Origin: Acholoe squamosa
Taxonomy: Eukaryota; Annelida; Polychaeta; Phyllodocida; Polynoidae
Assembly (NCBI GenBank): GCA_949317995.1
Contig: OX439038.1
Location: 67,525,659-67,589,658, forward strand
Length of the DNA stretch: 64,000 bases
Reading direction: 5' to 3'
The first letter of the stretch is position 1, and every line of letters starts with the position of its first letter. The notes below the pieces were generated by a model. It was not told the DNA's origin. It searched no databases and worked only from the letters and a program-made list of their open reading frames with translations. Below, piece after piece: positions 1 to 64,000 of the stretch. Both the position numbers and the translations under genes were made by a program.

Positions 1-129
1 ATCTTTTATTCAGTGTACGTTTTGTGTACCATTCTCTTTATTTCTGATTATGAGTCAACAGTGCAGCACCAATATGAAGAACCGGTCGACGCTTTTTTAA
101 CATATCAAAGACGATTTTGAGAACCCCTA

Positions 130-800
130 AAAAGGCATGTACTGTATGTTTACAATAACTACCACGTTCTTTGACAGATTTGCACTCATGCACCTGAAAT
201 ACAAAATGAAATAAGGAGTCTGTGAAATAAAGCTCTATACGTGGCATTGATAGGGCTAAAGTGACCTGTCAGTTCCCCCTGACAGTTTCCCAATGTAACA
301 TGAGAAGTATTAATGGTTTTTGACATTTGAACAAGTTTTCACATGGTTACCAATATTTTGTTAACTGAGAATAGGTACCATGGAGTATTGTTTGATAACA
401 ATTTAAAAGCATTCTAAAGTTCCTGTATGGAAACTAAATATTAAATCTTGTTCCTCTAATCATAACCTTGCTAAATAAAGTGAAATAAATGCAAGTGCTG
501 TATCAGCTTTTTAGCTATAGTATAATTATAGATGAACAGTATTAGACAAAACAAACATTGATTATAATCTTTATATCTTCTAGATTTTAGGCTGTAGAGT
601 AGACACGAATGAGCTGTCCTAACATCGAAATCATAACCTCCGACCGTTTATACATGTAAATGGAAATGTTAATTTAATTTCTGACCTCCCTGCATTTCAC
701 TTGAGGACGTTTCATGATCTTAGGTCATATGTGCACAAAGATTCCATAAAGTGTCACAAAGACAAATATTTGCATGATATGAAAATATCATCAAATTGTC
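130..800. repeat. Dispersed/duplicated repeat, copy 1
   Basis: This stretch is recognisably the same sequence as 2,575-3,190 in the same orientation. Shared landmarks include the segment around the word AATAACTACC, the run ending GATTATAAT, and the terminal part with ATTTGCATGATATGAAA. Substitutions and small indels are frequent, so the duplication is old. No coding capacity is visible. It could be a local duplication or two insertions of one repeat family. Confidence 0.75.
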
Positions 801-860
801 CTAGCCCCTTCGGGCTTTCATTCTCGTAAGAACATACATTATCTCTGGACCCTTGATATT

Positions 861-1740
861 TAGCGTTTAATTGATGTTATTTAAAAAGCATGAGTGCGTT
901 TATGGGTTCTATATTCCATGACTGCATAGCGGGAGGGGAATATTGAACCCATAAACCATGCCTGCTTTAAAATAACATTAATTAAGGCGTTTATCTAACA
1001 GATTCCTCCATTTTGTATTAATTTCTTACCTTATTACCTCAGAATAAATCCAGGAGAAGACATTTTGAAAGTGCATGCGATCCGCTTGCTTTGCCAACCC
1101 GCTATGGCCATGTTGTCACTCTGCCCAACATACCTCTACCTTTACACACATTTTTCGGGTAGAATCCAAGCATGTCAAGTCCTGTTCTTCTAGCACCAAC
1201 AAATATACGATCTCTAGTTGGTGTTCGCCTCATTTTGACTCCATTTTCTTCTAAATAAATAATAATCCAATGATTTTACATAGCGATGTGTTTCGCCACC
1301 TGCCTCCACCATGCCTGGCTTCGTGTTGACAGTGTGGGAAGGTCCCGTATGTAGGTCAGCCTGCCGCAGGACGATAGGGTGGGTGCTGAGACTTATCGCT
1401 ATGGAAAATCATTCGATTATTATTTATTTCGATCAATATGAAGAATTTAGGCAAGGCATGTTCATATGGGATATCTAAGGATGTTTCCCTGTTAATAACT
1501 CGACATGGCACCGTTGGATTCTATGCAAATGAGGTGTGCAAACCCCCAGGTATGTCGGACAACTTATTCAAATCCTTCATTTACATTGGCTTCTAGTAAC
1601 GTTCGGCTTGGTATAGTGGACAGCGAGTCTGTCTCATGCCACAGCGGCCGGGGAATGATTCCCATAGAGCCCTGAATGGTTTTAACTGGAAATGTATGGC
1701 GAGGTTGACTTTGTATACTTCTCCAATTTATAAACATACG
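861..1740 (+). repeat. Composite repeat copy A (uninterrupted homologue of 23,003-27,690)
   Basis: It begins TTAGCGTTTAATTGATG and matches the sequence pieces at 23,003-23,027, 24,412-25,278 and 27,641-27,665. Its first 130 bases fold back: the arm TTTATGGGTTCTATATTCC pairs with GGAATATTGAACCCATAAA further on. A tRNA-like segment lies near 1,600-1,675. Copy A lacks both insertions that split copy B, so it serves as the empty site for each. No protein is encoded. Confidence 0.8.
1600..1675 (+). repeat. tRNA-derived SINE-like segment
   Basis: The stretch contains a good match to an internal pol III A box (TGGTATAGTGG) and, about 45 bases later, a B-box-like GAATGATTCCC, spaced as in a tRNA gene. 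A diverged copy sits at about 25,168-25,240 inside copy B. The cloverleaf is imperfect and the segment belongs to a repeat, so I read it as a SINE head or tRNA pseudogene, not a working tRNA. Confidence 0.45.
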
Positions 1741-1843
1741 TTTGCCAATGAAGAACTTGCCATTGCTTTTTTAAGGTATACTAGTGGCTTCGCCACTGGA
1801 GTTTGGGGCAATACCACCAGTGATAAATTGTGCCTCCTGGTCA

Positions 1844-2035
1844 TGCCAAACTGTGCCCCCTGATGACGGCAAACTCTGCCCTCTGGTGACGGCAAACTCT
1901 GCCCCCTGGTGACGGCAAACTCTGCCCCTGATGACGGCAAACTCTAGCCTGTGTCACGGTGCTACTGACATTGCCTAGTGACATGACGTTGCTAGGTGAA
2001 ATGACATTGCTAAGTGATGTGATGTTGTGTCATAA
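1844..2035 (+). repeat. Minisatellite: about 25-bp units, then about 20-bp units
   Basis: Four to five copies of a unit containing GGTGACGGCAAACTCTGCC occur from about 1,844 to 1,950. They are followed by several looser copies of a TGACATTGCTAGGTGAA-type unit to about 2,035. No gene overlaps it convincingly; the open frames here are products of the repeat. Confidence 0.7.
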
Positions 2036-2574
2036 ATTATGATGGTGACGCCACTCTCCAAGCTGATTCTCTCGGAAGGGCTCCGTTCAAATGTTTAGGG
2101 TTAAATATCTCAGTCATTTCATTTTATTTCAACATTATATTTCAGGGGTTGATGGTATGCATAGATACGAACATCATCATGCATTATTTGCACATCAATG
2201 TTTTGAGAAATGCTTATTTTTAATGGTTTGAATCATTAGAAAACAATGGCGGTTTTCTCTGTATTGTTTTACTCATGTTGCTAGGTCCTATGTTGAGGGT
2301 ATGTGTGTTAATAATGACTTTTCGGTTAAATTCAATATTTTTTTCTAAAGAAAAATAGGATTGAGTGGGGGTTAAGAATATATCAAAGCCTGAAAATATA
2401 ACATTTGCTAGAAATAAAGAGAAAAATCGAGTAAACTTAGACTTTCTCAACTGCTTCATAGCCTGAAAATTTTGCTTCATCTGGTACCTCACATGTACTC
2501 TGGGCTGAAGCAGTCAGTAATTTCTACTTCATCACCAGCGATCTAATAATGCCTTTTTTTAATATAGTGTAAAA

Positions 2575-3190
2575 AGACTGCATGTTTATAATAACTACCC
2601 TGTTTTGTGACAGATGCGAATTTTATGCATTCGGAATACAAAATGGCATAAGGAGGCAGTGTAATAAAACTCTATATGTGGCATCCAAAGCACTAAATCG
2701 ACCTGTGAGTCCCCTTGACCATTTCTCAATGTAATGTGAGAAGTATCAAAGGTTTTGAAATTTGAACAAGGTTTCACATGATTGCCAATATTCTATGAAC
2801 TAAGGATAGGTACCATGGGATATTTGTTTGATTAGAATTTGAAAGCATTCAAAAGTTCCTGTATGAAAAATAAACATTTATCACAGGGGTACCCACTGGT
2901 ACCTAGATTCCTCTGATCATAACCTTGCTAAATAATCTGAGAATGAATGTAAGTGATGTATCAGTTATCTAACCCTAGTTGCTGTGCAGCTTTAGAAAAA
3001 AACAAACATTGATTATAATCATATATATCTTCTAGATTTTAGAGCATACACGACTGAGTTGTCCTAACATCCTGCATTTCATTTGATAATGTTTCATGAT
3101 CTTAGGTCGTATGTGCACAGGCCCTCGTCTGTCCAAGATCCCATATAGAGTTATAAAGACAAATATTTGCATGATATGAAAGTATCATCA
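2575..3190. repeat. Dispersed/duplicated repeat, copy 2
   Basis: Direct-orientation homologue of 130-800. It carries an extra segment near 2,880-2,910 and lacks about 60 bases present in copy 1 around 620-690. No coding capacity. Confidence 0.75.
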
Positions 3191-5586
3191 AAGGAATAAT
3201 GCTTCCATAAGAATGCATGTTCCTAAAGGAATCCGTTTTATCAATTTTCTTACCTGATGGTGATCCATGTTTCTATTTTGATTGTATTCATCGCAGTACT
3301 ACCTATACCTGGGACTGCCTTGTGCTAAATAGAGTGATGGGTTTTTGTTTTTTTTGTTTTTTTTTTTGTTTTGTTTTTAATTATAGCCTGTATGGTTGGC
3401 TATTTCTAAAGTATGATGTTTTACAATTGTGGAATAAAGTTAAGGGGAACTTGAAAAAGTGCAGTAATTAGACAAGGTCCCTTAAAAGGTAGATAAGAAA
3501 AGAGAAAGTTGGCTACTGAAGGGCATTGACTGCAGATTTAAAGCACATACCAAAACTGTAAATTTAACTGAATGAATTACCATTTTACAAATGAGGCTGT
3601 GAAATGAAAGCACTGGGGTGAAATAAGGTTAAAGATAAACAGTGGCATGTGCGCGAGGGTACCTGAAGGCGTGATATGAAAGAACTCTGTGACAGCCATA
3701 TATTTTATAAAGGAGACTGCTGGGAAAGGAAATGAAGACTCTCTTGTACTATTTGATATACTTAATCAAATTCTAAGCAAGATGACTAGTTCTCATGGAA
3801 TCCCTGCAATGTACTCATCAAAGATTACCGCTCATTGACATGATATTGTTCAAATATAGCGTTCAGAGATATTGGTCACGATAATAGCTCTGAACACATG
3901 GCATCTAACTCCACAAAGCATTATTAATACCAGGCATTCATTCAACATTCTGCACAATCTTTCACTGTGAATATTTTTGTTATGTTTATTGATGTGCGAT
4001 TACCTGTTGACCCCCTCCCACCCCATAAGTTGGCATGATACATTCATGCAGCCCTACCCTGATGGGTAGACCCGCCATGCTTGCATGAAAGCATAACATC
4101 TGGCATGTTCCAGTCTGGGGGTTACTTCACAATGCACTACTTCAGCACACAACCTCTACGATTTAAACATTACAAACAATTGCACATTCCAACTCGGAAA
4201 GTTTTTAATTATGAAAACAAAATAATACTCTCATTCTGATTCCTTAACTAAATGCATGAAGATGAACTCAAAAACCACCATGGTAGAGTGACTGTTGACC
4301 CTTAATGCTATAGGAAAAGAAAGCAAAGGAAGGCATTATTATCGGGAGCTATTCAACACTCATTGTATCATGAAGTTCCGTGCTATGGCTGATGTATGTA
4401 ATTATACATCTTACAAAGATTCAGGCAGACTGTAGGCGTTTTACAGCTGGTTTTACATTTGCGTCCTTGAACAAAGATGTAGGCTACTTAGTTAATTAAT
4501 CTCTATGGCAACAATTTTCTAACTTCTGTGTCTGTAAACCAAAGCATTGATCCGTGAATGCATGAATTCAATATGACGTTTGGCACATTTAACAACCGAA
4601 AAAACTGTTTCTATAATTACGTAGATTTAGATGTGAGAGTGGTATACATAGAGGTTTGCTCGGGTAGTCTTAGTCCTGCATTTACAGTATGGACAAAACT
4701 ATTAGGCTGTAATGTCACGTTAGTGAGCAGCCATAGCATGTTAGGAAATGGCCTCCAGAGCGTCATTTATGCATCATGTCGACCAAAGGGCATGATGCAT
4801 TATAATGCACTGTTCAGCCCTTATGGGGTTGACGAAGGTGATGAGAACCTTCAAATCACCCCCCCCCCCCCATTACCTGCATCACTTAGGGCTTCATCAT
4901 CCAACCTAATCTAATGGCTTCCTGATCCAATTTTAATCCACGGTCCTGGGCCCAGGAGCAATAGGGCACGACAATACAGGCAGCCAATCAGGCGGCGGGA
5001 TCCATAGGGCATCGGCCTGATGAGTTGTGGTGCAGGTCAGCGATTTGGGTTGGCCAGGCAGTGGAAAATAGGATAAACGAGGGAAAAGGAAATACTGCTG
5101 TACTTGCTAAACTGTAGAAAAGATCTCAATTCATAACCACCAAACCCCAACCTTTGATTATTGGGGATATGCAGATACATTGCATTTTGTAGAATGCCTT
5201 TTGGCTACTCGAAGAAGAACGCAGTGAAAACTCCTTACTCATGGGCAAAGTGACGATGGGGGATATTTTAGAAGTGGGATTTAAGAATAATACGCTATAT
5301 CTAAACTGCATTCTTGGAGTATTCAGCTTTATTCTGTTACAAGTACGCATATGATTTGGTCGATCTTTTATCAATTTAACCTATATCTTTTTTCATGAAG
5401 CCAAAAGACCGACCCTAGCAAAACAGGGTCGATTTATTTGTCTTTTAGCAGCAACAACACAGGGGAAGTTTGATCATTTTGACCCTCAGAAGTGGGTGGG
5501 GGCCAATTTTTTTTGCAGATACGCAGAAGGGCCCACCCTTTCCTTGTACTAAAATGCCAATTCTAAAGCTCCAGATGAGGCTTATA
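3191..5586. other. No gene recognised
   Basis: Non-coding-looking DNA. It contains a T-rich tract at about 3,343-3,378 and a pure C run near 4,859-4,870. Open frames are short and show no recognisable protein family or splice structure. Confidence 0.5.
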
Positions 5587-5707
5587 CCCACTTGGCATAA
5601 AAACGTGTTTTTTACGTTAAGAAAAACACGTTTTTATTGGTTTCCCTATTGGGTATTTGGTTGAAAATAGGTTAAAAAAACGTTTAAAAACGTTTTTGCC
5701 AAGTGGG
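5587..5707. mobile_element. Short MITE with CCCACTTGGCA termini
   Basis: A 121-bp element. The left end CCCACTTGGCATAAAAACG is mirrored by the right end AAACGTTTTTGCCAAGTGGG. A TA dinucleotide lies immediately outside each end, as expected for a TA target-site duplication. The interior is AT-rich with further AAACGTTTT-type palindromes. It has no coding capacity and must depend on a transposase encoded elsewhere; the superfamily cannot be assigned. Confidence 0.75.
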
Positions 5708-8100
5708 TAGCCTCCTTTCAAACTGATGTTGACACTATGGCGGAGACGAGCAGCTGGTCGCTCACTTCAAAAGTTTACGAGTCATTTTTCAACAAAATAT
5801 AGCCTTGATATTATGAATTCTACCAAAGTGCTGGTTTAACCTCCATAACTTCTTCCCATCAAGATTTCTCATAAGATTTGGTATGTAAAAGCTAAAAATG
5901 GCTCATATATTCTGTCGTCAACTCGCTGTCAAAGTTGGGTTTTGGTTTAGTGTCAACTACTCTTCATTCTAGCCATGGTTAATTGCATGAGTTTTATCCT
6001 TAAACTTGAACGCAAAAAAAAATATGCAAATGACCCATAACCATGGTATAACTTGCCATAGATGAACAATTAATGACCTTTAAAATCTAATCTCTAATTT
6101 TGTGCATTTAGTTTAGACCTAAAGAAAGTTATGTTTCTGGTCGTCTGACCTACCTCAGCAAAAGAGACACCATCTAAGATTTTTTTAAATCTTTTCATAA
6201 TTCTTCCACACTAATATCATATTTCTGCTATTTCTTTTAGAATTTGCTTGTGTCCAAGCCTGACGATAACATGTTTTCTTTTGGACGTGCCTTAAAAGTA
6301 GGTTGTATTTTCCTGTACATTCTTGACTTCGTGCATTCATTTGTAGCCAAATGGCAAAGACAGATTCATGTGACAAAGAGTTATATATTTATGTGTAGGT
6401 CCAGTATTAGTCATGGCTTGATCATCTATTTTTCATCCTAGCTCATACTGTGAAGGAGAGCATGATACCACCATCTGTCATGAGATCTGTCTGTTATAAA
6501 TAGAGTTTCATAATTTGTAATCAGTCAGTATCAGAATGTATCACCAGAGAGAAATAACATGTCTGACAGTTAATGACAGTTCATGCTTACAGTAGTACGC
6601 AGGACATCTTTCATTACTTTCAACGCAATATTTACTCTTATACTGCATGCATTGATAAAGAGCACTGAAGGGTGATTCATATCTGACAACTTTCCCACAG
6701 CCAAAAAAAAATGCATTCAGAAATAGGAGTTTAAGAAGGTAGTTTATGCATGAATTAAATACTATGCATTCCATATGTTACATATGTAGGATTAACATTT
6801 GAAATGATGTAGACAATCTAATAAAATCAATATGCTTTTAAAATGACACATGGATCCTCACGAATGTTGCATTTCTATCATAGCCAGCCCTTAGGAACCA
6901 CAGTGTAAGAATAGTATGAGGCCTTTGGTGCCTATAAATGATTAACGCTATAGTTTGCAGTCTTTAAAAGTAGCCAGACATTCAAATTGACTGCAGTGAC
7001 ATTGATGGATATCTTCACATGTTTGCGAGCCAGGCAATGCTCAGTAGTCTTCCCTTTGGTGAAGGGTCCTGATTAATCTTATACTTTATGACTATGGTGC
7101 TACTCTATGCTCCATTGTATCAAGCTCAATATGTTGGAGGCTGCTCTTGAACACCATTGTACCATCTCTGTATAACAGTATAATTTTGTCTCACACGTGT
7201 GTTTGCTCTAAGCTTTCTTTAGCTCCATAGTGACAATAACCCTGGAGATTATCTTCCACAAGAACAATACGGGGAGGAAGTAGAGGGGAAATTACCAGCT
7301 GTATGCGGCTCTTTCAGAACCATATGCTTGGTAGATCTCTGACGTGAGGATCTTAAGCATTCACAATGGATAGGGGTGGTAGCCTGCGGCGATTCTAATT
7401 TTTGATAATAAGCACCTTAGGTATGACGTTCCCACAGAACCCCATCCCCATAACCCATGCACGTCCCTACATCACTAGTAGATAACCACATACTCTCCAG
7501 GCATCAAATATGGAGGGGCCAGAAGTAGGACACTATGCAGCCAAACACTAGTATGTGGATATAATCATATGACATTTAACAGAGATTTATCAGTTCTCCA
7601 AATTGCAGGGACACGGCTAAATCAGCATCAATCTCTGTCATGACGGCATAATAGTCTTACAAGGGTCTGTTTCAAAGTAATGTAACGCAACCTTGAGGTG
7701 TATGCTCAATGATTCCTAATTGCATGTACTGTTCGGCATGTACTGTGTCAGTGGGAGTGGGAGGGGGAGTAGGAGGGTGATCGGAGACCTGATGAATGCC
7801 CTGAAACGGGTTTAGGGCTCTTTGTGGATTTTAAAAAAGCTCATGTGTCATGTTGCTTACAATCCCATCTCCCCTGCCATGTCTAACAACCTATCATGCC
7901 CCATGTCCTATTTTAGAAAGCACCTATGTCATGTCACTTCTTTTTCTTTTTTTTTTGCCTCATGCCCATAAGGCCCACGTCACATGTATGTTGATTCTAA
8001 GAAATGGCCATGTCGAATTCAGTGGTCCAGACTAATACCTTTTTACCGGAGGAGTGCAATACCCCCCCTCCTACCGATCGCAATGAATTATGTCACATTT
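5708..8100. other. No gene recognised
   Basis: Nothing convincing beyond short random open frames. No repeats obvious by eye and no conserved protein motif. Confidence 0.5.
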
Positions 8101-8128
8101 TGAGGAAGGTGTCACATGTGAACACCTG

Positions 8129-8159
8129 TGACGTCACAAGAACGGAAGGTGGTATATAA
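8129..8159 (+). promoter_or_regulatory. Possible core promoter (CRE plus TATA box)
   Basis: A perfect CRE palindrome TGACGTCA (8,129-8,136) is followed 16 bases later by TATATAA (8,153-8,159). This is the spacing of a compact pol II promoter on the plus strand. No convincing exon was found downstream, so it may be a promoter of an unannotated transcript, a transposon remnant or chance. Confidence 0.25.
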
Positions 8160-8160
8160 G

Positions 8161-9408
8161 CAAGGTTTTGAGAGGATCCAGGCTTTAGATCTCTTCTAAA
8201 GCTTTACACAATACATGGGAGACAGGACTTATGAATTCAGAATCCATAGAGGACTGGGGAATCCAGAACCATGAACTGGTTAGCAGACACAGGCTAGTTG
8301 CAATTAGCTGTGTATTCAACAAGCAGAGCTCAGGGGTTGGCCGGGATACTGGAGATCAGGACTGGGTGTGGTCAAGAATCCGTTATTCAATTTAGAGATT
8401 GCATAATGCCTCAGGCCTTGACCCTGTGCGGGCACAGTGGGGTGTTGTTGGTGTTAATAGACAGCCTTTTGTTTTTGTTCTGTGGCCTTAATTACCGTGC
8501 TGGCCTTACTATTGCTGTATGATGCTAATGCAGGTGCAATATATATATGACGCAGGTGATCCCAAGGCCATGGTAATTAACCCACTCCCATAGTTCTTGT
8601 CGTAGTACTTCCAGATACCATTAGCCTACTCGCCTTTTATTCTGTAGAATATTTACAAACATCTTTAGACCGCAGCTTCTTTCAGAAAAGAAATTTTCTT
8701 TTGCAAGGTAGATGAACATTGTCTGCAAGTTGAGCGTTTTCTCACTTGGTGTTGAGCAATGTGTTGAACCTTTTATAGCACTCTTTATGAAACCTGCCTT
8801 GTAGCCCGTGATGTTCCCTTCCACTTCAATATGAAACCAATAACAAAATAATTATATAGGGAACTTGGGATCAACATTGAATTGGTGGCTGCACTGTAAA
8901 AAGAATGTCGGTGAAATAACAGTGAGATCCTTGTCCCAAATTTGCAAGAGATCCATTGTTATTTTCATGGAGATCCCCTGTACCATGTATCCTGCCATCT
9001 GGGGCTTTATTGTATAAACTACACTACCTCACTGCAATAAATGTACAGTGGTTCTCAGTCCAGATTCAACAGCTGTTTTTCTACAGTTTGGGACCTATTT
9101 TCTCACTGAAAGTCTGCCTTGATATGAATACGCCCTCTGCTGAATGGTCAGAATAGTGAAACAATACCTGGCCTTAAATGAGTTTTTCAGAATAGATTAA
9201 AATGGCTTTTGTCCTGCATCTCTCCTTAATCACGTGTCATTACAGTGCTATCTATGATGCCATGCTATAAACCTGATACCATTTATCCTCCTACTCATAA
9301 TGTGTCAAGTGGCCGTTGTCATGCAATGTCATTTTGAATGGCATTCTTCTGAATGTTAGGCCCTCCCTCTGAATCAGTAGCAGCTGATACCAGGTAGCAT
9401 ACACTGCA
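8161..9408. other. No gene recognised
   Basis: Short open frames only; none shows family motifs or a splice context. Confidence 0.45.
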
Positions 9409-9920
9409 CCCACTGGGCACATCAACATTGATTCAGCGTTGAAACAACGTTTGCAATGTTTGCATATCAACGGTTGATATAGGGCTGAAATATAGTTGAA
9501 TTTGAAAGTTGACACAACATAATCAAAATCAACTGTGATTCAACATCTAACCATCAGCGCTGATTCAATGTTTGTATTTCTATGTTGATTCAACATTGAC
9601 ACAACATTGATATGATGATGAAACAATGTTGATATTTGTTAGGGCATTCTTTGTTGACATGTCAATGTTGAATCAACATTGAATCAACATTGAAATCAAT
9701 ATTGTTGATTCAACATTGACAAATCAATGTTGAGTCAACATTGAATTGAGAACAATATTTCAACATTGATATGTCAACTGTTGATTGGATGTTGAAATGG
9801 TGTTGGTTGACAACATTGAAATAGAACCATTGAAAAGGTGTTGAAGACAGGTTGATCAACATCATCAACACAATATCAGCGGGTTGTCAACGTTGATGCA
9901 ACGTTCTGTGCCCACTAGGT
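9409..9920. mobile_element. Non-autonomous TIR element filled with CAACATTGAT repeats
   Basis: Bounded by CCCACTGGGCAC on the left and an imperfect inverted GTGCCCACTAGG on the right. The 500-bp interior is made almost wholly of short direct and inverted variants of CAACATTGAT/ATCAATGTTG, so each strand folds extensively. No coding capacity. The organisation resembles the elements at 13,041 and 54,783. Confidence 0.65.
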
Positions 9921-11325
9921 GTGGATATCATTAGGATATCATTGAAAGTGACAAGCAAAATTATGGTTTGCACTTTGTTACTCTGGAAGCAATACCTAGA
10001 ATTACCCATCTACATTACCTAAGCTCTATCCCGATCAATGGGTTGCAAAACTAAACAATTAGGATGGGGCACACAATACTTCTGGCTTGTTGCACCTGTT
10101 TCCGTTCATTAGTTAGGAAATGAGATTGAGCAGACCTCCCACTAGGTGTCACCTATCACCTCAGCTCCACCACATGGGTATATATATAGGCCTCTCCCAC
10201 ATTGTCCAATGGGTGCATCCATTGCTGTTCAAAGCTGGTACTGGCAAGATAAGGACTGATAGCTTTCATTATGGGGACCAGTTGCAGTCGGCAGGATAAT
10301 CGCATTGGTCTAGAGTCTATCCTAACACTCTAGATATTTTTTGTTAGGATGCAATTTTAGCCTGTGTCAGAGTGTCAGAGTTATTGGTAAAACACCCATA
10401 TTTAGCATAATGATAGATACGTGTCCCAGATGAGAAAATCAACAACACAAATGCAACAAAAGTTTAGGGGCCCTTTACCAAATCTCCCTACCCATTTTCC
10501 AAAACTGCTTGAATGCATTGTGTGACACATATGGGATAAATCCTTTCACCCATCTCCTACTTATACCATCAAAGATCAGCACATGTCTAAAGCAGGGCTC
10601 TTTTTGACTACCCACTCCATTTTGCCCTTTCTGCATTTTCCTGTGCTGAGTAACCGAAATTTTGGTTCTTTGCCTCACTGTGAAATTGAATTATGATAGA
10701 AAACACCTCAATTGTAGAAATTATGATTATTTGTTTTTAAATTTCTGGAAAGATACTAATATCTCAGCAAACAGACATGAACTTTGGAAGTGATGACAGA
10801 TATGCTTGTACATTTTCAGGGCTTGGGAATAGGATGTGAATGATTTTCAAATCAAATTAAGTATAAGGCATGTAACAGGGTTGCTGTCGTAAGTTCTACA
10901 TTATGATCCACTATGAATGAATATGTTCATTTCAATTTGTATCATAATTTACGATCGTGAATGTTGAATTAGAAAGATATACTATTGTGGAGATTTTACT
11001 TTGACCATAACCTTTTAAGGTTAAAATATCAATATGGTCTTTTGTTAGAGCCTGTCACGAATAGGCCTGGTTCACAATTCACTCTAGTTCATTCCACTTC
11101 AGCCAGGGTTATACCTACATCTAATACTCCCCAAAGTTAATTATAGCAAACAGAATACATTGAAAGTCTCTTACTATGAATGCCCATAATATCCCCAGAG
11201 CAATAAACTAAATTTACTCGAGCTCACTGTTATCTTCTGTCAGGGTTTTTGTCAGGGGTTTCGGGAGAAGGGCTCAAATCTACCAAAGGGGTTTTACTCC
11301 TCCGCCTTTCTCTACCCAATGTATT
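9921..11325. other. No gene recognised
   Basis: A TATATATATA tract near 10,170 has promoter-like looks but no exon follows. Nothing else is recognisable. Confidence 0.45.
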
Positions 11326-11530
11326 CAGGAGGGTGTTGCTTTTATGGTAAATAGAGCCATCAGTATGTGCCCTCTTCTCAAAACAAGTCATGCTCTGCTT
11401 CACCATTCAACTTGCACTCACCACATTGTTCTGAAAAGTCACCTGCCTTGTAAAATAGACCTGCACTATCAGGTACCTACACATATGACACACTCTCCAC
11501 TATAGTGACTGACTTCTCCCGACTAGGTAC
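11326..11530. repeat. Repeat copy, inverted relative to 14,531-14,746
   Basis: The segment from AGGAGGGTGTTGCT to GACTAGGTAC is the diverged reverse complement of 14,531-14,746. Shared landmarks are the GTGCCCTCTT region, AAAAGTCACCTGCCTTG and CTGACTTCTCCC. It is an old pair in opposite orientation about 3 kb apart. Confidence 0.7.
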
Positions 11531-12184
11531 TATACTATACTAGCATGAACACTTGTGAGCAACACAAGTGAAAAGTTATCACTACATGGAAAGCAATTTC
11601 TGCGTTTAACCCACTGTGGGTTCAGGGTTTCCTTGTCATCATGGCGCACCAATGCTGTGCTGGTTAGTCTACTTGCCAGCACTACATAACTGCATCATGC
11701 ATCATATAGTGTATCAAAGGATAAATGATAAAGTACTCACCAGGGCTGCAGCATCCATGCATCATGATGACAGATAGGCTTAGTGCAGTACACCACTATG
11801 GGGCCCTGAATTGCTCACATCTGAGCGTTCATTGAGCAGTTCAATTCTGCTCACGAGCAGCTCAGCTTTTGATTCAGACACATTCTCTGATGGCACAATG
11901 GTGGGTATAGTATTTCACTTGAACGATCAGCCAAGTTGTATGGACCTATTGATTGCCTGTCTGATACACCCTCAAAAGTGGTATCAAATGGAGATGCCGT
12001 GCTGTGGATGAGTAAGGTGAAGATCTGTGAAATTGGAGACAGTACTCAGTAGGCGGGAATGAGATTCACACTTGCACAGGCTCAGCTTTAGCAATGTCAA
12101 CATTGGTTGGCAGAATCGATATTGATCTGTGTACAGAAGAGAACAATCTGCTATTTTATTAGCAATAGAGGGAGTCGACACTGC

Positions 12185-12352
12185 CAGTGGCGGATTTAGA
12201 CGGGGGCGCGGGGGTGCACGCCCCCTCCTTTTTGTCAGTACTTAACACTTTGATTGCATATTTTGCACCGTAATATGAGTTCAAAAATTGGGAGTGCTTC
12301 CCCTCCTTTTGGGCTGCGCCCCCTCCTTTTTCAAATCCTGTATCCGCCACTG
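12185..12352. mobile_element. hAT-like MITE (CAGTGGCGGA termini)
   Basis: A 168-bp element starting CAGTGGCGGATTTA and ending TATCCGCCACTG. The interior also contains paired CCCCCTCCTTTTT segments. The ends match the CAGNGGCGGA termini common in hAT non-autonomous elements. No clean 8-bp target duplication remains. A lone copy of the same left end starts at about 35,203. Confidence 0.7.
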
Positions 12353-13040
12353 CTGACTGTTCTCTTAGTCTCTGGTGTACCTCATGTTTCATGATATAAT
12401 ATTTACATTTACACTGTGCTGTCACTGTCAGTATATAATTGGCTAATGATAATACTGGAAGCCAGAAAAATTTCCAACTCTACATTATAAATACTAGTTT
12501 ATAATAACACACATAACAATAATAATGGGACTGCCTATACCCTCATAGCTATGTCTTTCACACAGTCATAAAGGCACATTTCCCTATTTAACAACGGATT
12601 GTTTTAGAATTCTACTCCGATATTCCACCTGAAAGCCACAGGGTAAAGGTGCTTTTCAAACCATTACTCCCTACATATGTTGGGCTGAACAGGAAGGGTT
12701 TGGCTTGTCAGAGCCAGCAATTCATAAGTACCTTGTCTCTTTCTGCTAGTTATGTATGTCAGGAGGAGATGTGAGAAACTGTGTGGAAGTATCAACACGC
12801 AGACAGTTAAGCTTTTGGAGACAGATGGGTCTCAAACTGAAAGTTTTCTATTTCATTTTCACTGTGGGCGTTGTGATATAGGCAAGTCCCTTTTAATCAG
12901 AACTAGTACTTTCCTGCTACAAGTGCTGTTAGTTTTAAGGTCACATGTATAGTAATTCAATAATATGTACATGCCCATTTAATGCATGGATGTAGCCATG
13001 GTGAGTAACTTACAAGCAGTACTATATATATTCATGACAA

Positions 13041-13378
13041 CCCAGGTAGCACACAAAAATTTGCCAACGTTGGCCCGACGCATCGGGCCAACGTTGGGCC
13101 AACGTTGGCTGCCCATCGGGCCTACGTAGGCCCGACCAGTGGCATTTGCCAACCAAATGCCAACATTGGCCCAATGTTGGCAGGACATTGCAAATGGTCG
13201 GCCCCTGGCCGACCATTTGCCGATGCTAATGTTTGCCGACCAAAAGCCAACGTTGGGCCTACATTGGCATTTGGTTGGCACCGTCGGGCCTACGTAGGCA
13301 GGATGGGCAGCCTATGTAAAGCCGATGGTTGGGCCAACGTTGGCCCAACGTAATGCCAATGTCTCTGTGCTACCTGGG
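13041..13378. mobile_element. Non-autonomous TIR element with GGCCAACGTTGGC repeats
   Basis: Perfect 12-bp termini CCCAGGTAGCAC / GTGCTACCTGGG bound 338 bp. The interior is a series of palindromic GGCCAACGTTGGCC-type and GGCCTACGTAGGC-type units plus CGACCATTTGC units in both orientations. The local GC content is far above that of the flanks. Open frames across it are products of the repeat. Confidence 0.85.
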
Positions 13379-13866
13379 AAGCTGGTCCTTTAGTGGGTAT
13401 ACTCTCATTAGTGATTTATCATGACAGCAAAGGAACACGAGATGATAAGAATAAAGCAGCGCTTAATGGGTTAGACTTCTACTGCAAACTAGTGTTCTCA
13501 ACTTTCTTAGTCTAGCCCAAGAGCAATATGCTTCGCCTCCTCCACATAGAACACAGATTCAGCAGTGTATATTGTAGAATACTGTCTAGTTTACACACTC
13601 AACATGGCCCTTAGAAAAAAATATAATCATCCCTGGGTGATTAAGATATTGGATTTGGTTTATTGATAACAGTGCTAAAATATCCTCGGTGCGAAGATTG
13701 TCCTTCGTATACCAAGGACAATCTTTAGGAAGCAGAATGTGATCTCTCTACTCTGATACACATTTCATGGAACATTGCTTTGAATCAAAATAGAACCTAC
13801 AATTACAATAGGTTCTGTTGTCTGAGGTGACTGATACCAATCAAACAATAGAATAAGCACAGTATT

Positions 13867-14064
13867 ATGGGCATGAACTGGTTACCAGGTTGAGTATGTG
13901 TAGGTGTTTTCCATATGCTATAGTAAGGTTGAGAAAGTAAAGGGAATAGTGCTGCCCTCTGCCAGCTCTATTTGCTATGTACAGACCTTGATTGCAGAGG
14001 TGAGGGGTACTTTGCCATGGATAACACCTACACAGACTCAACCTGGTAACCAGTCCACGCCCAT
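13867..14064. mobile_element. Foldback MITE, about 198 bp
   Basis: The left arm (13,867-13,913, containing CTGGTTACCAGGTTGAG) is repeated in inverted form at 14,019-14,064 with few mismatches. The arms cover nearly half the element and the remaining centre is about 100 bp. No coding capacity. Confidence 0.75.
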
Positions 14065-14530
14065 GACATATCCTATGAATGTCATCCAATATAAATATAG
14101 AGTTTTGCTCACGATTAAAGAGTCTATTTTACAATGTAGTACCTGTACTGCTTATCCTAATGTTTTGAGCCAAGTGTTGTCACATGGTTATCACTCTGAA
14201 TAATTTGTGTTACTTCATGAATCCATCTCTGCCCAGGAATTTGAAACTGGGAACACAGAGGATAGGGATAGGTGATTGGCTGATCGGCCATCGAGTGCCC
14301 CAGATTTAATGCTCCATTAGAGCAGCTATCTACCCTTGTTGCATGTATCCTTCCATTCGGTCACTGCACTGATATCCGTATACCTGGAGGGTGTGGTCCT
14401 ATAGTAAATGGAAGAGCTGGCTAAAAATGCCCTCATTTCCAGTCCTTTCTTTTCATGTAGCTATAACTTGTCCCTTTTGTTGCTCACATGTGGTCATTTA
14501 ATACGGTGCTAAAAAAGGGGGATTTGAGTG

Positions 14531-14746
14531 GGTACCTAGTTGGGAGAAGTCAGTCAGTATAATAAACTATAGAGCGTGTGACATGAGTAGGTACCTGGTA
14601 GTGCAGCTGTCTCTATTTTAAACAAGGCAGGTGACTTTTCAGACTAATGTGGTGAGTACAAGTTGAATGGCAAAGCAGTGCACGACTTGTTTAGGAAAGA
14701 GGGCACATACTCACAGCTCTTTTTACAATAGGAGCAACACCCTCCT
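14531..14746. repeat. Repeat copy, inverted relative to 11,326-11,530
   Basis: Reverse-complement partner of 11,326-11,530, running from GGTACCTAGTTGGGAGAAG to CAACACCCTCCTG. Confidence 0.7.
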
Positions 14747-17569
14747 GTAATTTCCTTAACCTGACTGCTTCTAGCAGGTGCACTTCATTGTGGGACAGTC
14801 CATTTCCTGATGCATGTATTACCAAAAAGGTTTTCTAAAGTGAAACTATGGTCTTAATGCCTCTAACCACGGTCAAATTACAGAAATAGAATGTTCTACT
14901 TATTGACCACACCCCCTCCCTAATGCAGATATATCAAAAAGGAAAATGATGATTGAAATAGAAACGCTTCTCACTTCTCGAATCAAATTCTTCATGTTTG
15001 CTCCTCAAATCCCGATGATGGACGACAATCTGCACAGATAAAGTTCTCAATTTCAAACTGTACAGATATATGAACTATCAGAATAAATGGAACAGTCAAT
15101 TTTTACATGCCAACAGGTTGGTAGAAGGACGCCTAAGAACAGATGGCATTTAACTTATATCACATTAGAAACTACCACACAAGTAGCAAGTGAGTTTATT
15201 TCGCCAAATCATCCACATTAGAACATGACCGTATACCCTCATTAATACATCGTGAAGGATTGCCAAGTAATCAGGAATGACATCATTGTACTGATTTACT
15301 ACTTATACAAGGCGTATTTAGGATAGCACACATACTATAAATAATTACAGGAGACAAAGAGGAGCATTAGAGATCATGGGAGCCTGTACGTGTTCACAGT
15401 GCAATGCCAGGCATATAATGATATAACATGCTAAACCCCATACCCATGTCATTCAGTACGTGATATAATCCCAGTTCGTACAGATTACAAAATGACAATC
15501 AGAGGTGCCACCAAATACAGATGGGAGTTGAAGTGATGAGCTTTACTAACACAATGGTTAAACTATAGCTAGGGCCGGGTTGGCCTTTATTCTAAAGTAT
15601 GGAGAAAGCAGGATGATAAAACGTTACTTTGTATAAAGGTATCAGCTACAGAGGTTAAACTATGGGTGGAGTAGGTTTTACCTTTATTCTAAAGTATGGA
15701 GATGAAAAAGATAAAAAAAAAAAGCCATTTATTCTCTATGGATTATCAACAAAGCAAAAAGCCTTTTAGACGTCAGGTAGCAGTGAGGAAAAGAAGTTAT
15801 GCTATACAGCCTGGAGCCAAATCCCTTCAATAAATCTACACAAGTTAGAACAGCAGGCAAATAGTCTAAAGTCATGCTTAACACAGTCGAGTCTATTCTT
15901 TAAAGTACTCTTTGAATGTTTTTATAATTTGTATCAACCTTTCGAAATGAGATATTCCAATGAAACAACAAGTCTAGGTATGCAGCATGACAATCATACA
16001 GACTCGAGTATGAAAATTAAAATAGAAATTTAAATTAACACAAATATGATAAACAGATGCTTTGGGATGAACGTGCGTCAGACTGAATGCCTCCACGTGT
16101 TTAGCCTTAGTACCTTAATCTCATTTGGTGTCATAAAAAACAGGTTCCCAAAGCCAGCCTTTAAACACACTAAGTGTGAAGCTATACTAGTGAGCCTCTG
16201 TCAGGTCCTATCATTTCATTAACATGGGCAAAGCAGTTCTGTACAAAATGTACACTGTCCCTTGTGTGAATAAAGAATGGAAAGTATACCTCTCGTGCAT
16301 GGTTAGCCTTTCCCAATTACAATTGGCCTCCATATGTGGGGCCACACCCTAAAGGATAAAAGTAAGGATGTCAGTTATTGATTATGTAAGCAACTAACCA
16401 CTACTCCGTGACTCAAAGTAACTATATAGTAATATAAATGAAATACCAGGCATTCTCGCCAAAATCTAGTATTCATAGATGATTGTGCCAGATCAGATTA
16501 AGAGCGTTCCTCATTTGATAATACTGGGATGGGTGTCATAAGGTTTCTAACTAATGAAAGGTCGTTTTTCAGGGCACGCTACTTTGTCCCTTTTACAGGC
16601 CTGGTCAGAAACGGCAAATTTGATCGTTCTAATTCTAATTTGGTTTGACAAATAAATCTTTGTTCTGATATAGCATCACTGACAAATGGGCATTGATTCA
16701 ATAGGCAATATCTATCTTCAGACACTTGCCTCTGATTCTTAGCATTATATGATTGAAACAAAGAGATTGTAATTAAATTCATTAGGACCTTTGCCATAAT
16801 ACACTGGAAGTAAAAACACTAGGGAAAGATCAAGTACCCAGTATGTATAAGCCATAGGGACAGTTTAATATAATGTTCAGACCAAATAACAGTATTCCTG
16901 TAATTAGTATTCAGCTTAGTTCACTTCTGCAATAGAGTAAACTGGGACTAGACATGACAGACCATCCTGGTCTAAAGCAAGAAGTCTACCAAGGCCCTTC
17001 ACAGCTCTACACCCTCTAATGAGACTAGACAGCAGTGGAAGCCCCAGGAGCATTTGGACCCCAATGGTGAACCCCTCCCCTATACCTACAGCAGCTGCTG
17101 GAGGTCCTTTTCCCCGTACCATTCATGGAAATACTATGACGAAAAGTGATGCTCTCTTACCTACAAATGAACTCCATCTTGGAAAATATGCCCATCATCA
17201 TGCATTCGGTTAGCAAGTAAACATTATTTCAATGCTATATGCCACATACTGCTCTGGCCATGTCTTGCATAGATAGAAACACCATTGGATATGCTATATA
17301 GTAATTTACTGGAATTACCGACATACCAACATGATGCCAATATGCGTTTTGTGAAACTGTTTTTATATCTATTCCAGGAAACAAATGTATCCAATCTTGT
17401 ATATACTGTCTTCATATTGTAACAGAAAATCGCCATGTGCAGTTACAATAAATGCCTATTTTATAGGACATACAAACACAAAAAAAAAAAAAAAAAAGAT
17501 TATGTTACTACTACTGGCTAAACATTACAAAAGCATTTATTTGTAGTATTATTACCTTGATGAGAACCA
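14747..17569. other. No gene recognised
   Basis: No protein family, RNA gene or repeat is convincing here. A poly-A run near 17,479-17,497 could mark an old retroposed end. The small GC-richer patch at 17,000-17,110 is open on both strands but shows no clear splice sites. Confidence 0.4.
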
Positions 17570-18745
17570 GGCAATAACTAATCATAATGATGTGAGTAAT
17601 ACACCAACGGTGCCATTAACCAGCATAACCCCAGTGTGATGCCCCTAAAGGGCCTATATATCACCTGCAGTGGAAGCAATTGAGTGCAGTTGCTCAGAAT
17701 GCTCATAGCTCTAAGCTGTCTCCAAGTAACCTAAGGAGAGCTTAGTAGTTGGCTAATATGACTATAGTGTATTATTTACTCTTTTCCTAATCAATCAACA
17801 GCTGATCAATAGATAAAATTGTCATGCTCTGTGCTTATAATTATGTGACAATGGTAATTTTTAACCTAGGCCACATTTGTGAGAACCTATTGGGTTAACT
17901 CAGTGACTTGCTGATAGCCTACCCATCCCTACAGGCCAAACAAACAGAGAGGTATTTCAGGTTATACTATCCTTTTATTCCTAGCAAATGTCTTCAGTAA
18001 TCATTGATAAATCAATGCTCTATGAATCAGATTACCGTACAAAACTGAAATTGTCCATACCTTCCAGGTAATAAATCAATTTAAATGTTAACATTATGCA
18101 ACGTTTAAACAGTTCTGTGGCTGAACAATATCATATCAGAATTCAGCACTACAGCAACCAGGTCTCTCTTGCTTTCTAAAGCAAAGCAAGGTTATATTTT
18201 TCCTTTATGTATAATTATTCAGAATGCCTTAATGCAGGATTTCCTTCACTCAATATCATCTATTGAATCATTTATATTATCTTGCATTATTTAGAGAACA
18301 GAACAATTATTTTGAAATTGCTCCACATCCTTCAAACAGTTTCAACATCACTCAATAGCATCTATTGAATCATTTATAACACCTCGTTTTTGTTGGGTTA
18401 ATACAAGGTGCATTATTCAGAGAACAGTGCATATGACAATATTTTGAAAGTGCTCCACATCCTTCAAATATGTAGAACACACCAATGAAACTATTTATTT
18501 CAGACAAGTATTGTTGGTTTTCCGTTTTCAACATGACGAGTAAAAGTAAACTTACACCTGTGTTTCGTACCTTTTATTGACAATAATCACATAAACCAGG
18601 TTCGAATTTGAAATTCGTATTTACTTCAAAACAAAAACCTTTGGATCTTTAATCGGTGGTCATTTCCTTTCATCATTTGAATTGCTCAACAAAGTGAGTC
18701 CATTACTTCTGAGGATCTCAAGTGTAGAGAAATACTGTTTCTTCT
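17570..18745. repeat. About 1.1-kb direct repeat, copy 1
   Basis: Homologous in direct orientation to 21,660-22,765, from AATCATAATGATGTGAGTA through GGCCTATATATCACCTGCAGTG to the CAACAAAGTGAGT region. Many substitutions and indels separate the copies. The pair flanks the retrotransposon relic at 18,780-20,415. No gag-pol frames lie between, so a reading as LTRs is weak. Confidence 0.7.
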
Positions 18746-18779
18746 TGTTAATTCATAACATTTAGGGAAAGTTCTTTCA

Positions 18780-20415
18780 CTGAAACAACGATCATTTTAT
18801 ACCTATAATGATTGACTCGTTACTTATGAAAGATTTTCATGGTAATCATTTATACCAAGTGGAAAATCATCAACTCCCTACTAAAACCAAAGGGAGAAGT
18901 CCTGCCTCCAAATTCAAAAGGTGCTTATGGTATCATGAAGAGTATTCTTCTTTCAGTGGAATATATGAATGAGTTCTTTGCTGGTGTAGGTGAAAAGCTA
19001 TCAAACAATCTTACACAAGAAGGGTTTCCCCTTGATGACATAGATCTTGAGTATGACCCAGCCACCTGCTAAATAGAATGGAGGACTTGAGTTTTATCAC
19101 ATCAAAACAGTTTGGTTATCCAAGAAATTTAGGTACTGGAGATGCTATCTTTGAGCTAGGAACTGACCTTTATACGAACAGGGATAATGGTTTCACAACA
19201 GGACCTGAAAAAGGCCTTTGACTTAGTAAACCACTCCTATTTGTTACATAAACTAAAGAGTCTTAAACTTCAGAAAAGTGTGTATTGCTGGGTATGTAGC
19301 TATCTGACCAATAGGTACCAAAAGACTATGATTGAAGAGTATGAATCCAAACTATCTCCAGTTACTTACAGGGTGCCTCAGGGGTCGGTATTGGGCCCCC
19401 TTCTGTTTATTTACTACATAAATAGTATGGCTGAAGGTTTAGACCACTGTAAGTTGATAATGTATGCTGACGATCTTGTATTATATTGTGCAGCCAAAGA
19501 TCCACAAGATGCAGTAACCAATCTTCAAACAGACATAGACCAAGTTGAATCTAAATGTAAAAAATTGCATCTAACTGTGAACAACAGCAAAACGAAATTC
19601 ATGTTGAGTGGTACGTGAGAAAAAATGAAAAAAGTTCTAGCAAACCCTCCAAAAATAAATGGTATTCCACTTGATAGAGTAGAAGCATATCACTATTTAG
19701 GTGTTAAACTTGACAAGTGTATGAACTTAGAACCTGCAGTCAGGGAGGTGATACAAAAAGTGAACCACCGGCTGTTCAAGTTTGCAAAAATATGATGTGA
19801 TCTGACACAGAAAGCCGCTGTTATGGTATATAAGTCAACAATCATGTCCTTGTTTAACTAAGCAAGCTTCTTGCATTCAGGAGCAAATTTTAACTCAACT
19901 GCGAAATTGCAATGTTTGCAAAATAGAGGATTGAGAATATGCATGAGAACCAGTGTCCATAGACCAGCTGCATGACAAATGTAATGTACCCAAACTAGAC
20001 AATCAAAAGGACGAAACCTGTTAGTATATATGTACAAATAAGCCAAACAAGGCAAATTTGTGAAAAACACCACTGGAGCTAGACCCACAAGGTCACTAGT
20101 CAAGGCAAAATGTGATCTGAAAAGGCCAGATTTTACAGCCAGAATTTCTGTCGTTTTCATCAATCATCTCATCCCATTTTCTTTCATTGTTAAGTATTAT
20201 CACCCCTAGGATCTTAATCCTAAAATATGTATATATTTTATATATTGGGAGTATGTATTCAGCTAAAAGCAAACACATTAATTTGATTTTATGGGACAAC
20301 TTTTAATACTTCCTATGTCCATCAAACACTGAGCACGCAATTGATAAATGTATTTATTTACACACTGTATGTTCAGGATAATAAACAATTGAAGTGAATT
20401 GATTGAATTGGAATT
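18780..20415 (+). pseudogene. Decayed non-LTR retrotransposon reverse transcriptase
   Basis: Fragments of an RT protein lie in order but in several frames. An N-terminal piece (18,839-19,072) is followed by a GTGDAIF stretch (about 19,135) and the RT core (19,187-19,618). The core has DLKKAFD (motif A), VPQGSVLGPLLF (motif B) and YADDL at 19,462-19,473 (motif C catalytic aspartates). Thumb and C-terminal pieces (YHYLGVKLD, LQNRGLRIC) continue to about 20,000 with stops. A 3' end rich in TTGAATTGAT words follows AATAAA near 20,380. The gap between the first two fragments implies an internal deletion. It belongs to the CR1/L2/Jockey assemblage and is close to the element at 25,279. Confidence 0.85.
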
Positions 20416-21659
20416 ATCCTTACCCTAGGAAGTGAAGCAAGGCTAGCAAACAAGTTTTAGTTGCAAACAGTGCTCAACATTCGTGTATGATCCAGGATGC
20501 ATATAGAAACACTGTATGGCATTGTCTAACATCATTAAATCTCTTTGGTTGTCCTAAAGTACATAAATGCTGACAACAGTCCTATTATGTTAGAAGATGA
20601 TAGTGTGTAGTCTTTCTGATACAGAGGGCGTTAGATGCATACAATTTGTATGTCTGTTAAGACAATGGTGAGTATTGTGTGTATAAAGTTAAAGTGGTTC
20701 GTGATTAACAATGTATTGCAGGAGGCTTAATTACAAGGGCTATATAGAATTTTCATGTCTAAAGATTATACATAATCCATACATTACCCATGCAATAGTA
20801 TGAAGTTATTGACAGTATATCTGGTCAATATAGTGCTCAGAATCACGTGGAAACTCGATCAGGCTTTTTACAAGACTTGGGCAGCAGGAAAAAATTTCAA
20901 AACTTCATAGATTCAGAATATTATGCTCCCATATGATCGGCCACATTAAACCCTTTTCAAAACATCTTTGATTGTCGTTGTATCATTAGTAGTAATGGAT
21001 AAAGGGAGGTAAACGTGCATGGGTGTCAGAATCAAGGAGCAACTATAGAAATGTTCTTTTTCAGGATTTGAATATTGGCTGCAGATGTACTAGCCTACAA
21101 TCTAACTACAATCACTACAATTAGACCGCAATGCATGACCCCAAAAGAGGCCTAGAAATTAGGCAGTACCCAACATGTTTTCTGACTAAGGTTTTGTTTC
21201 ATATTGTACATGACTTTCTCTTCCCAAAAAAGACTTCCAGACGGGTTACTACCTCATTTGGCTGAAACCACTGTTTCCATGGCAACTACCTCCAAAATCC
21301 AGATTCTGCTCTAAAAAGTGCATTTTGGCAGGGGGCTTTTTGAAGACGACCTATCCCATCTAAATCAGCTAATAACTTTTCAATGGAATTATTGTTGTGT
21401 TGCTAGGGTAAGCAATTGCCTCAGCCTAGCAATGATTCATGTCTTAAGTAGATAATAGACATTATAAAAGCATGTTTTTGTAATCAAAGTTAGTGGACAT
21501 GCACAATCATTATGCTACTTCATGTTAGAGTCAGTATGTAGTCTGTGGCACAATGATCATGATTATAACCCCTTTAGCTACATTATAGCTGGGGTAGGGA
21601 TACAGAGTGCGAGGCTAACCCTAAGACAATAGTCAGGGTTATTGTTGTCTAGATCAGAG
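20416..21659. other. No gene recognised
   Basis: Unannotated spacer between the retrotransposon relic and the second 1.1-kb repeat copy. Confidence 0.45.
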
Positions 21660-22765
21660 CCAGGGTAATACCTAATCATAATGATGTGAGTATTACATTC
21701 AAGGTCCCATAAACCATCAGAACCCCAGTGTGATTCCCCTGTAGGGCCTATATATCACCTGCAGTGAAGGGATTGAGTGCAGTGGTTCAGCAAGCTCATA
21801 GCTCAAAACTATTCCCGAGTCACCTAAGCAGAGTGTAGTAGTTGGCTTAAAAGACTTTAGTGTACATTAATTCTTTTGCTAATCAATACATGAAATATTC
21901 ATGCTGTGTGCTTAAGTGACGATGGTAGTTTTCAACCTAGGCCACTTTGTGCGAGCCTACTGGGTTAAACCGGTGAGTTCCTGGTACCCATTCGGGGTAA
22001 AGGTACTGCTTTAGCCTGGATGTACAAGCCACCTGGTTAACCCGGCATCTGGCTCAAATGAAATTGACAGGACAGGCCAAACAGAGAGGTGTTTAAGGTT
22101 ATGATCCTTATAATATTATTCCTAGCAAATGCCCTCAGTAGCCATTAATAAAGCAATGTTCAATAAAACAGATTACCATACCAAATTGAAATAGTTCTTA
22201 CCTTCCATCACACATGTTAACAAATATATTAACATAATGCAGTGGTTAAACAGTTCTTTGGCCAAACAATACAATATCAAAATGACTACCACAACCAGAT
22301 TTATCTTGCTCTCTGAAGCAAAGCAGGCAAAGTTTTCTTTCTTTTATGTATAATTCAGAATGTCTTTATGCAGGATTTACTCCATGCAAGCAATTTTAAT
22401 GCCATGCAAGCAATTTTAACGCCAATCAATAGCATTCATCGAATCATTTATAACATCTTGTTTTTGCTGGGTCAATACAAGGGGTAAATACAAGGTGCAT
22501 TATTCAAAGAACATTGCATATGACAATATTTTGAAAGTGCTCTACGGTCCTTCAAATATTGCAGTGAGTATTGTTAGTTGTCTGTTTCACCATGACAACT
22601 AGGAGTCAACTCAAACCTGTGTCCCAAACCTTTTATTGATGATATTCACATTCATTAATTGTATTTAATTGGTGGGCACTTCCTTTCGTGATTATTTTTG
22701 CTTAACAAAGTGAGTGCATTATTACTGAGGGTTTCAAGTGTCTGGGAAATACCATTTCTGAGCTG
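21660..22765. repeat. About 1.1-kb direct repeat, copy 2
   Basis: Partner of 17,570-18,745. It has an extra segment of about 100 bp near 21,985-22,080 and lacks a stretch found in copy 1 near 18,260-18,360. Confidence 0.7.
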
Positions 22766-23027
22766 GTATTAGAGCCATGATGTTGGCTCACATTCATTTC
22801 CATCAGTGTGGACAGGTACCTCTCTATCTCCATGTAGTTGAAATACACTGCTGGGAGTAAGATGACTGTATCTTTGGGAAGCCATCATTACATATTCTGT
22901 TGAATGTACAGGGAATTACTGTCAAATCTACAAGACTGAAATTGTATAATGAAGCCTTGGTTGTATTTCAAATTTAGTAGATTACTGATATCTACCAGGG
23001 GAATAATTAGCGTTTAATTGATGTTAT

Positions 23028-24411
23028 ACACCTAAACATGGTTCCGCGTCTGGCGCTGCATACTAATGAGTAGTACGTAAACAAACCCAACTCCCACCAC
23101 TCGCAGTACGGCAACCCCCCTCAATAAACCCTTCAATTTCTTTACTTCTTGCTCTACTATTTTTAACCATTGAAGAAGATCACGGTCATAAGGTCAAAAA
23201 CTGATGGATACAGACTTAATTCGCTGGAAAAGTGATGTTTTGATTAGTAGAACAGTGCTAGAAGAAATGGATGGGTGATAATCTAGAAGGTTCCCCATTG
23301 CCTTAAACATGGCCAATGAGGTGCTTCTCGGGTTTTGACGCCAATTATTGAACTCGCCTTTTTCAACCATTTCATGTTCAAACAGTGATAAAACTTCATG
23401 ATATAGGTACATACATCATTTATGTATCAGGAAAAATGCGTGACTACGCCCCTACCCCAATCTTGATCGTGTACAAGGGATACAAACTCAGTACCCCTCT
23501 TCACATTCTCCTTATTTAGAATAGACATAAAGTATGCCTAGCGGTCCTATATCGGCCAGCGGGAGGCTGTCTTCTTCTGCCCTACCCCCACCCCCAGGCC
23601 CCCACCCCCTCAAGGCTTCAACCCCTGCTCATTCCCCCATTTGGCAATAAACGGTTCATTATTTATCAACAGTGATGGGTTTTGCATGGAAGGGTTAAAA
23701 TTTTTCATGCCGGTACCCAACTACTCGATCGGTACTCTACTGTACATTCTTGTTGGGCCTCATTCCTTAGGGACAGCAGCGGCCATCACACCCTCCTCTC
23801 CATTTGGACTTTATTTTTTTATAAAATGCCCCCCTCCTCCAGGAAACAGGCATAAGAGGGGTATTCTCATGGTATTCTCTTTTCCCGTAGGCGTAGAACT
23901 AGAAGTCGGCCTGTATTACGAGGTAAGACCAAGGGAGTACCGTATGGGGTCGATTCTCTGAGATTATGTGGGTATATGAGTTTCATATCTTAATGTTTGG
24001 GAATACAAGACCTTCGGCCATAAGCATATGACAAATTCTCGTCAAAAAATCGAAGAAAATTGCCACAAAATGATGTTGGAAATCTTGCTTTACTTGAGGA
24101 AATGAGGCCTTGTTATGGCTTGTAGAGCTTATGGCAAACTACTGTATTATTGCCATAGCCCATTTCAGTGAATGTTTTAACTTCAAAATCCAGATTGTCA
24201 TGGTTTAAAATAACTAGAACCGGATTATATGACATGTTATTGTTTTGCGTGGACAGTGTACATAACTTTTTATCGAGTTAGGAAACCAAGAAAGTAGATT
24301 TATTTATTGGCTTCGGTGCGTGAGAGTTTGAATCGCCTGGGTTTGTTTGCATACCATGCGAAAAGTCGGTCACGTGATCAAGCCCATATATGGCAGACCC
24401 TGTTTAGGTGT
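23028..24411. mobile_element. 1.38-kb TIR element inserted in copy B
   Basis: Perfect 11-bp inverted ends ACACCTAAACA / TGTTTAGGTGT. The target in copy A reads GTTATTT; here GTTAT precedes and ATTT follows the element, giving a 2-bp AT duplication (a TA reading is also possible if the end base is assigned differently). The interior has only short unrecognised open frames, so it is probably a non-autonomous transposon. Confidence 0.65.
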
Positions 24412-25278
24412 ATTTGAAACCACAATTGGGTTTATGGGTTCAATATTCCACGACCCACGCAGCGGGGAGTGGAATATTGAACCCTAAACCTATGTGTGCT
24501 TTCAAAGAACATCAATTAATGCGTTTATCTAACATTTTTCTTCATTTTGTATTAATTTCTTACCTTATAACTCCATAATAAATCCAGGAGAAGACATTTT
24601 GTTAGGCCGAGCAGTAGAGAAATAGACTTCGCCATGTTGTCATCGGATGTCGTCCTGTGCTTTCTTGTCCATATTCCCGGGCCTCTTCAGTGCAGGGCCC
24701 CAGCATGTGGATAATCAACTTGTTACGTTGTAATTTTATGATATTAACCTTTTAACCTAAATATGCTTCACTATATAGAATCTAAGATTATTCTCACAAT
24801 GTTTCATTGCCATTCTGGTCTATATAGTGGCAACAAATTCTTTATAATTCGGAGCAAAAACCAAGCCGGGACATGTTGATACTGCGGAATTAGACCGGAA
24901 GTCAGCACGCGACACACTTATAAGGTCAAAGGTCAGCAAGCTGTAATGGCAGGTGCCGATACGTATCGCTATGAAAAATGATTGGATTCTTCTTTATTTC
25001 GAACAATATGGAGAATATAGGCATGGCATGTTCATATAGGATATCTAAGGATGTTTCCCTGTTAATAACATGCCATGGCACCATTGGATTCTATGCTAAC
25101 AAGGTGTGCAAAGCCACAGGTATGTCGGATTGATTTTTCAAATACTTCATGTACATTGGTTTCTGGTACCGTTCGGCATGGTGTAGTTGATAGCAAGTCT
25201 GTCTATTACCACAGCAGCCGAAAACGATTCCCATAGAACCCTGAACGGTTTTAACTGGAAATGTATGGCGAGGTTGAC

Positions 25279-27640
25279 ATATTAAAACTAGCACTAAAAA
25301 ATCTTTTACCGCAAATGACTTGGTTGTACCAAATGAGCTTTGACTTAGGTATTTTTCCGGACAGCTGGAAGTTAGCACGAGTAAGTCCGATCCCAAAACC
25401 TGGCAATGAAAGATTAGTTAGCAATTGGAGACCCATATCATTGTTATCGGTACCCTCAAAGATAGCGGAGAAAATAATGCACTCACATTTATATGACATT
25501 ATGGAGAAAGCTGATTTTTTGGATTGTAATCAGTTTAGTTATCGTCGTGGTCGAGGAACTGGTGATGCCATCTTTAGATTTGTTAACGATTTATATGATG
25601 ATGTTGATAGGTCTCATGTAACTGCGACATGCTTTTTGGATCTGAGGAAAGCATTTGACAGTGTTCCTCATAATCTCTTAATACGCACTCTAACTCGTTT
25701 AAAAATTCACCACAGCACCTTAAGTTGGATTGCCAGCTATTTAAAGAATCGTGTTCAATACACAAAAATTGGGGAGTTTAAATCATCTATTCAGTCAGTT
25801 CAGTATGGAGTGCCTCAGGGTTCTGTTCTAGGGCCGTTGTTATTTATTTTATATGTCAATGACATTGGGTCCGTGATCACTGATTGTAAATATATTATGT
25901 ACGCAGATGATTTAGTATTTTATACTTCCAGTAACAAATCAACCCTAGCCCATAAACGTCTACAATCTGATATTGATAATGTTTACAAATGGTGTATAGA
26001 AAAGCGTCTAACAGTTAATGTTGAAAAAACAAAAACACTATGGTTTGGTTCTAGGAGGAAGTTACCTAAAATTGTGTTGGGTACTTTTAAAATGGCAGAG
26101 ACTGATTTGGAAACTGTACATGACTATACTTACCTAGGTCTACACTTGGATAATTATCTAACCATGGAATTGGCAATGAAAAATGTTTTCCAAAGGGTTA
26201 ATAACAGGTTGTTCAGATTAGCTAAATTGCATCATTTACTGACACTTAAAGTTGCAATATTGGTGTATAAAACTACTATACTAAGTTTGTTTGATTACTG
26301 CAGCTTTGTTTATGCAGGTTGTAGTAATGAAGATAATCTTGTCAAAGCGCAAAGACTTCAGAATCGAGGTCTAAGAACGTGTTATAGGTATAACAGGGAA
26401 TATCTCTCTGTTGAGGAACTCCATACAAGGAGCAAAGTTCCATATTTGGATAGAAGACGTGATGAAATGTTATTAGTATTGATGTATAAGTACTCAGATG
26501 TAATGATATGTTGGATCATCATAGAGGTGACAGGGTCACTAGGTCAGATAAAAAAATTAAATTTTTGGTTAAACAACCTAGGCTAAGTACATATAAAAGG
26601 TCACCCCTATACCGCGGTGCTGAACTGTGGTCGCTATTAGGAACCTGGTATCAACATACTGAAACAAAACTGAAGTTTAAGCAGAGAGTCAGACGTATTG
26701 AAAATCTGGGAGTACCAAATGATGGTCCTGGCGATGATGGTGACGAGGATGATGATGATGACAACTCCATTGATGAAGTCGGGAGCTTGATATTGACCAG
26801 TGACGATGGTTTGGACTCTGATTCTGATCCTGGAATAGGCTAGGCAAGCATTTAAGCATTTATTGATTTATTATTTATTCATTTTTTATTGTTGTTACAT
26901 CTGAGTATTTTGTACTTTTTGGCCTTGCATTGGTTGTAGTGGTACTCCGATTGGCTAAAACAGAATACAGACAGCTTTTGAGATTACGCCTAATACCCCA
27001 TAGAGTTCTAAATTGTGTTCAATGACCTAAATGATCTTTACCTTGATCACTGGTATTATCACTGGTATTATTACTATTATTATCATCAGAAATAACAGCC
27101 AATATCAGTATTAGTATTGTTATTATTGTTATTGTTATTATTATGCCTTGTGTATGTGTGAATGTCAGTGTGCTGTTTTCTTTCTTACTTTATCCTTACA
27201 TGATCCTACTAGTTTGACCATAATATATTTGTGTCTAGAATTTTGTACAATGTTAACCCTCCTTTATAGAAGCTTATGTGTTTGGTGTATGTTGTGAGTC
27301 GCAATTTCAACAATCCTGTACATTTCTGCCTTAGCCTGCGTTACATTTGTTCTTGTTTGTCTGGGCTTGTTTTGTCTATCATTATTTATCATTATTACAT
27401 ATATTTCTCATGATTCATTGTTGTGTATAATTGTATGTATTTTTTATAAAATTGATATGGTGTACAATTTGATATGGTATCTATTTAACCGTATGAATAT
27501 GATTTGTAGCTTTTTTTTCTTGATTGTATGATTGTGTTTGACTTACTGATAGATGTTTGACTATAATTCCAGTTGTGCTTCATTTTCCACGATTCTGTAA
27601 ATTGTGAGAGGCTCAATAAACTTTGATTTTCAAAAAAAAA
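25279..27640 (+). pseudogene. 5'-truncated non-LTR retrotransposon with RT frame
   Basis: The frame open to 26,583 holds an RT domain: NWRPISLL, the FLDLRKAFDSV motif A, GVPQGSVLGPLLF, and YADDL at 25,900-25,911, followed by the YLGL thumb motif and a C-terminal QRLQNRGLRTCYR stretch. Coding then continues in another frame (26,508-26,843) through SPLYRGAELW to an acidic Asp-rich tail. A frameshift near 26,500 has therefore broken the ORF. AATAAA at 27,615 precedes a short A tail at 27,632-27,640. The endonuclease and most of the 5' half are missing. The apparent first Met lies in the flanking repeat and is not an element start. Family: CR1/L2/Jockey-like. Confidence 0.9.
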
Positions 27641-27690
27641 GTATACTTCTCCAATTTATTAACATGTCCAGATTCTAACCAAAGGCTTCT

Positions 27691-28566
27691 TGAAGATGTC
27701 CAAAAGGTGTTAGAGTAGGGTTATGGCCTCATAATGCACCAGGGTTATGACCAAAAAAGCACTGTCCAAGCTAAAATCGTGAGATAAAGCAAATTAAGGG
27801 CAATTTTACAATGTTCAAAATCGTTTATGAAACAAATGATAATGAGAGATTTGTGCAAAAACAGTCCATAGCACACAATTAGATTTTCAGCAATGTTCAG
27901 CTTAAAGTAGTTCTCGTAATACTCCTCAATGACTAGTGATGGGTGTAACATGACCTGGGGTCTGTTACACAACTGGTGCTCTTTAATTTGTGTTCTTAAC
28001 TGATAAAATGTTTAAAATAAAGATCATGAAGCAGAGTAAGAAATAATTCTGTTTCATAATGTGTATTCATCTGGAAGAGTACCAAACACATTCATGTTGG
28101 TTGATTTTCATGTTCTTTAATCATTTCCTCTTAGTTAACCCTTAGGTGCCCAAGCGCGCATTTAAGCACGGTTTTGAGCTTAAATGCATGTTTATTGAAA
28201 GTGATTTTCATCCAAAATTAGACCCTCTTTGGAATGCTTATGACCTCCTGATTCTGATACAACCGTCCATTTAGCTTTAACTCCATTTTATCAGTCACAG
28301 TGACTCGAAACTTGAAAATGAGCTGTCATTTTATGTGGTTCATTAAAGGGCAACCCTCCAAGGAGTTAAAATCTGACATGGCACCAAAATGATGATGGAT
28401 CATACACACACAGTTTCCAATACTCTGATTATACTTTACAAAAACTGTTCATATCCATAAAGATAAGCCATGCATTGTTACTATCATAACATGTTTCCTG
28501 TGTGGCAGTACATTTACAGATGCAGGCAGAATCAGCTTTAAAATGTCTAAGGATGGAGGGATTATG

Positions 28567-28570
<4 letters not shown>
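27691..28570. other. No gene recognised
   Basis: Nothing recognisable. AT-rich spacer before the TA microsatellite. Confidence 0.45.

Positions 28571-28630
<60 letters not shown>
28571..28630. repeat. (TA)n microsatellite, left half
   Basis: About 30 TA units. Together with 30,391-30,418 it is probably one array split by the element between them. Confidence 0.9.
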
Positions 28631-28633
<3 letters not shown>

Positions 28634-30387
28634 GTGGGGCTCCAGAAAATGTCCAATTTTGAGAAAAAATGATCAAATTTTTTAATTACCCTTAGACTTC
28701 TATAGTTTTACATGTCTGTGGAGGAGGTGATAAGCCATGAGAATGGTAAATATTGTGAAGTTGGGATTTTTCCATCATTTTCTATTTTTTAGCTCAAAAT
28801 GCATATATTTTAAGCATTAAGAGGGGTGTTACGTTCATCAGATTTGATTAAATGAGATAAAATTGTGGAAAAATGATTTTCAAACAATATACCATGATAT
28901 ATATTCACTGGAACCTGGTAGAGATGTATCTCTTCTATGCACAGAATATCATATATAAATTTTTCCTTCGTTTCCACATATCTTGTGTCATGCTTAAAAT
29001 ATCAGGTAAATTGAGAAAATGATGGATTTGCTCTAAGTTCATTAAAAAATTCTTGTAAACAACAACAAAAATATAAAATTGAACAATGTTCCACTAACTG
29101 ACAATTGGAAATGATTGTATTCACTTTTATTAGCTATACCTAAAGATATTTCTTTGATCTACTTATGCATTATAAAGGATTTTATCTTTGATAAGTCATT
29201 AGCCTGAATCCGATGAACGTAACATTTTTGGGGAAAATCATGAAATATCTCCTTAAAGAATATATCTATCTGGAAAATTCATATCCCATGCTGATTAGGT
29301 TGATTTTCTCAGGTTTACTGGTTGTTTAAAATTTTCTTCATGGATGATTTATGCCATACATATGCTATCATCAGTTTATCCGATGAACGTAACAGCCTGA
29401 TGAACGTAACACCAAAAATCTGATGAACGTAACATAAATCCGATGAACGTAACATAAATCTGATGAACGTAACATTTATGATTGCATTCCTATTACAGCA
29501 AAACAATAATCTACATTGAAAAAATTCTTACACTAGCTGGTGCAGTTCACTACTTGGGTACCCTATTGATATTTGTTTTAACTATTATTGAAGAATTAGG
29601 CAAATTAGAGGTAAATCATCCATGTGAATCCGATGAACGTAACCTAAATCTGATAAACGTAACATTTTCAATTTTCTGTCTTTTATCATACTTTGAAGTG
29701 GAATTTCCGGAATCAAATGGCAAGATCCTTTCCAGGCCCCCACCACACACAGTGTCAACTGAATTTCATCTTTATATGCCTTATATTTATATAATAAATT
29801 ATTCCCCAAAGTAAATAGCCTTAAAAGGGTCATTTTTCTACCCCTCTTTGGGCCTCATTTATGGAGAGAAAACAGTAAAATATTCAGATTTTTGCATATC
29901 TGCTCCAATATGTGGGTGTCAGACTTCTACATACTGTCAAAAAACTACCTCAAACGCATTCTATTCATATAGATAACACATTTTTTAAATAAAAACATGA
30001 TTTTTTGAGAAAAACTCTATTTTTAAAGATTTTCATCAGATAATGGAAAAATTTGAAAATTTTCTTGAAAATTCACGGTGATGTACAGAAGGGTCTCTAA
30101 AATATGTTGTATCAATTGCAAAATGGGTTAATACAATGTGAATAGAGAAAAAAATTGAATGAAAATCATTTTTTCTCAGGGGACATGGATTTTTTGGTAT
30201 TTTTCAAGCAAAATATGGGTAAATTCAGAAAGTAACAGGAAAAATATAATTTATTCCTTAGTTATTACATAAGTACTCATTGAGATCTTTGTAACCATGC
30301 TGTTCATATCACCTGAAATGATCTTATTACAGAGTTATTAAAGAAAACATGACAAATTTGCTTAATGGACATTTTCTGGAGCCCCAC

Positions 30388-30390
<3 letters not shown>
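28631..30390. mobile_element. 1.76-kb TIR element inserted in a TA array
   Basis: Perfect 24-bp inverted termini: TGGGTGGGGCTCCAGAAAAT at the left (continuing GTCC) and its mirror at 30,367-30,390. TA repeats abut both ends, consistent with TA-targeted insertion. The interior holds about nine copies of a CTGATGAACGTAAC motif (one inverted near 28,828; others near 29,211, clustered at 29,379-29,477, and at 29,630-29,665). No transposase frame is visible, so it is non-autonomous or decayed. Confidence 0.8.

Positions 30391-30418
<28 letters not shown>
30391..30418. repeat. (TA)n microsatellite, right half
   Basis: Fourteen TA units directly abutting the right terminus of the TIR element. Confidence 0.9.
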
Positions 30419-31427
30419 GCACAAGAGAGCAAATACCAGTACATGACAACAAATGGAATGTTTTGGTAACTATGGTTACCAGCCCTGACCAGTAATGGCA
30501 TGTCCTTAACTGAAAGTTTTTACTGACTTATGAGTATTACGAAAATGTAATGCTGAGCCCTTATCAAAGAAAAAGATCGAAATAGCACATGGTCTTATCA
30601 ACAAAATGATACAATCATGAAATAATGTAAAATAAAGCAAAATCTTCAAATAATTCTGGGCACAAAAAGGTTAATATTGGTGCTCGTCCATAATGTATGG
30701 GGTACATGGTAAACTACACATTTTTGTGTACCACATCATCACAGGGCCCCATAACACCTGCAAAATAAATGCAAACCCCATGATGTTAAAAATAATTTAA
30801 TTACCCTATATAGATTTAAGCTAAATATAGATTTAAAGGCCCTCTACAACAGCTAAAATCATGTTAAATGGCCCCTAAAGGCAATTAGAAATATGCCCAT
30901 AATATTAAAGAGAATGATATTAAAGAGCATGAAATAGTGAGCAAGATTAAGGTGCTTTTATAGGGCCAAAACTATCGGAATAATCCTAATCAAACAAGTT
31001 GTTATCTTTATGTGTGTATTTTGGGACTTCCTGTTATATAATTATAACAAAATTACATTGTTTTCAATTTATTAAAAAAACTTAGTACTCCCATTTAGGT
31101 CTGTATAACTTTTATTTGTGTCACACTGGATAAACCCCTTTACGACCACCAGAAATAAATTAAAGAACACCATCAAAATATTAAAGAATAGTTATGAAAC
31201 ACCTAACAATTTCTATAGAAATAAGGGGATCTTGCTCATCTATTAAAGAGCATGAAAATTAGTGAACACCACCTAGATTTATACTTGTAACACATTTTCT
31301 AATAAATTATAATTAGGAACCACAAATTTTGATTGTGTAACAGACCCCTGAAATGCTAGGGTGGGTAGGTAATTTATTTGTTGTTGTTTTTTGCCTTACT
31401 TTTGCTCGGAGGAGAGGTTCCTCCTTA
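30419..31427. other. No gene recognised
   Basis: AT-rich spacer. It contains repeated TTAAAGAGCATGAAA words but no gene. Confidence 0.45.
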
Positions 31428-32701
31428 CATGTTCACCAGGGATGGCGAGGATCGTGATCACTCATCCTCACCAGGGATGGCGACATGAGTGATCACTCAT
31501 CCTCACCAGGGATGACGACATGAGTGATCACTCACTTCGCTAGATGAGACACACACCACGTCATAATGCACATTCACCACGGATGGCAAGGATTGTGATC
31601 ACTCACCTCGCTAGATGAAACGCACACCATGCCATAGCGCATGTTCACCACGGTTGGCGAGGATCGTGATGACTCACACTCACCAGGGATGGCAAGGCGG
31701 TTGATCACTCACCTCGCTAGATGAAATGAGCACCACATCATAGCGCAGGTTCACTATGGATGGCGAGAGTAGTGATCACTCAGACTCACCAGTGATGGCG
31801 ACGCTGGTGATCACTCACCTTGTTAGATGAAAAGCTTATGATCATCTACATTGATAATCATGCAGCCTCACATCTGCCAGATCAAAGTATGTTTTGCCAG
31901 AGAAGGTATTGCCATATGTATCTTCCCTCTAACCACAGACAAGGTGTTCATGTTGATATTTCCCTATGTATTTTTCCTGTAACCAGAGAAAAGGTGTTTA
32001 TGGATAGTTGCTTTCATTTTAGAGATACCTCTATCTAAATTCAATTGATATTCTCTCTATATAATCTTTTTTGATTCAACTCTGAAGTATTACATGGAAA
32101 TCAGTGTGAAACAAAGCACATTTGATACGTATGGGACTTATACTTCATGCCCACACTTCCTAGATAGGCTACATGTTGAACAGTGGTGCTGTCTCAACAA
32201 CTTTGGCAATGGTGGTGATAAGTTGCCACTGTGAGTGAGAGTGAGTGACAGATGATGCAATCCTCAGAGAGCATTGACTTGGAGTGACACAAATTCACGT
32301 ATTGAGTGAGACCAATGTTGGCAATGGTGGTGATAAGTCGCCATTTTGAGAGAAGATTAACTAGGAGTGATACACACTCACGCAGTGAGTGAGAGCCATG
32401 TGGCAATGCAGGTGAAAAGTTGCCATTCTGAATGAGAGTTGACAAACAGTGGCACATATTGACGGATTGAGTGAGATCCATGTTGGCGATGGTGGTGATA
32501 AGTCACCATGCTTTGTGAGGGATGACAAGGGGTGGCACATACTCACGCAGTGAGTGAGATCATATTGGCGACTGTTGTGATAAATCGCCATGCCATGTGA
32601 GACTGACACACAGTGGCGAAAGATGACGCAGTGAGTTATCACTCAGAAAGGAGTCACCATTGATGACCAATCGTGGCGACAGATAACGACAATTTGCTGG
32701 G
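31428..32701. mobile_element. CCCAGCAAATTG-type TIR element, left mirrored copy (truncated)
   Basis: Reverse-orientation homologue of 54,783-56,363. It has an outer array of units with CACCAGGGATGGCGA and GATCACTCACCTCGC, a unique centre at about 31,810-32,210, and an inner array with GGCGATGGTGGTGATAAGT units. It ends with ACGACAATTTGCTGGG at 32,701. The opposite terminus is missing: homology starts at 31,428, about 235 bp short of the expected end. A 72-codon open frame in the centre is conserved in the other copy, but its coding status is doubtful. Confidence 0.75.
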
Positions 32702-34873
32702 ATATTTCTTGTACACGGGATTGGGTAATCACCCTTCCAAATATTATTGGTGCTGGGGCAGTTTATGACAATGATAGGTATATCATTGCAGGGTATTACA
32801 GTGATAAGCAAAACTGGCAAAAATGTCCCATTAATTATCCATATATTTTGTTGTATGGCAAGATAGAAAATGCCATATATTCCACTGTTAGTCTCCGTCT
32901 ATAGCAACTTCCAAACACTAAGTGTGCTCTAAGTGTTGGGAATAAACAGGGTTTCAGCACGTGGCCCAGTTCCTGTCACCATATATAAGGAGAGCACTCC
33001 ATTAGTCAGACACGTGGCTCTTCCTCGTTGTCAATTAATTATACAATCAATAATTGATGTAAATAGGATAAATACCTGATATTTATAGTCATGCATAGAT
33101 AGCTGGCATTTACATTGCCAGAGAGGATCAGGAAGTCACTGCCCTTGCACAGAGACCATACAATTGTGGCCAAACTCCGATAGTCTTGTGTGAAAGAAGA
33201 TGTGAAACTATATACCCCCACCCTCTGCTCTCCGCATACCCAGACATCTGAACTTGCACAATACAGGAGTCTTTATGACCATTCCATTATTACTAACTAG
33301 CATGGCCAACGTATATGTAAATCTCATCATAGGGGTATATATTACGGCCCAAAGGCCACTTGCCAATTGTGATTGTGATCGGCTTATGGGGTTTGGCCCT
33401 CAGGAAAAGAAGATGTCTATATTTTTTAGTTGCCCACAAGTGCAATGCATGGGATCTCCAATCACCTCCTATTACACACAACCCTACAGCTTGAAATCTC
33501 AACGCTATTGCTATGGGGATTTCTCTATGACTTGAAAGGTGCAGTTGTAGTGTGTTAAGAAATGGCCTCCAACAATTTTCATGATGCATGTTTATCTTTC
33601 TGTTCTAAGTTTTAGGACTAGATTTACAGTAAAGGACCTATACTGGCTTTATGCAACAGGATGTATGGCGGCGAGTAATGACGTTTGAGTAGCTTGTTGA
33701 TGATGCTCATGCCAAAGCCTAATGTCAAAATGACACAGTGAAATGGCAATGGCAATTCCAAATGCAAATGCCAAACATAATGGCTGGGCCATTTGAGCCT
33801 GTGGACATGATCGGTACCTTTGCATCTTATTTTTACTTGTAGATGCAATGTCATATTGAAACACTGATGGACACAGCCAAGCAGTCATTTGTATTCGAAT
33901 GTCTGTTCCCAACCTACTTGGTGAATGCAAGGTTTCTATCTCTTAGGAGATGGCATGTTGTTGTGGCATACAATCCAAGTGTCCTGGGGGTCACGTCTTA
34001 TATAATGCATAGTTGTATTATGAATGAAGAATTGCCCTCAGAATGGGGTATAGACACCAATGGCATTTACCCAAGGTTTCCAATCTGGGTTTTCTGGACA
34101 TGTACCTCCCAAGACTCCTAGCTGAATGAAATATTCAGAGGGGCTGTGCCCTGAGGTCATCCATACAAATGGAAGTCCAGAAACTGGCCTGTCTAACCAT
34201 TGTCAAGATTACAAAGTTACATTATAAGTAAGTGTTAGAAATACAGCCTGCAAGCGAAAACTCTTTGATATTAATTAGTTTGATGTGTGATATGTGCCCT
34301 ATGAAAAACCTTATCTGAAAGGAGCTCAGCATACTAGCAGTGTAACTGCTAGGCATAGTACATGGGGGTTGCATTTGATACATAATAATTATTTTTCCAT
34401 ATGTTATGAGTCCAGTGTGAGACTTAACCTTGTTGCAACTAGATATTGCACTGGGTCTGCAGTTGCATCAGATCAACTCACATACACTGTCAGCCTGTGC
34501 CAAGGGTTTTACCGTAGAGTGCTTCTTATTCTGGAATACAGTGGTAGTTGCTGTAGCTACAAAACCAATGACCTGATTTGGATCCTCCTGTATGTATACA
34601 CTACAGCGGTAGTTATAACCCATTTACAACTGCGGCTCAGAGTGTATATGATGATCACATGACATGTACTTGGAAAGGGGGTCATATCGTACCCTACACT
34701 AAGACCCCTATTCCAAGATTGAGTCAAATTTTGCTTTTCAAGCGATTGCAGGAATGACAATTATTATAGTAGGCTTCATTATGCAAGAGACCATACTACT
34801 CCCGCCATGTGTATTTATTTCTATGCAACTAGATCAATATCGCACCCTGTATCAAGGTGTGCTGAATCACTAA
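32702..34873. other. No gene recognised
   Basis: Contains a TATATAAGG box near 32,981 without a recognisable exon. Open frames of up to 122 codons (34,294-34,662) have no family motifs. Confidence 0.4.
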
Positions 34874-35197
34874 AAGTGTGGTCAAAACACCAACAAACCA
34901 ACAACGCCACCAAAACAGACTGCCCCACCTTCTAAGAAACCCTGTCTTGACCCTACCCAGAAGGAAAACCGAGACCCCGCCCCATAGAACATTACCACAG
35001 ACGATCTGAACAACTCAAAAGTAGGGAAGAAAAGGTACAACCCATATATCCCTGCTAAACGACCATACTACCAACAAGACAACTACCACTGCACCACAAA
35101 GAATCGCCAAATTCTCTTTGATTTGTATACTACAATTTACAACATTGATAGACATGTTGGCCGGTCAATGTATAATGGTATGATGGATAAAGGATAG
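34874..35197 (+). pseudogene. Possible coding relic, unrecognised
   Basis: One frame stays open apart from a single TAG at 34,985. It encodes a Pro/Thr/Lys-rich segment and then a more ordinary protein-like stretch (KKRYNPYIPAKRPYY, ILFDLYTTIYNIDRHVG), ending at a TAG. It lies about 440 bp outside the left Polinton end and may be part of an older element that the Polinton entered. I do not recognise the family. Confidence 0.3.
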
Positions 35198-35922
35198 TCC
35201 AGTGGCGGATACAGGATTTGGAAAATTGAAATCAACTGATCTGGTTTTCTGTGATATCTTTTATGGTATACCACTAGAAACTTATTGAAACTGTTTGGCT
35301 ATAATTGTGATATAAGAATTCATCATTCTTATTTGGCAATTCCACACATCATCTTCACATTAGAACGCATTGTAATGAAGAATGACGTCTCATCCCTCCA
35401 AAGTGCTCATTCACTTTCAGATGTATTTTGCTAAAGCAGAAATTATACTTGAGCAATAAGTAACATCTACATGTTCATGTCTGTCTCCCTCTCCAGGGAG
35501 TGCCTGTATACCACCACTACCATTTCGGTCCATAACCATGCAGTCTCAAGTGTTCAATGTTCAGACCTCTGCATGCATGCATGTATTCATGCAACATGCC
35601 GACCCTAGAGATGGGTACACTCTTATAGTATTGGCATGATGCTCCATTGCAGTGCTGGCAAGAACACTTTTGGGGTCATTATCCCACAAATAGTCTTTAT
35701 CCCACAAATCAGCACTGATTTGTGGGATAAAGACACCCATGAGTCTTTATCCCACAAATATGATGTTAAAGCACAAATGTCTTTATTTCACAAAGCCTAT
35801 ATATTGGCTTTAGATGACAAACCAGACCCACAGATTGCCCAGTCTTTATCCCACAAACCCTTTAATAGTGGCATTAGGTGACAAACCAGACCTGCAAATT
35901 GCCCAGTCTTTATCTCACAAAG

Positions 35923-35926
<4 letters not shown>

Positions 35927-36015
<89 letters not shown>
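35927..36015. repeat. (TA)n microsatellite in left TIR
   Basis: Nearly pure TA/TATG array between the subterminal tandem repeats and the unique TIR part. The matching array in the right TIR (51,845-51,873) is shorter. Confidence 0.9.
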
Positions 36016-36018
<3 letters not shown>

Positions 36019-36062
36019 TAGTATATACATGCAAACTGAGCGCAATGGATTAGCTACTAACT

Positions 36063-36385
36063 AGGTCATGACCTACTGGTAGACCGGAAGTGACCTAGTT
36101 TCAGCCAATCAGAGGGCTGGATTTGACAGGAAGTGACGTCATAAGGTCATGACCTAGTTTTTTCGACCAATCAGAGAGCTGGATTTCATTTGACCTAGTG
36201 ACCTGACCTAGTTACATAAATTAAAAGAATTGTGCAATACCTAGAGCTGACCTACTTGCAAACCGGAAGTGACCTACTAACCTACTTGCAAAAACGTATG
36301 ACCTACGTATGAGGGTGCATTGCGCAATGCTTGTAAGAATTTACACAATGTTCTGATGCAATACTTTTATGGATTTACGCAATAC
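36063..36385 (+). promoter_or_regulatory. Dense transcription-factor-site cluster in left TIR
   Basis: Two AGGTCATGACCT palindromes (36,063-36,074 and 36,144-36,155) are nuclear-receptor inverted repeats with no spacer. Seven more TGACCT half-sites follow up to 36,310. There is a CRE TGACGTCA at 36,134-36,141, two ACCGGAAGTG ETS-type sites, two CCAATCAGAG CCAAT boxes, and C/EBP-like ATTGCGCAAT and ATTGTGCAAT with further TTACNCAAT variants toward 36,380. The right TIR keeps most of them. No TATA box is clear. A promoter/enhancer role is inferred. Confidence 0.55.
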
Positions 36386-36471
36386 TTATGACTCATTTTG
36401 TTATGTCTCTTCATTTCATGCATTAAAATAAAACACAACTCATTTATTTCACATAACAGATTATATTTTTA

Positions 36472-37344
36472 TTAGACACAATATTTACAGATGAAGACAG
36501 ATTTTCCATTTCCGGGGCGTGCACATATACTACAAAAACATTTGTTGTGTGTGAATTTACTTGCTTGATACCAGCTTTGGCCAGTGAGACTAGTTTTCCA
36601 TGTGTTGTGGAAACAATAACTGTTAAGTTTGGCTATGTTAGATATAGCATGCTCGAACAAAGCCTGGGCCAGGAAGTAAGTTTGACTGTTTTTGGGTCCA
36701 GGTAAAAGACCAGATAAAAAACCATCCTTAAAGTTTACCTCAAAGGAGAAATGATTTTTCACTCCAGGTATACTTAAGGCATGAAGTTCCAGAGAGACCT
36801 GCAGACATGTGAAACAAATAGTTTTAGCAATAGCAGATACTTCCAGTTTACAATTACACTGACAAAACACTCCTACTATGGGATTACATTCTAACTCTTG
36901 GAGAGTAAGAGCAAACTTTCTTACACTTCCTAAAGTGTACCTTGTGTAGTGTCTTGGGCAGCCAGGTTCAGTGTGCAATTGATATACTCCTATACACCAA
37001 TCATGCATTATCAAGTTAACTTTTTTCACTCGACAATAGTACATGCAGTTTCTGTAGGCGTCCCAAAAAGCTGAAGAGAAATATTTGTACATTTTAACAC
37101 TAGTTATACAGTGGTCAACAGTGTCTGGTTCAGCTCCTCTAAAATAACCAATGTTTTCTGCAGGTATTATTTCCCAAAAGAAATTCTCTGAACATCCACA
37201 TGCTACAGAACTTATATCATTGTCAGGTGTTATAGAAGAAGCTTGATTATATGAAGCAACACTTTGTAAAACTGGACGCATGTAATAGTCATAAGGTGGA
37301 GTTTCTGTGGTTTGCTCCACAAGCATAGCTTCTAAACTTTCCAT
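36472..37344 (-). CDS. Cys-rich orphan protein of the Polinton (290 aa)
   Basis: Complete ATG-to-TAA frame, last gene of the leftward block, between the 81-bp repeat array and the left TIR. The protein has about 20 cysteines. Pairs such as CGC, YYC, FCQCNC and TICFTC occur in the middle, and the last 22 residues contain CFCSIC and CKYC, a probable zinc-binding knuckle. There is no signal peptide or membrane segment. AATAAA (36,468-36,473, minus strand) overlaps the stop codon and a second AATAAA lies at 36,443-36,448, so the 3' UTR must be very short. I do not recognise a family. The position outside the core genes suggests an accessory, perhaps host-interaction, role, but that is inference. 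Confidence 0.75.
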   Translation of the reverse strand: MESLEAMLVEQTTETPPYDYYMRPVLQSVASYNQASSITPDNDISSVACGCSENFFWEIIPAENIGYFRGAEPDTVDHCITSVKMYKYFSSAFWDAYRNCMYYCRVKKVNLIMHDWCIGVYQLHTEPGCPRHYTRYTLGSVRKFALTLQELECNPIVGVFCQCNCKLEVSAIAKTICFTCLQVSLELHALSIPGVKNHFSFEVNFKDGFLSGLLPGPKNSQTYFLAQALFEHAISNIAKLNSYCFHNTWKTSLTGQSWYQASKFTHNKCFCSICARPGNGKSVFICKYCV

Positions 37345-37609
37345 GTTAAAATGGTTGCTTAAATCTAACCAGATACTAATAATCTGGTGAACGTGACGCT
37401 ATGAGTTAAGAAATCTGGTACCACTTTTTTTCTGTTCCAACTTAATTTCTTCAGCGCCGGATTTTTTATTTTTTGTCGTGAACATGTACAGCGTTCACTT
37501 TTGTGAAAAGTTTTTTTTATTTTTGGGTGATACAGTTCACTTTTCTTACTTTTTTATTAGTTTTTTTTCATGATACAGTACACATTTTTTTACCTTTGTT
37601 TTTTATTTG

Positions 37610-38030
37610 AAAAATGTTCATTTGAACAAAAAATATTTTCCAGTTTAACACTGTTTTCTATGGAAAAAAATGTTCATTTGAACAAATGTTCGTTTGAACA
37701 ATTGTTCAAATGAACATTTTCCATTTTAACACTGTTTTCTATGGGAAAAAATGTTCATTTGAACAAATGTTCGTTTGAACAATTGTTCAAATGAACATTT
37801 TCCATTTTAACACTGTTTTCTATGGGGAAAAATGTTCATTTGAACAAATGTTCGTTTGAACAATTGTTCAAATGAACATTTTCCATTTTAACACTGTTTT
37901 CTATGGGGAAAAAATGTTCATTTGAACAAATGTTCGTTTGAACAATTTTTCAAATGAACATTTTCCATTTTAACACTGTTTTCTATGAAGGAAATTTGTT
38001 CATTTGAACAATTTGTTTAAAATTTTTTTC
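37610..38030. repeat. 81-bp tandem array of palindromic units
   Basis: The word CTGTTTTCTATG recurs at 37,651, 37,732, 37,813, 37,894 and 37,976, a period of 81-82 bases. Each unit carries ATGTTCATTTGAACAAATG, CGTTTGAAC and AATTGTTCAAATGAACAT, which are nested palindromes built on TTCATTTGAACAA. It lies between the orphan gene start and the polymerase stop. The copies are nearly identical, so the array is young or homogenised. Possible roles are origin-like, protein-binding or terminator hairpins; none is proven. Confidence 0.9.
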
Positions 38031-38080
38031 TTTCAACGAAATGTACAACTGGAAGTGAAACTAGAAAAAGAAACCATTTT

Positions 38081-41000
38081 TTATATAGAAAGGGGTAGGG
38101 TGCTTACACCGTCTTCACATACTTGTCTCTTTATGTACTGATAGGTTAGACCTTGTTTCCTTTGAGAGTAAGTCGTAACGCTGTGGTTAACTACTTTAAA
38201 TCCTTTGTTGACTACCGTGACAACATTTTCACTGTCCAGTACTTCTTTGTACTTGTCAGTGGTCAGGGGGTTTTGTTTTTGAATTACACCTTTGCAACTC
38301 ATTTTAACGGGCACATTTACTCCTGTGCCTATGTAACATTTGGAGTTCAAGGCAGTCATTTCGTCACCTTCCCACTCCACTTTGAATAACCCGGGGGTTC
38401 TCTTGTCAAACGCCAGACGGCTCTTACAACATGGTTGAGGCAGCCACAGCTCACCCAATACTTTGGTCTGAACATAGGTCTCTCTGTGGTGACTGTTGTC
38501 ACATGATTCAGAGGGCAACCATTTGTGACGTTCTCTGAAGAAAGCTTCACGTTTTTCAGGAATAATTACGTCTTCTATTTTCTCTGCACTTAAAGCAAAG
38601 TAAAAACTGTCAGTGTCCATTTCACACATTTCAAAATCTTTCTCGTCTATGTATTCAAGGAGAAAGTCGTAATAGAAAGCCAACATTTTAAGTTTGGCAT
38701 ATTGGTATACCATGAACCCTATTTGAACTGGGAGATCGTAGGTGATGGAGGTGGGCAAACAGGACAGTTCTACCGTGTTGTCACTTATGTCTTGCACATC
38801 TTGCACTGACCAGTGCATGGCCAAACGTCTTGCCTTAGAGGGGTGAAGATACTTTGTTTGAACAAAGTTTTGTTTGTTGCATATGGTTTTTCCGTATGAA
38901 CCATTTCCCAAAAGTTTGTACAGATCTGACAAAATCTTACAGTCTATATTTTCGTCGCCCTTCCTCCTAGCTTTGGTTACTTCGTCCATGAAGGGTAAAA
39001 AAGTCTGTTCTGGAGTGTATTCTACGAGAAGGTGTACTGTCGTAACTACCAAACCTTTCTCCAGGTACCACTTCAAGAGAGGAGTTCCCAACAAAATTCC
39101 CTCTGCGTGGTAGCTGCCTATAAGTTGGCGTTGCGGTTGTTTTAGCTTACCTGCTGCTTCCAGGTAACGTTTCATATGTTCACCTACGTCTTTTTTTCCT
39201 ACTAAACAGTTTTTGAAAATAGGTGTCATTTCACTGAATTTTTCTTTCAAGTATTCAGGTGTTTCTATGTCTACCTGGATAAGTCCAAAAGTTGTTCCTT
39301 TAGAAACCCCTCTCAGTATTTCATCCTGACTTTTTCTGCCTTGGCACAACGGTCTTTTAATTTCCCATTCACTTTTTGTTTCTCTGCACAAGTTTTCAGT
39401 TTTTTCTTTCAACCACATACACTCATACTTTTCCTCTACTTGGTAACCTAACGATTGAAGATATAGGGTAGTCAAAATGGTATTTTGGTTTTTTTCTTCT
39501 AACCATGCCTTTCCATTGGGGTCTCTCAAAACTGATTTAGTGAGGTGACATATGTGACCATGCCAGTAGCACCCGTGAAACTGGTATACTTTTTTTGAAG
39601 CTGGATTATAACCGTCCATTTTTATTTTCCTTGAACCCAATACTACTTCCCCGTAGTTGTATTGGTGTAATATCTTGACTTTGTCTGTCACAGTTTTGTA
39701 TCGCAACCATTCTGTGGCTGAGTAGCTAATTTGTTGACTGCAAACAGCTTGAAAATCGTTTTCTTTCCTGCGCACCACATAATAACCTGTGCAGTGCTCT
39801 TCACCCATGCACTTGAGGTACAAGCTGTTAGCATCTACCCCTACTATGTGTCTGCATACTTTGCTTTGTGACCCGTATTTTTTTTGTCTTATTCTTGTTT
39901 CTCCACTTTTGTGATGTCTGTGAAAAATAATAGAGGGACCCCCTACTAAGTTGCGTCTGACCAAGGAGTGAACATCCTTTTCTTTCTCACCAAAAAGAAT
40001 GTAAGGAGTGGCATTAGGTGCAGTGTTGTTGAAAAGAAACTTCAAGGTTAAACCTGGCAAAGTTAAACCGTCTTTGAACATGTCTACCCCACGATCTATA
40101 AAAAATTTTGTGTGCTCGTTTATGGCTAAAACAAAGGGTTTAACATCCAGGTTGTTGTAATATATCAAGTAGTCCTTCATAGTTTTCATTTTGTTTTCTT
40201 TCCAGACCTTTTTACATTCAAGATAATCTTCTTTGCTTATTCCACCACCCGACAAAGAACTGTAGAAGCAGTGGCGTGGAGGAAGAGCTTTGTTGTTCAG
40301 TTTTCTTATGTTGTCCATCCACTCGTAGGGAAAAAAACCTTTTTCAGCTTTCCCTTTTAGAAAGGCTTTCAGGTAGTTTGCGTAGGAATAACCTGGTGCC
40401 AAATAGTTAAACATGTCAAGGAAAAGAAGATGGTCTGTGTACACTGCTATGTACTTGTTGCATTTTTTTATGGTTTTCATTTCTGTTTTGTCTGTGTCTA
40501 TAAAAAAAGAATGAAATTCCTTTTTTATCAAATTAATGTCATACTTTCCAGAGTTGAAACCTAGAACAGGGACTCTTTCTATGTAGGTAAGAAGTTTTTC
40601 CTTCACTTCAAGAACATGGGAGATTTTTTTTGGGGGATTTTTTTTGTTCTTTGCTGGAAAAACTTTGCTAGCTTTATGTTCTAGTTCCTTTTGTTTTTCT
40701 TCTAGAGAGTCTAGTTCGTCTAAAACATCTCTAAAATTCTCTTTCACCTGTTCTCCTATCAACTGCCCCAAGTTGTTTATGTGTTCCAACACATTTTTAA
40801 CCAAAGGATCGTCGTCCCTGTTGGAATTTCTGACAAAACACACTGGTTCTGTATGCCCAGGAAAATCAGAAGCTACACTGGCAGAAAGGGGTATGTGAGT
40901 TTTTTCTATCACAGTGTTAGCATTTTCTGGGGACGAATTTTCAGGTTGGACGAAATAGCTTTCAAAGTCAAAAACAATTTTATAGGGATATATTTTTTTC

Positions 41001-42223
41001 TCATGTGAACAAACTATTCCCAGTTCCTCTAAAACTTGAAAAACTGTTTTGGATGGATTGTATGCTCCACCTTTGTACCTGAAGCTGACTTTGGTGCAAT
41101 CTTTTTTCACCCCATTGTGTTGTTTCAAAAGGAAGCTACGAGTGAAAACTTTATGACACTTTTCACAGGGGTACATTTTACCATACAGTCCCATGTTAGT
41201 TATTAAACTTACATGGTTTCTGTGTAAGTTCAAGTTCATGATTTTTTTGGATGAACACATGTTTGACCTTATAATTTTAGGTCGCCCCTTTCTTTTACCA
41301 AAAGAGGGAAGGTAAAAGATTCTTATGTTAACTTCAAACATTTTTTCTAACCTGTCTAAATCTCTTATGTTAACACCCTCAAAAGTCTCCTTGTTCACCC
41401 CTGGATAGGCTTCAAGGAAAAGCTCTTGAGTTTTTTCTAAAGATTCATACAGGAAGAAAGACAGACATCTAAAGAAACACAAGTTGTCCTTGTACGCCCT
41501 TTTGGTTTTAGGGTCTCTGTGAAAGTGTTGCATTCCTCTTTGTCTTAAACCTGGTGGAACAGTTTTCATTTTACCTAAAAGATATTCTCCTCCCGTAGCC
41601 CTTATCAGTGTGATGTTGGCGTTCACGTTGCCTATTACACTCCATTTAGTAGAGGGTCTTTGAGTGTCTTCTTTAATGTTGTTTTCTATTAAATCTAAAC
41701 ACTCTGCAAAGTCTTTGTCGTCCCTTATAAAAATGTAAGGGTCTTTATGACTTTCACTGTCATAGAACAAAGACGAGTTGTTGGCAGAAGCATGAAAGTA
41801 CATGACTTTCTCTTCTTCTTCTTCCTCCTTAGAGGAAGACAACAACCTTCCAAAAGAGACAGCCACTTTGTAAGCCATAACTTGATTTCTATGAATAGAG
41901 GTAAGCGCCTCTATTACCTGTTTGGCTCCCAAGTCTTTGTTGAAACTTGTCATTCTGACGTTGAAAATGGACTGAAGCTTACCAAGCACAGCCAAACCTG
42001 AAGCTATGGACTTGAAGTTGTCACGGTAACTGCTTTTATGCAAAGAATTTTTTTCTATTTCTTTTGGAAGTTCTAAGCTGTCGGAAAAAGTTTCTCTTCT
42101 ACAAGAATCTGAGTTACATAAAGTTTTTCCACTGTTTTCTACAGTAACCAAACGTGGAGGTCTAGGGGTGTTACACATTGGACAGTTGACGGTGTAAAGT
42201 TGTTTTACCTTTTTGGGCGGCAT
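38081..42223 (-). CDS. polB: Protein-primed family B DNA polymerase with OTU-like N-terminal region
   Basis: 1,380 aa, intact. An N-terminal CPMC...C zinc-binding segment (about 14-41) comes first. Next is an OTU-like region with DNLCFFRCL (about 247-255) and a later His (about 337), then a CEKC...H...C finger (353-376). The 3'-5' exonuclease has DFE (about 419), the NSGKYD motif (about 557) and YNNLDV (about 690). The polymerase has VDANSLY (motif A, about 796), KLLGNGSYG (motif B, about 1,103) and DTDS (motif C, about 1,203). An inserted FHGCYWHGH segment (about 883-890) is typical of polymerases of this group. It replicates the linear element from a protein primer at the TIRs. The start ATG directly follows an A-rich leader. 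The terminal 15 residues have no motif. Length is at the upper end for Polintons because of the N-terminal fusion. Confidence 0.97.
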   Translation of the reverse strand: MPPKKVKQLYTVNCPMCNTPRPPRLVTVENSGKTLCNSDSCRRETFSDSLELPKEIEKNSLHKSSYRDNFKSIASGLAVLGKLQSIFNVRMTSFNKDLGAKQVIEALTSIHRNQVMAYKVAVSFGRLLSSSKEEEEEEKVMYFHASANNSSLFYDSESHKDPYIFIRDDKDFAECLDLIENNIKEDTQRPSTKWSVIGNVNANITLIRATGGEYLLGKMKTVPPGLRQRGMQHFHRDPKTKRAYKDNLCFFRCLSFFLYESLEKTQELFLEAYPGVNKETFEGVNIRDLDRLEKMFEVNIRIFYLPSFGKRKGRPKIIRSNMCSSKKIMNLNLHRNHVSLITNMGLYGKMYPCEKCHKVFTRSFLLKQHNGVKKDCTKVSFRYKGGAYNPSKTVFQVLEELGIVCSHEKKIYPYKIVFDFESYFVQPENSSPENANTVIEKTHIPLSASVASDFPGHTEPVCFVRNSNRDDDPLVKNVLEHINNLGQLIGEQVKENFRDVLDELDSLEEKQKELEHKASKVFPAKNKKNPPKKISHVLEVKEKLLTYIERVPVLGFNSGKYDINLIKKEFHSFFIDTDKTEMKTIKKCNKYIAVYTDHLLFLDMFNYLAPGYSYANYLKAFLKGKAEKGFFPYEWMDNIRKLNNKALPPRHCFYSSLSGGGISKEDYLECKKVWKENKMKTMKDYLIYYNNLDVKPFVLAINEHTKFFIDRGVDMFKDGLTLPGLTLKFLFNNTAPNATPYILFGEKEKDVHSLVRRNLVGGPSIIFHRHHKSGETRIRQKKYGSQSKVCRHIVGVDANSLYLKCMGEEHCTGYYVVRRKENDFQAVCSQQISYSATEWLRYKTVTDKVKILHQYNYGEVVLGSRKIKMDGYNPASKKVYQFHGCYWHGHICHLTKSVLRDPNGKAWLEEKNQNTILTTLYLQSLGYQVEEKYECMWLKEKTENLCRETKSEWEIKRPLCQGRKSQDEILRGVSKGTTFGLIQVDIETPEYLKEKFSEMTPIFKNCLVGKKDVGEHMKRYLEAAGKLKQPQRQLIGSYHAEGILLGTPLLKWYLEKGLVVTTVHLLVEYTPEQTFLPFMDEVTKARRKGDENIDCKILSDLYKLLGNGSYGKTICNKQNFVQTKYLHPSKARRLAMHWSVQDVQDISDNTVELSCLPTSITYDLPVQIGFMVYQYAKLKMLAFYYDFLLEYIDEKDFEMCEMDTDSFYFALSAEKIEDVIIPEKREAFFRERHKWLPSESCDNSHHRETYVQTKVLGELWLPQPCCKSRLAFDKRTPGLFKVEWEGDEMTALNSKCYIGTGVNVPVKMSCKGVIQKQNPLTTDKYKEVLDSENVVTVVNKGFKVVNHSVTTYSQRKQGLTYQYIKRQVCEDGVSTLPLSI

Positions 42224-42453
42224 TTTTTTTTAAGGTTTCTTTTTCTTGTTTCACTTTATGTTCTATATACAAACTTATAACTAAAACCTAACCTAAGTAT
42301 ACATGGAGTACATATGGAACTTAAACCTACGCTGGGCTATGTTGACTAAAAACGGAGTACATCTAAATCTAACTACAAATTAGCTGACATACATGATAAT
42401 GTAAAAGCACTGAACAAGGAGCTGTTGACCAGACACTATACAAAGTTGACCAC

Positions 42454-43857
42454 TTACCCAGAGTAGAAATCGGTCGTTTCGTCTAGGAAGGGACCAACTC
42501 GTGATTTTATGTCCTCCAGAATGAAGGGGGACACAGTGTGTCCGCAGTGTGTGGCTGAGGGGGGCATTCTGAAGCTGGAAGACACCGAGGCATTCATTTC
42601 CTCCACGTAGCTGGTTGTTCCTATGTGAACTTTAGGAGTTCCCTTGTACAAGTTTACCAGGACCATAGCCCGGCCTCCACTGGGGTCGGTGCAGTCTTGG
42701 TTCAAGGACAACAAAAGATTATCCACCTTCCTCTCTCCAAGGGCAGCTAGGCGGTGTAACTCCTTGTACTTTCCTAGGATGCACTCTATCTGGTCCACTA
42801 AGTTCCTGAATTCACGCGCCTCTAGGTTCAAGCACCGCTCGTAAGGTTTGTCCAGGTAGGTTCTCAAGCATACTCCCCTGATGCTAGGTTCCCTGTATAT
42901 TTCTATGCAGGCGTTGTTATCCCCTTCCGGATAAAAAACTTGGTTGGGGGCAGGTGACTTTTCTTGGAAACCAAATCGAGCAGGCCACTTTTTTACCACC
43001 AAAGGCACTGACCTAAAGCCCACAAGCTTGCTGGAAGAACTGGGGGCAGTGCCCTCCCCAAACTTTTGCCTGTGTGACTTGTCTTTAGGAGAAGGAACAC
43101 CTGGGACAGAACCAATTGGCTCGGCACCATAGGATGAAGTCGCTGAGGAAACTGAAGCAGGGGTAGAGACAGGGGTTTTCTTGTGGTAGGCGCGCTTCTG
43201 TCTTTTTTTCTTAGGCTCCCCTTCTCTCTCACTGGAACAGTTTCTTTTTTCCGGCGGGCTTTTAAGAAGCAGCTCCTCTACCGGAACCGGGAGAGAGTAC
43301 AGAGGAGAAGGGCCGGTTAAATCTATAACCTCTACCTGCGAATACCCCCCGCGGTGAGCAGGTGAAGGTGTCCCTTGTGTTAAGTCCACCACTTCTATGG
43401 GTTTAACTGCCGGTGATGAGGTTGTAAGGTCTATAACCTTTATTGGACTGACCTGGGGAGAAGGTTCCTCCGGAGTCACGGGTGAGTAAGAGGCGGACGT
43501 AGGTGCTTCAGTGGGGGGTTGGTAGTTCAAAGGTGCCGGGGGATTGATGTATTCCCTGATGTCAAAATCGCCGTCGCCAGCTTCCTGAGGAGAGCGATCC
43601 CGGACGCGATCCAGGAAATCAGTGATTTCGCCATGAAGAGCTGCAAGAGCGGCTTCCTGTTCTCCTGCATCAGGCACTTCAGTTGGAAGCCGAGCAGGAG
43701 TTGCAGGTGGTTTATCAGGGGAGGCTGGAGAGGTAGGAGGAGGGGCGATGCCCGACGCCTTTTCCTCTGTCTGTTTAGAAGTAGTAAAAGTTAGTGGAGC
43801 CAGTTTTTTAGCTCCTCCTCTCCTGACACTAAGTCCCGTCTTCATGCGACCAGGCAT
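42454..43857 (-). CDS. Multi-SIM nuclear protein with possible PC4-like C-terminal domain
   Basis: 467 aa, intact, first gene of the leftward block. Residues 1-135 are Pro/Ser/Thr-rich. Three spaced SUMO-interaction-type motifs follow, each hydrophobic-hydrophobic-D-L-T preceded by P/Q-x-x-V: VIDLT at 141, VVDLT at 156 and VIDLT at 177. A basic KKKRQKR nuclear signal lies at 216-222. Residues 315-360 read as strands ending in an Arg-x-Tyr element and a LNLEAREFRNLV helix, resembling the PC4 ssDNA-binding fold; a related strand-rich half follows to the end. Expected site: nucleus, possibly SUMO-rich bodies. The stop codon overlaps a splice-donor consensus (GGTAAGT, 42,458-42,452), so spliced extension is possible. 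SIMs are seen directly; PC4 kinship is inference. Confidence 0.85.
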   Translation of the reverse strand: MPGRMKTGLSVRRGGAKKLAPLTFTTSKQTEEKASGIAPPPTSPASPDKPPATPARLPTEVPDAGEQEAALAALHGEITDFLDRVRDRSPQEAGDGDFDIREYINPPAPLNYQPPTEAPTSASYSPVTPEEPSPQVSPIKVIDLTTSSPAVKPIEVVDLTQGTPSPAHRGGYSQVEVIDLTGPSPLYSLPVPVEELLLKSPPEKRNCSSEREGEPKKKRQKRAYHKKTPVSTPASVSSATSSYGAEPIGSVPGVPSPKDKSHRQKFGEGTAPSSSSKLVGFRSVPLVVKKWPARFGFQEKSPAPNQVFYPEGDNNACIEIYREPSIRGVCLRTYLDKPYERCLNLEAREFRNLVDQIECILGKYKELHRLAALGERKVDNLLLSLNQDCTDPSGGRAMVLVNLYKGTPKVHIGTTSYVEEMNASVSSSFRMPPSATHCGHTVSPFILEDIKSRVGPFLDETTDFYSG

Positions 43858-43939
43858 TGTTCTCCTTGAAGATGAAAGGGTGGCAGGGCTGGAAGGTGCA
43901 GGAGCAGGACGGCGAACAGCAGATTATTGTAGATGGTAC
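43858..43939. promoter_or_regulatory. Putative divergent promoter between the two gene blocks
   Basis: The leftward block starts at 43,857 and the rightward block begins shortly after, so initiation in both directions is expected here. The stretch is GC-richer and G-biased (GGGTGGCAGGGCTGG) and has no TATA or CCAAT box that I can see. The call rests on gene layout. Confidence 0.35.
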
Positions 43940-44308
43940 ATGGGATATTACAACGTAGTGGACCATTGTGAAATTCCTCCAGAACAGTGGAAAGTTGATA
44001 CTTTGTTCGTCAACCTGGCAGACAAGTTCGAAATGCTTGACTGGAGGAAACTGGGAACTCAACTTGGATTGAGCGACCACGAGCTTAACCTGATATCCAC
44101 CCCTGTTCCAGGGAAAAAAGGTGTCACAAATCCTGTATTCGAAGTTCTGATGGTTTGGAAATATAGAGAAATATCTCATCCAAGCTGCCTAATAGCCAGT
44201 CTATACAACATGGGACTTTCTGATGTAGCTCTTTACGTGGAAGGTTTGAACAAGGGTTCTACTGGTTTAAAAGAGGACGAGGTTGCTCCTTTGGTCACTT
44301 TGGTTTAA
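43940..44308 (+). CDS. Death-domain protein
   Basis: 122 aa from the ATG at 43,940. An in-frame ATG at 43,844 would add 32 residues but overlaps the divergent gene, so the later start is preferred. Residues 18-103 have the six-helix death-domain pattern: LFVNLADKF, then DWRKLGTQLGLS with the conserved Trp (35), HELNLIS, an FEVLMVWKYR helix with a second Trp (73), CLIASLYNMGLSDVALYV. Death domains mediate homotypic contacts in apoptosis and innate-immune adaptor complexes. A lone death domain without enzyme or receptor parts could act as a decoy or adaptor. It is the first gene of the capsid block, 13 bases before the ATPase. Assignment to the fold is strong by pattern; the role is inferred. 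Confidence 0.8.
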   Translation: MGYYNVVDHCEIPPEQWKVDTLFVNLADKFEMLDWRKLGTQLGLSDHELNLISTPVPGKKGVTNPVFEVLMVWKYREISHPSCLIASLYNMGLSDVALYVEGLNKGSTGLKEDEVAPLVTLV

Positions 44309-44321
44309 GATATCGTCCAAC

Positions 44322-45011
44322 ATGGATCACAAGGAAAAGGAGATCATTTTTGACCCACGTCTACAAAGCCCCTTCACAATGATCATAGCTGGACCTACTT
44401 CTTGTGGGAAAAGTCAACTTGTTTTCAAGTTGATTAAAGGTGTAGACGAGCTTGTTACTCCAAAAATACACGACATATACTACTGCTACAGTCAATGGCA
44501 AGATGGATTCGACGAAATGGCGAAGTTGGGGGTTAAGTTTAACAAAGGTCTTCTTTCAGAAAACTTTTTGTTCGAGGATGAAAGAGACGTGACTAAACAT
44601 GGACTGGTCGTAATAGACGATCTCATGGATCCCGAGTACGTTCCCACCATAATGAAACTTTTCACTGTGGGCTCTCACCATCGCAGTTTAAGTGTAATTT
44701 TTGTTACTCAAAACTTGTTTTTCAACAATCCTGCCTTCAGAACCTTGAGCTTAAATGCACACTACCTAGTTGTTTTTAAAAACCTTAGAGACATGAGTCA
44801 GATAGGGCACATAAGCAAACAGGCCTTTCCAGGACAGAAATCCTTTTTGACGGAGGTATATAACTCAGAAACCAAAGAGAAACATTCATACATCCTATTG
44901 GACTTTAAGCAGAGCACACCTAACGAGCTTAGGGTAAGAAACAGCATAACAACTCCTTGGAACACCTTGGTTTTCATTCCTCAAGCTTCAGCTTCGAAAA
45001 GAAAAAGATAG
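44322..45011 (+). CDS. DNA-packaging ATPase (FtsK/HerA type)
   Basis: 229 aa from the ATG at 44,322 (AACATGG context; the frame is open for 13 codons upstream). Walker A GPTSCGKS at 24-31 follows a hydrophobic strand. Walker B LVVIDD is at 95-100, and a FVTQN sensor-like strand comes later. The A32-like packaging ATPases of Polintons, adenovirus-like elements and large DNA viruses have this size and motif order. It would translocate the genome into the preformed capsid. The C-terminus ends in a basic KRKR. Two bases separate its stop from the next ATG. Confidence 0.95.
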   Translation: MDHKEKEIIFDPRLQSPFTMIIAGPTSCGKSQLVFKLIKGVDELVTPKIHDIYYCYSQWQDGFDEMAKLGVKFNKGLLSENFLFEDERDVTKHGLVVIDDLMDPEYVPTIMKLFTVGSHHRSLSVIFVTQNLFFNNPAFRTLSLNAHYLVVFKNLRDMSQIGHISKQAFPGQKSFLTEVYNSETKEKHSYILLDFKQSTPNELRVRNSITTPWNTLVFIPQASASKRKR

Positions 45012-45012
45012 A

Positions 45013-45378
45013 ATGGTGACCAAAAGATCTCCTTCTGGAGGAAAATTTAAAACAATAAGGAAACATTACCACTTGTTGAAACACATATCCAAGTGTTCCT
45101 CGGCAGAGTGTTCCCACATTATCAAAGGTCTCAGCGATGAGGTCATTAGGTTGATGAGTCAAATTTGCGTCAACGTAATGAACAAAAACCTGTTGCGTAA
45201 CGAGTCCGACGCAGTCAAACGTTTATCACCCTACAAGAAAGAACTCAAGTCAGTCACAAGGCACAAGGCTACCGTTAAGCAGAAGAGGAAAACCTTTGAG
45301 CAAAAGGGTGGATTTTTGGGAACCATTTTGGGCCTCGCCTTACCCCTGATAACAGGTCTCATAGGAGCACGTCGATAA
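45013..45378 (+). CDS. Small basic virion-type protein with hydrophobic tail
   Basis: 121 aa. A Lys/Arg-rich body with RKHYHLLKHI, a helical central part and a KQKRKTFEQK basic run precedes GGFLGTILGLALPLITGLIG, a hydrophobic/amphipathic tail. Polintons of animals often carry a small protein of this layout next to the ATPase. QKGG/F fits the adenain-type cleavage rule (x-x-G-G before a residue), so the protease could release the tail in the manner of adenovirus pVI. That function is inferred; the composition is observed. Confidence 0.8.
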   Translation: MVTKRSPSGGKFKTIRKHYHLLKHISKCSSAECSHIIKGLSDEVIRLMSQICVNVMNKNLLRNESDAVKRLSPYKKELKSVTRHKATVKQKRKTFEQKGGFLGTILGLALPLITGLIGARR

Positions 45379-45384
45379 AAAATC

Positions 45385-46341
45385 ATGTCTTATTCAAGGA
45401 TGGCCCTCGTAAGGGCGGATCTTGTTCCCCGAGAAAAAAAACCTTCTTTTGTTAGTCCTTCCTCTCCTCCCCAGCCTGGACCTAGTGTTCAAGACCAGTA
45501 CTACAGCACTCAACTTTTAAGAGAAGGTTTAACTCCTGATTCCAGCCTGGTTCAAGTCCTGAACCACCTTCAAAGTAAAGCACATGAGGTGCTTAACTCT
45601 CCTAACCTCAAACTGAAGGAAAAGTTAAGGCAGTACAATCAACTTATGATAAAGTCGGGAATTTTAACTAAAAAAGCCAAGGCCTTAGGACAACGTAGGG
45701 AAGGTCCCTATCCTGGTCGAGCAGTAGGACAAGGCCCTGCAGGAGCAGCAGCAGCAGCAGCTGGGGGTGTAAACAATTCTTTAGAAGACACCGACGACGG
45801 CGACGACGATGATGACCACACTTTCACAGAGACTAGAGACGATCCACCACTTCCTGACGATTCAGACGGAGACAGTGTAGACGAGTTCAAAGGGGAGGAA
45901 GGCTTTAAACCTCGTGCAAGAGACAACACAGAGGGTATGGACGCCGACATAAAAGAAAGAATACCTGCAAGTTACAGAACGACTGCTAAAAATCTCTACA
46001 GAGAATTATCTCGTCACGGAAGTGAAATTTTGAATTGGAACAGAGACGGAGAAATATATGTTAACGGGGAACGTGTGCCTGGAACTGACATAACAGATTT
46101 GTTAGCTTTTGCTGCCCGACCAAAGTCTTTGAAAAAGGACCAACCTAAAGGAAGCCAGGTTTTCATGAGAGCAGTTAAAAGGCTGAACCCCACCTCAAAA
46201 TTTGTCAAAAACAAGTCGGCTTTTGCAGGGCACAGTCCTTCCTTTGCTGCCAGTCCCTTGAAAAGAGCTTCCCCTATTAAGAAGAGGAAAGTAAGTCAAA
46301 AAGGAACTGGACGTAAGTTTATATGGCGCACAAGGCTTTGA
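45385..46341 (+). CDS. Conserved Polinton protein, Ala-tract and acidic middle (318 aa)
   Basis: The N-terminal half is helical with an LNHLQSKAHEVL stretch, then an Ala7 run (about 124-130) and an Asp-rich segment. A C-terminal domain begins at about residue 190 with RIPASYRTTAKNLYREL and contains ILNWNRDGEIYVNG followed by VPGTDITDLLAFA. This last domain recurs in animal Polintons upstream of the integrase, but I know no biochemical role. A PIKKRKV nuclear signal lies near the end. The last 19 bases overlap the integrase start in another frame, so the two are tightly coupled. Confidence 0.8.
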   Translation: MSYSRMALVRADLVPREKKPSFVSPSSPPQPGPSVQDQYYSTQLLREGLTPDSSLVQVLNHLQSKAHEVLNSPNLKLKEKLRQYNQLMIKSGILTKKAKALGQRREGPYPGRAVGQGPAGAAAAAAGGVNNSLEDTDDGDDDDDHTFTETRDDPPLPDDSDGDSVDEFKGEEGFKPRARDNTEGMDADIKERIPASYRTTAKNLYRELSRHGSEILNWNRDGEIYVNGERVPGTDITDLLAFAARPKSLKKDQPKGSQVFMRAVKRLNPTSKFVKNKSAFAGHSPSFAASPLKRASPIKKRKVSQKGTGRKFIWRTRL

Positions 46342-47402
46342 AAAAAGATGTCCTCAGGTTTTACACAGATCCTAAACAACCTGGAAGTTTCACCAGCGTA
46401 TCTAAACTTCAACGTCATCACTTCAAGAAAACAAAGAAAAAAAACATAGAACAAGCTTTGGAAGATGTAGACGCTTACACCAGACACAAACCTTACAAGA
46501 GAAGATTTCCAAGAAGAAAAACACAAACATGGGGGATAGACAAACAGTGGCAACTTGACCTCATAGACATGCGAGAATTTTCAAAGGAAAACAAAGGATA
46601 CCAGTACATTCTAGCGGGAATAGATGTTTTTTCAAGGTATGGTTTTGGACAACCTGTGAAAAGTAAGAGAGCTGATGACGTGACAGAGGCTTTCAAAAAA
46701 ATGAGCAAAGAAAGAAAACCTCAACAAATTCAAACTGACAAGGGCAAAGAGTTTGTCAACAAAATTTTCAAAAAACACTGTGAAGATCAAAAAATCAATT
46801 TTTTCACAGGAGAGAACGACGACGTGAAGTGTGCCTTAGCCGAAAGATTCAACTCTACTTTACAAGGAAAAATGTGGAGATGTTTCTCTCATTTCAATAA
46901 CTACAAATGGGTTGACTTGCTGCCCGACTTGGTTAAGTCCTACAATTTGACTTACCACAAATCCTTAGGAGCTGCCCCTTCAGACATAAATAAAGACAAC
47001 TCTGAAGTCTTGTTCTACAGGTTGTACGATCAACCTCAAAAGAAAAAAGTTCCTGTCCTTCAGTTGAAGAGAAAAAATCAAGTGCGAATGTTGAAAACAA
47101 AGAAAACATTTAACAGAGGGTACGAACCTAACTGGACTGAGGAAATATACACAGTCGACAACATTTCGCCCAAAGGGTACCACCTAAAAGATCTCCTTGG
47201 AGAAGAGATAAAAGGAAGCTTCTACGAACCTGAAGTTCAGAAGGTGCAAGTCCGTCACGGAAGACGCTACAAGATAGAAAAAATAGTAAAATACAGAGGA
47301 AAAGGCAAGAAAAGAGAAGCCTTGATCAAGTGGAAGGGTTATGGAGACAAGTTTAACTCTTGGGAACCTGTCAAGAACATAAACAAATGGCGTTTACCTT
47401 AA
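46323..47402 (+). CDS. int: Retroviral-type integrase with C-terminal chromodomain
   Basis: 359 aa. The RNase H-like core has catalytic D79 (QLDLID), D139 (QTDKG) and E174 (LAERFNSTL), a DD34E spacing, with the IDVFSRYGF strand between. A C-terminal chromodomain (about 315-357) shows YKIEKIVKYR, a LIKWKGYGDKFNSWEP core and a closing helix. It inserts the element DNA into host chromatin, making 6-bp target duplications in this group. The chromodomain probably guides it to methylated histones. All three acidic residues are intact. No canonical HHCC zinc domain is obvious at the N-terminus. The 3' end overlaps the next gene by 16 bases. Confidence 0.97.
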   Translation: MAHKALKKDVLRFYTDPKQPGSFTSVSKLQRHHFKKTKKKNIEQALEDVDAYTRHKPYKRRFPRRKTQTWGIDKQWQLDLIDMREFSKENKGYQYILAGIDVFSRYGFGQPVKSKRADDVTEAFKKMSKERKPQQIQTDKGKEFVNKIFKKHCEDQKINFFTGENDDVKCALAERFNSTLQGKMWRCFSHFNNYKWVDLLPDLVKSYNLTYHKSLGAAPSDINKDNSEVLFYRLYDQPQKKKVPVLQLKRKNQVRMLKTKKTFNRGYEPNWTEEIYTVDNISPKGYHLKDLLGEEIKGSFYEPEVQKVQVRHGRRYKIEKIVKYRGKGKKREALIKWKGYGDKFNSWEPVKNINKWRLP

Positions 47403-48724
47403 CTTTACCTAGTAACTCATCTATGAACGTTTTTCCTGACAACACTTTAACTAGTTACAATACAATTTTGGCAGAATACATTAACTCTCCTACTCAGTTA
47501 GAGTGTGCTCTTCAAGAAATAACCTGTCCTACCACGTGGTACAACGTCAAAGAAGAACCCATTCTCTTGGTACAGGGAGAAAACGACCTGACAAACAACC
47601 TCCGCTCTGTAGTAGCTTTATTGAACAAACGCAGAAGAGAATTTTTTCCTCTGGAAAAACCAGGAGCCCATAGTGTCTTCAGTAGAGCTTCAAGCTCTAC
47701 ATCAAATTTATCAGCCCAATCTGCTTTGAAGAGAGGAGTAAAAATAACAAAAAACCTACGTCATGTCAACCCTGTGGAATCGACTGAAACCATTCCTCCT
47801 GCTGGTCCTGCAAGTGAAAGTCCACCAACTCCTGCTGCTGCGACTGAGACGCCATCTGGAGGATTCACTTCTAACCAACCCACGCCAGAGAAGGAGGAAA
47901 AGGAAGAGGAGGAGGCTGAGGGGGAGCGTGACACGGCAGGCAGAGAGAAAAGGGAAATATCGTCGGCTGTGGCTGAAGTGATGTCTATGGATGACAGGGA
48001 AAAAAGGTCTCTTTCTTTTTTTGAAGAAAAGGCCGTCTTCACAGACTCTGCTAATGTTTCTCCGCTCTCTCCCAGTCAGTTACAGGCTGTGAAAATATGT
48101 ACACGCTTCAAGGAAATTAGCAGATACCTGTCTAAGTATTACTTCAAGGAAGGTAGTATCTACAATATGTTTGCCTTAGAAGGTGTGAACCTGGAAAGCA
48201 ACTCAGAGTTGATAGGATACTTGAACAGGACCATAAATAAACTACAGAGCATGTTGGTGAGAAAACTAAGAAACTACAGGAAAAACAACAAAGCCACCGT
48301 GTTTCACTACAACAAATACACAATGAAAAGTGTAGTTTCCTTGCCTCCTGGTGTGGTCATGCAACTCCCAGAAAACTTAGGGAAACAATTAGGTTTTGAC
48401 GGAAGTGTTTTCCTAAGTGGAAAAACACAAAGCCCCTACGTGGTAGACCTTCAGTACAAAAGTCGATGTGCTTTCGTGTACTCTGACATAGTCAAGCACA
48501 GTCTTGTGGGTGATTCTAAAGCACCCCTTCTGAGGCAAATCAACATAAATCGCTACAACGGTGACATGCAGACCATAAGTTTCCAGAACTTGATATATCT
48601 GCCAGTCACTAAAACCACCTTCAGACAGATAGGGATATACTTAAGAGACAAGACTGGGGAACCTATACCATTTGAAAGCGGATCAGTGTCGGTGGTACTT
48701 GCCTTCAGACCTCTTCAAGGATAG
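47387..48724 (+). CDS. Penton-like minor capsid protein
   Basis: 445 aa from the ATG at 47,387 (CAAATGG context; the frame is open 9 codons further up). The N-terminal segment with LPSNSSMNVFPDNT, CALQEI and TWYNV is the hallmark of the Polinton penton-like family. The C-terminal part has YSDIVKHSLVGD, PLLRQI, YLPVTK and a closing IRDKTGEPIPFESG-like strand. Between them lies a long low-complexity insert (about 95-215), Pro/Glu-rich and acidic, then a KREISS/KRSLSF region. The start overlaps the integrase end by 16 bases. It should form capsid vertices. The insert looks surface-exposed and lineage-specific. In this copy one residue before FESG is I-P and the loop is L-R-D-K-T-G. Confidence 0.85.
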   Translation: MAFTLTLPSNSSMNVFPDNTLTSYNTILAEYINSPTQLECALQEITCPTTWYNVKEEPILLVQGENDLTNNLRSVVALLNKRRREFFPLEKPGAHSVFSRASSSTSNLSAQSALKRGVKITKNLRHVNPVESTETIPPAGPASESPPTPAAATETPSGGFTSNQPTPEKEEKEEEEAEGERDTAGREKREISSAVAEVMSMDDREKRSLSFFEEKAVFTDSANVSPLSPSQLQAVKICTRFKEISRYLSKYYFKEGSIYNMFALEGVNLESNSELIGYLNRTINKLQSMLVRKLRNYRKNNKATVFHYNKYTMKSVVSLPPGVVMQLPENLGKQLGFDGSVFLSGKTQSPYVVDLQYKSRCAFVYSDIVKHSLVGDSKAPLLRQININRYNGDMQTISFQNLIYLPVTKTTFRQIGIYLRDKTGEPIPFESGSVSVVLAFRPLQG

Positions 48725-48736
48725 GAGTATATTACC

Positions 48737-49207
48737 ATGCTTTACTACTATGGAACACCTCCATACCTGGCCCCTAGGGGTCAGTACGCTGAATACTACA
48801 GAAAATCACAGTTTGGGAACGGTGCTTTACCAGCGTACGGTGGCAGGGGCAGACAAAGAGGGCACGGACTTGGTTCGTTAATAGGTGGTTTACTGAGAGG
48901 AGCTGTTCCCCTCTTAAGTAAAATAGGACGCTCAGCTGCCAAATCTGCAGGCAAAGCCTTGCTTACTACAGGAGCTGGAGTCTTGTCCGACGTGGTAACA
49001 GGAAAAGGCTTCAAGAAAAGTGTAGTTAGGAGAAGTAAAGCTACAGGGAAGAACTTACTCAAAAGGGCTGCTTCTTCTGCTCAAGGATACATAAAAGGTA
49101 CATCTGAACCTCCTCCAGTCAAACGACGAGCAACCGGCAAGCGCGGAGGACGTAAGGGGCAACGCGGCAGAGGCAGAGGACAAGCTAGAGGAAGGACCTT
49201 GTTCTAG
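48737..49207 (+). CDS. pVI/pX-like minor virion protein
   Basis: 156 aa. A Tyr-rich N-terminus (MLYYYGTPPYLAPRG) is followed by HGLGSLIGGLLRGAVPLLSK, an amphipathic Gly/Leu-rich segment. Then comes an Ala/Lys region and a strongly basic RGGRKGQRGRGRG-type tail suited to DNA condensation. The pattern is typical of the small protein preceding the major capsid gene in Polintons. LIGG/L is a plausible adenain-type cleavage site. It sits 12 bases after the penton-like gene and two bases before the capsid gene. Roles in DNA binding and membrane lysis are inferred by analogy with adenovirus. Confidence 0.8.
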   Translation: MLYYYGTPPYLAPRGQYAEYYRKSQFGNGALPAYGGRGRQRGHGLGSLIGGLLRGAVPLLSKIGRSAAKSAGKALLTTGAGVLSDVVTGKGFKKSVVRRSKATGKNLLKRAASSAQGYIKGTSEPPPVKRRATGKRGGRKGQRGRGRGQARGRTLF

Positions 49208-49209
49208 TC

Positions 49210-50526
49210 ATGAGTCTCCTTCATCCCAAGGGTCAGGTATGTGCAGTAGGTGAACTAGACCTACACGCCTTGCCTGTCACTCAAAAGGACATATTAAAAT
49301 GTCAAAAAATAACCAAAACTACCAACAATGCCCTGACTCCACACACTGAATCATTTGACTTCACCTTCGAACCAAGCAACCTGTACACAGACCTCTCAGA
49401 AACTGAGCTGTACATGGAACTGGAAGCCGTGGCGGCAGACGGAACAACTCACCTTGCCGTAGGCATAGAAGCTGCTCCAGTCAACAACTTGGCACACGCT
49501 CTCTTTGCTTCCTGCCAGTTGCTGATAAATGGGGAGAAAGTCACCGGCAACAATGAAGACTATGGTCTCAAGGCCTACATTTTGGACACAATTTGTTGCA
49601 ACAAAGAAGACAAAGAGACTCGGTTGAAAGGGTGTCAAAAGTACATGAAAGACACCTGTGGTCACATGGAAGCCAGAGCGGGCGAAAATGCTGGATGGAC
49701 GGCACGGAGAGCAGAGTTCAGTGCCCGCAACAAGCATGCCTTAGTAATGAAGCCACACCTGGATTTAATTAAACAGTGCAAGGTGCTGCCTCCGAACTGT
49801 GAAATCAAGTTCATATTCGAAAAAAATCAGCCCAATTACTACATGATGCAAGCAGCCGATCAAAACTACTGGGTCAAAATCACCAAAGCTGAAATGACAC
49901 TTCTCCAAAAATGTGTCGACGACGAGGTGGTGAAAACTCACGTCAGCAGTGTCAGGAATCCACATTGGGGCCCTTTCAACTATCACATAGCCAGGTGTAA
50001 AGTAACTAAACACACTTTGGACGGTGGCTCACAAGACTACAGTTGGACTCAACCTGACACTACTCAGATCCCCACCAGGATAGTCTTGTGTATGATAAAG
50101 GAAACAGCAGCTGCTGGGACTAAGACAGAAAATCCTTTCAACTGCAGGCATTTCAACGTGAAGGAAATATGCGTGAGATATGACGATCAAAAGTTTGAGT
50201 TGAAGACCGACTTCGAAACAGGCAACTGCATCAGAGCCTACAGTCAAATGTTCATAGACAGTGGGCTGTCGGCTTTGGGGCAAGACTGTGGCATAACTTT
50301 GGAAGATTTCAAAGATGGATATTCCTTCTTTGTTTTCGACCTCACCCCAGACAGAGCACCTGAAGACAGTCGTATAAATCTCATCAAGCAAGGAAAGCTG
50401 GGCATTTCCCTTAGGTTTGCCGCCCCGACTACTCACGCCATATCTGCCGTCTTGTGTTCCTTCTACGACAACAACATCCAACTAACGGCTGACTGTCTTC
50501 CTGTCACAGACTACCACATGAACTGA
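49210..50526 (+). CDS. mcp: Major capsid protein (double jelly-roll, hexon-like)
   Basis: 438 aa, intact and of normal family length. Recognisable Polinton MCP features are the SFDFTFEPSNLYTDLSETEL opening strands, the LINGEKV turn and the LPPNCEIKF strand. The characteristic C-terminal stretch GYSFFVFDLTPDRAPEDS leads to LIKQGKLGISLRFA and a final strand with FYDNNIQL. Trimers of this protein would build the icosahedral shell. It lies between the pVI-like gene and the protease. No frameshift or missing strand is visible. Confidence 0.95.
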   Translation: MSLLHPKGQVCAVGELDLHALPVTQKDILKCQKITKTTNNALTPHTESFDFTFEPSNLYTDLSETELYMELEAVAADGTTHLAVGIEAAPVNNLAHALFASCQLLINGEKVTGNNEDYGLKAYILDTICCNKEDKETRLKGCQKYMKDTCGHMEARAGENAGWTARRAEFSARNKHALVMKPHLDLIKQCKVLPPNCEIKFIFEKNQPNYYMMQAADQNYWVKITKAEMTLLQKCVDDEVVKTHVSSVRNPHWGPFNYHIARCKVTKHTLDGGSQDYSWTQPDTTQIPTRIVLCMIKETAAAGTKTENPFNCRHFNVKEICVRYDDQKFELKTDFETGNCIRAYSQMFIDSGLSALGQDCGITLEDFKDGYSFFVFDLTPDRAPEDSRINLIKQGKLGISLRFAAPTTHAISAVLCSFYDNNIQLTADCLPVTDYHMN

Positions 50527-50534
50527 GAAAAAAA

Positions 50535-50999
50535 ATGAGAACTTCAGACATAACAGGTGCACTGGGAAACCATCCACACACAAGACGTTTCTACCTGGGA
50601 ACTTTTGCCAGTAATCAATGTCCTAAAAAACCAATTCCCTCTACATGTTTCGTCAGTAACACAGATCCAAGCTCTAAACCTGGTCAGCACTGGGTGGCAT
50701 TTTACGTTTCTCATAACGGGAATGTATTCTACTTTGATCCCTATGGCTTACCTCCGTTTACTATATATCACCAGAGGTTCATGCAAAAGTCGTCAGATGG
50801 TCACGGGTCGTTCAGCAGAAAACAAGTGCAAAACTTTTACGCTAAAACGTGTGGAGCCCACTGCATTAACTTCCTCATAGAAACATGTCGGACCAAGGAT
50901 CCACACCACACTGTGAAAAGGTTTTCTCAGGTCCCCTTCAACTTAATGGACAAAATAGTCAGGCCCTTCCTGAGAAAAAGAGAGAAGAAGAGGCAATGA
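50535..50999 (+). CDS. Adenain-like cysteine protease (C5 type)
   Basis: 154 aa. The catalytic triad is visible: H52 in GQHWVAFY, D68 in YFDPYG and C106 in KTCGAHC, with Gln97/99 just before it for the oxyanion hole. Length and order fit adenovirus-type maturation proteases, which cleave capsid precursors after x-G-G or x-G-x-G. Candidate substrates nearby are the 45,013 and 48,737 proteins. A basic tail (RKREKKRQ) may bind DNA, which activates adenain. The stop overlaps the next ATG. Confidence 0.95.
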   Translation: MRTSDITGALGNHPHTRRFYLGTFASNQCPKKPIPSTCFVSNTDPSSKPGQHWVAFYVSHNGNVFYFDPYGLPPFTIYHQRFMQKSSDGHGSFSRKQVQNFYAKTCGAHCINFLIETCRTKDPHHTVKRFSQVPFNLMDKIVRPFLRKREKKRQ

Positions 51000-51310
51000 A
51001 TTTCGAGATGAGTCCAGAAGAAGTAGCAGTCAAAGCAGACGTGAGCAATCTTTTGGTGAAAGGAAAAGTTAAACGTGAACTGGACGTGATAGACGGGCTT
51101 CAGAGCACGGCGGAAGTAATAGACAAGATTCTCATCATCATGGCCGAGTTAATGGACAAAGTGGTAGCCCTGGAGGAGAACGACATAGGAAGAAAGGCCT
51201 TGAAGGATTTAATGGAGAGAATGCGGGCCTTAGAGGACCGTAGTCAAAGTCCTACTCCAGCCAAGACCGGGTGCAGTTGGTACTGCAACAAGAATTCATT
51301 TTCCATATAA
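50996..51310 (+). CDS. Small helical protein at end of capsid block
   Basis: 104 aa from the ATG at 50,996, which overlaps the protease stop (ATGA). The frame is open further up inside the protease gene, but the overlap start is the natural one. The sequence is strongly helical and probably coiled coil (VIDKILIIMAELMDKVVALEE, ALKDLMERMRALED) and ends in CSWYCNKNSFSI with two cysteines. No family recognised. An AATAAA follows 77 bases later, so it is the last gene of the block. Confidence 0.65.
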   Translation: MNFEMSPEEVAVKADVSNLLVKGKVKRELDVIDGLQSTAEVIDKILIIMAELMDKVVALEENDIGRKALKDLMERMRALEDRSQSPTPAKTGCSWYCNKNSFSI

Positions 51311-51386
51311 TATCCATGTACTCTGCTTGCAAAGCATATCTGATTATAATGATTCATACCTAGCATGTACTCTGATAGGAAGAAAA

Positions 51387-51392
51387 AATAAA
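51387..51392 (+). terminator. Polyadenylation signal of the rightward block
   Basis: AATAAA in an A-rich context 77 bases after the last stop codon and before the right TIR. It is the only clear signal for the whole rightward block. Confidence 0.6.
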
Positions 51393-51554
51393 AAGATTGA
51401 ATTAAAAAACCGAGTTGTGTCTTTGTTGCATTTAATCTCATATCAAAATAGTGAGTCATAAGTATTGCGTAAATTCATAGGAACATTGCATCAGAAAATG
51501 AGTCATGGTTATTGTGTAATTTCTTTCAAGGATTGCACAATACACCCTCATACG

Positions 51555-51815
51555 TAGGTCATACGTTTTTGCAAGTAGGTTAGTAGGTCACTTCCGGTTT
51601 GTAAGTAGGTCAGCTCTAGGTATTGCACAATTCTTTTAATTTATGCATCTAGGTCAGGTCACTAGGTCAAATGGAATCCAGCTCTCTGATTGGTCGAAAA
51701 AACTAGGTCATAACCTTATGACGTCACTTCCTGTCAAATCCAGCCCTCTGATTGGTTAAAACTAGGTCACTTCCGGTCTACCAGTAGGTCATGACCTAGT
51801 TAGTAGCTAATCCAT
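51555..51815 (-). promoter_or_regulatory. Transcription-factor-site cluster in right TIR
   Basis: Counterpart of the left cluster. It has about nine AGGTCA-type half-sites, one intact AGGTCATGACCT palindrome (51,787-51,798), TGACGTCA near 51,720, two CACTTCCGGT ETS-type sites and two CTGATTGG CCAAT boxes. The second palindrome has lost one base (AGGTCATAACCT), and the central ATTGCGCAAT has changed. Confidence 0.5.
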
Positions 51816-51841
51816 TGCGCTCAGTTTGCATGTATATACTA

Positions 51842-51844
<3 letters not shown>

Positions 51845-51873
<29 letters not shown>
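51845..51873. repeat. (TA)n microsatellite in right TIR
   Basis: About 14 TA units, positioned as in the left TIR but much shorter. Confidence 0.9.
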
Positions 51874-51875
<2 letters not shown>

Positions 51876-51876
<1 letters not shown>

Positions 51877-52405
51877 GCATCAGGTGACAAACCAGACCTG
51901 TGGATTGCCAAGTCTTAATCTCACAAAGCATATAATAATGGGTTGAGATGACAAACCAGATCTGCAGATTGTCCAGGTTTTATCTCACTAATATAGTGGG
52001 TTTAGATGACAAACCAGACCTGCAGATTGTCCAGGCTTTATCTCACAAAGCCTATATAATGGCCTCAGATGACAAACCAGACCTGCAGATTGTCCAGTCA
52101 TTATCTCACAAAGCCTATTTAACGGCCTCAGATGACAAACCAGACCTGCAGATTGTCCAGTCTTTATCTCACAAACCCTATTTAGTGGGCTGAGATGACA
52201 AACCAGACCTGCAGATTGTCCAATATTTAACCCACAAAGCCTATATAGTGGATTTAGATGGCACCAGACCTGCAGATTGCCCAGTCTTCGTCCCACATCT
52301 CAACCCACTATGTAGGTTTGTCATCTAAACCACTATAATAGGCTTTGTGAGATAAAGACTGGGCAATCTGTCGGATGGGTTTGTCATCTAATACCAGTAT
52401 ATATA
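51876..52405. repeat. Subterminal tandem array of right TIR
   Basis: Seven direct units of about 54-66 bp built on GACAAACCAGACCTGCAGAT and CTTTATCTCACAAAGCC. After about 52,300 there are two more units in the opposite orientation. The left TIR has only two to three units. Confidence 0.85.
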
Positions 52406-52662
52406 GGCTTTGTTGGATAAAGACAGTTGTGGGATAAAGACATTTGTGTTTTAATGCCATATTTGTGGGATAAAGACCCATGGGTGTCTTTAACCCACAA
52501 ATCAGTGCTGATTTGTGGGATAAAGATTATTTGTGGGATAAAGACCCCACAACACTCAACACACTGGACTGGTGTATCATGACTACAGCTCAAGATGAAC
52601 ATGGAGGTATATTGTGACCCTTAACCATTAAATGGTTAACCTCTGAGAGCATTAAGATTTAG

Positions 52663-52812
52663 TTGAAGAATCAGTTTACACAGCTCTACCATATCAGTGT
52701 GAAGCTGGACAGGGTGATCCCATTAAACCCAATGTTTATCAGAATGAAGGACTGGCAGATCACCTTTCCAGACACACAGGAAGATGAGATGCTATACCTC
52801 TCAGCCGAATAG
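52663..52812 (+). pseudogene. Possible coding relic, unrecognised (49 codons)
   Basis: A short open frame with protein-like composition (QLYHISVKLDRVIPLNP, MKDWQITFPDTQEDEMLYL) ends at TAG and has an in-frame stop just upstream. It lies directly outside the right Polinton end, as the 34,874 relic lies outside the left. Both could belong to one older element, but no family is recognised. Confidence 0.25.
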
Positions 52813-54782
52813 AAATATTGACGACAAATCAAGTCTCTATATATCAGTGGGTAGGAGAGTTATTTTAAGCTCAGGTTGCTGTCACATTACCTAGATGATG
52901 ACTTCATGGTGTGTAAAGGGTCCCTCTTTCTAAAGAAACTTTGTGGGTGGAAGAAAGGAAGCACGGAACTCCCTTCCTGTGTGTCTCTTTTTCATTATTC
53001 TTTTATGTCTGTAAAATAAACCTCCCCCGCATGCACCTTGGGATTGTGCTATACCAGGACCTATAGCTCCTGCCAGCATAATAGCTCCATATTGAATCAA
53101 TTGTGGCACCTGGTAAAGCATGCTTTACTGATCATGAATCTTAGGTCACCTTTCCAATGCCTTTCCCTTGCACATGGCCATGGTTAACGTTACATGTGAA
53201 GACCCATGGACTCATATCATAAATACCCTATACCAATGTTGACTTGTAGCATAGGAAATCCTATATAAGATGAGGTTAAAAAATATGCTACATTGAGATT
53301 TTATATGACCATCAGCATGTGGGAGAGAGAAATGTGGCAGGTATTCAAAAAGAAATGCAATATCGTCCTATGGTCTGCTCAAAGTTCGACAGGTGTGTTT
53401 GGGCGTTTTAATTTAATGATATATGGCCATATCATATATCATTTTAAAGGATATTTTATTATATATTTGTACACAACTCAGCTGCAGATTTAATCGTGCA
53501 TTTATCCTTCTATGGGCATTTGTTCTTCAAGATGAAACTTCCAAAATGTTTGAAATAGAGGATTTCAGTTTTACAATTTAAAATTTTCCTATAGATATTG
53601 CAGATATACTATCTTGGTACATGAAAAGGGGATCATGTTAGCTTTAAAATGAGACTTATATAGTAAATATCCACCGAGAATCATGGAAATGCCAAGTAAT
53701 TTAGCGCAATGGAGGAGAGTAACTTTAAGTTTTGGGTCTAGCCATATATGGTAGCAGGAGCTATACTATACATAAGGTAAGCCCACCAATAGGCCTAAAG
53801 TATTCATGTTGCCCAGGGTTATCCTTATAGATGGAGGACTCTGCTTTCATGTTTTTGCACATTAATATCTGATGCAGACAACAGGGGGAAAGTGTAGACT
53901 TACTTGAAAAGGGTGAAGCCTTTGCATAGTTATAACTGTTCTAGCAAGCCACTAAAACGTGTACGAGATGGCAATCATTTTAAGGAAAACCGCTATCCTA
54001 TTTTCACAATAACATAATTATTCTGCTTACCTTTCCACTAAATAACAATATTCTGGCATGATTATTGAAATCTATGGCACTATAGAGATGAGCAGCAAGT
54101 TTATCTGATGCATCTGATGACGTCACAATTGCCAAAATGCATCAGGTTTGACATTGGTTATACATTGAGGGTGTTGCAAAATGTGTTATATTTAGAAAAA
54201 TACGAAACATAACAATACATCACAGGAGCCTTCTGCTAGTTTATAAAATGATATTTGTTGAGGACAACAGCAAAGCATGCCAGAGAGAAATCTACAAAGG
54301 GCATCTGCTCGCACCCTTACAGCCTTGTGCAAGCATAACTCTGATATATTTTGGTATCGTGACGCCATCAGATCTATGCATTGGATAAGGCATAAAAAAT
54401 AAGGTTGTTTTTCCAGTTACATGCCTCAAATATCTAGGGTCGGTAGGTCGGATTTCTTTTTTTATTATTATTATTATTTTTTATTATTATTACTCTGTGT
54501 AGAAATGTATGGGTAGATATGCCACATTCGTGAATTTCATGGTAAAACTATGAAAAACATGAGAAAGGTGAAAAAATGAATGCTAAGCTATGACTTAGGA
54601 CCAACAGAATTGTCGATGGAAATGTATGGAAAATATGTGGAAAACCTCCTAAAACATGAAAAATTTCCTAGAAATTTGCCAAAAATCTCAAAAATTGAAA
54701 AATAATGTTAGGGTCGGCCCTGCTCTGCTAGGATCGGTCGGCTAACTGGAAACACAGCTTCTTTTTTTTTGGCCTAAAACTA
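52813..54782. other. No gene recognised
   Basis: AT-rich spacer with a TTATTATTA-type microsatellite at about 54,455-54,495. Nothing coding is convincing. Confidence 0.45.
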
Positions 54783-56363
54783 CCCAGCAAATTGTCGTTA
54801 TCTGTCGCCATGATTGGTCATCAATGGTGACTCCTTTCTGAGTGATAACTCACTGCGTCATCTTTTGCCACTGTGTGTCAGTCTCACATGGCATGGCAAT
54901 TTATCACAACAGTCACCAACATGATCTCACTCACTGTGTGAGTATGTGCCACCCCTTGTCATCCCTCACAAAGCATGGTGACTTATCACCACCATCGCCA
55001 ACATGGATCTAACTCACTGCGTGAGTATGTGCCACTGCCTGTCAACTCTCACTCAGAATGGCGGCTTATCACAAGCATCGCCAACATGGATCTGACTCAC
55101 TGTGTGATTATGTACCACTCCCGTGCCACTGGCATCAACTCTCACACAAAATGGCGACTTATCACTACCATTGCCAACATTTGTCTCACTCAATGCGTGA
55201 ACTTGTGTCACTCCATGTCAATGCTCTCTAAGGATTGCATCATCTGTCAGTCACTCTCACTCACAGTGGCAACTTATCACCACCATTGCCAAAGTTGTTG
55301 AGACAGCACCACTGTTCAACATGTAGTCTATCTAGGAAGTGTGGGCATGAAGTATAAGTCCCATACATATCAAATGTGCTTTGTTTCACACTGATTTCCA
55401 TGTAATACTTCAGAGTTGAATCAAACAAGATTATATAGGGAGAATATCAATTGAATTTAGAAAGAGGTATCTCTAAAATGAAAGCAACTATCCATAAACA
55501 CCTTTTCTCTGGTTACAGGAAAAATACATAGGTAAATATCAACATGAACACCTTCTCTGTGGTTAGAGGGAAGATACATATGGCAATACCTTCTCTGGCA
55601 AAACATATTTTGATCTGGCAGATGTGAGGCTGCATGATTACCAATGTCGATGATCATGAGCTTTTCATCTAACAAGGTGAGTGATCACCAGCGTCGCCAT
55701 CACTGGTGAGTCTGAGTGATCACCACTCTCGCCATCCATGGTGAACCTGCGCTATGATGTGGTGCGCGTTTCATCTAGCGAGGTGAGTGATCAACCGCCT
55801 TGCCATCCCTGGTGAGTGTGAGTCATCAGGATCCTTGCCAACCATGGTGAACATGCGCTATGGCATGGTGTGCGTTTCATCTAGCGAGGTGAGTGATCAC
55901 TTGTGTCGCCATCCCTGGTGAGTGTGGATGATCAAGATCCTCACCATCTGTGGTGAACCTGTGCCACCACGAGGTACGCATTTTATCTAGCAAGGTGACT
56001 GATCACAATCCTTGCCATCCATGGTGAATGTGCATTATGAAGTGGTGTGCGTCTCATCTAGCGAAGTGAGTGATCACTCATGTCGCCATCCCTGGTGAGG
56101 ATGAGTGATCACGATCCTCGCCATCCCTGGTGAACATGTGCTATGACGAGGTGCGTGTTTCATCTAGCGAGGTGAGTGATCACCTGCGTCGCCATCCCTC
56201 GTGAGTCTGAGTGATCACCATCCTCGCCATCTGAGGTGAGGCCATGTGATCACCACCATTGCTATTCCTTGTGATCTTGTGCTATAGCGACGTCGTGTTC
56301 CATCTAGCGACATGTGTGAGCCACTCCACACAGGTTGACGAGGAGTCACGACAATTTGCTGGG
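54783..56363. mobile_element. CCCAGCAAATTG-type TIR element, right mirrored copy (complete)
   Basis: A 1.58-kb element with 16-bp inverted ends CCCAGCAAATTGTCGT / ACGACAATTTGCTGGG and a TA on each side. It has an inner array (GGTGACTTATCACCACCAT-type units), a unique centre (about 55,310-55,680) and an outer array (GCGAGGTGAGTGATCAC / CGCCATCCCTGGTGA units). It is inverted relative to the truncated copy at 31,428-32,701. The 72-codon frame of the centre (55,457-55,675, minus strand) is conserved between copies, but so is the surrounding DNA. Confidence 0.85.
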
Positions 56364-56727
56364 TACTGCTCTCTTCTACAGTGACACACATTTCGATAAT
56401 CATGCCAAAATCTTTTTATTTGATGGAAAGTTCATCAATAAGTTCTCATGAAAATAGGATAGGGGTTTTCTTTAGGATCTCTACCCTCCTTATATTGCAG
56501 TCATTGGCCAATGACTGCCATATCAATATGCCTTTCTAACACCAACATTGTTAGGTCAGTTAGCACTGCCTGCCCCCCAAATCTGATTCAGAGAAGATTG
56601 TGAGTTTGAGCCTTTCTCAGAACTTTGTACAGAAATCTTTTCTCAAAGGGGCCACGTACACACCAGGAGTTTTAAGATGAAATAAGGAAGACTTGAAGAA
56701 AAAAGACCTGATTAAAATGTATCGGAA

Positions 56728-59180
56728 ATTTGTTTGTTGTTTGAAACGTGTTTATTGGCCAATAAATATCACATCACAATGGTGCTCTTCTTATAAATCA
56801 GCCATAGTAAGTATACACAAAGTTCAGTCACCATGTTACATTTTCGTTTAACAAATAGAGTATAAACAAGTGGGTTTCCATGAATCTCAAAATACCTCTT
56901 TTAAATCTGGTATATATCTCATTATATAATTCATATGCCAACATAGGATCGCGTTATCTCAGTAGTCTCTTTTTGAACAAATCTTTTTCCTCAAGATTTT
57001 GTACCTCTGCAGTTAAACTGTCCCACAATAACATACCTCTATATAGGGGACTTTTCCTATATAGTTCACATGTTGGACGACTGACCTTTAATTTCAGTTT
57101 ATTATTACCTCGCAATGTCCTGGTCGGGACAATTACATTTTCTGGATCTTTCACATATTGATGTATAATCACCTGTATCATTCTCTCTCTTCTAACTAAT
57201 AATGGTACGGTATTCGTTCTAGCTAGCAAATCTCCTACATGTACATCCTGAGGATCTCTGATTCGCATACACATACGCAGGCAATTATTCTGTATCACTT
57301 CAAGATGATTCACCATTGTTTCTGGACCGCTATCTATTATAAAATTACAATATTCAAAGGTCGGCAGGACCATATGTTTATATATTTTCAATGCTGTTTC
57401 ACTGTCTAGATAGCGCACAATGTTTGACAGTTGGGCCAATTTTGCATTGGCCATAGACTCCACCTTCCTACAATGTAGCTTAAAGTTTAGATCACTGTCT
57501 ATAATTACACCAAGATAATTAAAATGCTTCACAGTGTTAATTACCTTTCCATCCAGATATAGGATAGGTACATGTATTCTGATTCTGTCAGAGTGACACC
57601 ATAGTGCTTTGGTCTTTTTTACATTCATTGTGAGCATATTTTTTTCACACCATTGTTGTACTCTCAAGAGATCGGCCTGAACTAATTCCGCCATTATATC
57701 CGTACTACGGCCATTCAATACGACAGCTATATCGTCCGCATATAGATAGTACTCACTGTTTTGGAAACAATTTATAATATCATTTAAATATACAATAAAT
57801 AGTAAAGGGCCCAGTACTGTGCCCTGTGCCACACCACAGTTCAATATTCTTTGTGTTGATGTATCTCCATTCGCTTTGGTTACCTGATATCTATTCATTA
57901 AGAAACTTTTCATCCATCTTATACAACTCACATCGCACCCAATATGCTGTAGTTTTAATAGCATGATGTCCAGATTTACCGTATTGAAGGCCTTTTTTAG
58001 GTCGAGAAATACCACCACAGAGAAAATACCTCTATTCCTGGCTTCACATAGATATTGAGTTAAGCCAAACGTCGCATTTACTGTAGATCTACCAGGCATA
58101 AAGCCAAATTGTTTTTCACTTATTAATTTATTGTCTATTAGATGCCTCATAAGTTGGGCATGTACATGTTTTTCAATTAACTTAGAAAAGATATTTATCA
58201 TTGTGATGGGCCTCCAATTGGTGACATCACTAAGTGGTCCGTCTTTAGGTAAAGGTACAACATATCCTATCTTTAACTCACTCGGGATATTCCCTAACAA
58301 CAAAGATCTATTAATGAACTCCTGCAATAGTTCCGGCATGGTTAATAAACAGTCACGCAATACATTAGTTCTTACATGAGCAATACACGAGCTCTTACTT
58401 CCATCCACTGTCTTCAATACCTTTATACAGGAGGCACTTGTAATATTATCAATACTCAAAACCACTCCACAACCTGGAAATACCGGTATATAAGGAACTT
58501 TGTCTTCAAATTTCTCAGCAAGCTTGTTTCCAATCTCAACATAGTATTTATTAATATAATTCGCAATACTGTCCTTTCTCACACTACTGCCGTCAGCATA
58601 TTTCAGGCATATTACTGGATTTAGATCTTTACCTTTCCAGTTACTGTTTATAACCTTCCAAAAACGCTTTGGGTCATTTTTATATTTGTTCAAATTATAC
58701 AAAGTTATTTTCTTGCGTTTTGCATCAAGTTTGACCTTTATAGTCTTTTTCAGCCTTTTCGCCATAATTATATGTTGATTGTGATATCTGTCGTCTGCCT
58801 TCCGGGCCTTTTTAAAACATCTTTTTTTCCTAGCAATCAATCTATTGATTTGCTCATCAAAAAATACATCAGTCTGCCGCACTACTCGTGTACTAATAGG
58901 ATGGTTTTGATTCAAGTATTCCTCTACATTTGACACAATCTCATTATATATATCGGCCTCCGTGCTATCAGGTGTATTGACTAATGTCCAATCCTTTTCA
59001 CTCATGTAATTATCAAGTGCCAATTTCGAAAAATTACGGTAATCCCTACCTATTACAATTGATTTGGGTTGTTTTTTAACCATAACTTGCTTCCTTATCA
59101 CATACACTGGGACATGATCCCCACAGATGTCATTACAAAGTCCAACTTCCTTTAAATTATTACTATTAAAATGGGCCTAC
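56728..59180 (-). mobile_element. 5'-truncated non-LTR retrotransposon
   Basis: Minus-strand element. It contains the tail of an APE-type endonuclease, a full RT frame and a 3' UTR with GGCCAATAAACACG that ends near a CAAACAACAAAC stretch at about 56,730. It was truncated just inside the endonuclease on insertion, as is usual for target-primed reverse transcription. No target duplication was identified. Confidence 0.8.
56954..59176 (-). CDS. Non-LTR retrotransposon ORF2 fragment (endonuclease tail and RT)
   Basis: Open for about 740 codons from the TAG at 59,179; there is no initiating ATG, as expected for a truncated ORF. Its first residues include CGDHVPVYV, the end motif of an APE endonuclease (the active-site His region). 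A basic linker with KRFWKVINSNW follows. The RT has NWRPITMINIFSKLIEK, FLDLKKAFNTV (motif A), GVAQGTVLGPLLF (motif B) and YADDIA (motif C, 57,731-57,742), then YLGVIID and the C-terminal SPLYRGMLLWDSL box shared with the element at 25,279. The frame has no stops or shifts, so it is younger than the other two RT copies. Family CR1/L2/Jockey-like. Confidence 0.9.
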   Translation of the reverse strand, partial: AHFNSNNLKEVGLCNDICGDHVPVYVIRKQVMVKKQPKSIVIGRDYRNFSKLALDNYMSEKDWTLVNTPDSTEADIYNEIVSNVEEYLNQNHPISTRVVRQTDVFFDEQINRLIARKKRCFKKARKADDRYHNQHIIMAKRLKKTIKVKLDAKRKKITLYNLNKYKNDPKRFWKVINSNWKGKDLNPVICLKYADGSSVRKDSIANYINKYYVEIGNKLAEKFEDKVPYIPVFPGCGVVLSIDNITSASCIKVLKTVDGSKSSCIAHVRTNVLRDCLLTMPELLQEFINRSLLLGNIPSELKIGYVVPLPKDGPLSDVTNWRPITMINIFSKLIEKHVHAQLMRHLIDNKLISEKQFGFMPGRSTVNATFGLTQYLCEARNRGIFSVVVFLDLKKAFNTVNLDIMLLKLQHIGCDVSCIRWMKSFLMNRYQVTKANGDTSTQRILNCGVAQGTVLGPLLFIVYLNDIINCFQNSEYYLYADDIAVVLNGRSTDIMAELVQADLLRVQQWCEKNMLTMNVKKTKALWCHSDRIRIHVPILYLDGKVINTVKHFNYLGVIIDSDLNFKLHCRKVESMANAKLAQLSNIVRYLDSETALKIYKHMVLPTFEYCNFIIDSGPETMVNHLEVIQNNCLRMCMRIRDPQDVHVGDLLARTNTVPLLVRRERMIQVIIHQYVKDPENVIVPTRTLRGNNKLKLKVSRPTCELYRKSPLYRGMLLWDSLTAEVQNLEEKDLFKKRLLR

Positions 59181-60426
59181 GTTACAGACGGTTTTATTCT
59201 TATACTGCTACCATCACAACCATAGAGATGCAATCTGCCTCATGCCCATTCTGCATATATATGTTAGTTCCATATAGAATATGTTCAGTGGAGGTATACC
59301 AGAATTATACCATTAATAATAAATGTAACTAAAGCAACTGCTTCTTAATTAACCATCAATCAAAAAAAAAAGGTATACAGCGTCATCATTGTAGCTCTAC
59401 ACCTCTGCATCACTGACGCTACATCTTTAAGTTCTCTCATCCATCTCCTCACCTATGTCCTCCTGTACATTACTCCATCTTCTGACACCTGCCTTCCTGC
59501 CATGTCTGCCCACATAAGTCTGCGCATGCCCCGTGGCCACCACCTGTCAGAACGCCACCTTGTGGCAGTAGACTACATCATTTTGTTGTCCACCCATCAG
59601 CGTCCATACATCACGGCACACAAAATGGCCGAACTTTGATGTCATGTAAATGTTTCAAAATGCATGCGTGTGCTATGGCTACCCGGATGTTGCGGGTAGA
59701 TGGCCTGACCGACATGGGTCGGCTCTCGATAGTGATCGTGTGAGATACATTAGAGTTACACAAAAAAAAAACTCCAGGGTCCAGTCCTATATATATGCTC
59801 TGATCACCATTATAATTATTATGGCTAAATTCGACATGGTGACTTGGGCATTACATGGCCTTTTGTTAAAGTTGACATATAACATGGGTTTTAGTGATTT
59901 GAGGGAAACTGACTTGGGGGTTTCTTAAAAATGACATGGGACATGGTAGTTTTTTAGGATGACATGGCACATAGACAAGAAGTTAGTATGTGTATCTCTT
60001 AAAATCGGCATGTGACATGGAGTAGTTATTACTATAAATGGCCCCGTCATACCTACTATAATGGCCACATATATAGCTAAAAGAGGGGGAATAGTGCATT
60101 AACTGTTTGGGAGATTCTGAGAGTGAAGGCTATGTCACAAACCATAGGTTATTCCAGAGGCAATGTATCTTCATGTGGATAGTCCCATATCTGTGGTTGG
60201 CGCCAGGACTAGTAACCAATCTGAGAAGACAATCAATTATTGATGATTACATATCAAACAAAAATAAATACCACTAGTATCCTTACTAACACTAGGCTTC
60301 AGATATCAAATCAATCAGCCAGTTGATTGCTGAAATATGACATTTCTAATACATTTGCAAGTGTATTCCTTGCTGGTTTCAGGGGCTATCAGTCTAAGTC
60401 TTTTTAGTAGGCAGCTTGAGTTACAC
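59181..60426. other. No gene recognised
   Basis: Spacer with a GC-richer patch at 59,500-59,760 but no convincing exon. Confidence 0.4.
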
Positions 60427-60467
60427 ATTATACATTCATTCTCCATCATGGAGAATGAATGTATAAT
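60427..60467. repeat. Perfect hairpin with 20-bp arms
   Basis: ATTATACATTCATTCTCCAT is followed after a single C by its exact reverse complement. ATAATGT words continue just outside. Confidence 0.9.
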
Positions 60468-60907
60468 GTATAATGTATAATTATGGTATGCTATCCTAGA
60501 AAAGAAAAAGAATTGAATCCCCTGTCTGAACGAGAGCAAGGTTTTTTAAGGTATAGTAAATCAAGTCAAGGGCGTTATTGTACATTGAAAGGCGAACTAC
60601 TCCTGCTCCAGCACTACACATACATACAATGCTACTAGTTTATGGTATGGACTAGGGCCTTACTCTCAGCAGCTGCATGTAGTGTGTACTAACAACAATA
60701 AGTCCTACATATGAATTTGACTATAGGTCTATATGTGATTGCAATTGGAAACCGATTCCCTTCCCCCTTGAGGTCCCCGCAAAAGGCTGTTAATTCATTT
60801 CATCGAACTCTTTGCTATTGTATGTGGTGAATACAATATGAACACCAAATAGGCGCCATAAAAAAATCTCAAACCAAATACTAAATTCATATTTTTGTTC
60901 TTTACAG

Positions 60908-61134
60908 GTGAGGAGCTCCTGGAGGACGGGGAGCAGCTCGGGCCAGCCTCTACTTCCGCCCTGGAGAAGCGGGGAGGACGTTTGCCAGTAGCATTCATGT
61001 GCACCCCCAAGACGGCGGGATGTTTGAATGGGGGCCGGGGGCCCAAGATCACCCCCCTAAGGTCACACAAACTAGCCATGTGCGTGTGTCTATGCCCAAA
61101 CAATCTCAAAGGACCGCGATGCACCAAAGTGTAG
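60908..61134 (+). CDS. Probable terminal exon of an EGF-like secreted protein
   Basis: A pyrimidine-rich TTTTTGTTCTTTACAG at 60,892-60,907 makes a strong 3' splice site. The following DNA is sharply more GC-rich and stays open to TAG at 61,132. The frame enters in phase 1, the usual phase for extracellular modules. The product has a dibasic ALEKR/GG site and then six cysteines in CTPKTAGC, CLNGG, CVCLC and GPRC, an EGF-like layout. The third cysteine of a standard EGF module appears displaced: 19 residues separate C2 from the C-x-C-x-C cluster. AATAAA lies at 61,639. It could be an EGF-family ligand or the end of a larger extracellular protein. Upstream exons were not identified. Confidence 0.5.
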
Positions 61135-61638
61135 GTCCCAGCTACGTGTTGTTACTAGACCCCAATGTGTCAATTAAAGGGATAGCAGGAAAAAGCAGCC
61201 TTAGGTCATACGATAAAAGGGGACATACTGAATCCACAAAACATTGCATTTTTATTTTCTAGAAGAGTTTATTGTAGAATATGTTGAGGAGATGGGCTCG
61301 TCTGTTTTTGCATCAAAGCAGGCTTCATTTGAATGTTTTATCAAACAAGATCTGACATGGGCTGCCTTAGTGACGACATCAATAGTTGAGAAATGGGTCT
61401 TTTATGAGCCAATGTCACTGTCACTATAGAGAGGCATTAGTCCCATCCATATCTTTGGGGTGCATAAAATCCAAATGGAAATAACTTTATGCTTAGTTTG
61501 CATTATAGAATGCAATTCTATCTAATGCAGCTACGGGAAACCTTGTTATAAAAGATCCATTCTGTCTGACTTTCTGAATTGCCTTATAAATGTGTAAAAA
61601 AAAATGACATGTTTAGATTTAATGTTGTTTGGTTCATA

Positions 61639-61644
61639 AATAAA
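61639..61644 (+). terminator. Candidate polyadenylation signal after the EGF-like exon
   Basis: AATAAA about 500 bases after the stop codon at 61,134. The intervening sequence is AT-rich and non-coding, as expected of a 3' UTR. Confidence 0.35.
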
Positions 61645-61659
61645 ATGTGAAGTCCCACA

Positions 61660-64000
61660 TTTTGGTGTATTCTTATTAATATCATGCATAATAACATTAC
61701 CATGGTGATAATTGGGGTTATAGGCATTAATACCACGCAGTTGGCTTTCTCGGTGGAGCATGGAAGCATGGCTTTTGTCTAGATACAGCTACTGAGCGGG
61801 TGTATCAGCATATCTTGAGTTTTATTCGAACCCATGCCCATATTTTGGTTATACACCCTCCTTTCCATAAGACAGCATGTTATCTTAGGGCTTTATGCTC
61901 GTAGTTGAACTACCGCTTTGCAATTCAATGACAAAATAGTGTTTCAAACTTCACTCGGTAATTTTACTCCAATAGGCCTACACCCTTGACAAATATACCC
62001 ATGACAGATACTAAACAAGCAACAACATTGTAGAGTACTTCCCGAATGCTGCTTAGGCGTACCATGCTGGAGGTCATTTCTTAAGACACTAGGACTACAC
62101 ACGGCCACTACGATTTGAATCTCTCAAGAATAAGGCAGGTGATCGCAGTTACTGCCCTACGACTGCTCTGTACGATTAACACCTTTTCAGTAATTACATA
62201 AAGATGAGTAGAGCCCTTCTTCAGGCCAGGGATTAGTAATACATTTGCAGCTAGTCCATAATGCTATTATTGGCAATAACCTTCGGCTTCTTACTACGAT
62301 TTGAATGATTTCGACTATAGTTGATGCTAGCCCTCAATGGGTTAACTCACGATGGGGAGATTGTCAGCTACCTGAAACTTGATACAGCTGGCAGTAGAAA
62401 TCAGATAGAGACTGCCATAACACTCTTGACATTTGTAGAAAACAGAATTTGTTGGTGCCAAAGAAACACAAGTGGTTTTGCCTGACCTGTCATGAGGACT
62501 TGTGGGCAAGTGGTTCTGCTCTGGCCTCGGGTTACCCTTTGAAAGGCATTTGCAAAAACAGGATGCCTCCAGGGGTGAGCGTGCTGCACACACCTGAATG
62601 GCTATTTTTTATCATGTCCCAAATGACAAACCCCAGAATTTGGCCACCAACTCTGTGGCCCCATGTCCAGAGGCAAATGCAATTTATCTGTGGTACTGGG
62701 TTAACATTGATTGGGATTTTGGGTTATATTGCATACTACCTGTTCCAGTACTCCTTATGCTATCCTCTAGCCCCTGATAGTCCCCGCTTGCCATTTCACT
62801 CTGATGGCTAGATTTCAGTGTTACTATTAGCTAATGCAAAATATTCAATGGGGCTTTATAGAGCATTTGGGCGTGAATTTCAAATATTGCACCCACCTTA
62901 CCTACACAATATCACAATTAGCACAATGCTATAATGCACCACTCCTTATTCAATCTTGTGATATAGATGCAACATTCAATAATTTGCTTTTTTTCCTACT
63001 ACGGATTTGTCTTAGATCTGGCTTCTAGAAATCATTATTCCTAATCACCTCCAGACCTGTCATGCCCATATTTCTGTCCACGTTAATGTATGTTTTGATG
63101 GTGCAAAGCCCTGAAAATCTGAAACAAACAGTCACGTTCACCTAGAACTAGTCTAAACAAATCACCATTCATTTATTCATACTCAAGCAGTTATCCTAGA
63201 ACTATCACATTCATGGCTAGCAGTGAAACAAGCACTGTCTTTTTTGTATGCTGACACCACATCGATATGAGCCCTCACTACACACAGCACTTTATTTTCA
63301 GGAAGCGGAGATATCGATGGTAACATGCACCCCTGTCAGCACGCCGTCACTTTCACATAGTTCATCGTTCGTTCACGCGAGTCACCATCAAAACTAGACC
63401 TCCACCTTACCCAGATAGTGAGATCCTGTATCTAGGCCTCCTCCTAGGCTGTTTCCTATCTCCAGCAAGACTTTGTTCACAATGAGGAGAACCAGATAAA
63501 ACCACAGAAGCTTTTCCAGGTGGATTCATCACGTTGGAGGCATTGCATATTCAATTGCATAGGCCTATTTTGTTAATAGTTTGTGGGGAAATCGCATCAC
63601 TTCATTTTATTCATAGAGATATCTTCATCATTAGGATTGGTTACATCTAATGGTATTAGTTCAGTTGGCTTCATTATGTTAAGCAAGCAGATAAGAATAC
63701 AAGAATTAAAAGATTCACAAACACACCCCCTCCCCTTATATCCAAGGTCCACATGGGCCTCGTAGGTCGTTTCTGTACGATTGAACCAGATAACACCTTG
63801 ACAATGTTGGCCTATTCTGCCCTTGTGGACTTTAGGCTTTTGCTTCCGAATGCCCAATATCTAGACGCTTATTTGATAAGTACCCTGCACTTCTTAATCA
63901 TAATTTATATAGAAAGCCCACTAGGTCGGAGCAGTTTGTTATAGCTCTAGATAATTGCATACTTAAGCTTTATAAATGACTAGGTTATGGAAAAGATGCA
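61660..64000. other. No firm gene
   Basis: One ambiguous exon-like patch at 62,350-62,590 is open on both strands with possible splice sites on each. The rest shows nothing recognisable. Confidence 0.4.

Follow-up and report, generated by a model that had tools for sequence, protein, structure and literature searches.

A two-death-domain gene carried by at least four Polinton lineages in the genome of the annelid Acholoe squamosa

The window, i.e., the whole 64,000-nucleotide stretch of Acholoe squamosa DNA that we analyzed, contains a Polinton of 15,827 bp (36017..51843) that begins with AGTAGT, ends with ACTACT, and sits in a (TA)n tract. Its ends at 36017 and 51843 were set by comparing this copy with two sister copies, and they are formed by a pair of terminal inverted repeats, the left one at 36017..36405 (plus strand) and the right one at 51439..51843 (minus strand). 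Both sister copies are flanked by perfect 6-bp target duplications (TTTGAG and GACGAC), while the (TA)n tract makes the target duplication of the window copy itself uninformative. The terminal inverted repeats, the 6-bp target-site duplications of the two sister copies, a retroviral-type integrase, and the gene order bear out the sequence-only reading made earlier of this DNA, which had called the element a Polinton. Long imperfect inverted repeats were also found outside the Polinton (31427-32701 with 54783-56239, and 35668-35887 with 52315-52552), and the Polinton seems to have landed inside a different repeat-rich element that has inverted arms. The outermost pair, 31427-32701 and 54783-56239, was ruled out as the ends of the Polinton, as homology to the sister copies begins at 36017. 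To the right of the Polinton, an open reading frame (ORF) of 717 amino acids (aa) (56954-59107, minus strand) reads by eye as a LINE-type reverse transcriptase.

On the minus strand, the element encodes a 1380-aa PolB-like ORF (38081..42223), named by its position and by PolB-like motifs that we read by eye; searches of Pfam, PDB, and PHROGs gave it no match to a polymerase. Residues 880-953 of this ORF form a Vsr-like nuclease stretch of the mismatch endonuclease type (PDB Vsr, E 0.0025; phrog_13076 endonuclease, E 3.8e-4). Tandem-like repeats, seen as overlapping matches with copy L071, lie between the PolB-like ORF and a 290-aa ORF (37588-38030), and their unit number seemingly varies between copies. 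A divergently transcribed 467-aa ORF without a Pfam match occupies 42454..43857 (minus strand). On the plus strand, the death-domain ORF (43940..44308) is followed by a packaging-ATPase-like gene of the A32/IVa2 type (44322..45011; Pox_A32, E 0.0029; Adeno_IVa2, E 0.0052), an integrase gene with a chromodomain (46323..47402; rve, 41.8 bits, E 1.4e-10; Chromo, 35.6 bits, E 9e-9), a putative minor capsid (penton-like) ORF named by position alone and without a Pfam match (47387..48724), a putative major capsid (hexon-like) gene (49210..50526), and a putative adenovirus-type cysteine protease gene (50535..50999; Peptidase_C5, 19.9 bits). The ATPase and the protease of this copy both score below their Pfam cutoffs, which is 21.3 bits for Peptidase_C5; the protease homolog of lineage A, one of the three further lineages described below, exceeds it with 26.6 bits. 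The hexon-like gene was likewise named by position; searches of Pfam and PHROGs and a profile search against PDB gave it no credible match. It is common to all four lineages; its homologs were found by tblastn, and the proteins of the window lineage and of lineages A to C align with 21-22% identity.

The ORF at 43940..44308 holds a complete death domain in an open frame upstream of the ATPase ORF. It matched the Pfam Death family (PF00531) with 32.6 bits against a cutoff of 22.6, and a structural search found a six-helix death-fold bundle with FADD as the best fold match, so that the assignment to the death domains made in the sequence-only reading held up in both profile and fold. An untrimmed structure model was set aside (pLDDT 45; best Foldseek E 0.59). 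In a profile search run with the four lineages, FADD was again the nearest (E 1.1e-6), followed by ankyrin, THOC1, PIDD, and RIPK1. Pfam gave no match to the death-effector domain (DED) for the window ORF and the two-domain protein of copy L087 (E up to 10) or for the proteins of lineages A to C (E up to 1).

The same reading had described a stand-alone single death domain encoded by the first rightward gene, ahead of the ATPase, and here the comparison between copies led to a different picture. The distance from the left end to the gene is 7,923 bp in the window versus 10,219-10,571 bp in 15 other listed copies. The window and the C2 copy (L071, L087) are colinear, small indels apart, except for about 2.5 kb (L087 3877-6393) that has no counterpart in the window, where the junction of this internal deletion falls at 43922..43923. 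The missing segment holds an ORF without a Pfam match (L087 4208-4864), a DUF5662-like gene (5100-5723; 20.7 bits, E 3.5e-4, below the cutoff of 27), together with the 5′ half of the death-domain gene itself. The L087 version of this gene encodes a protein of 209 aa in which Pfam recognized two Death stretches (51.2 bits, E 1.4e-13) and no other domain. The ATPase of L087 is split into two reading pieces, so L087 was used as a comparison copy and not as an intact element. All 33 other anchored copies with a full second death domain (DD2; sampling described below) have sequence of the first death domain (DD1) directly upstream of it, covering the whole 261 nt in 18 copies, starting from nt 3 in one, and running to the edge of the fetched stretch in 14; the 2.5-kb deletion was found in none of them. 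Together with the break in colinearity against L087, this makes the single-domain form private to the window copy among the copies examined. By this comparison with L087 and the 33 anchored copies, the single-domain reading of the gene was ruled out, and the window feature is best read as DD2, the 3′ remnant of a Polinton gene for a two-death-domain protein. Its isolation and its place at the head of the rightward genes are due to the deletion; the other copies that we read carry it as the second half of the gene, which in L087 follows the DUF5662-like gene. Judged from its sequence, with one domain left and the native upstream region lost, the window copy is probably nonfunctional.

There are at least 150 copies of the gene of the window-lineage element in the genome. 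A protein search of the genome, in which 150 of 1382 candidates were scored, gave 150 matches to residues 1-122 with 98-100% identity and no stop, and at least 56 copies, including the window, were identical by hand count among these best 150 of 1382. As this sample was selected by similarity, a second one not chosen by the death domain was drawn with the left end of the element (36017-36460), for which 40 of 1457 candidates were scored, all with 100% identity. Sixteen of these 40 anchored copies (the window included) also occurred in the 150-copy list at the proper distance. The remaining 24 were read at the predicted place: 18 showed the full gene stretch, one (L047) was cut by the stretch edge, and five showed no match. 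Of these five, two (L051 and L066) had different parts of the element at that place, which indicates another distance from the left end; in the other three (L056, L059, and L061), no part of it was seen. The gene is thus at the expected place in 35 of the 40 copies, 34 of which have a whole DD2 without indels, two of them with a stop.

Among these 34 copies, DD2 carries 43 variants, 22 nonsynonymous (two of them stops) and 21 synonymous as counted per site and not per branch, where a nonsynonymous fraction of 0.75 is expected (P 6.5e-4). Variants present in more than one copy were 5 nonsynonymous to 10 synonymous (P 8e-4), and singletons, at 17 to 11, were close to neutral (P 0.07), with no significant difference between shared and singleton variants (Fisher P 0.12). 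DD1, compared in 19 copies (18 anchored copies and L087), had seven nonsynonymous and four synonymous variants, all singletons, and showed no sign of constraint within the window lineage.

To find death domains across the genome, we used a Pfam Death search in which 150 of 1880 candidates were scored. Most of these best 150 could be grouped by eye by their almost equal scores, and open frames of about 200-240 aa were common among them; the groups are rough, being defined by profile range and not by a tree (range 6-82 in 48 of the 150 by hand count). We opened 10 loci from multi-copy groups (L009-L018) and 10 other high-scoring loci (L019-L028). All ten loci from the multi-copy groups carry hexon and protease homologs of the window element (20-30% identity) and match the two-death-domain and DUF5662 proteins; by their matches, they were sorted into lineages A (L009-L012), B (L013-L015), and C (L016-L018). 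The other ten had no match to the window Polinton proteins at E 1e-4, and L027 among them was recognized with lineage A to C protein queries as a damaged lineage-B copy. In each of the six loci for which ORFs were listed (L009, L010, L013, L015, L016, and L018), there is a two-domain ORF of 200-206 aa, and Pfam found two Death stretches in each of three lineage A to C proteins (E 3e-15 to 1e-16). The tblastn search with the single window domain as the query did not reach lineages A to C at E 1e-4. The full two-domain proteins of the window lineage and lineages A to C, on the other hand, align along their length with 25-28% identity and an hhalign probability of 96 over 173 columns (E 4.5e-9 for this single comparison). 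A further Pfam family, bDLD3 (bacterial death-like domain 3; cutoff 27.1), matched the two-death-domain proteins of L010, L015, and L016, with 29.0 bits for lineage B, 33.5 bits for lineage C, and 25.8 bits, just below the cutoff, for lineage A. A decayed relative of the Polinton DD2 with an internal stop was seen outside the opened lineages at L038 (G000:C9:36645449-36645661).

The six listed loci share the gene order hexon, protease, membrane-type ORF, DUF5662 gene, two-death-domain gene, and dUTPase-like ORFs, and five of them also have a coiled-coil-type ORF. Two dUTPase-like genes in a row were seen downstream of the two-death-domain gene at L010:5382-6464 (lineage A; 69.9 and 145.3 bits in Pfam) and, by reading, at L016:5293-6618 (lineage C). 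A DUF5662-like gene lies directly before the two-death-domain gene in all four lineages (L087:5100-5723, L010:3291-3935, L015:5848-6489, and L016:3494-4141), scoring 70.4 bits in Pfam in lineage A, with 26-31% identity between the proteins of the window lineage and lineages A to C. An HD pair conserved in lineages A to C, presumably part of a metal site, reads HN in the window lineage, a change that might mean loss of that site. The DUF5662 and two-death-domain pair stands before the ATPase in the window lineage and after the capsid genes in lineages A to C; its location thus varies, although the two genes stay together. In all, the two-death-domain gene with its DUF5662 neighbor has been retained by at least four Polinton lineages in this genome, three of them found by searching beyond the window lineage.

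Between lineages A to C, the NG86 dN/dS of the two-death-domain gene was 0.14 (A-B), 0.08 (A-C), and 0.17 (B-C). The corresponding values were 0.23, 0.09, and 0.15 for the hexon, 0.13, 0.22, and 0.14 for the protease, 0.32, 0.20, and 0.33 for DUF5662, and 0.42, 0.36, and 0.38 for the membrane-type ORF. These figures are rough because dS between lineages A to C is near saturation (0.8-2.2), YN00 was usable for one pair, and pairs with the window lineage were left out, as no dS value for the two-death-domain gene could be used there. Roughly, then, the gene is under constraint about as strong as that on the capsid and protease between these three lineages. As the sequence-only reading held, it is not known to belong to the core Polinton gene set, but in this genome, it occurs in four divergent lineages and is constrained between three of them much as the capsid and protease are.

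To trace its origin, 16 of the loci found with the Death profile were compared, including two Polinton fragments. L023 (C17:20.73 Mb) was the nearest overall to the Polinton domains among the compared non-Polinton loci. Like the Polinton gene, it has two death domains in the same order, but they lie in separate exons with a 299-bp GT-AG intron between them that keeps the frame; another exon probably follows downstream, and the 10 kb read contained no match to a Polinton gene. It is probably a host gene. Each of its death domains best matches the corresponding Polinton domain of lineages A to C, with 38% identity between its DD1 and that of lineage B (E 4e-14). The E-values from comparing single domains with one another, which involved about two dozen sequences, were used for ranking only. 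In a phylogeny with death-domain loci of the same genome, DD1 of L023 grouped with DD1 of lineages A to C (UFBoot 94), and the DD1 group including the window lineage had a UFBoot of 81; the DD2 tree had values of 30-47. This pattern points to an animal two-death-domain gene as the probable ancestor of the Polinton gene, and a single capture of the two-domain gene would fit. Since DD1 of the window lineage falls outside the group of L023 and lineages A to C, two captures, or passage from a Polinton to the host, would also be possible.

Death domains are contact modules of cell-suicide and immune signaling, and death-fold proteins without another domain act by contact with other death domains. 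As the Polinton protein has no other recognized domain, we propose that it would act by homotypic contact. Its two linked death domains may be incorporated into, or cap, the death-domain assemblies of the host (FADD-, MyD88/Pelle-, or PIDD-like), which would then be kept from recruiting caspases or kinases, and death or NF-κB signaling would be delayed while the element replicates. Interference with host death or innate signaling, as suggested in the sequence-only reading, is plausible, and we think that a bivalent decoy against host death or NF-κB signaling is the most likely role, an agonist or an internal scaffold being less likely. To the fold family, two-domain architecture, location inside Polintons, copy number, and constraint between three lineages that we observed, this adds host capture, binding to host death domains, and an inhibitory sign, which we infer. 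Taken as a whole, the explanation (a two-death-domain Polinton gene of probable animal descent, in at least four lineages, with a DUF5662 neighbor and a bivalent decoy mechanism) appears to us reasonably probable. A broader version, which we put forward tentatively and would not yet bet on, makes it a standard gene for an entire branch of animal Polintons, derived from a host two-death-domain gene or itself the source of that gene, and capping host death-domain filaments bivalently. Its coupling to DUF5662 would be long-standing, and it would have passed by exchange or inheritance between lineages that are about 21% identical in their hexon-like proteins.

A death domain may activate or block, and a linked pair may seed or cap, so the protein might instead nucleate host death-domain assemblies and activate NF-κB or caspases, e.g., to start transcription, help release, or kill the cells of competitors. 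Several of its nearest profiles (FADD, ankyrin, THOC1, PIDD, and RIPK1) belong to activators; however, the protein lacks an effector domain, and with at least 150 copies of the gene in the genome, the element would pay a high price for a death trigger unless expression were confined to replication, which leaves agonism quite unlikely in our estimate. A role in the biology of the element itself that no longer touches host signaling, as an assembly scaffold or a co-factor of DNA replication or transcription, would agree with constraint similar to that on the capsid and protease, with the fixed neighborhood of DUF5662 (four lineages) and dUTPases, i.e., nucleotide-metabolism genes (lineages A to C), and with THOC1 among the profile matches, given that the death domain of this THO subunit serves in a nuclear RNA complex. 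We still consider it unlikely, as the closest of the compared non-Polinton loci is a two-death-domain gene and FADD is the best match in both fold and profile. The remnant in the window might also be a functional single-death-domain inhibitor by itself, made by the deletion, with its complete domain, open frame, and place ahead of the ATPase ORF; but with the deletion in 0 of 33 other anchored copies with a full DD2, an internal Met, and the native upstream sequence lost, this is very improbable.

Polintons are regarded as viruses living as transposons, and to our knowledge, little has been described of how they interact with the innate immunity of animals. The conserved two-death-domain protein offers a handle on this interaction, with predicted partners (host death-domain adaptors) and a candidate host relative in the same genome. 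It would show that mobile elements have acquired members of the death-domain family proper, in addition to DED, pyrin, or BIR domains. No relatives outside this genome were found with the window ORF or a lineage-A protein in protein collections, and the death domain, the ATPase, the two-death-domain alignment, the hexon alignment, and one hexon had no match among viral contigs; these collections are presumably poor in animal sequence, so the null results say little about how widespread the gene is. In open full texts, a scope that leaves out the 2021 adintovirus paper (PMC8502044), we found no report of a death-domain protein of a Polinton, adintovirus, or virus, and the co-mentions of Maverick and death domain, judged by listing, were all unrelated. 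Cell-death regulators in animal mobile elements are already known from passages of two papers, one on mammal-associated adintoviruses with anti-apoptotic homologs (PMC11071296) and one on Burro retrotransposons with BIR and BCL2-like domains (PMC6431247). Those are likewise mobile or viral animal elements carrying such regulators, but of other protein families, and the word "death" is absent from the main text of these papers (PMC11071296 and PMC6431247). As far as the open literature shows, Polintons with a conserved two-death-domain gene appear not to have been described before.

Compared with known Polintons/Mavericks, the element has the same terminal repeats, 6-bp duplications, integrase, putative adenovirus-type protease, and gene order, but adds the pair of two-death-domain and DUF5662 genes. 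The host adaptor FADD consists of a DED plus a death domain, whereas the Polinton protein has two death domains and no DED match. The natural comparison is with the viral FLIPs, the tandem death-effector-domain proteins such as MC159, which are found in pox- and herpesviruses. The Polinton genes lie in an animal genome instead, and their protein has two domains that match Pfam Death in place of the two death-effector domains of a viral FLIP; if the proposed role is true, it would be the death-domain counterpart of the viral FLIPs.
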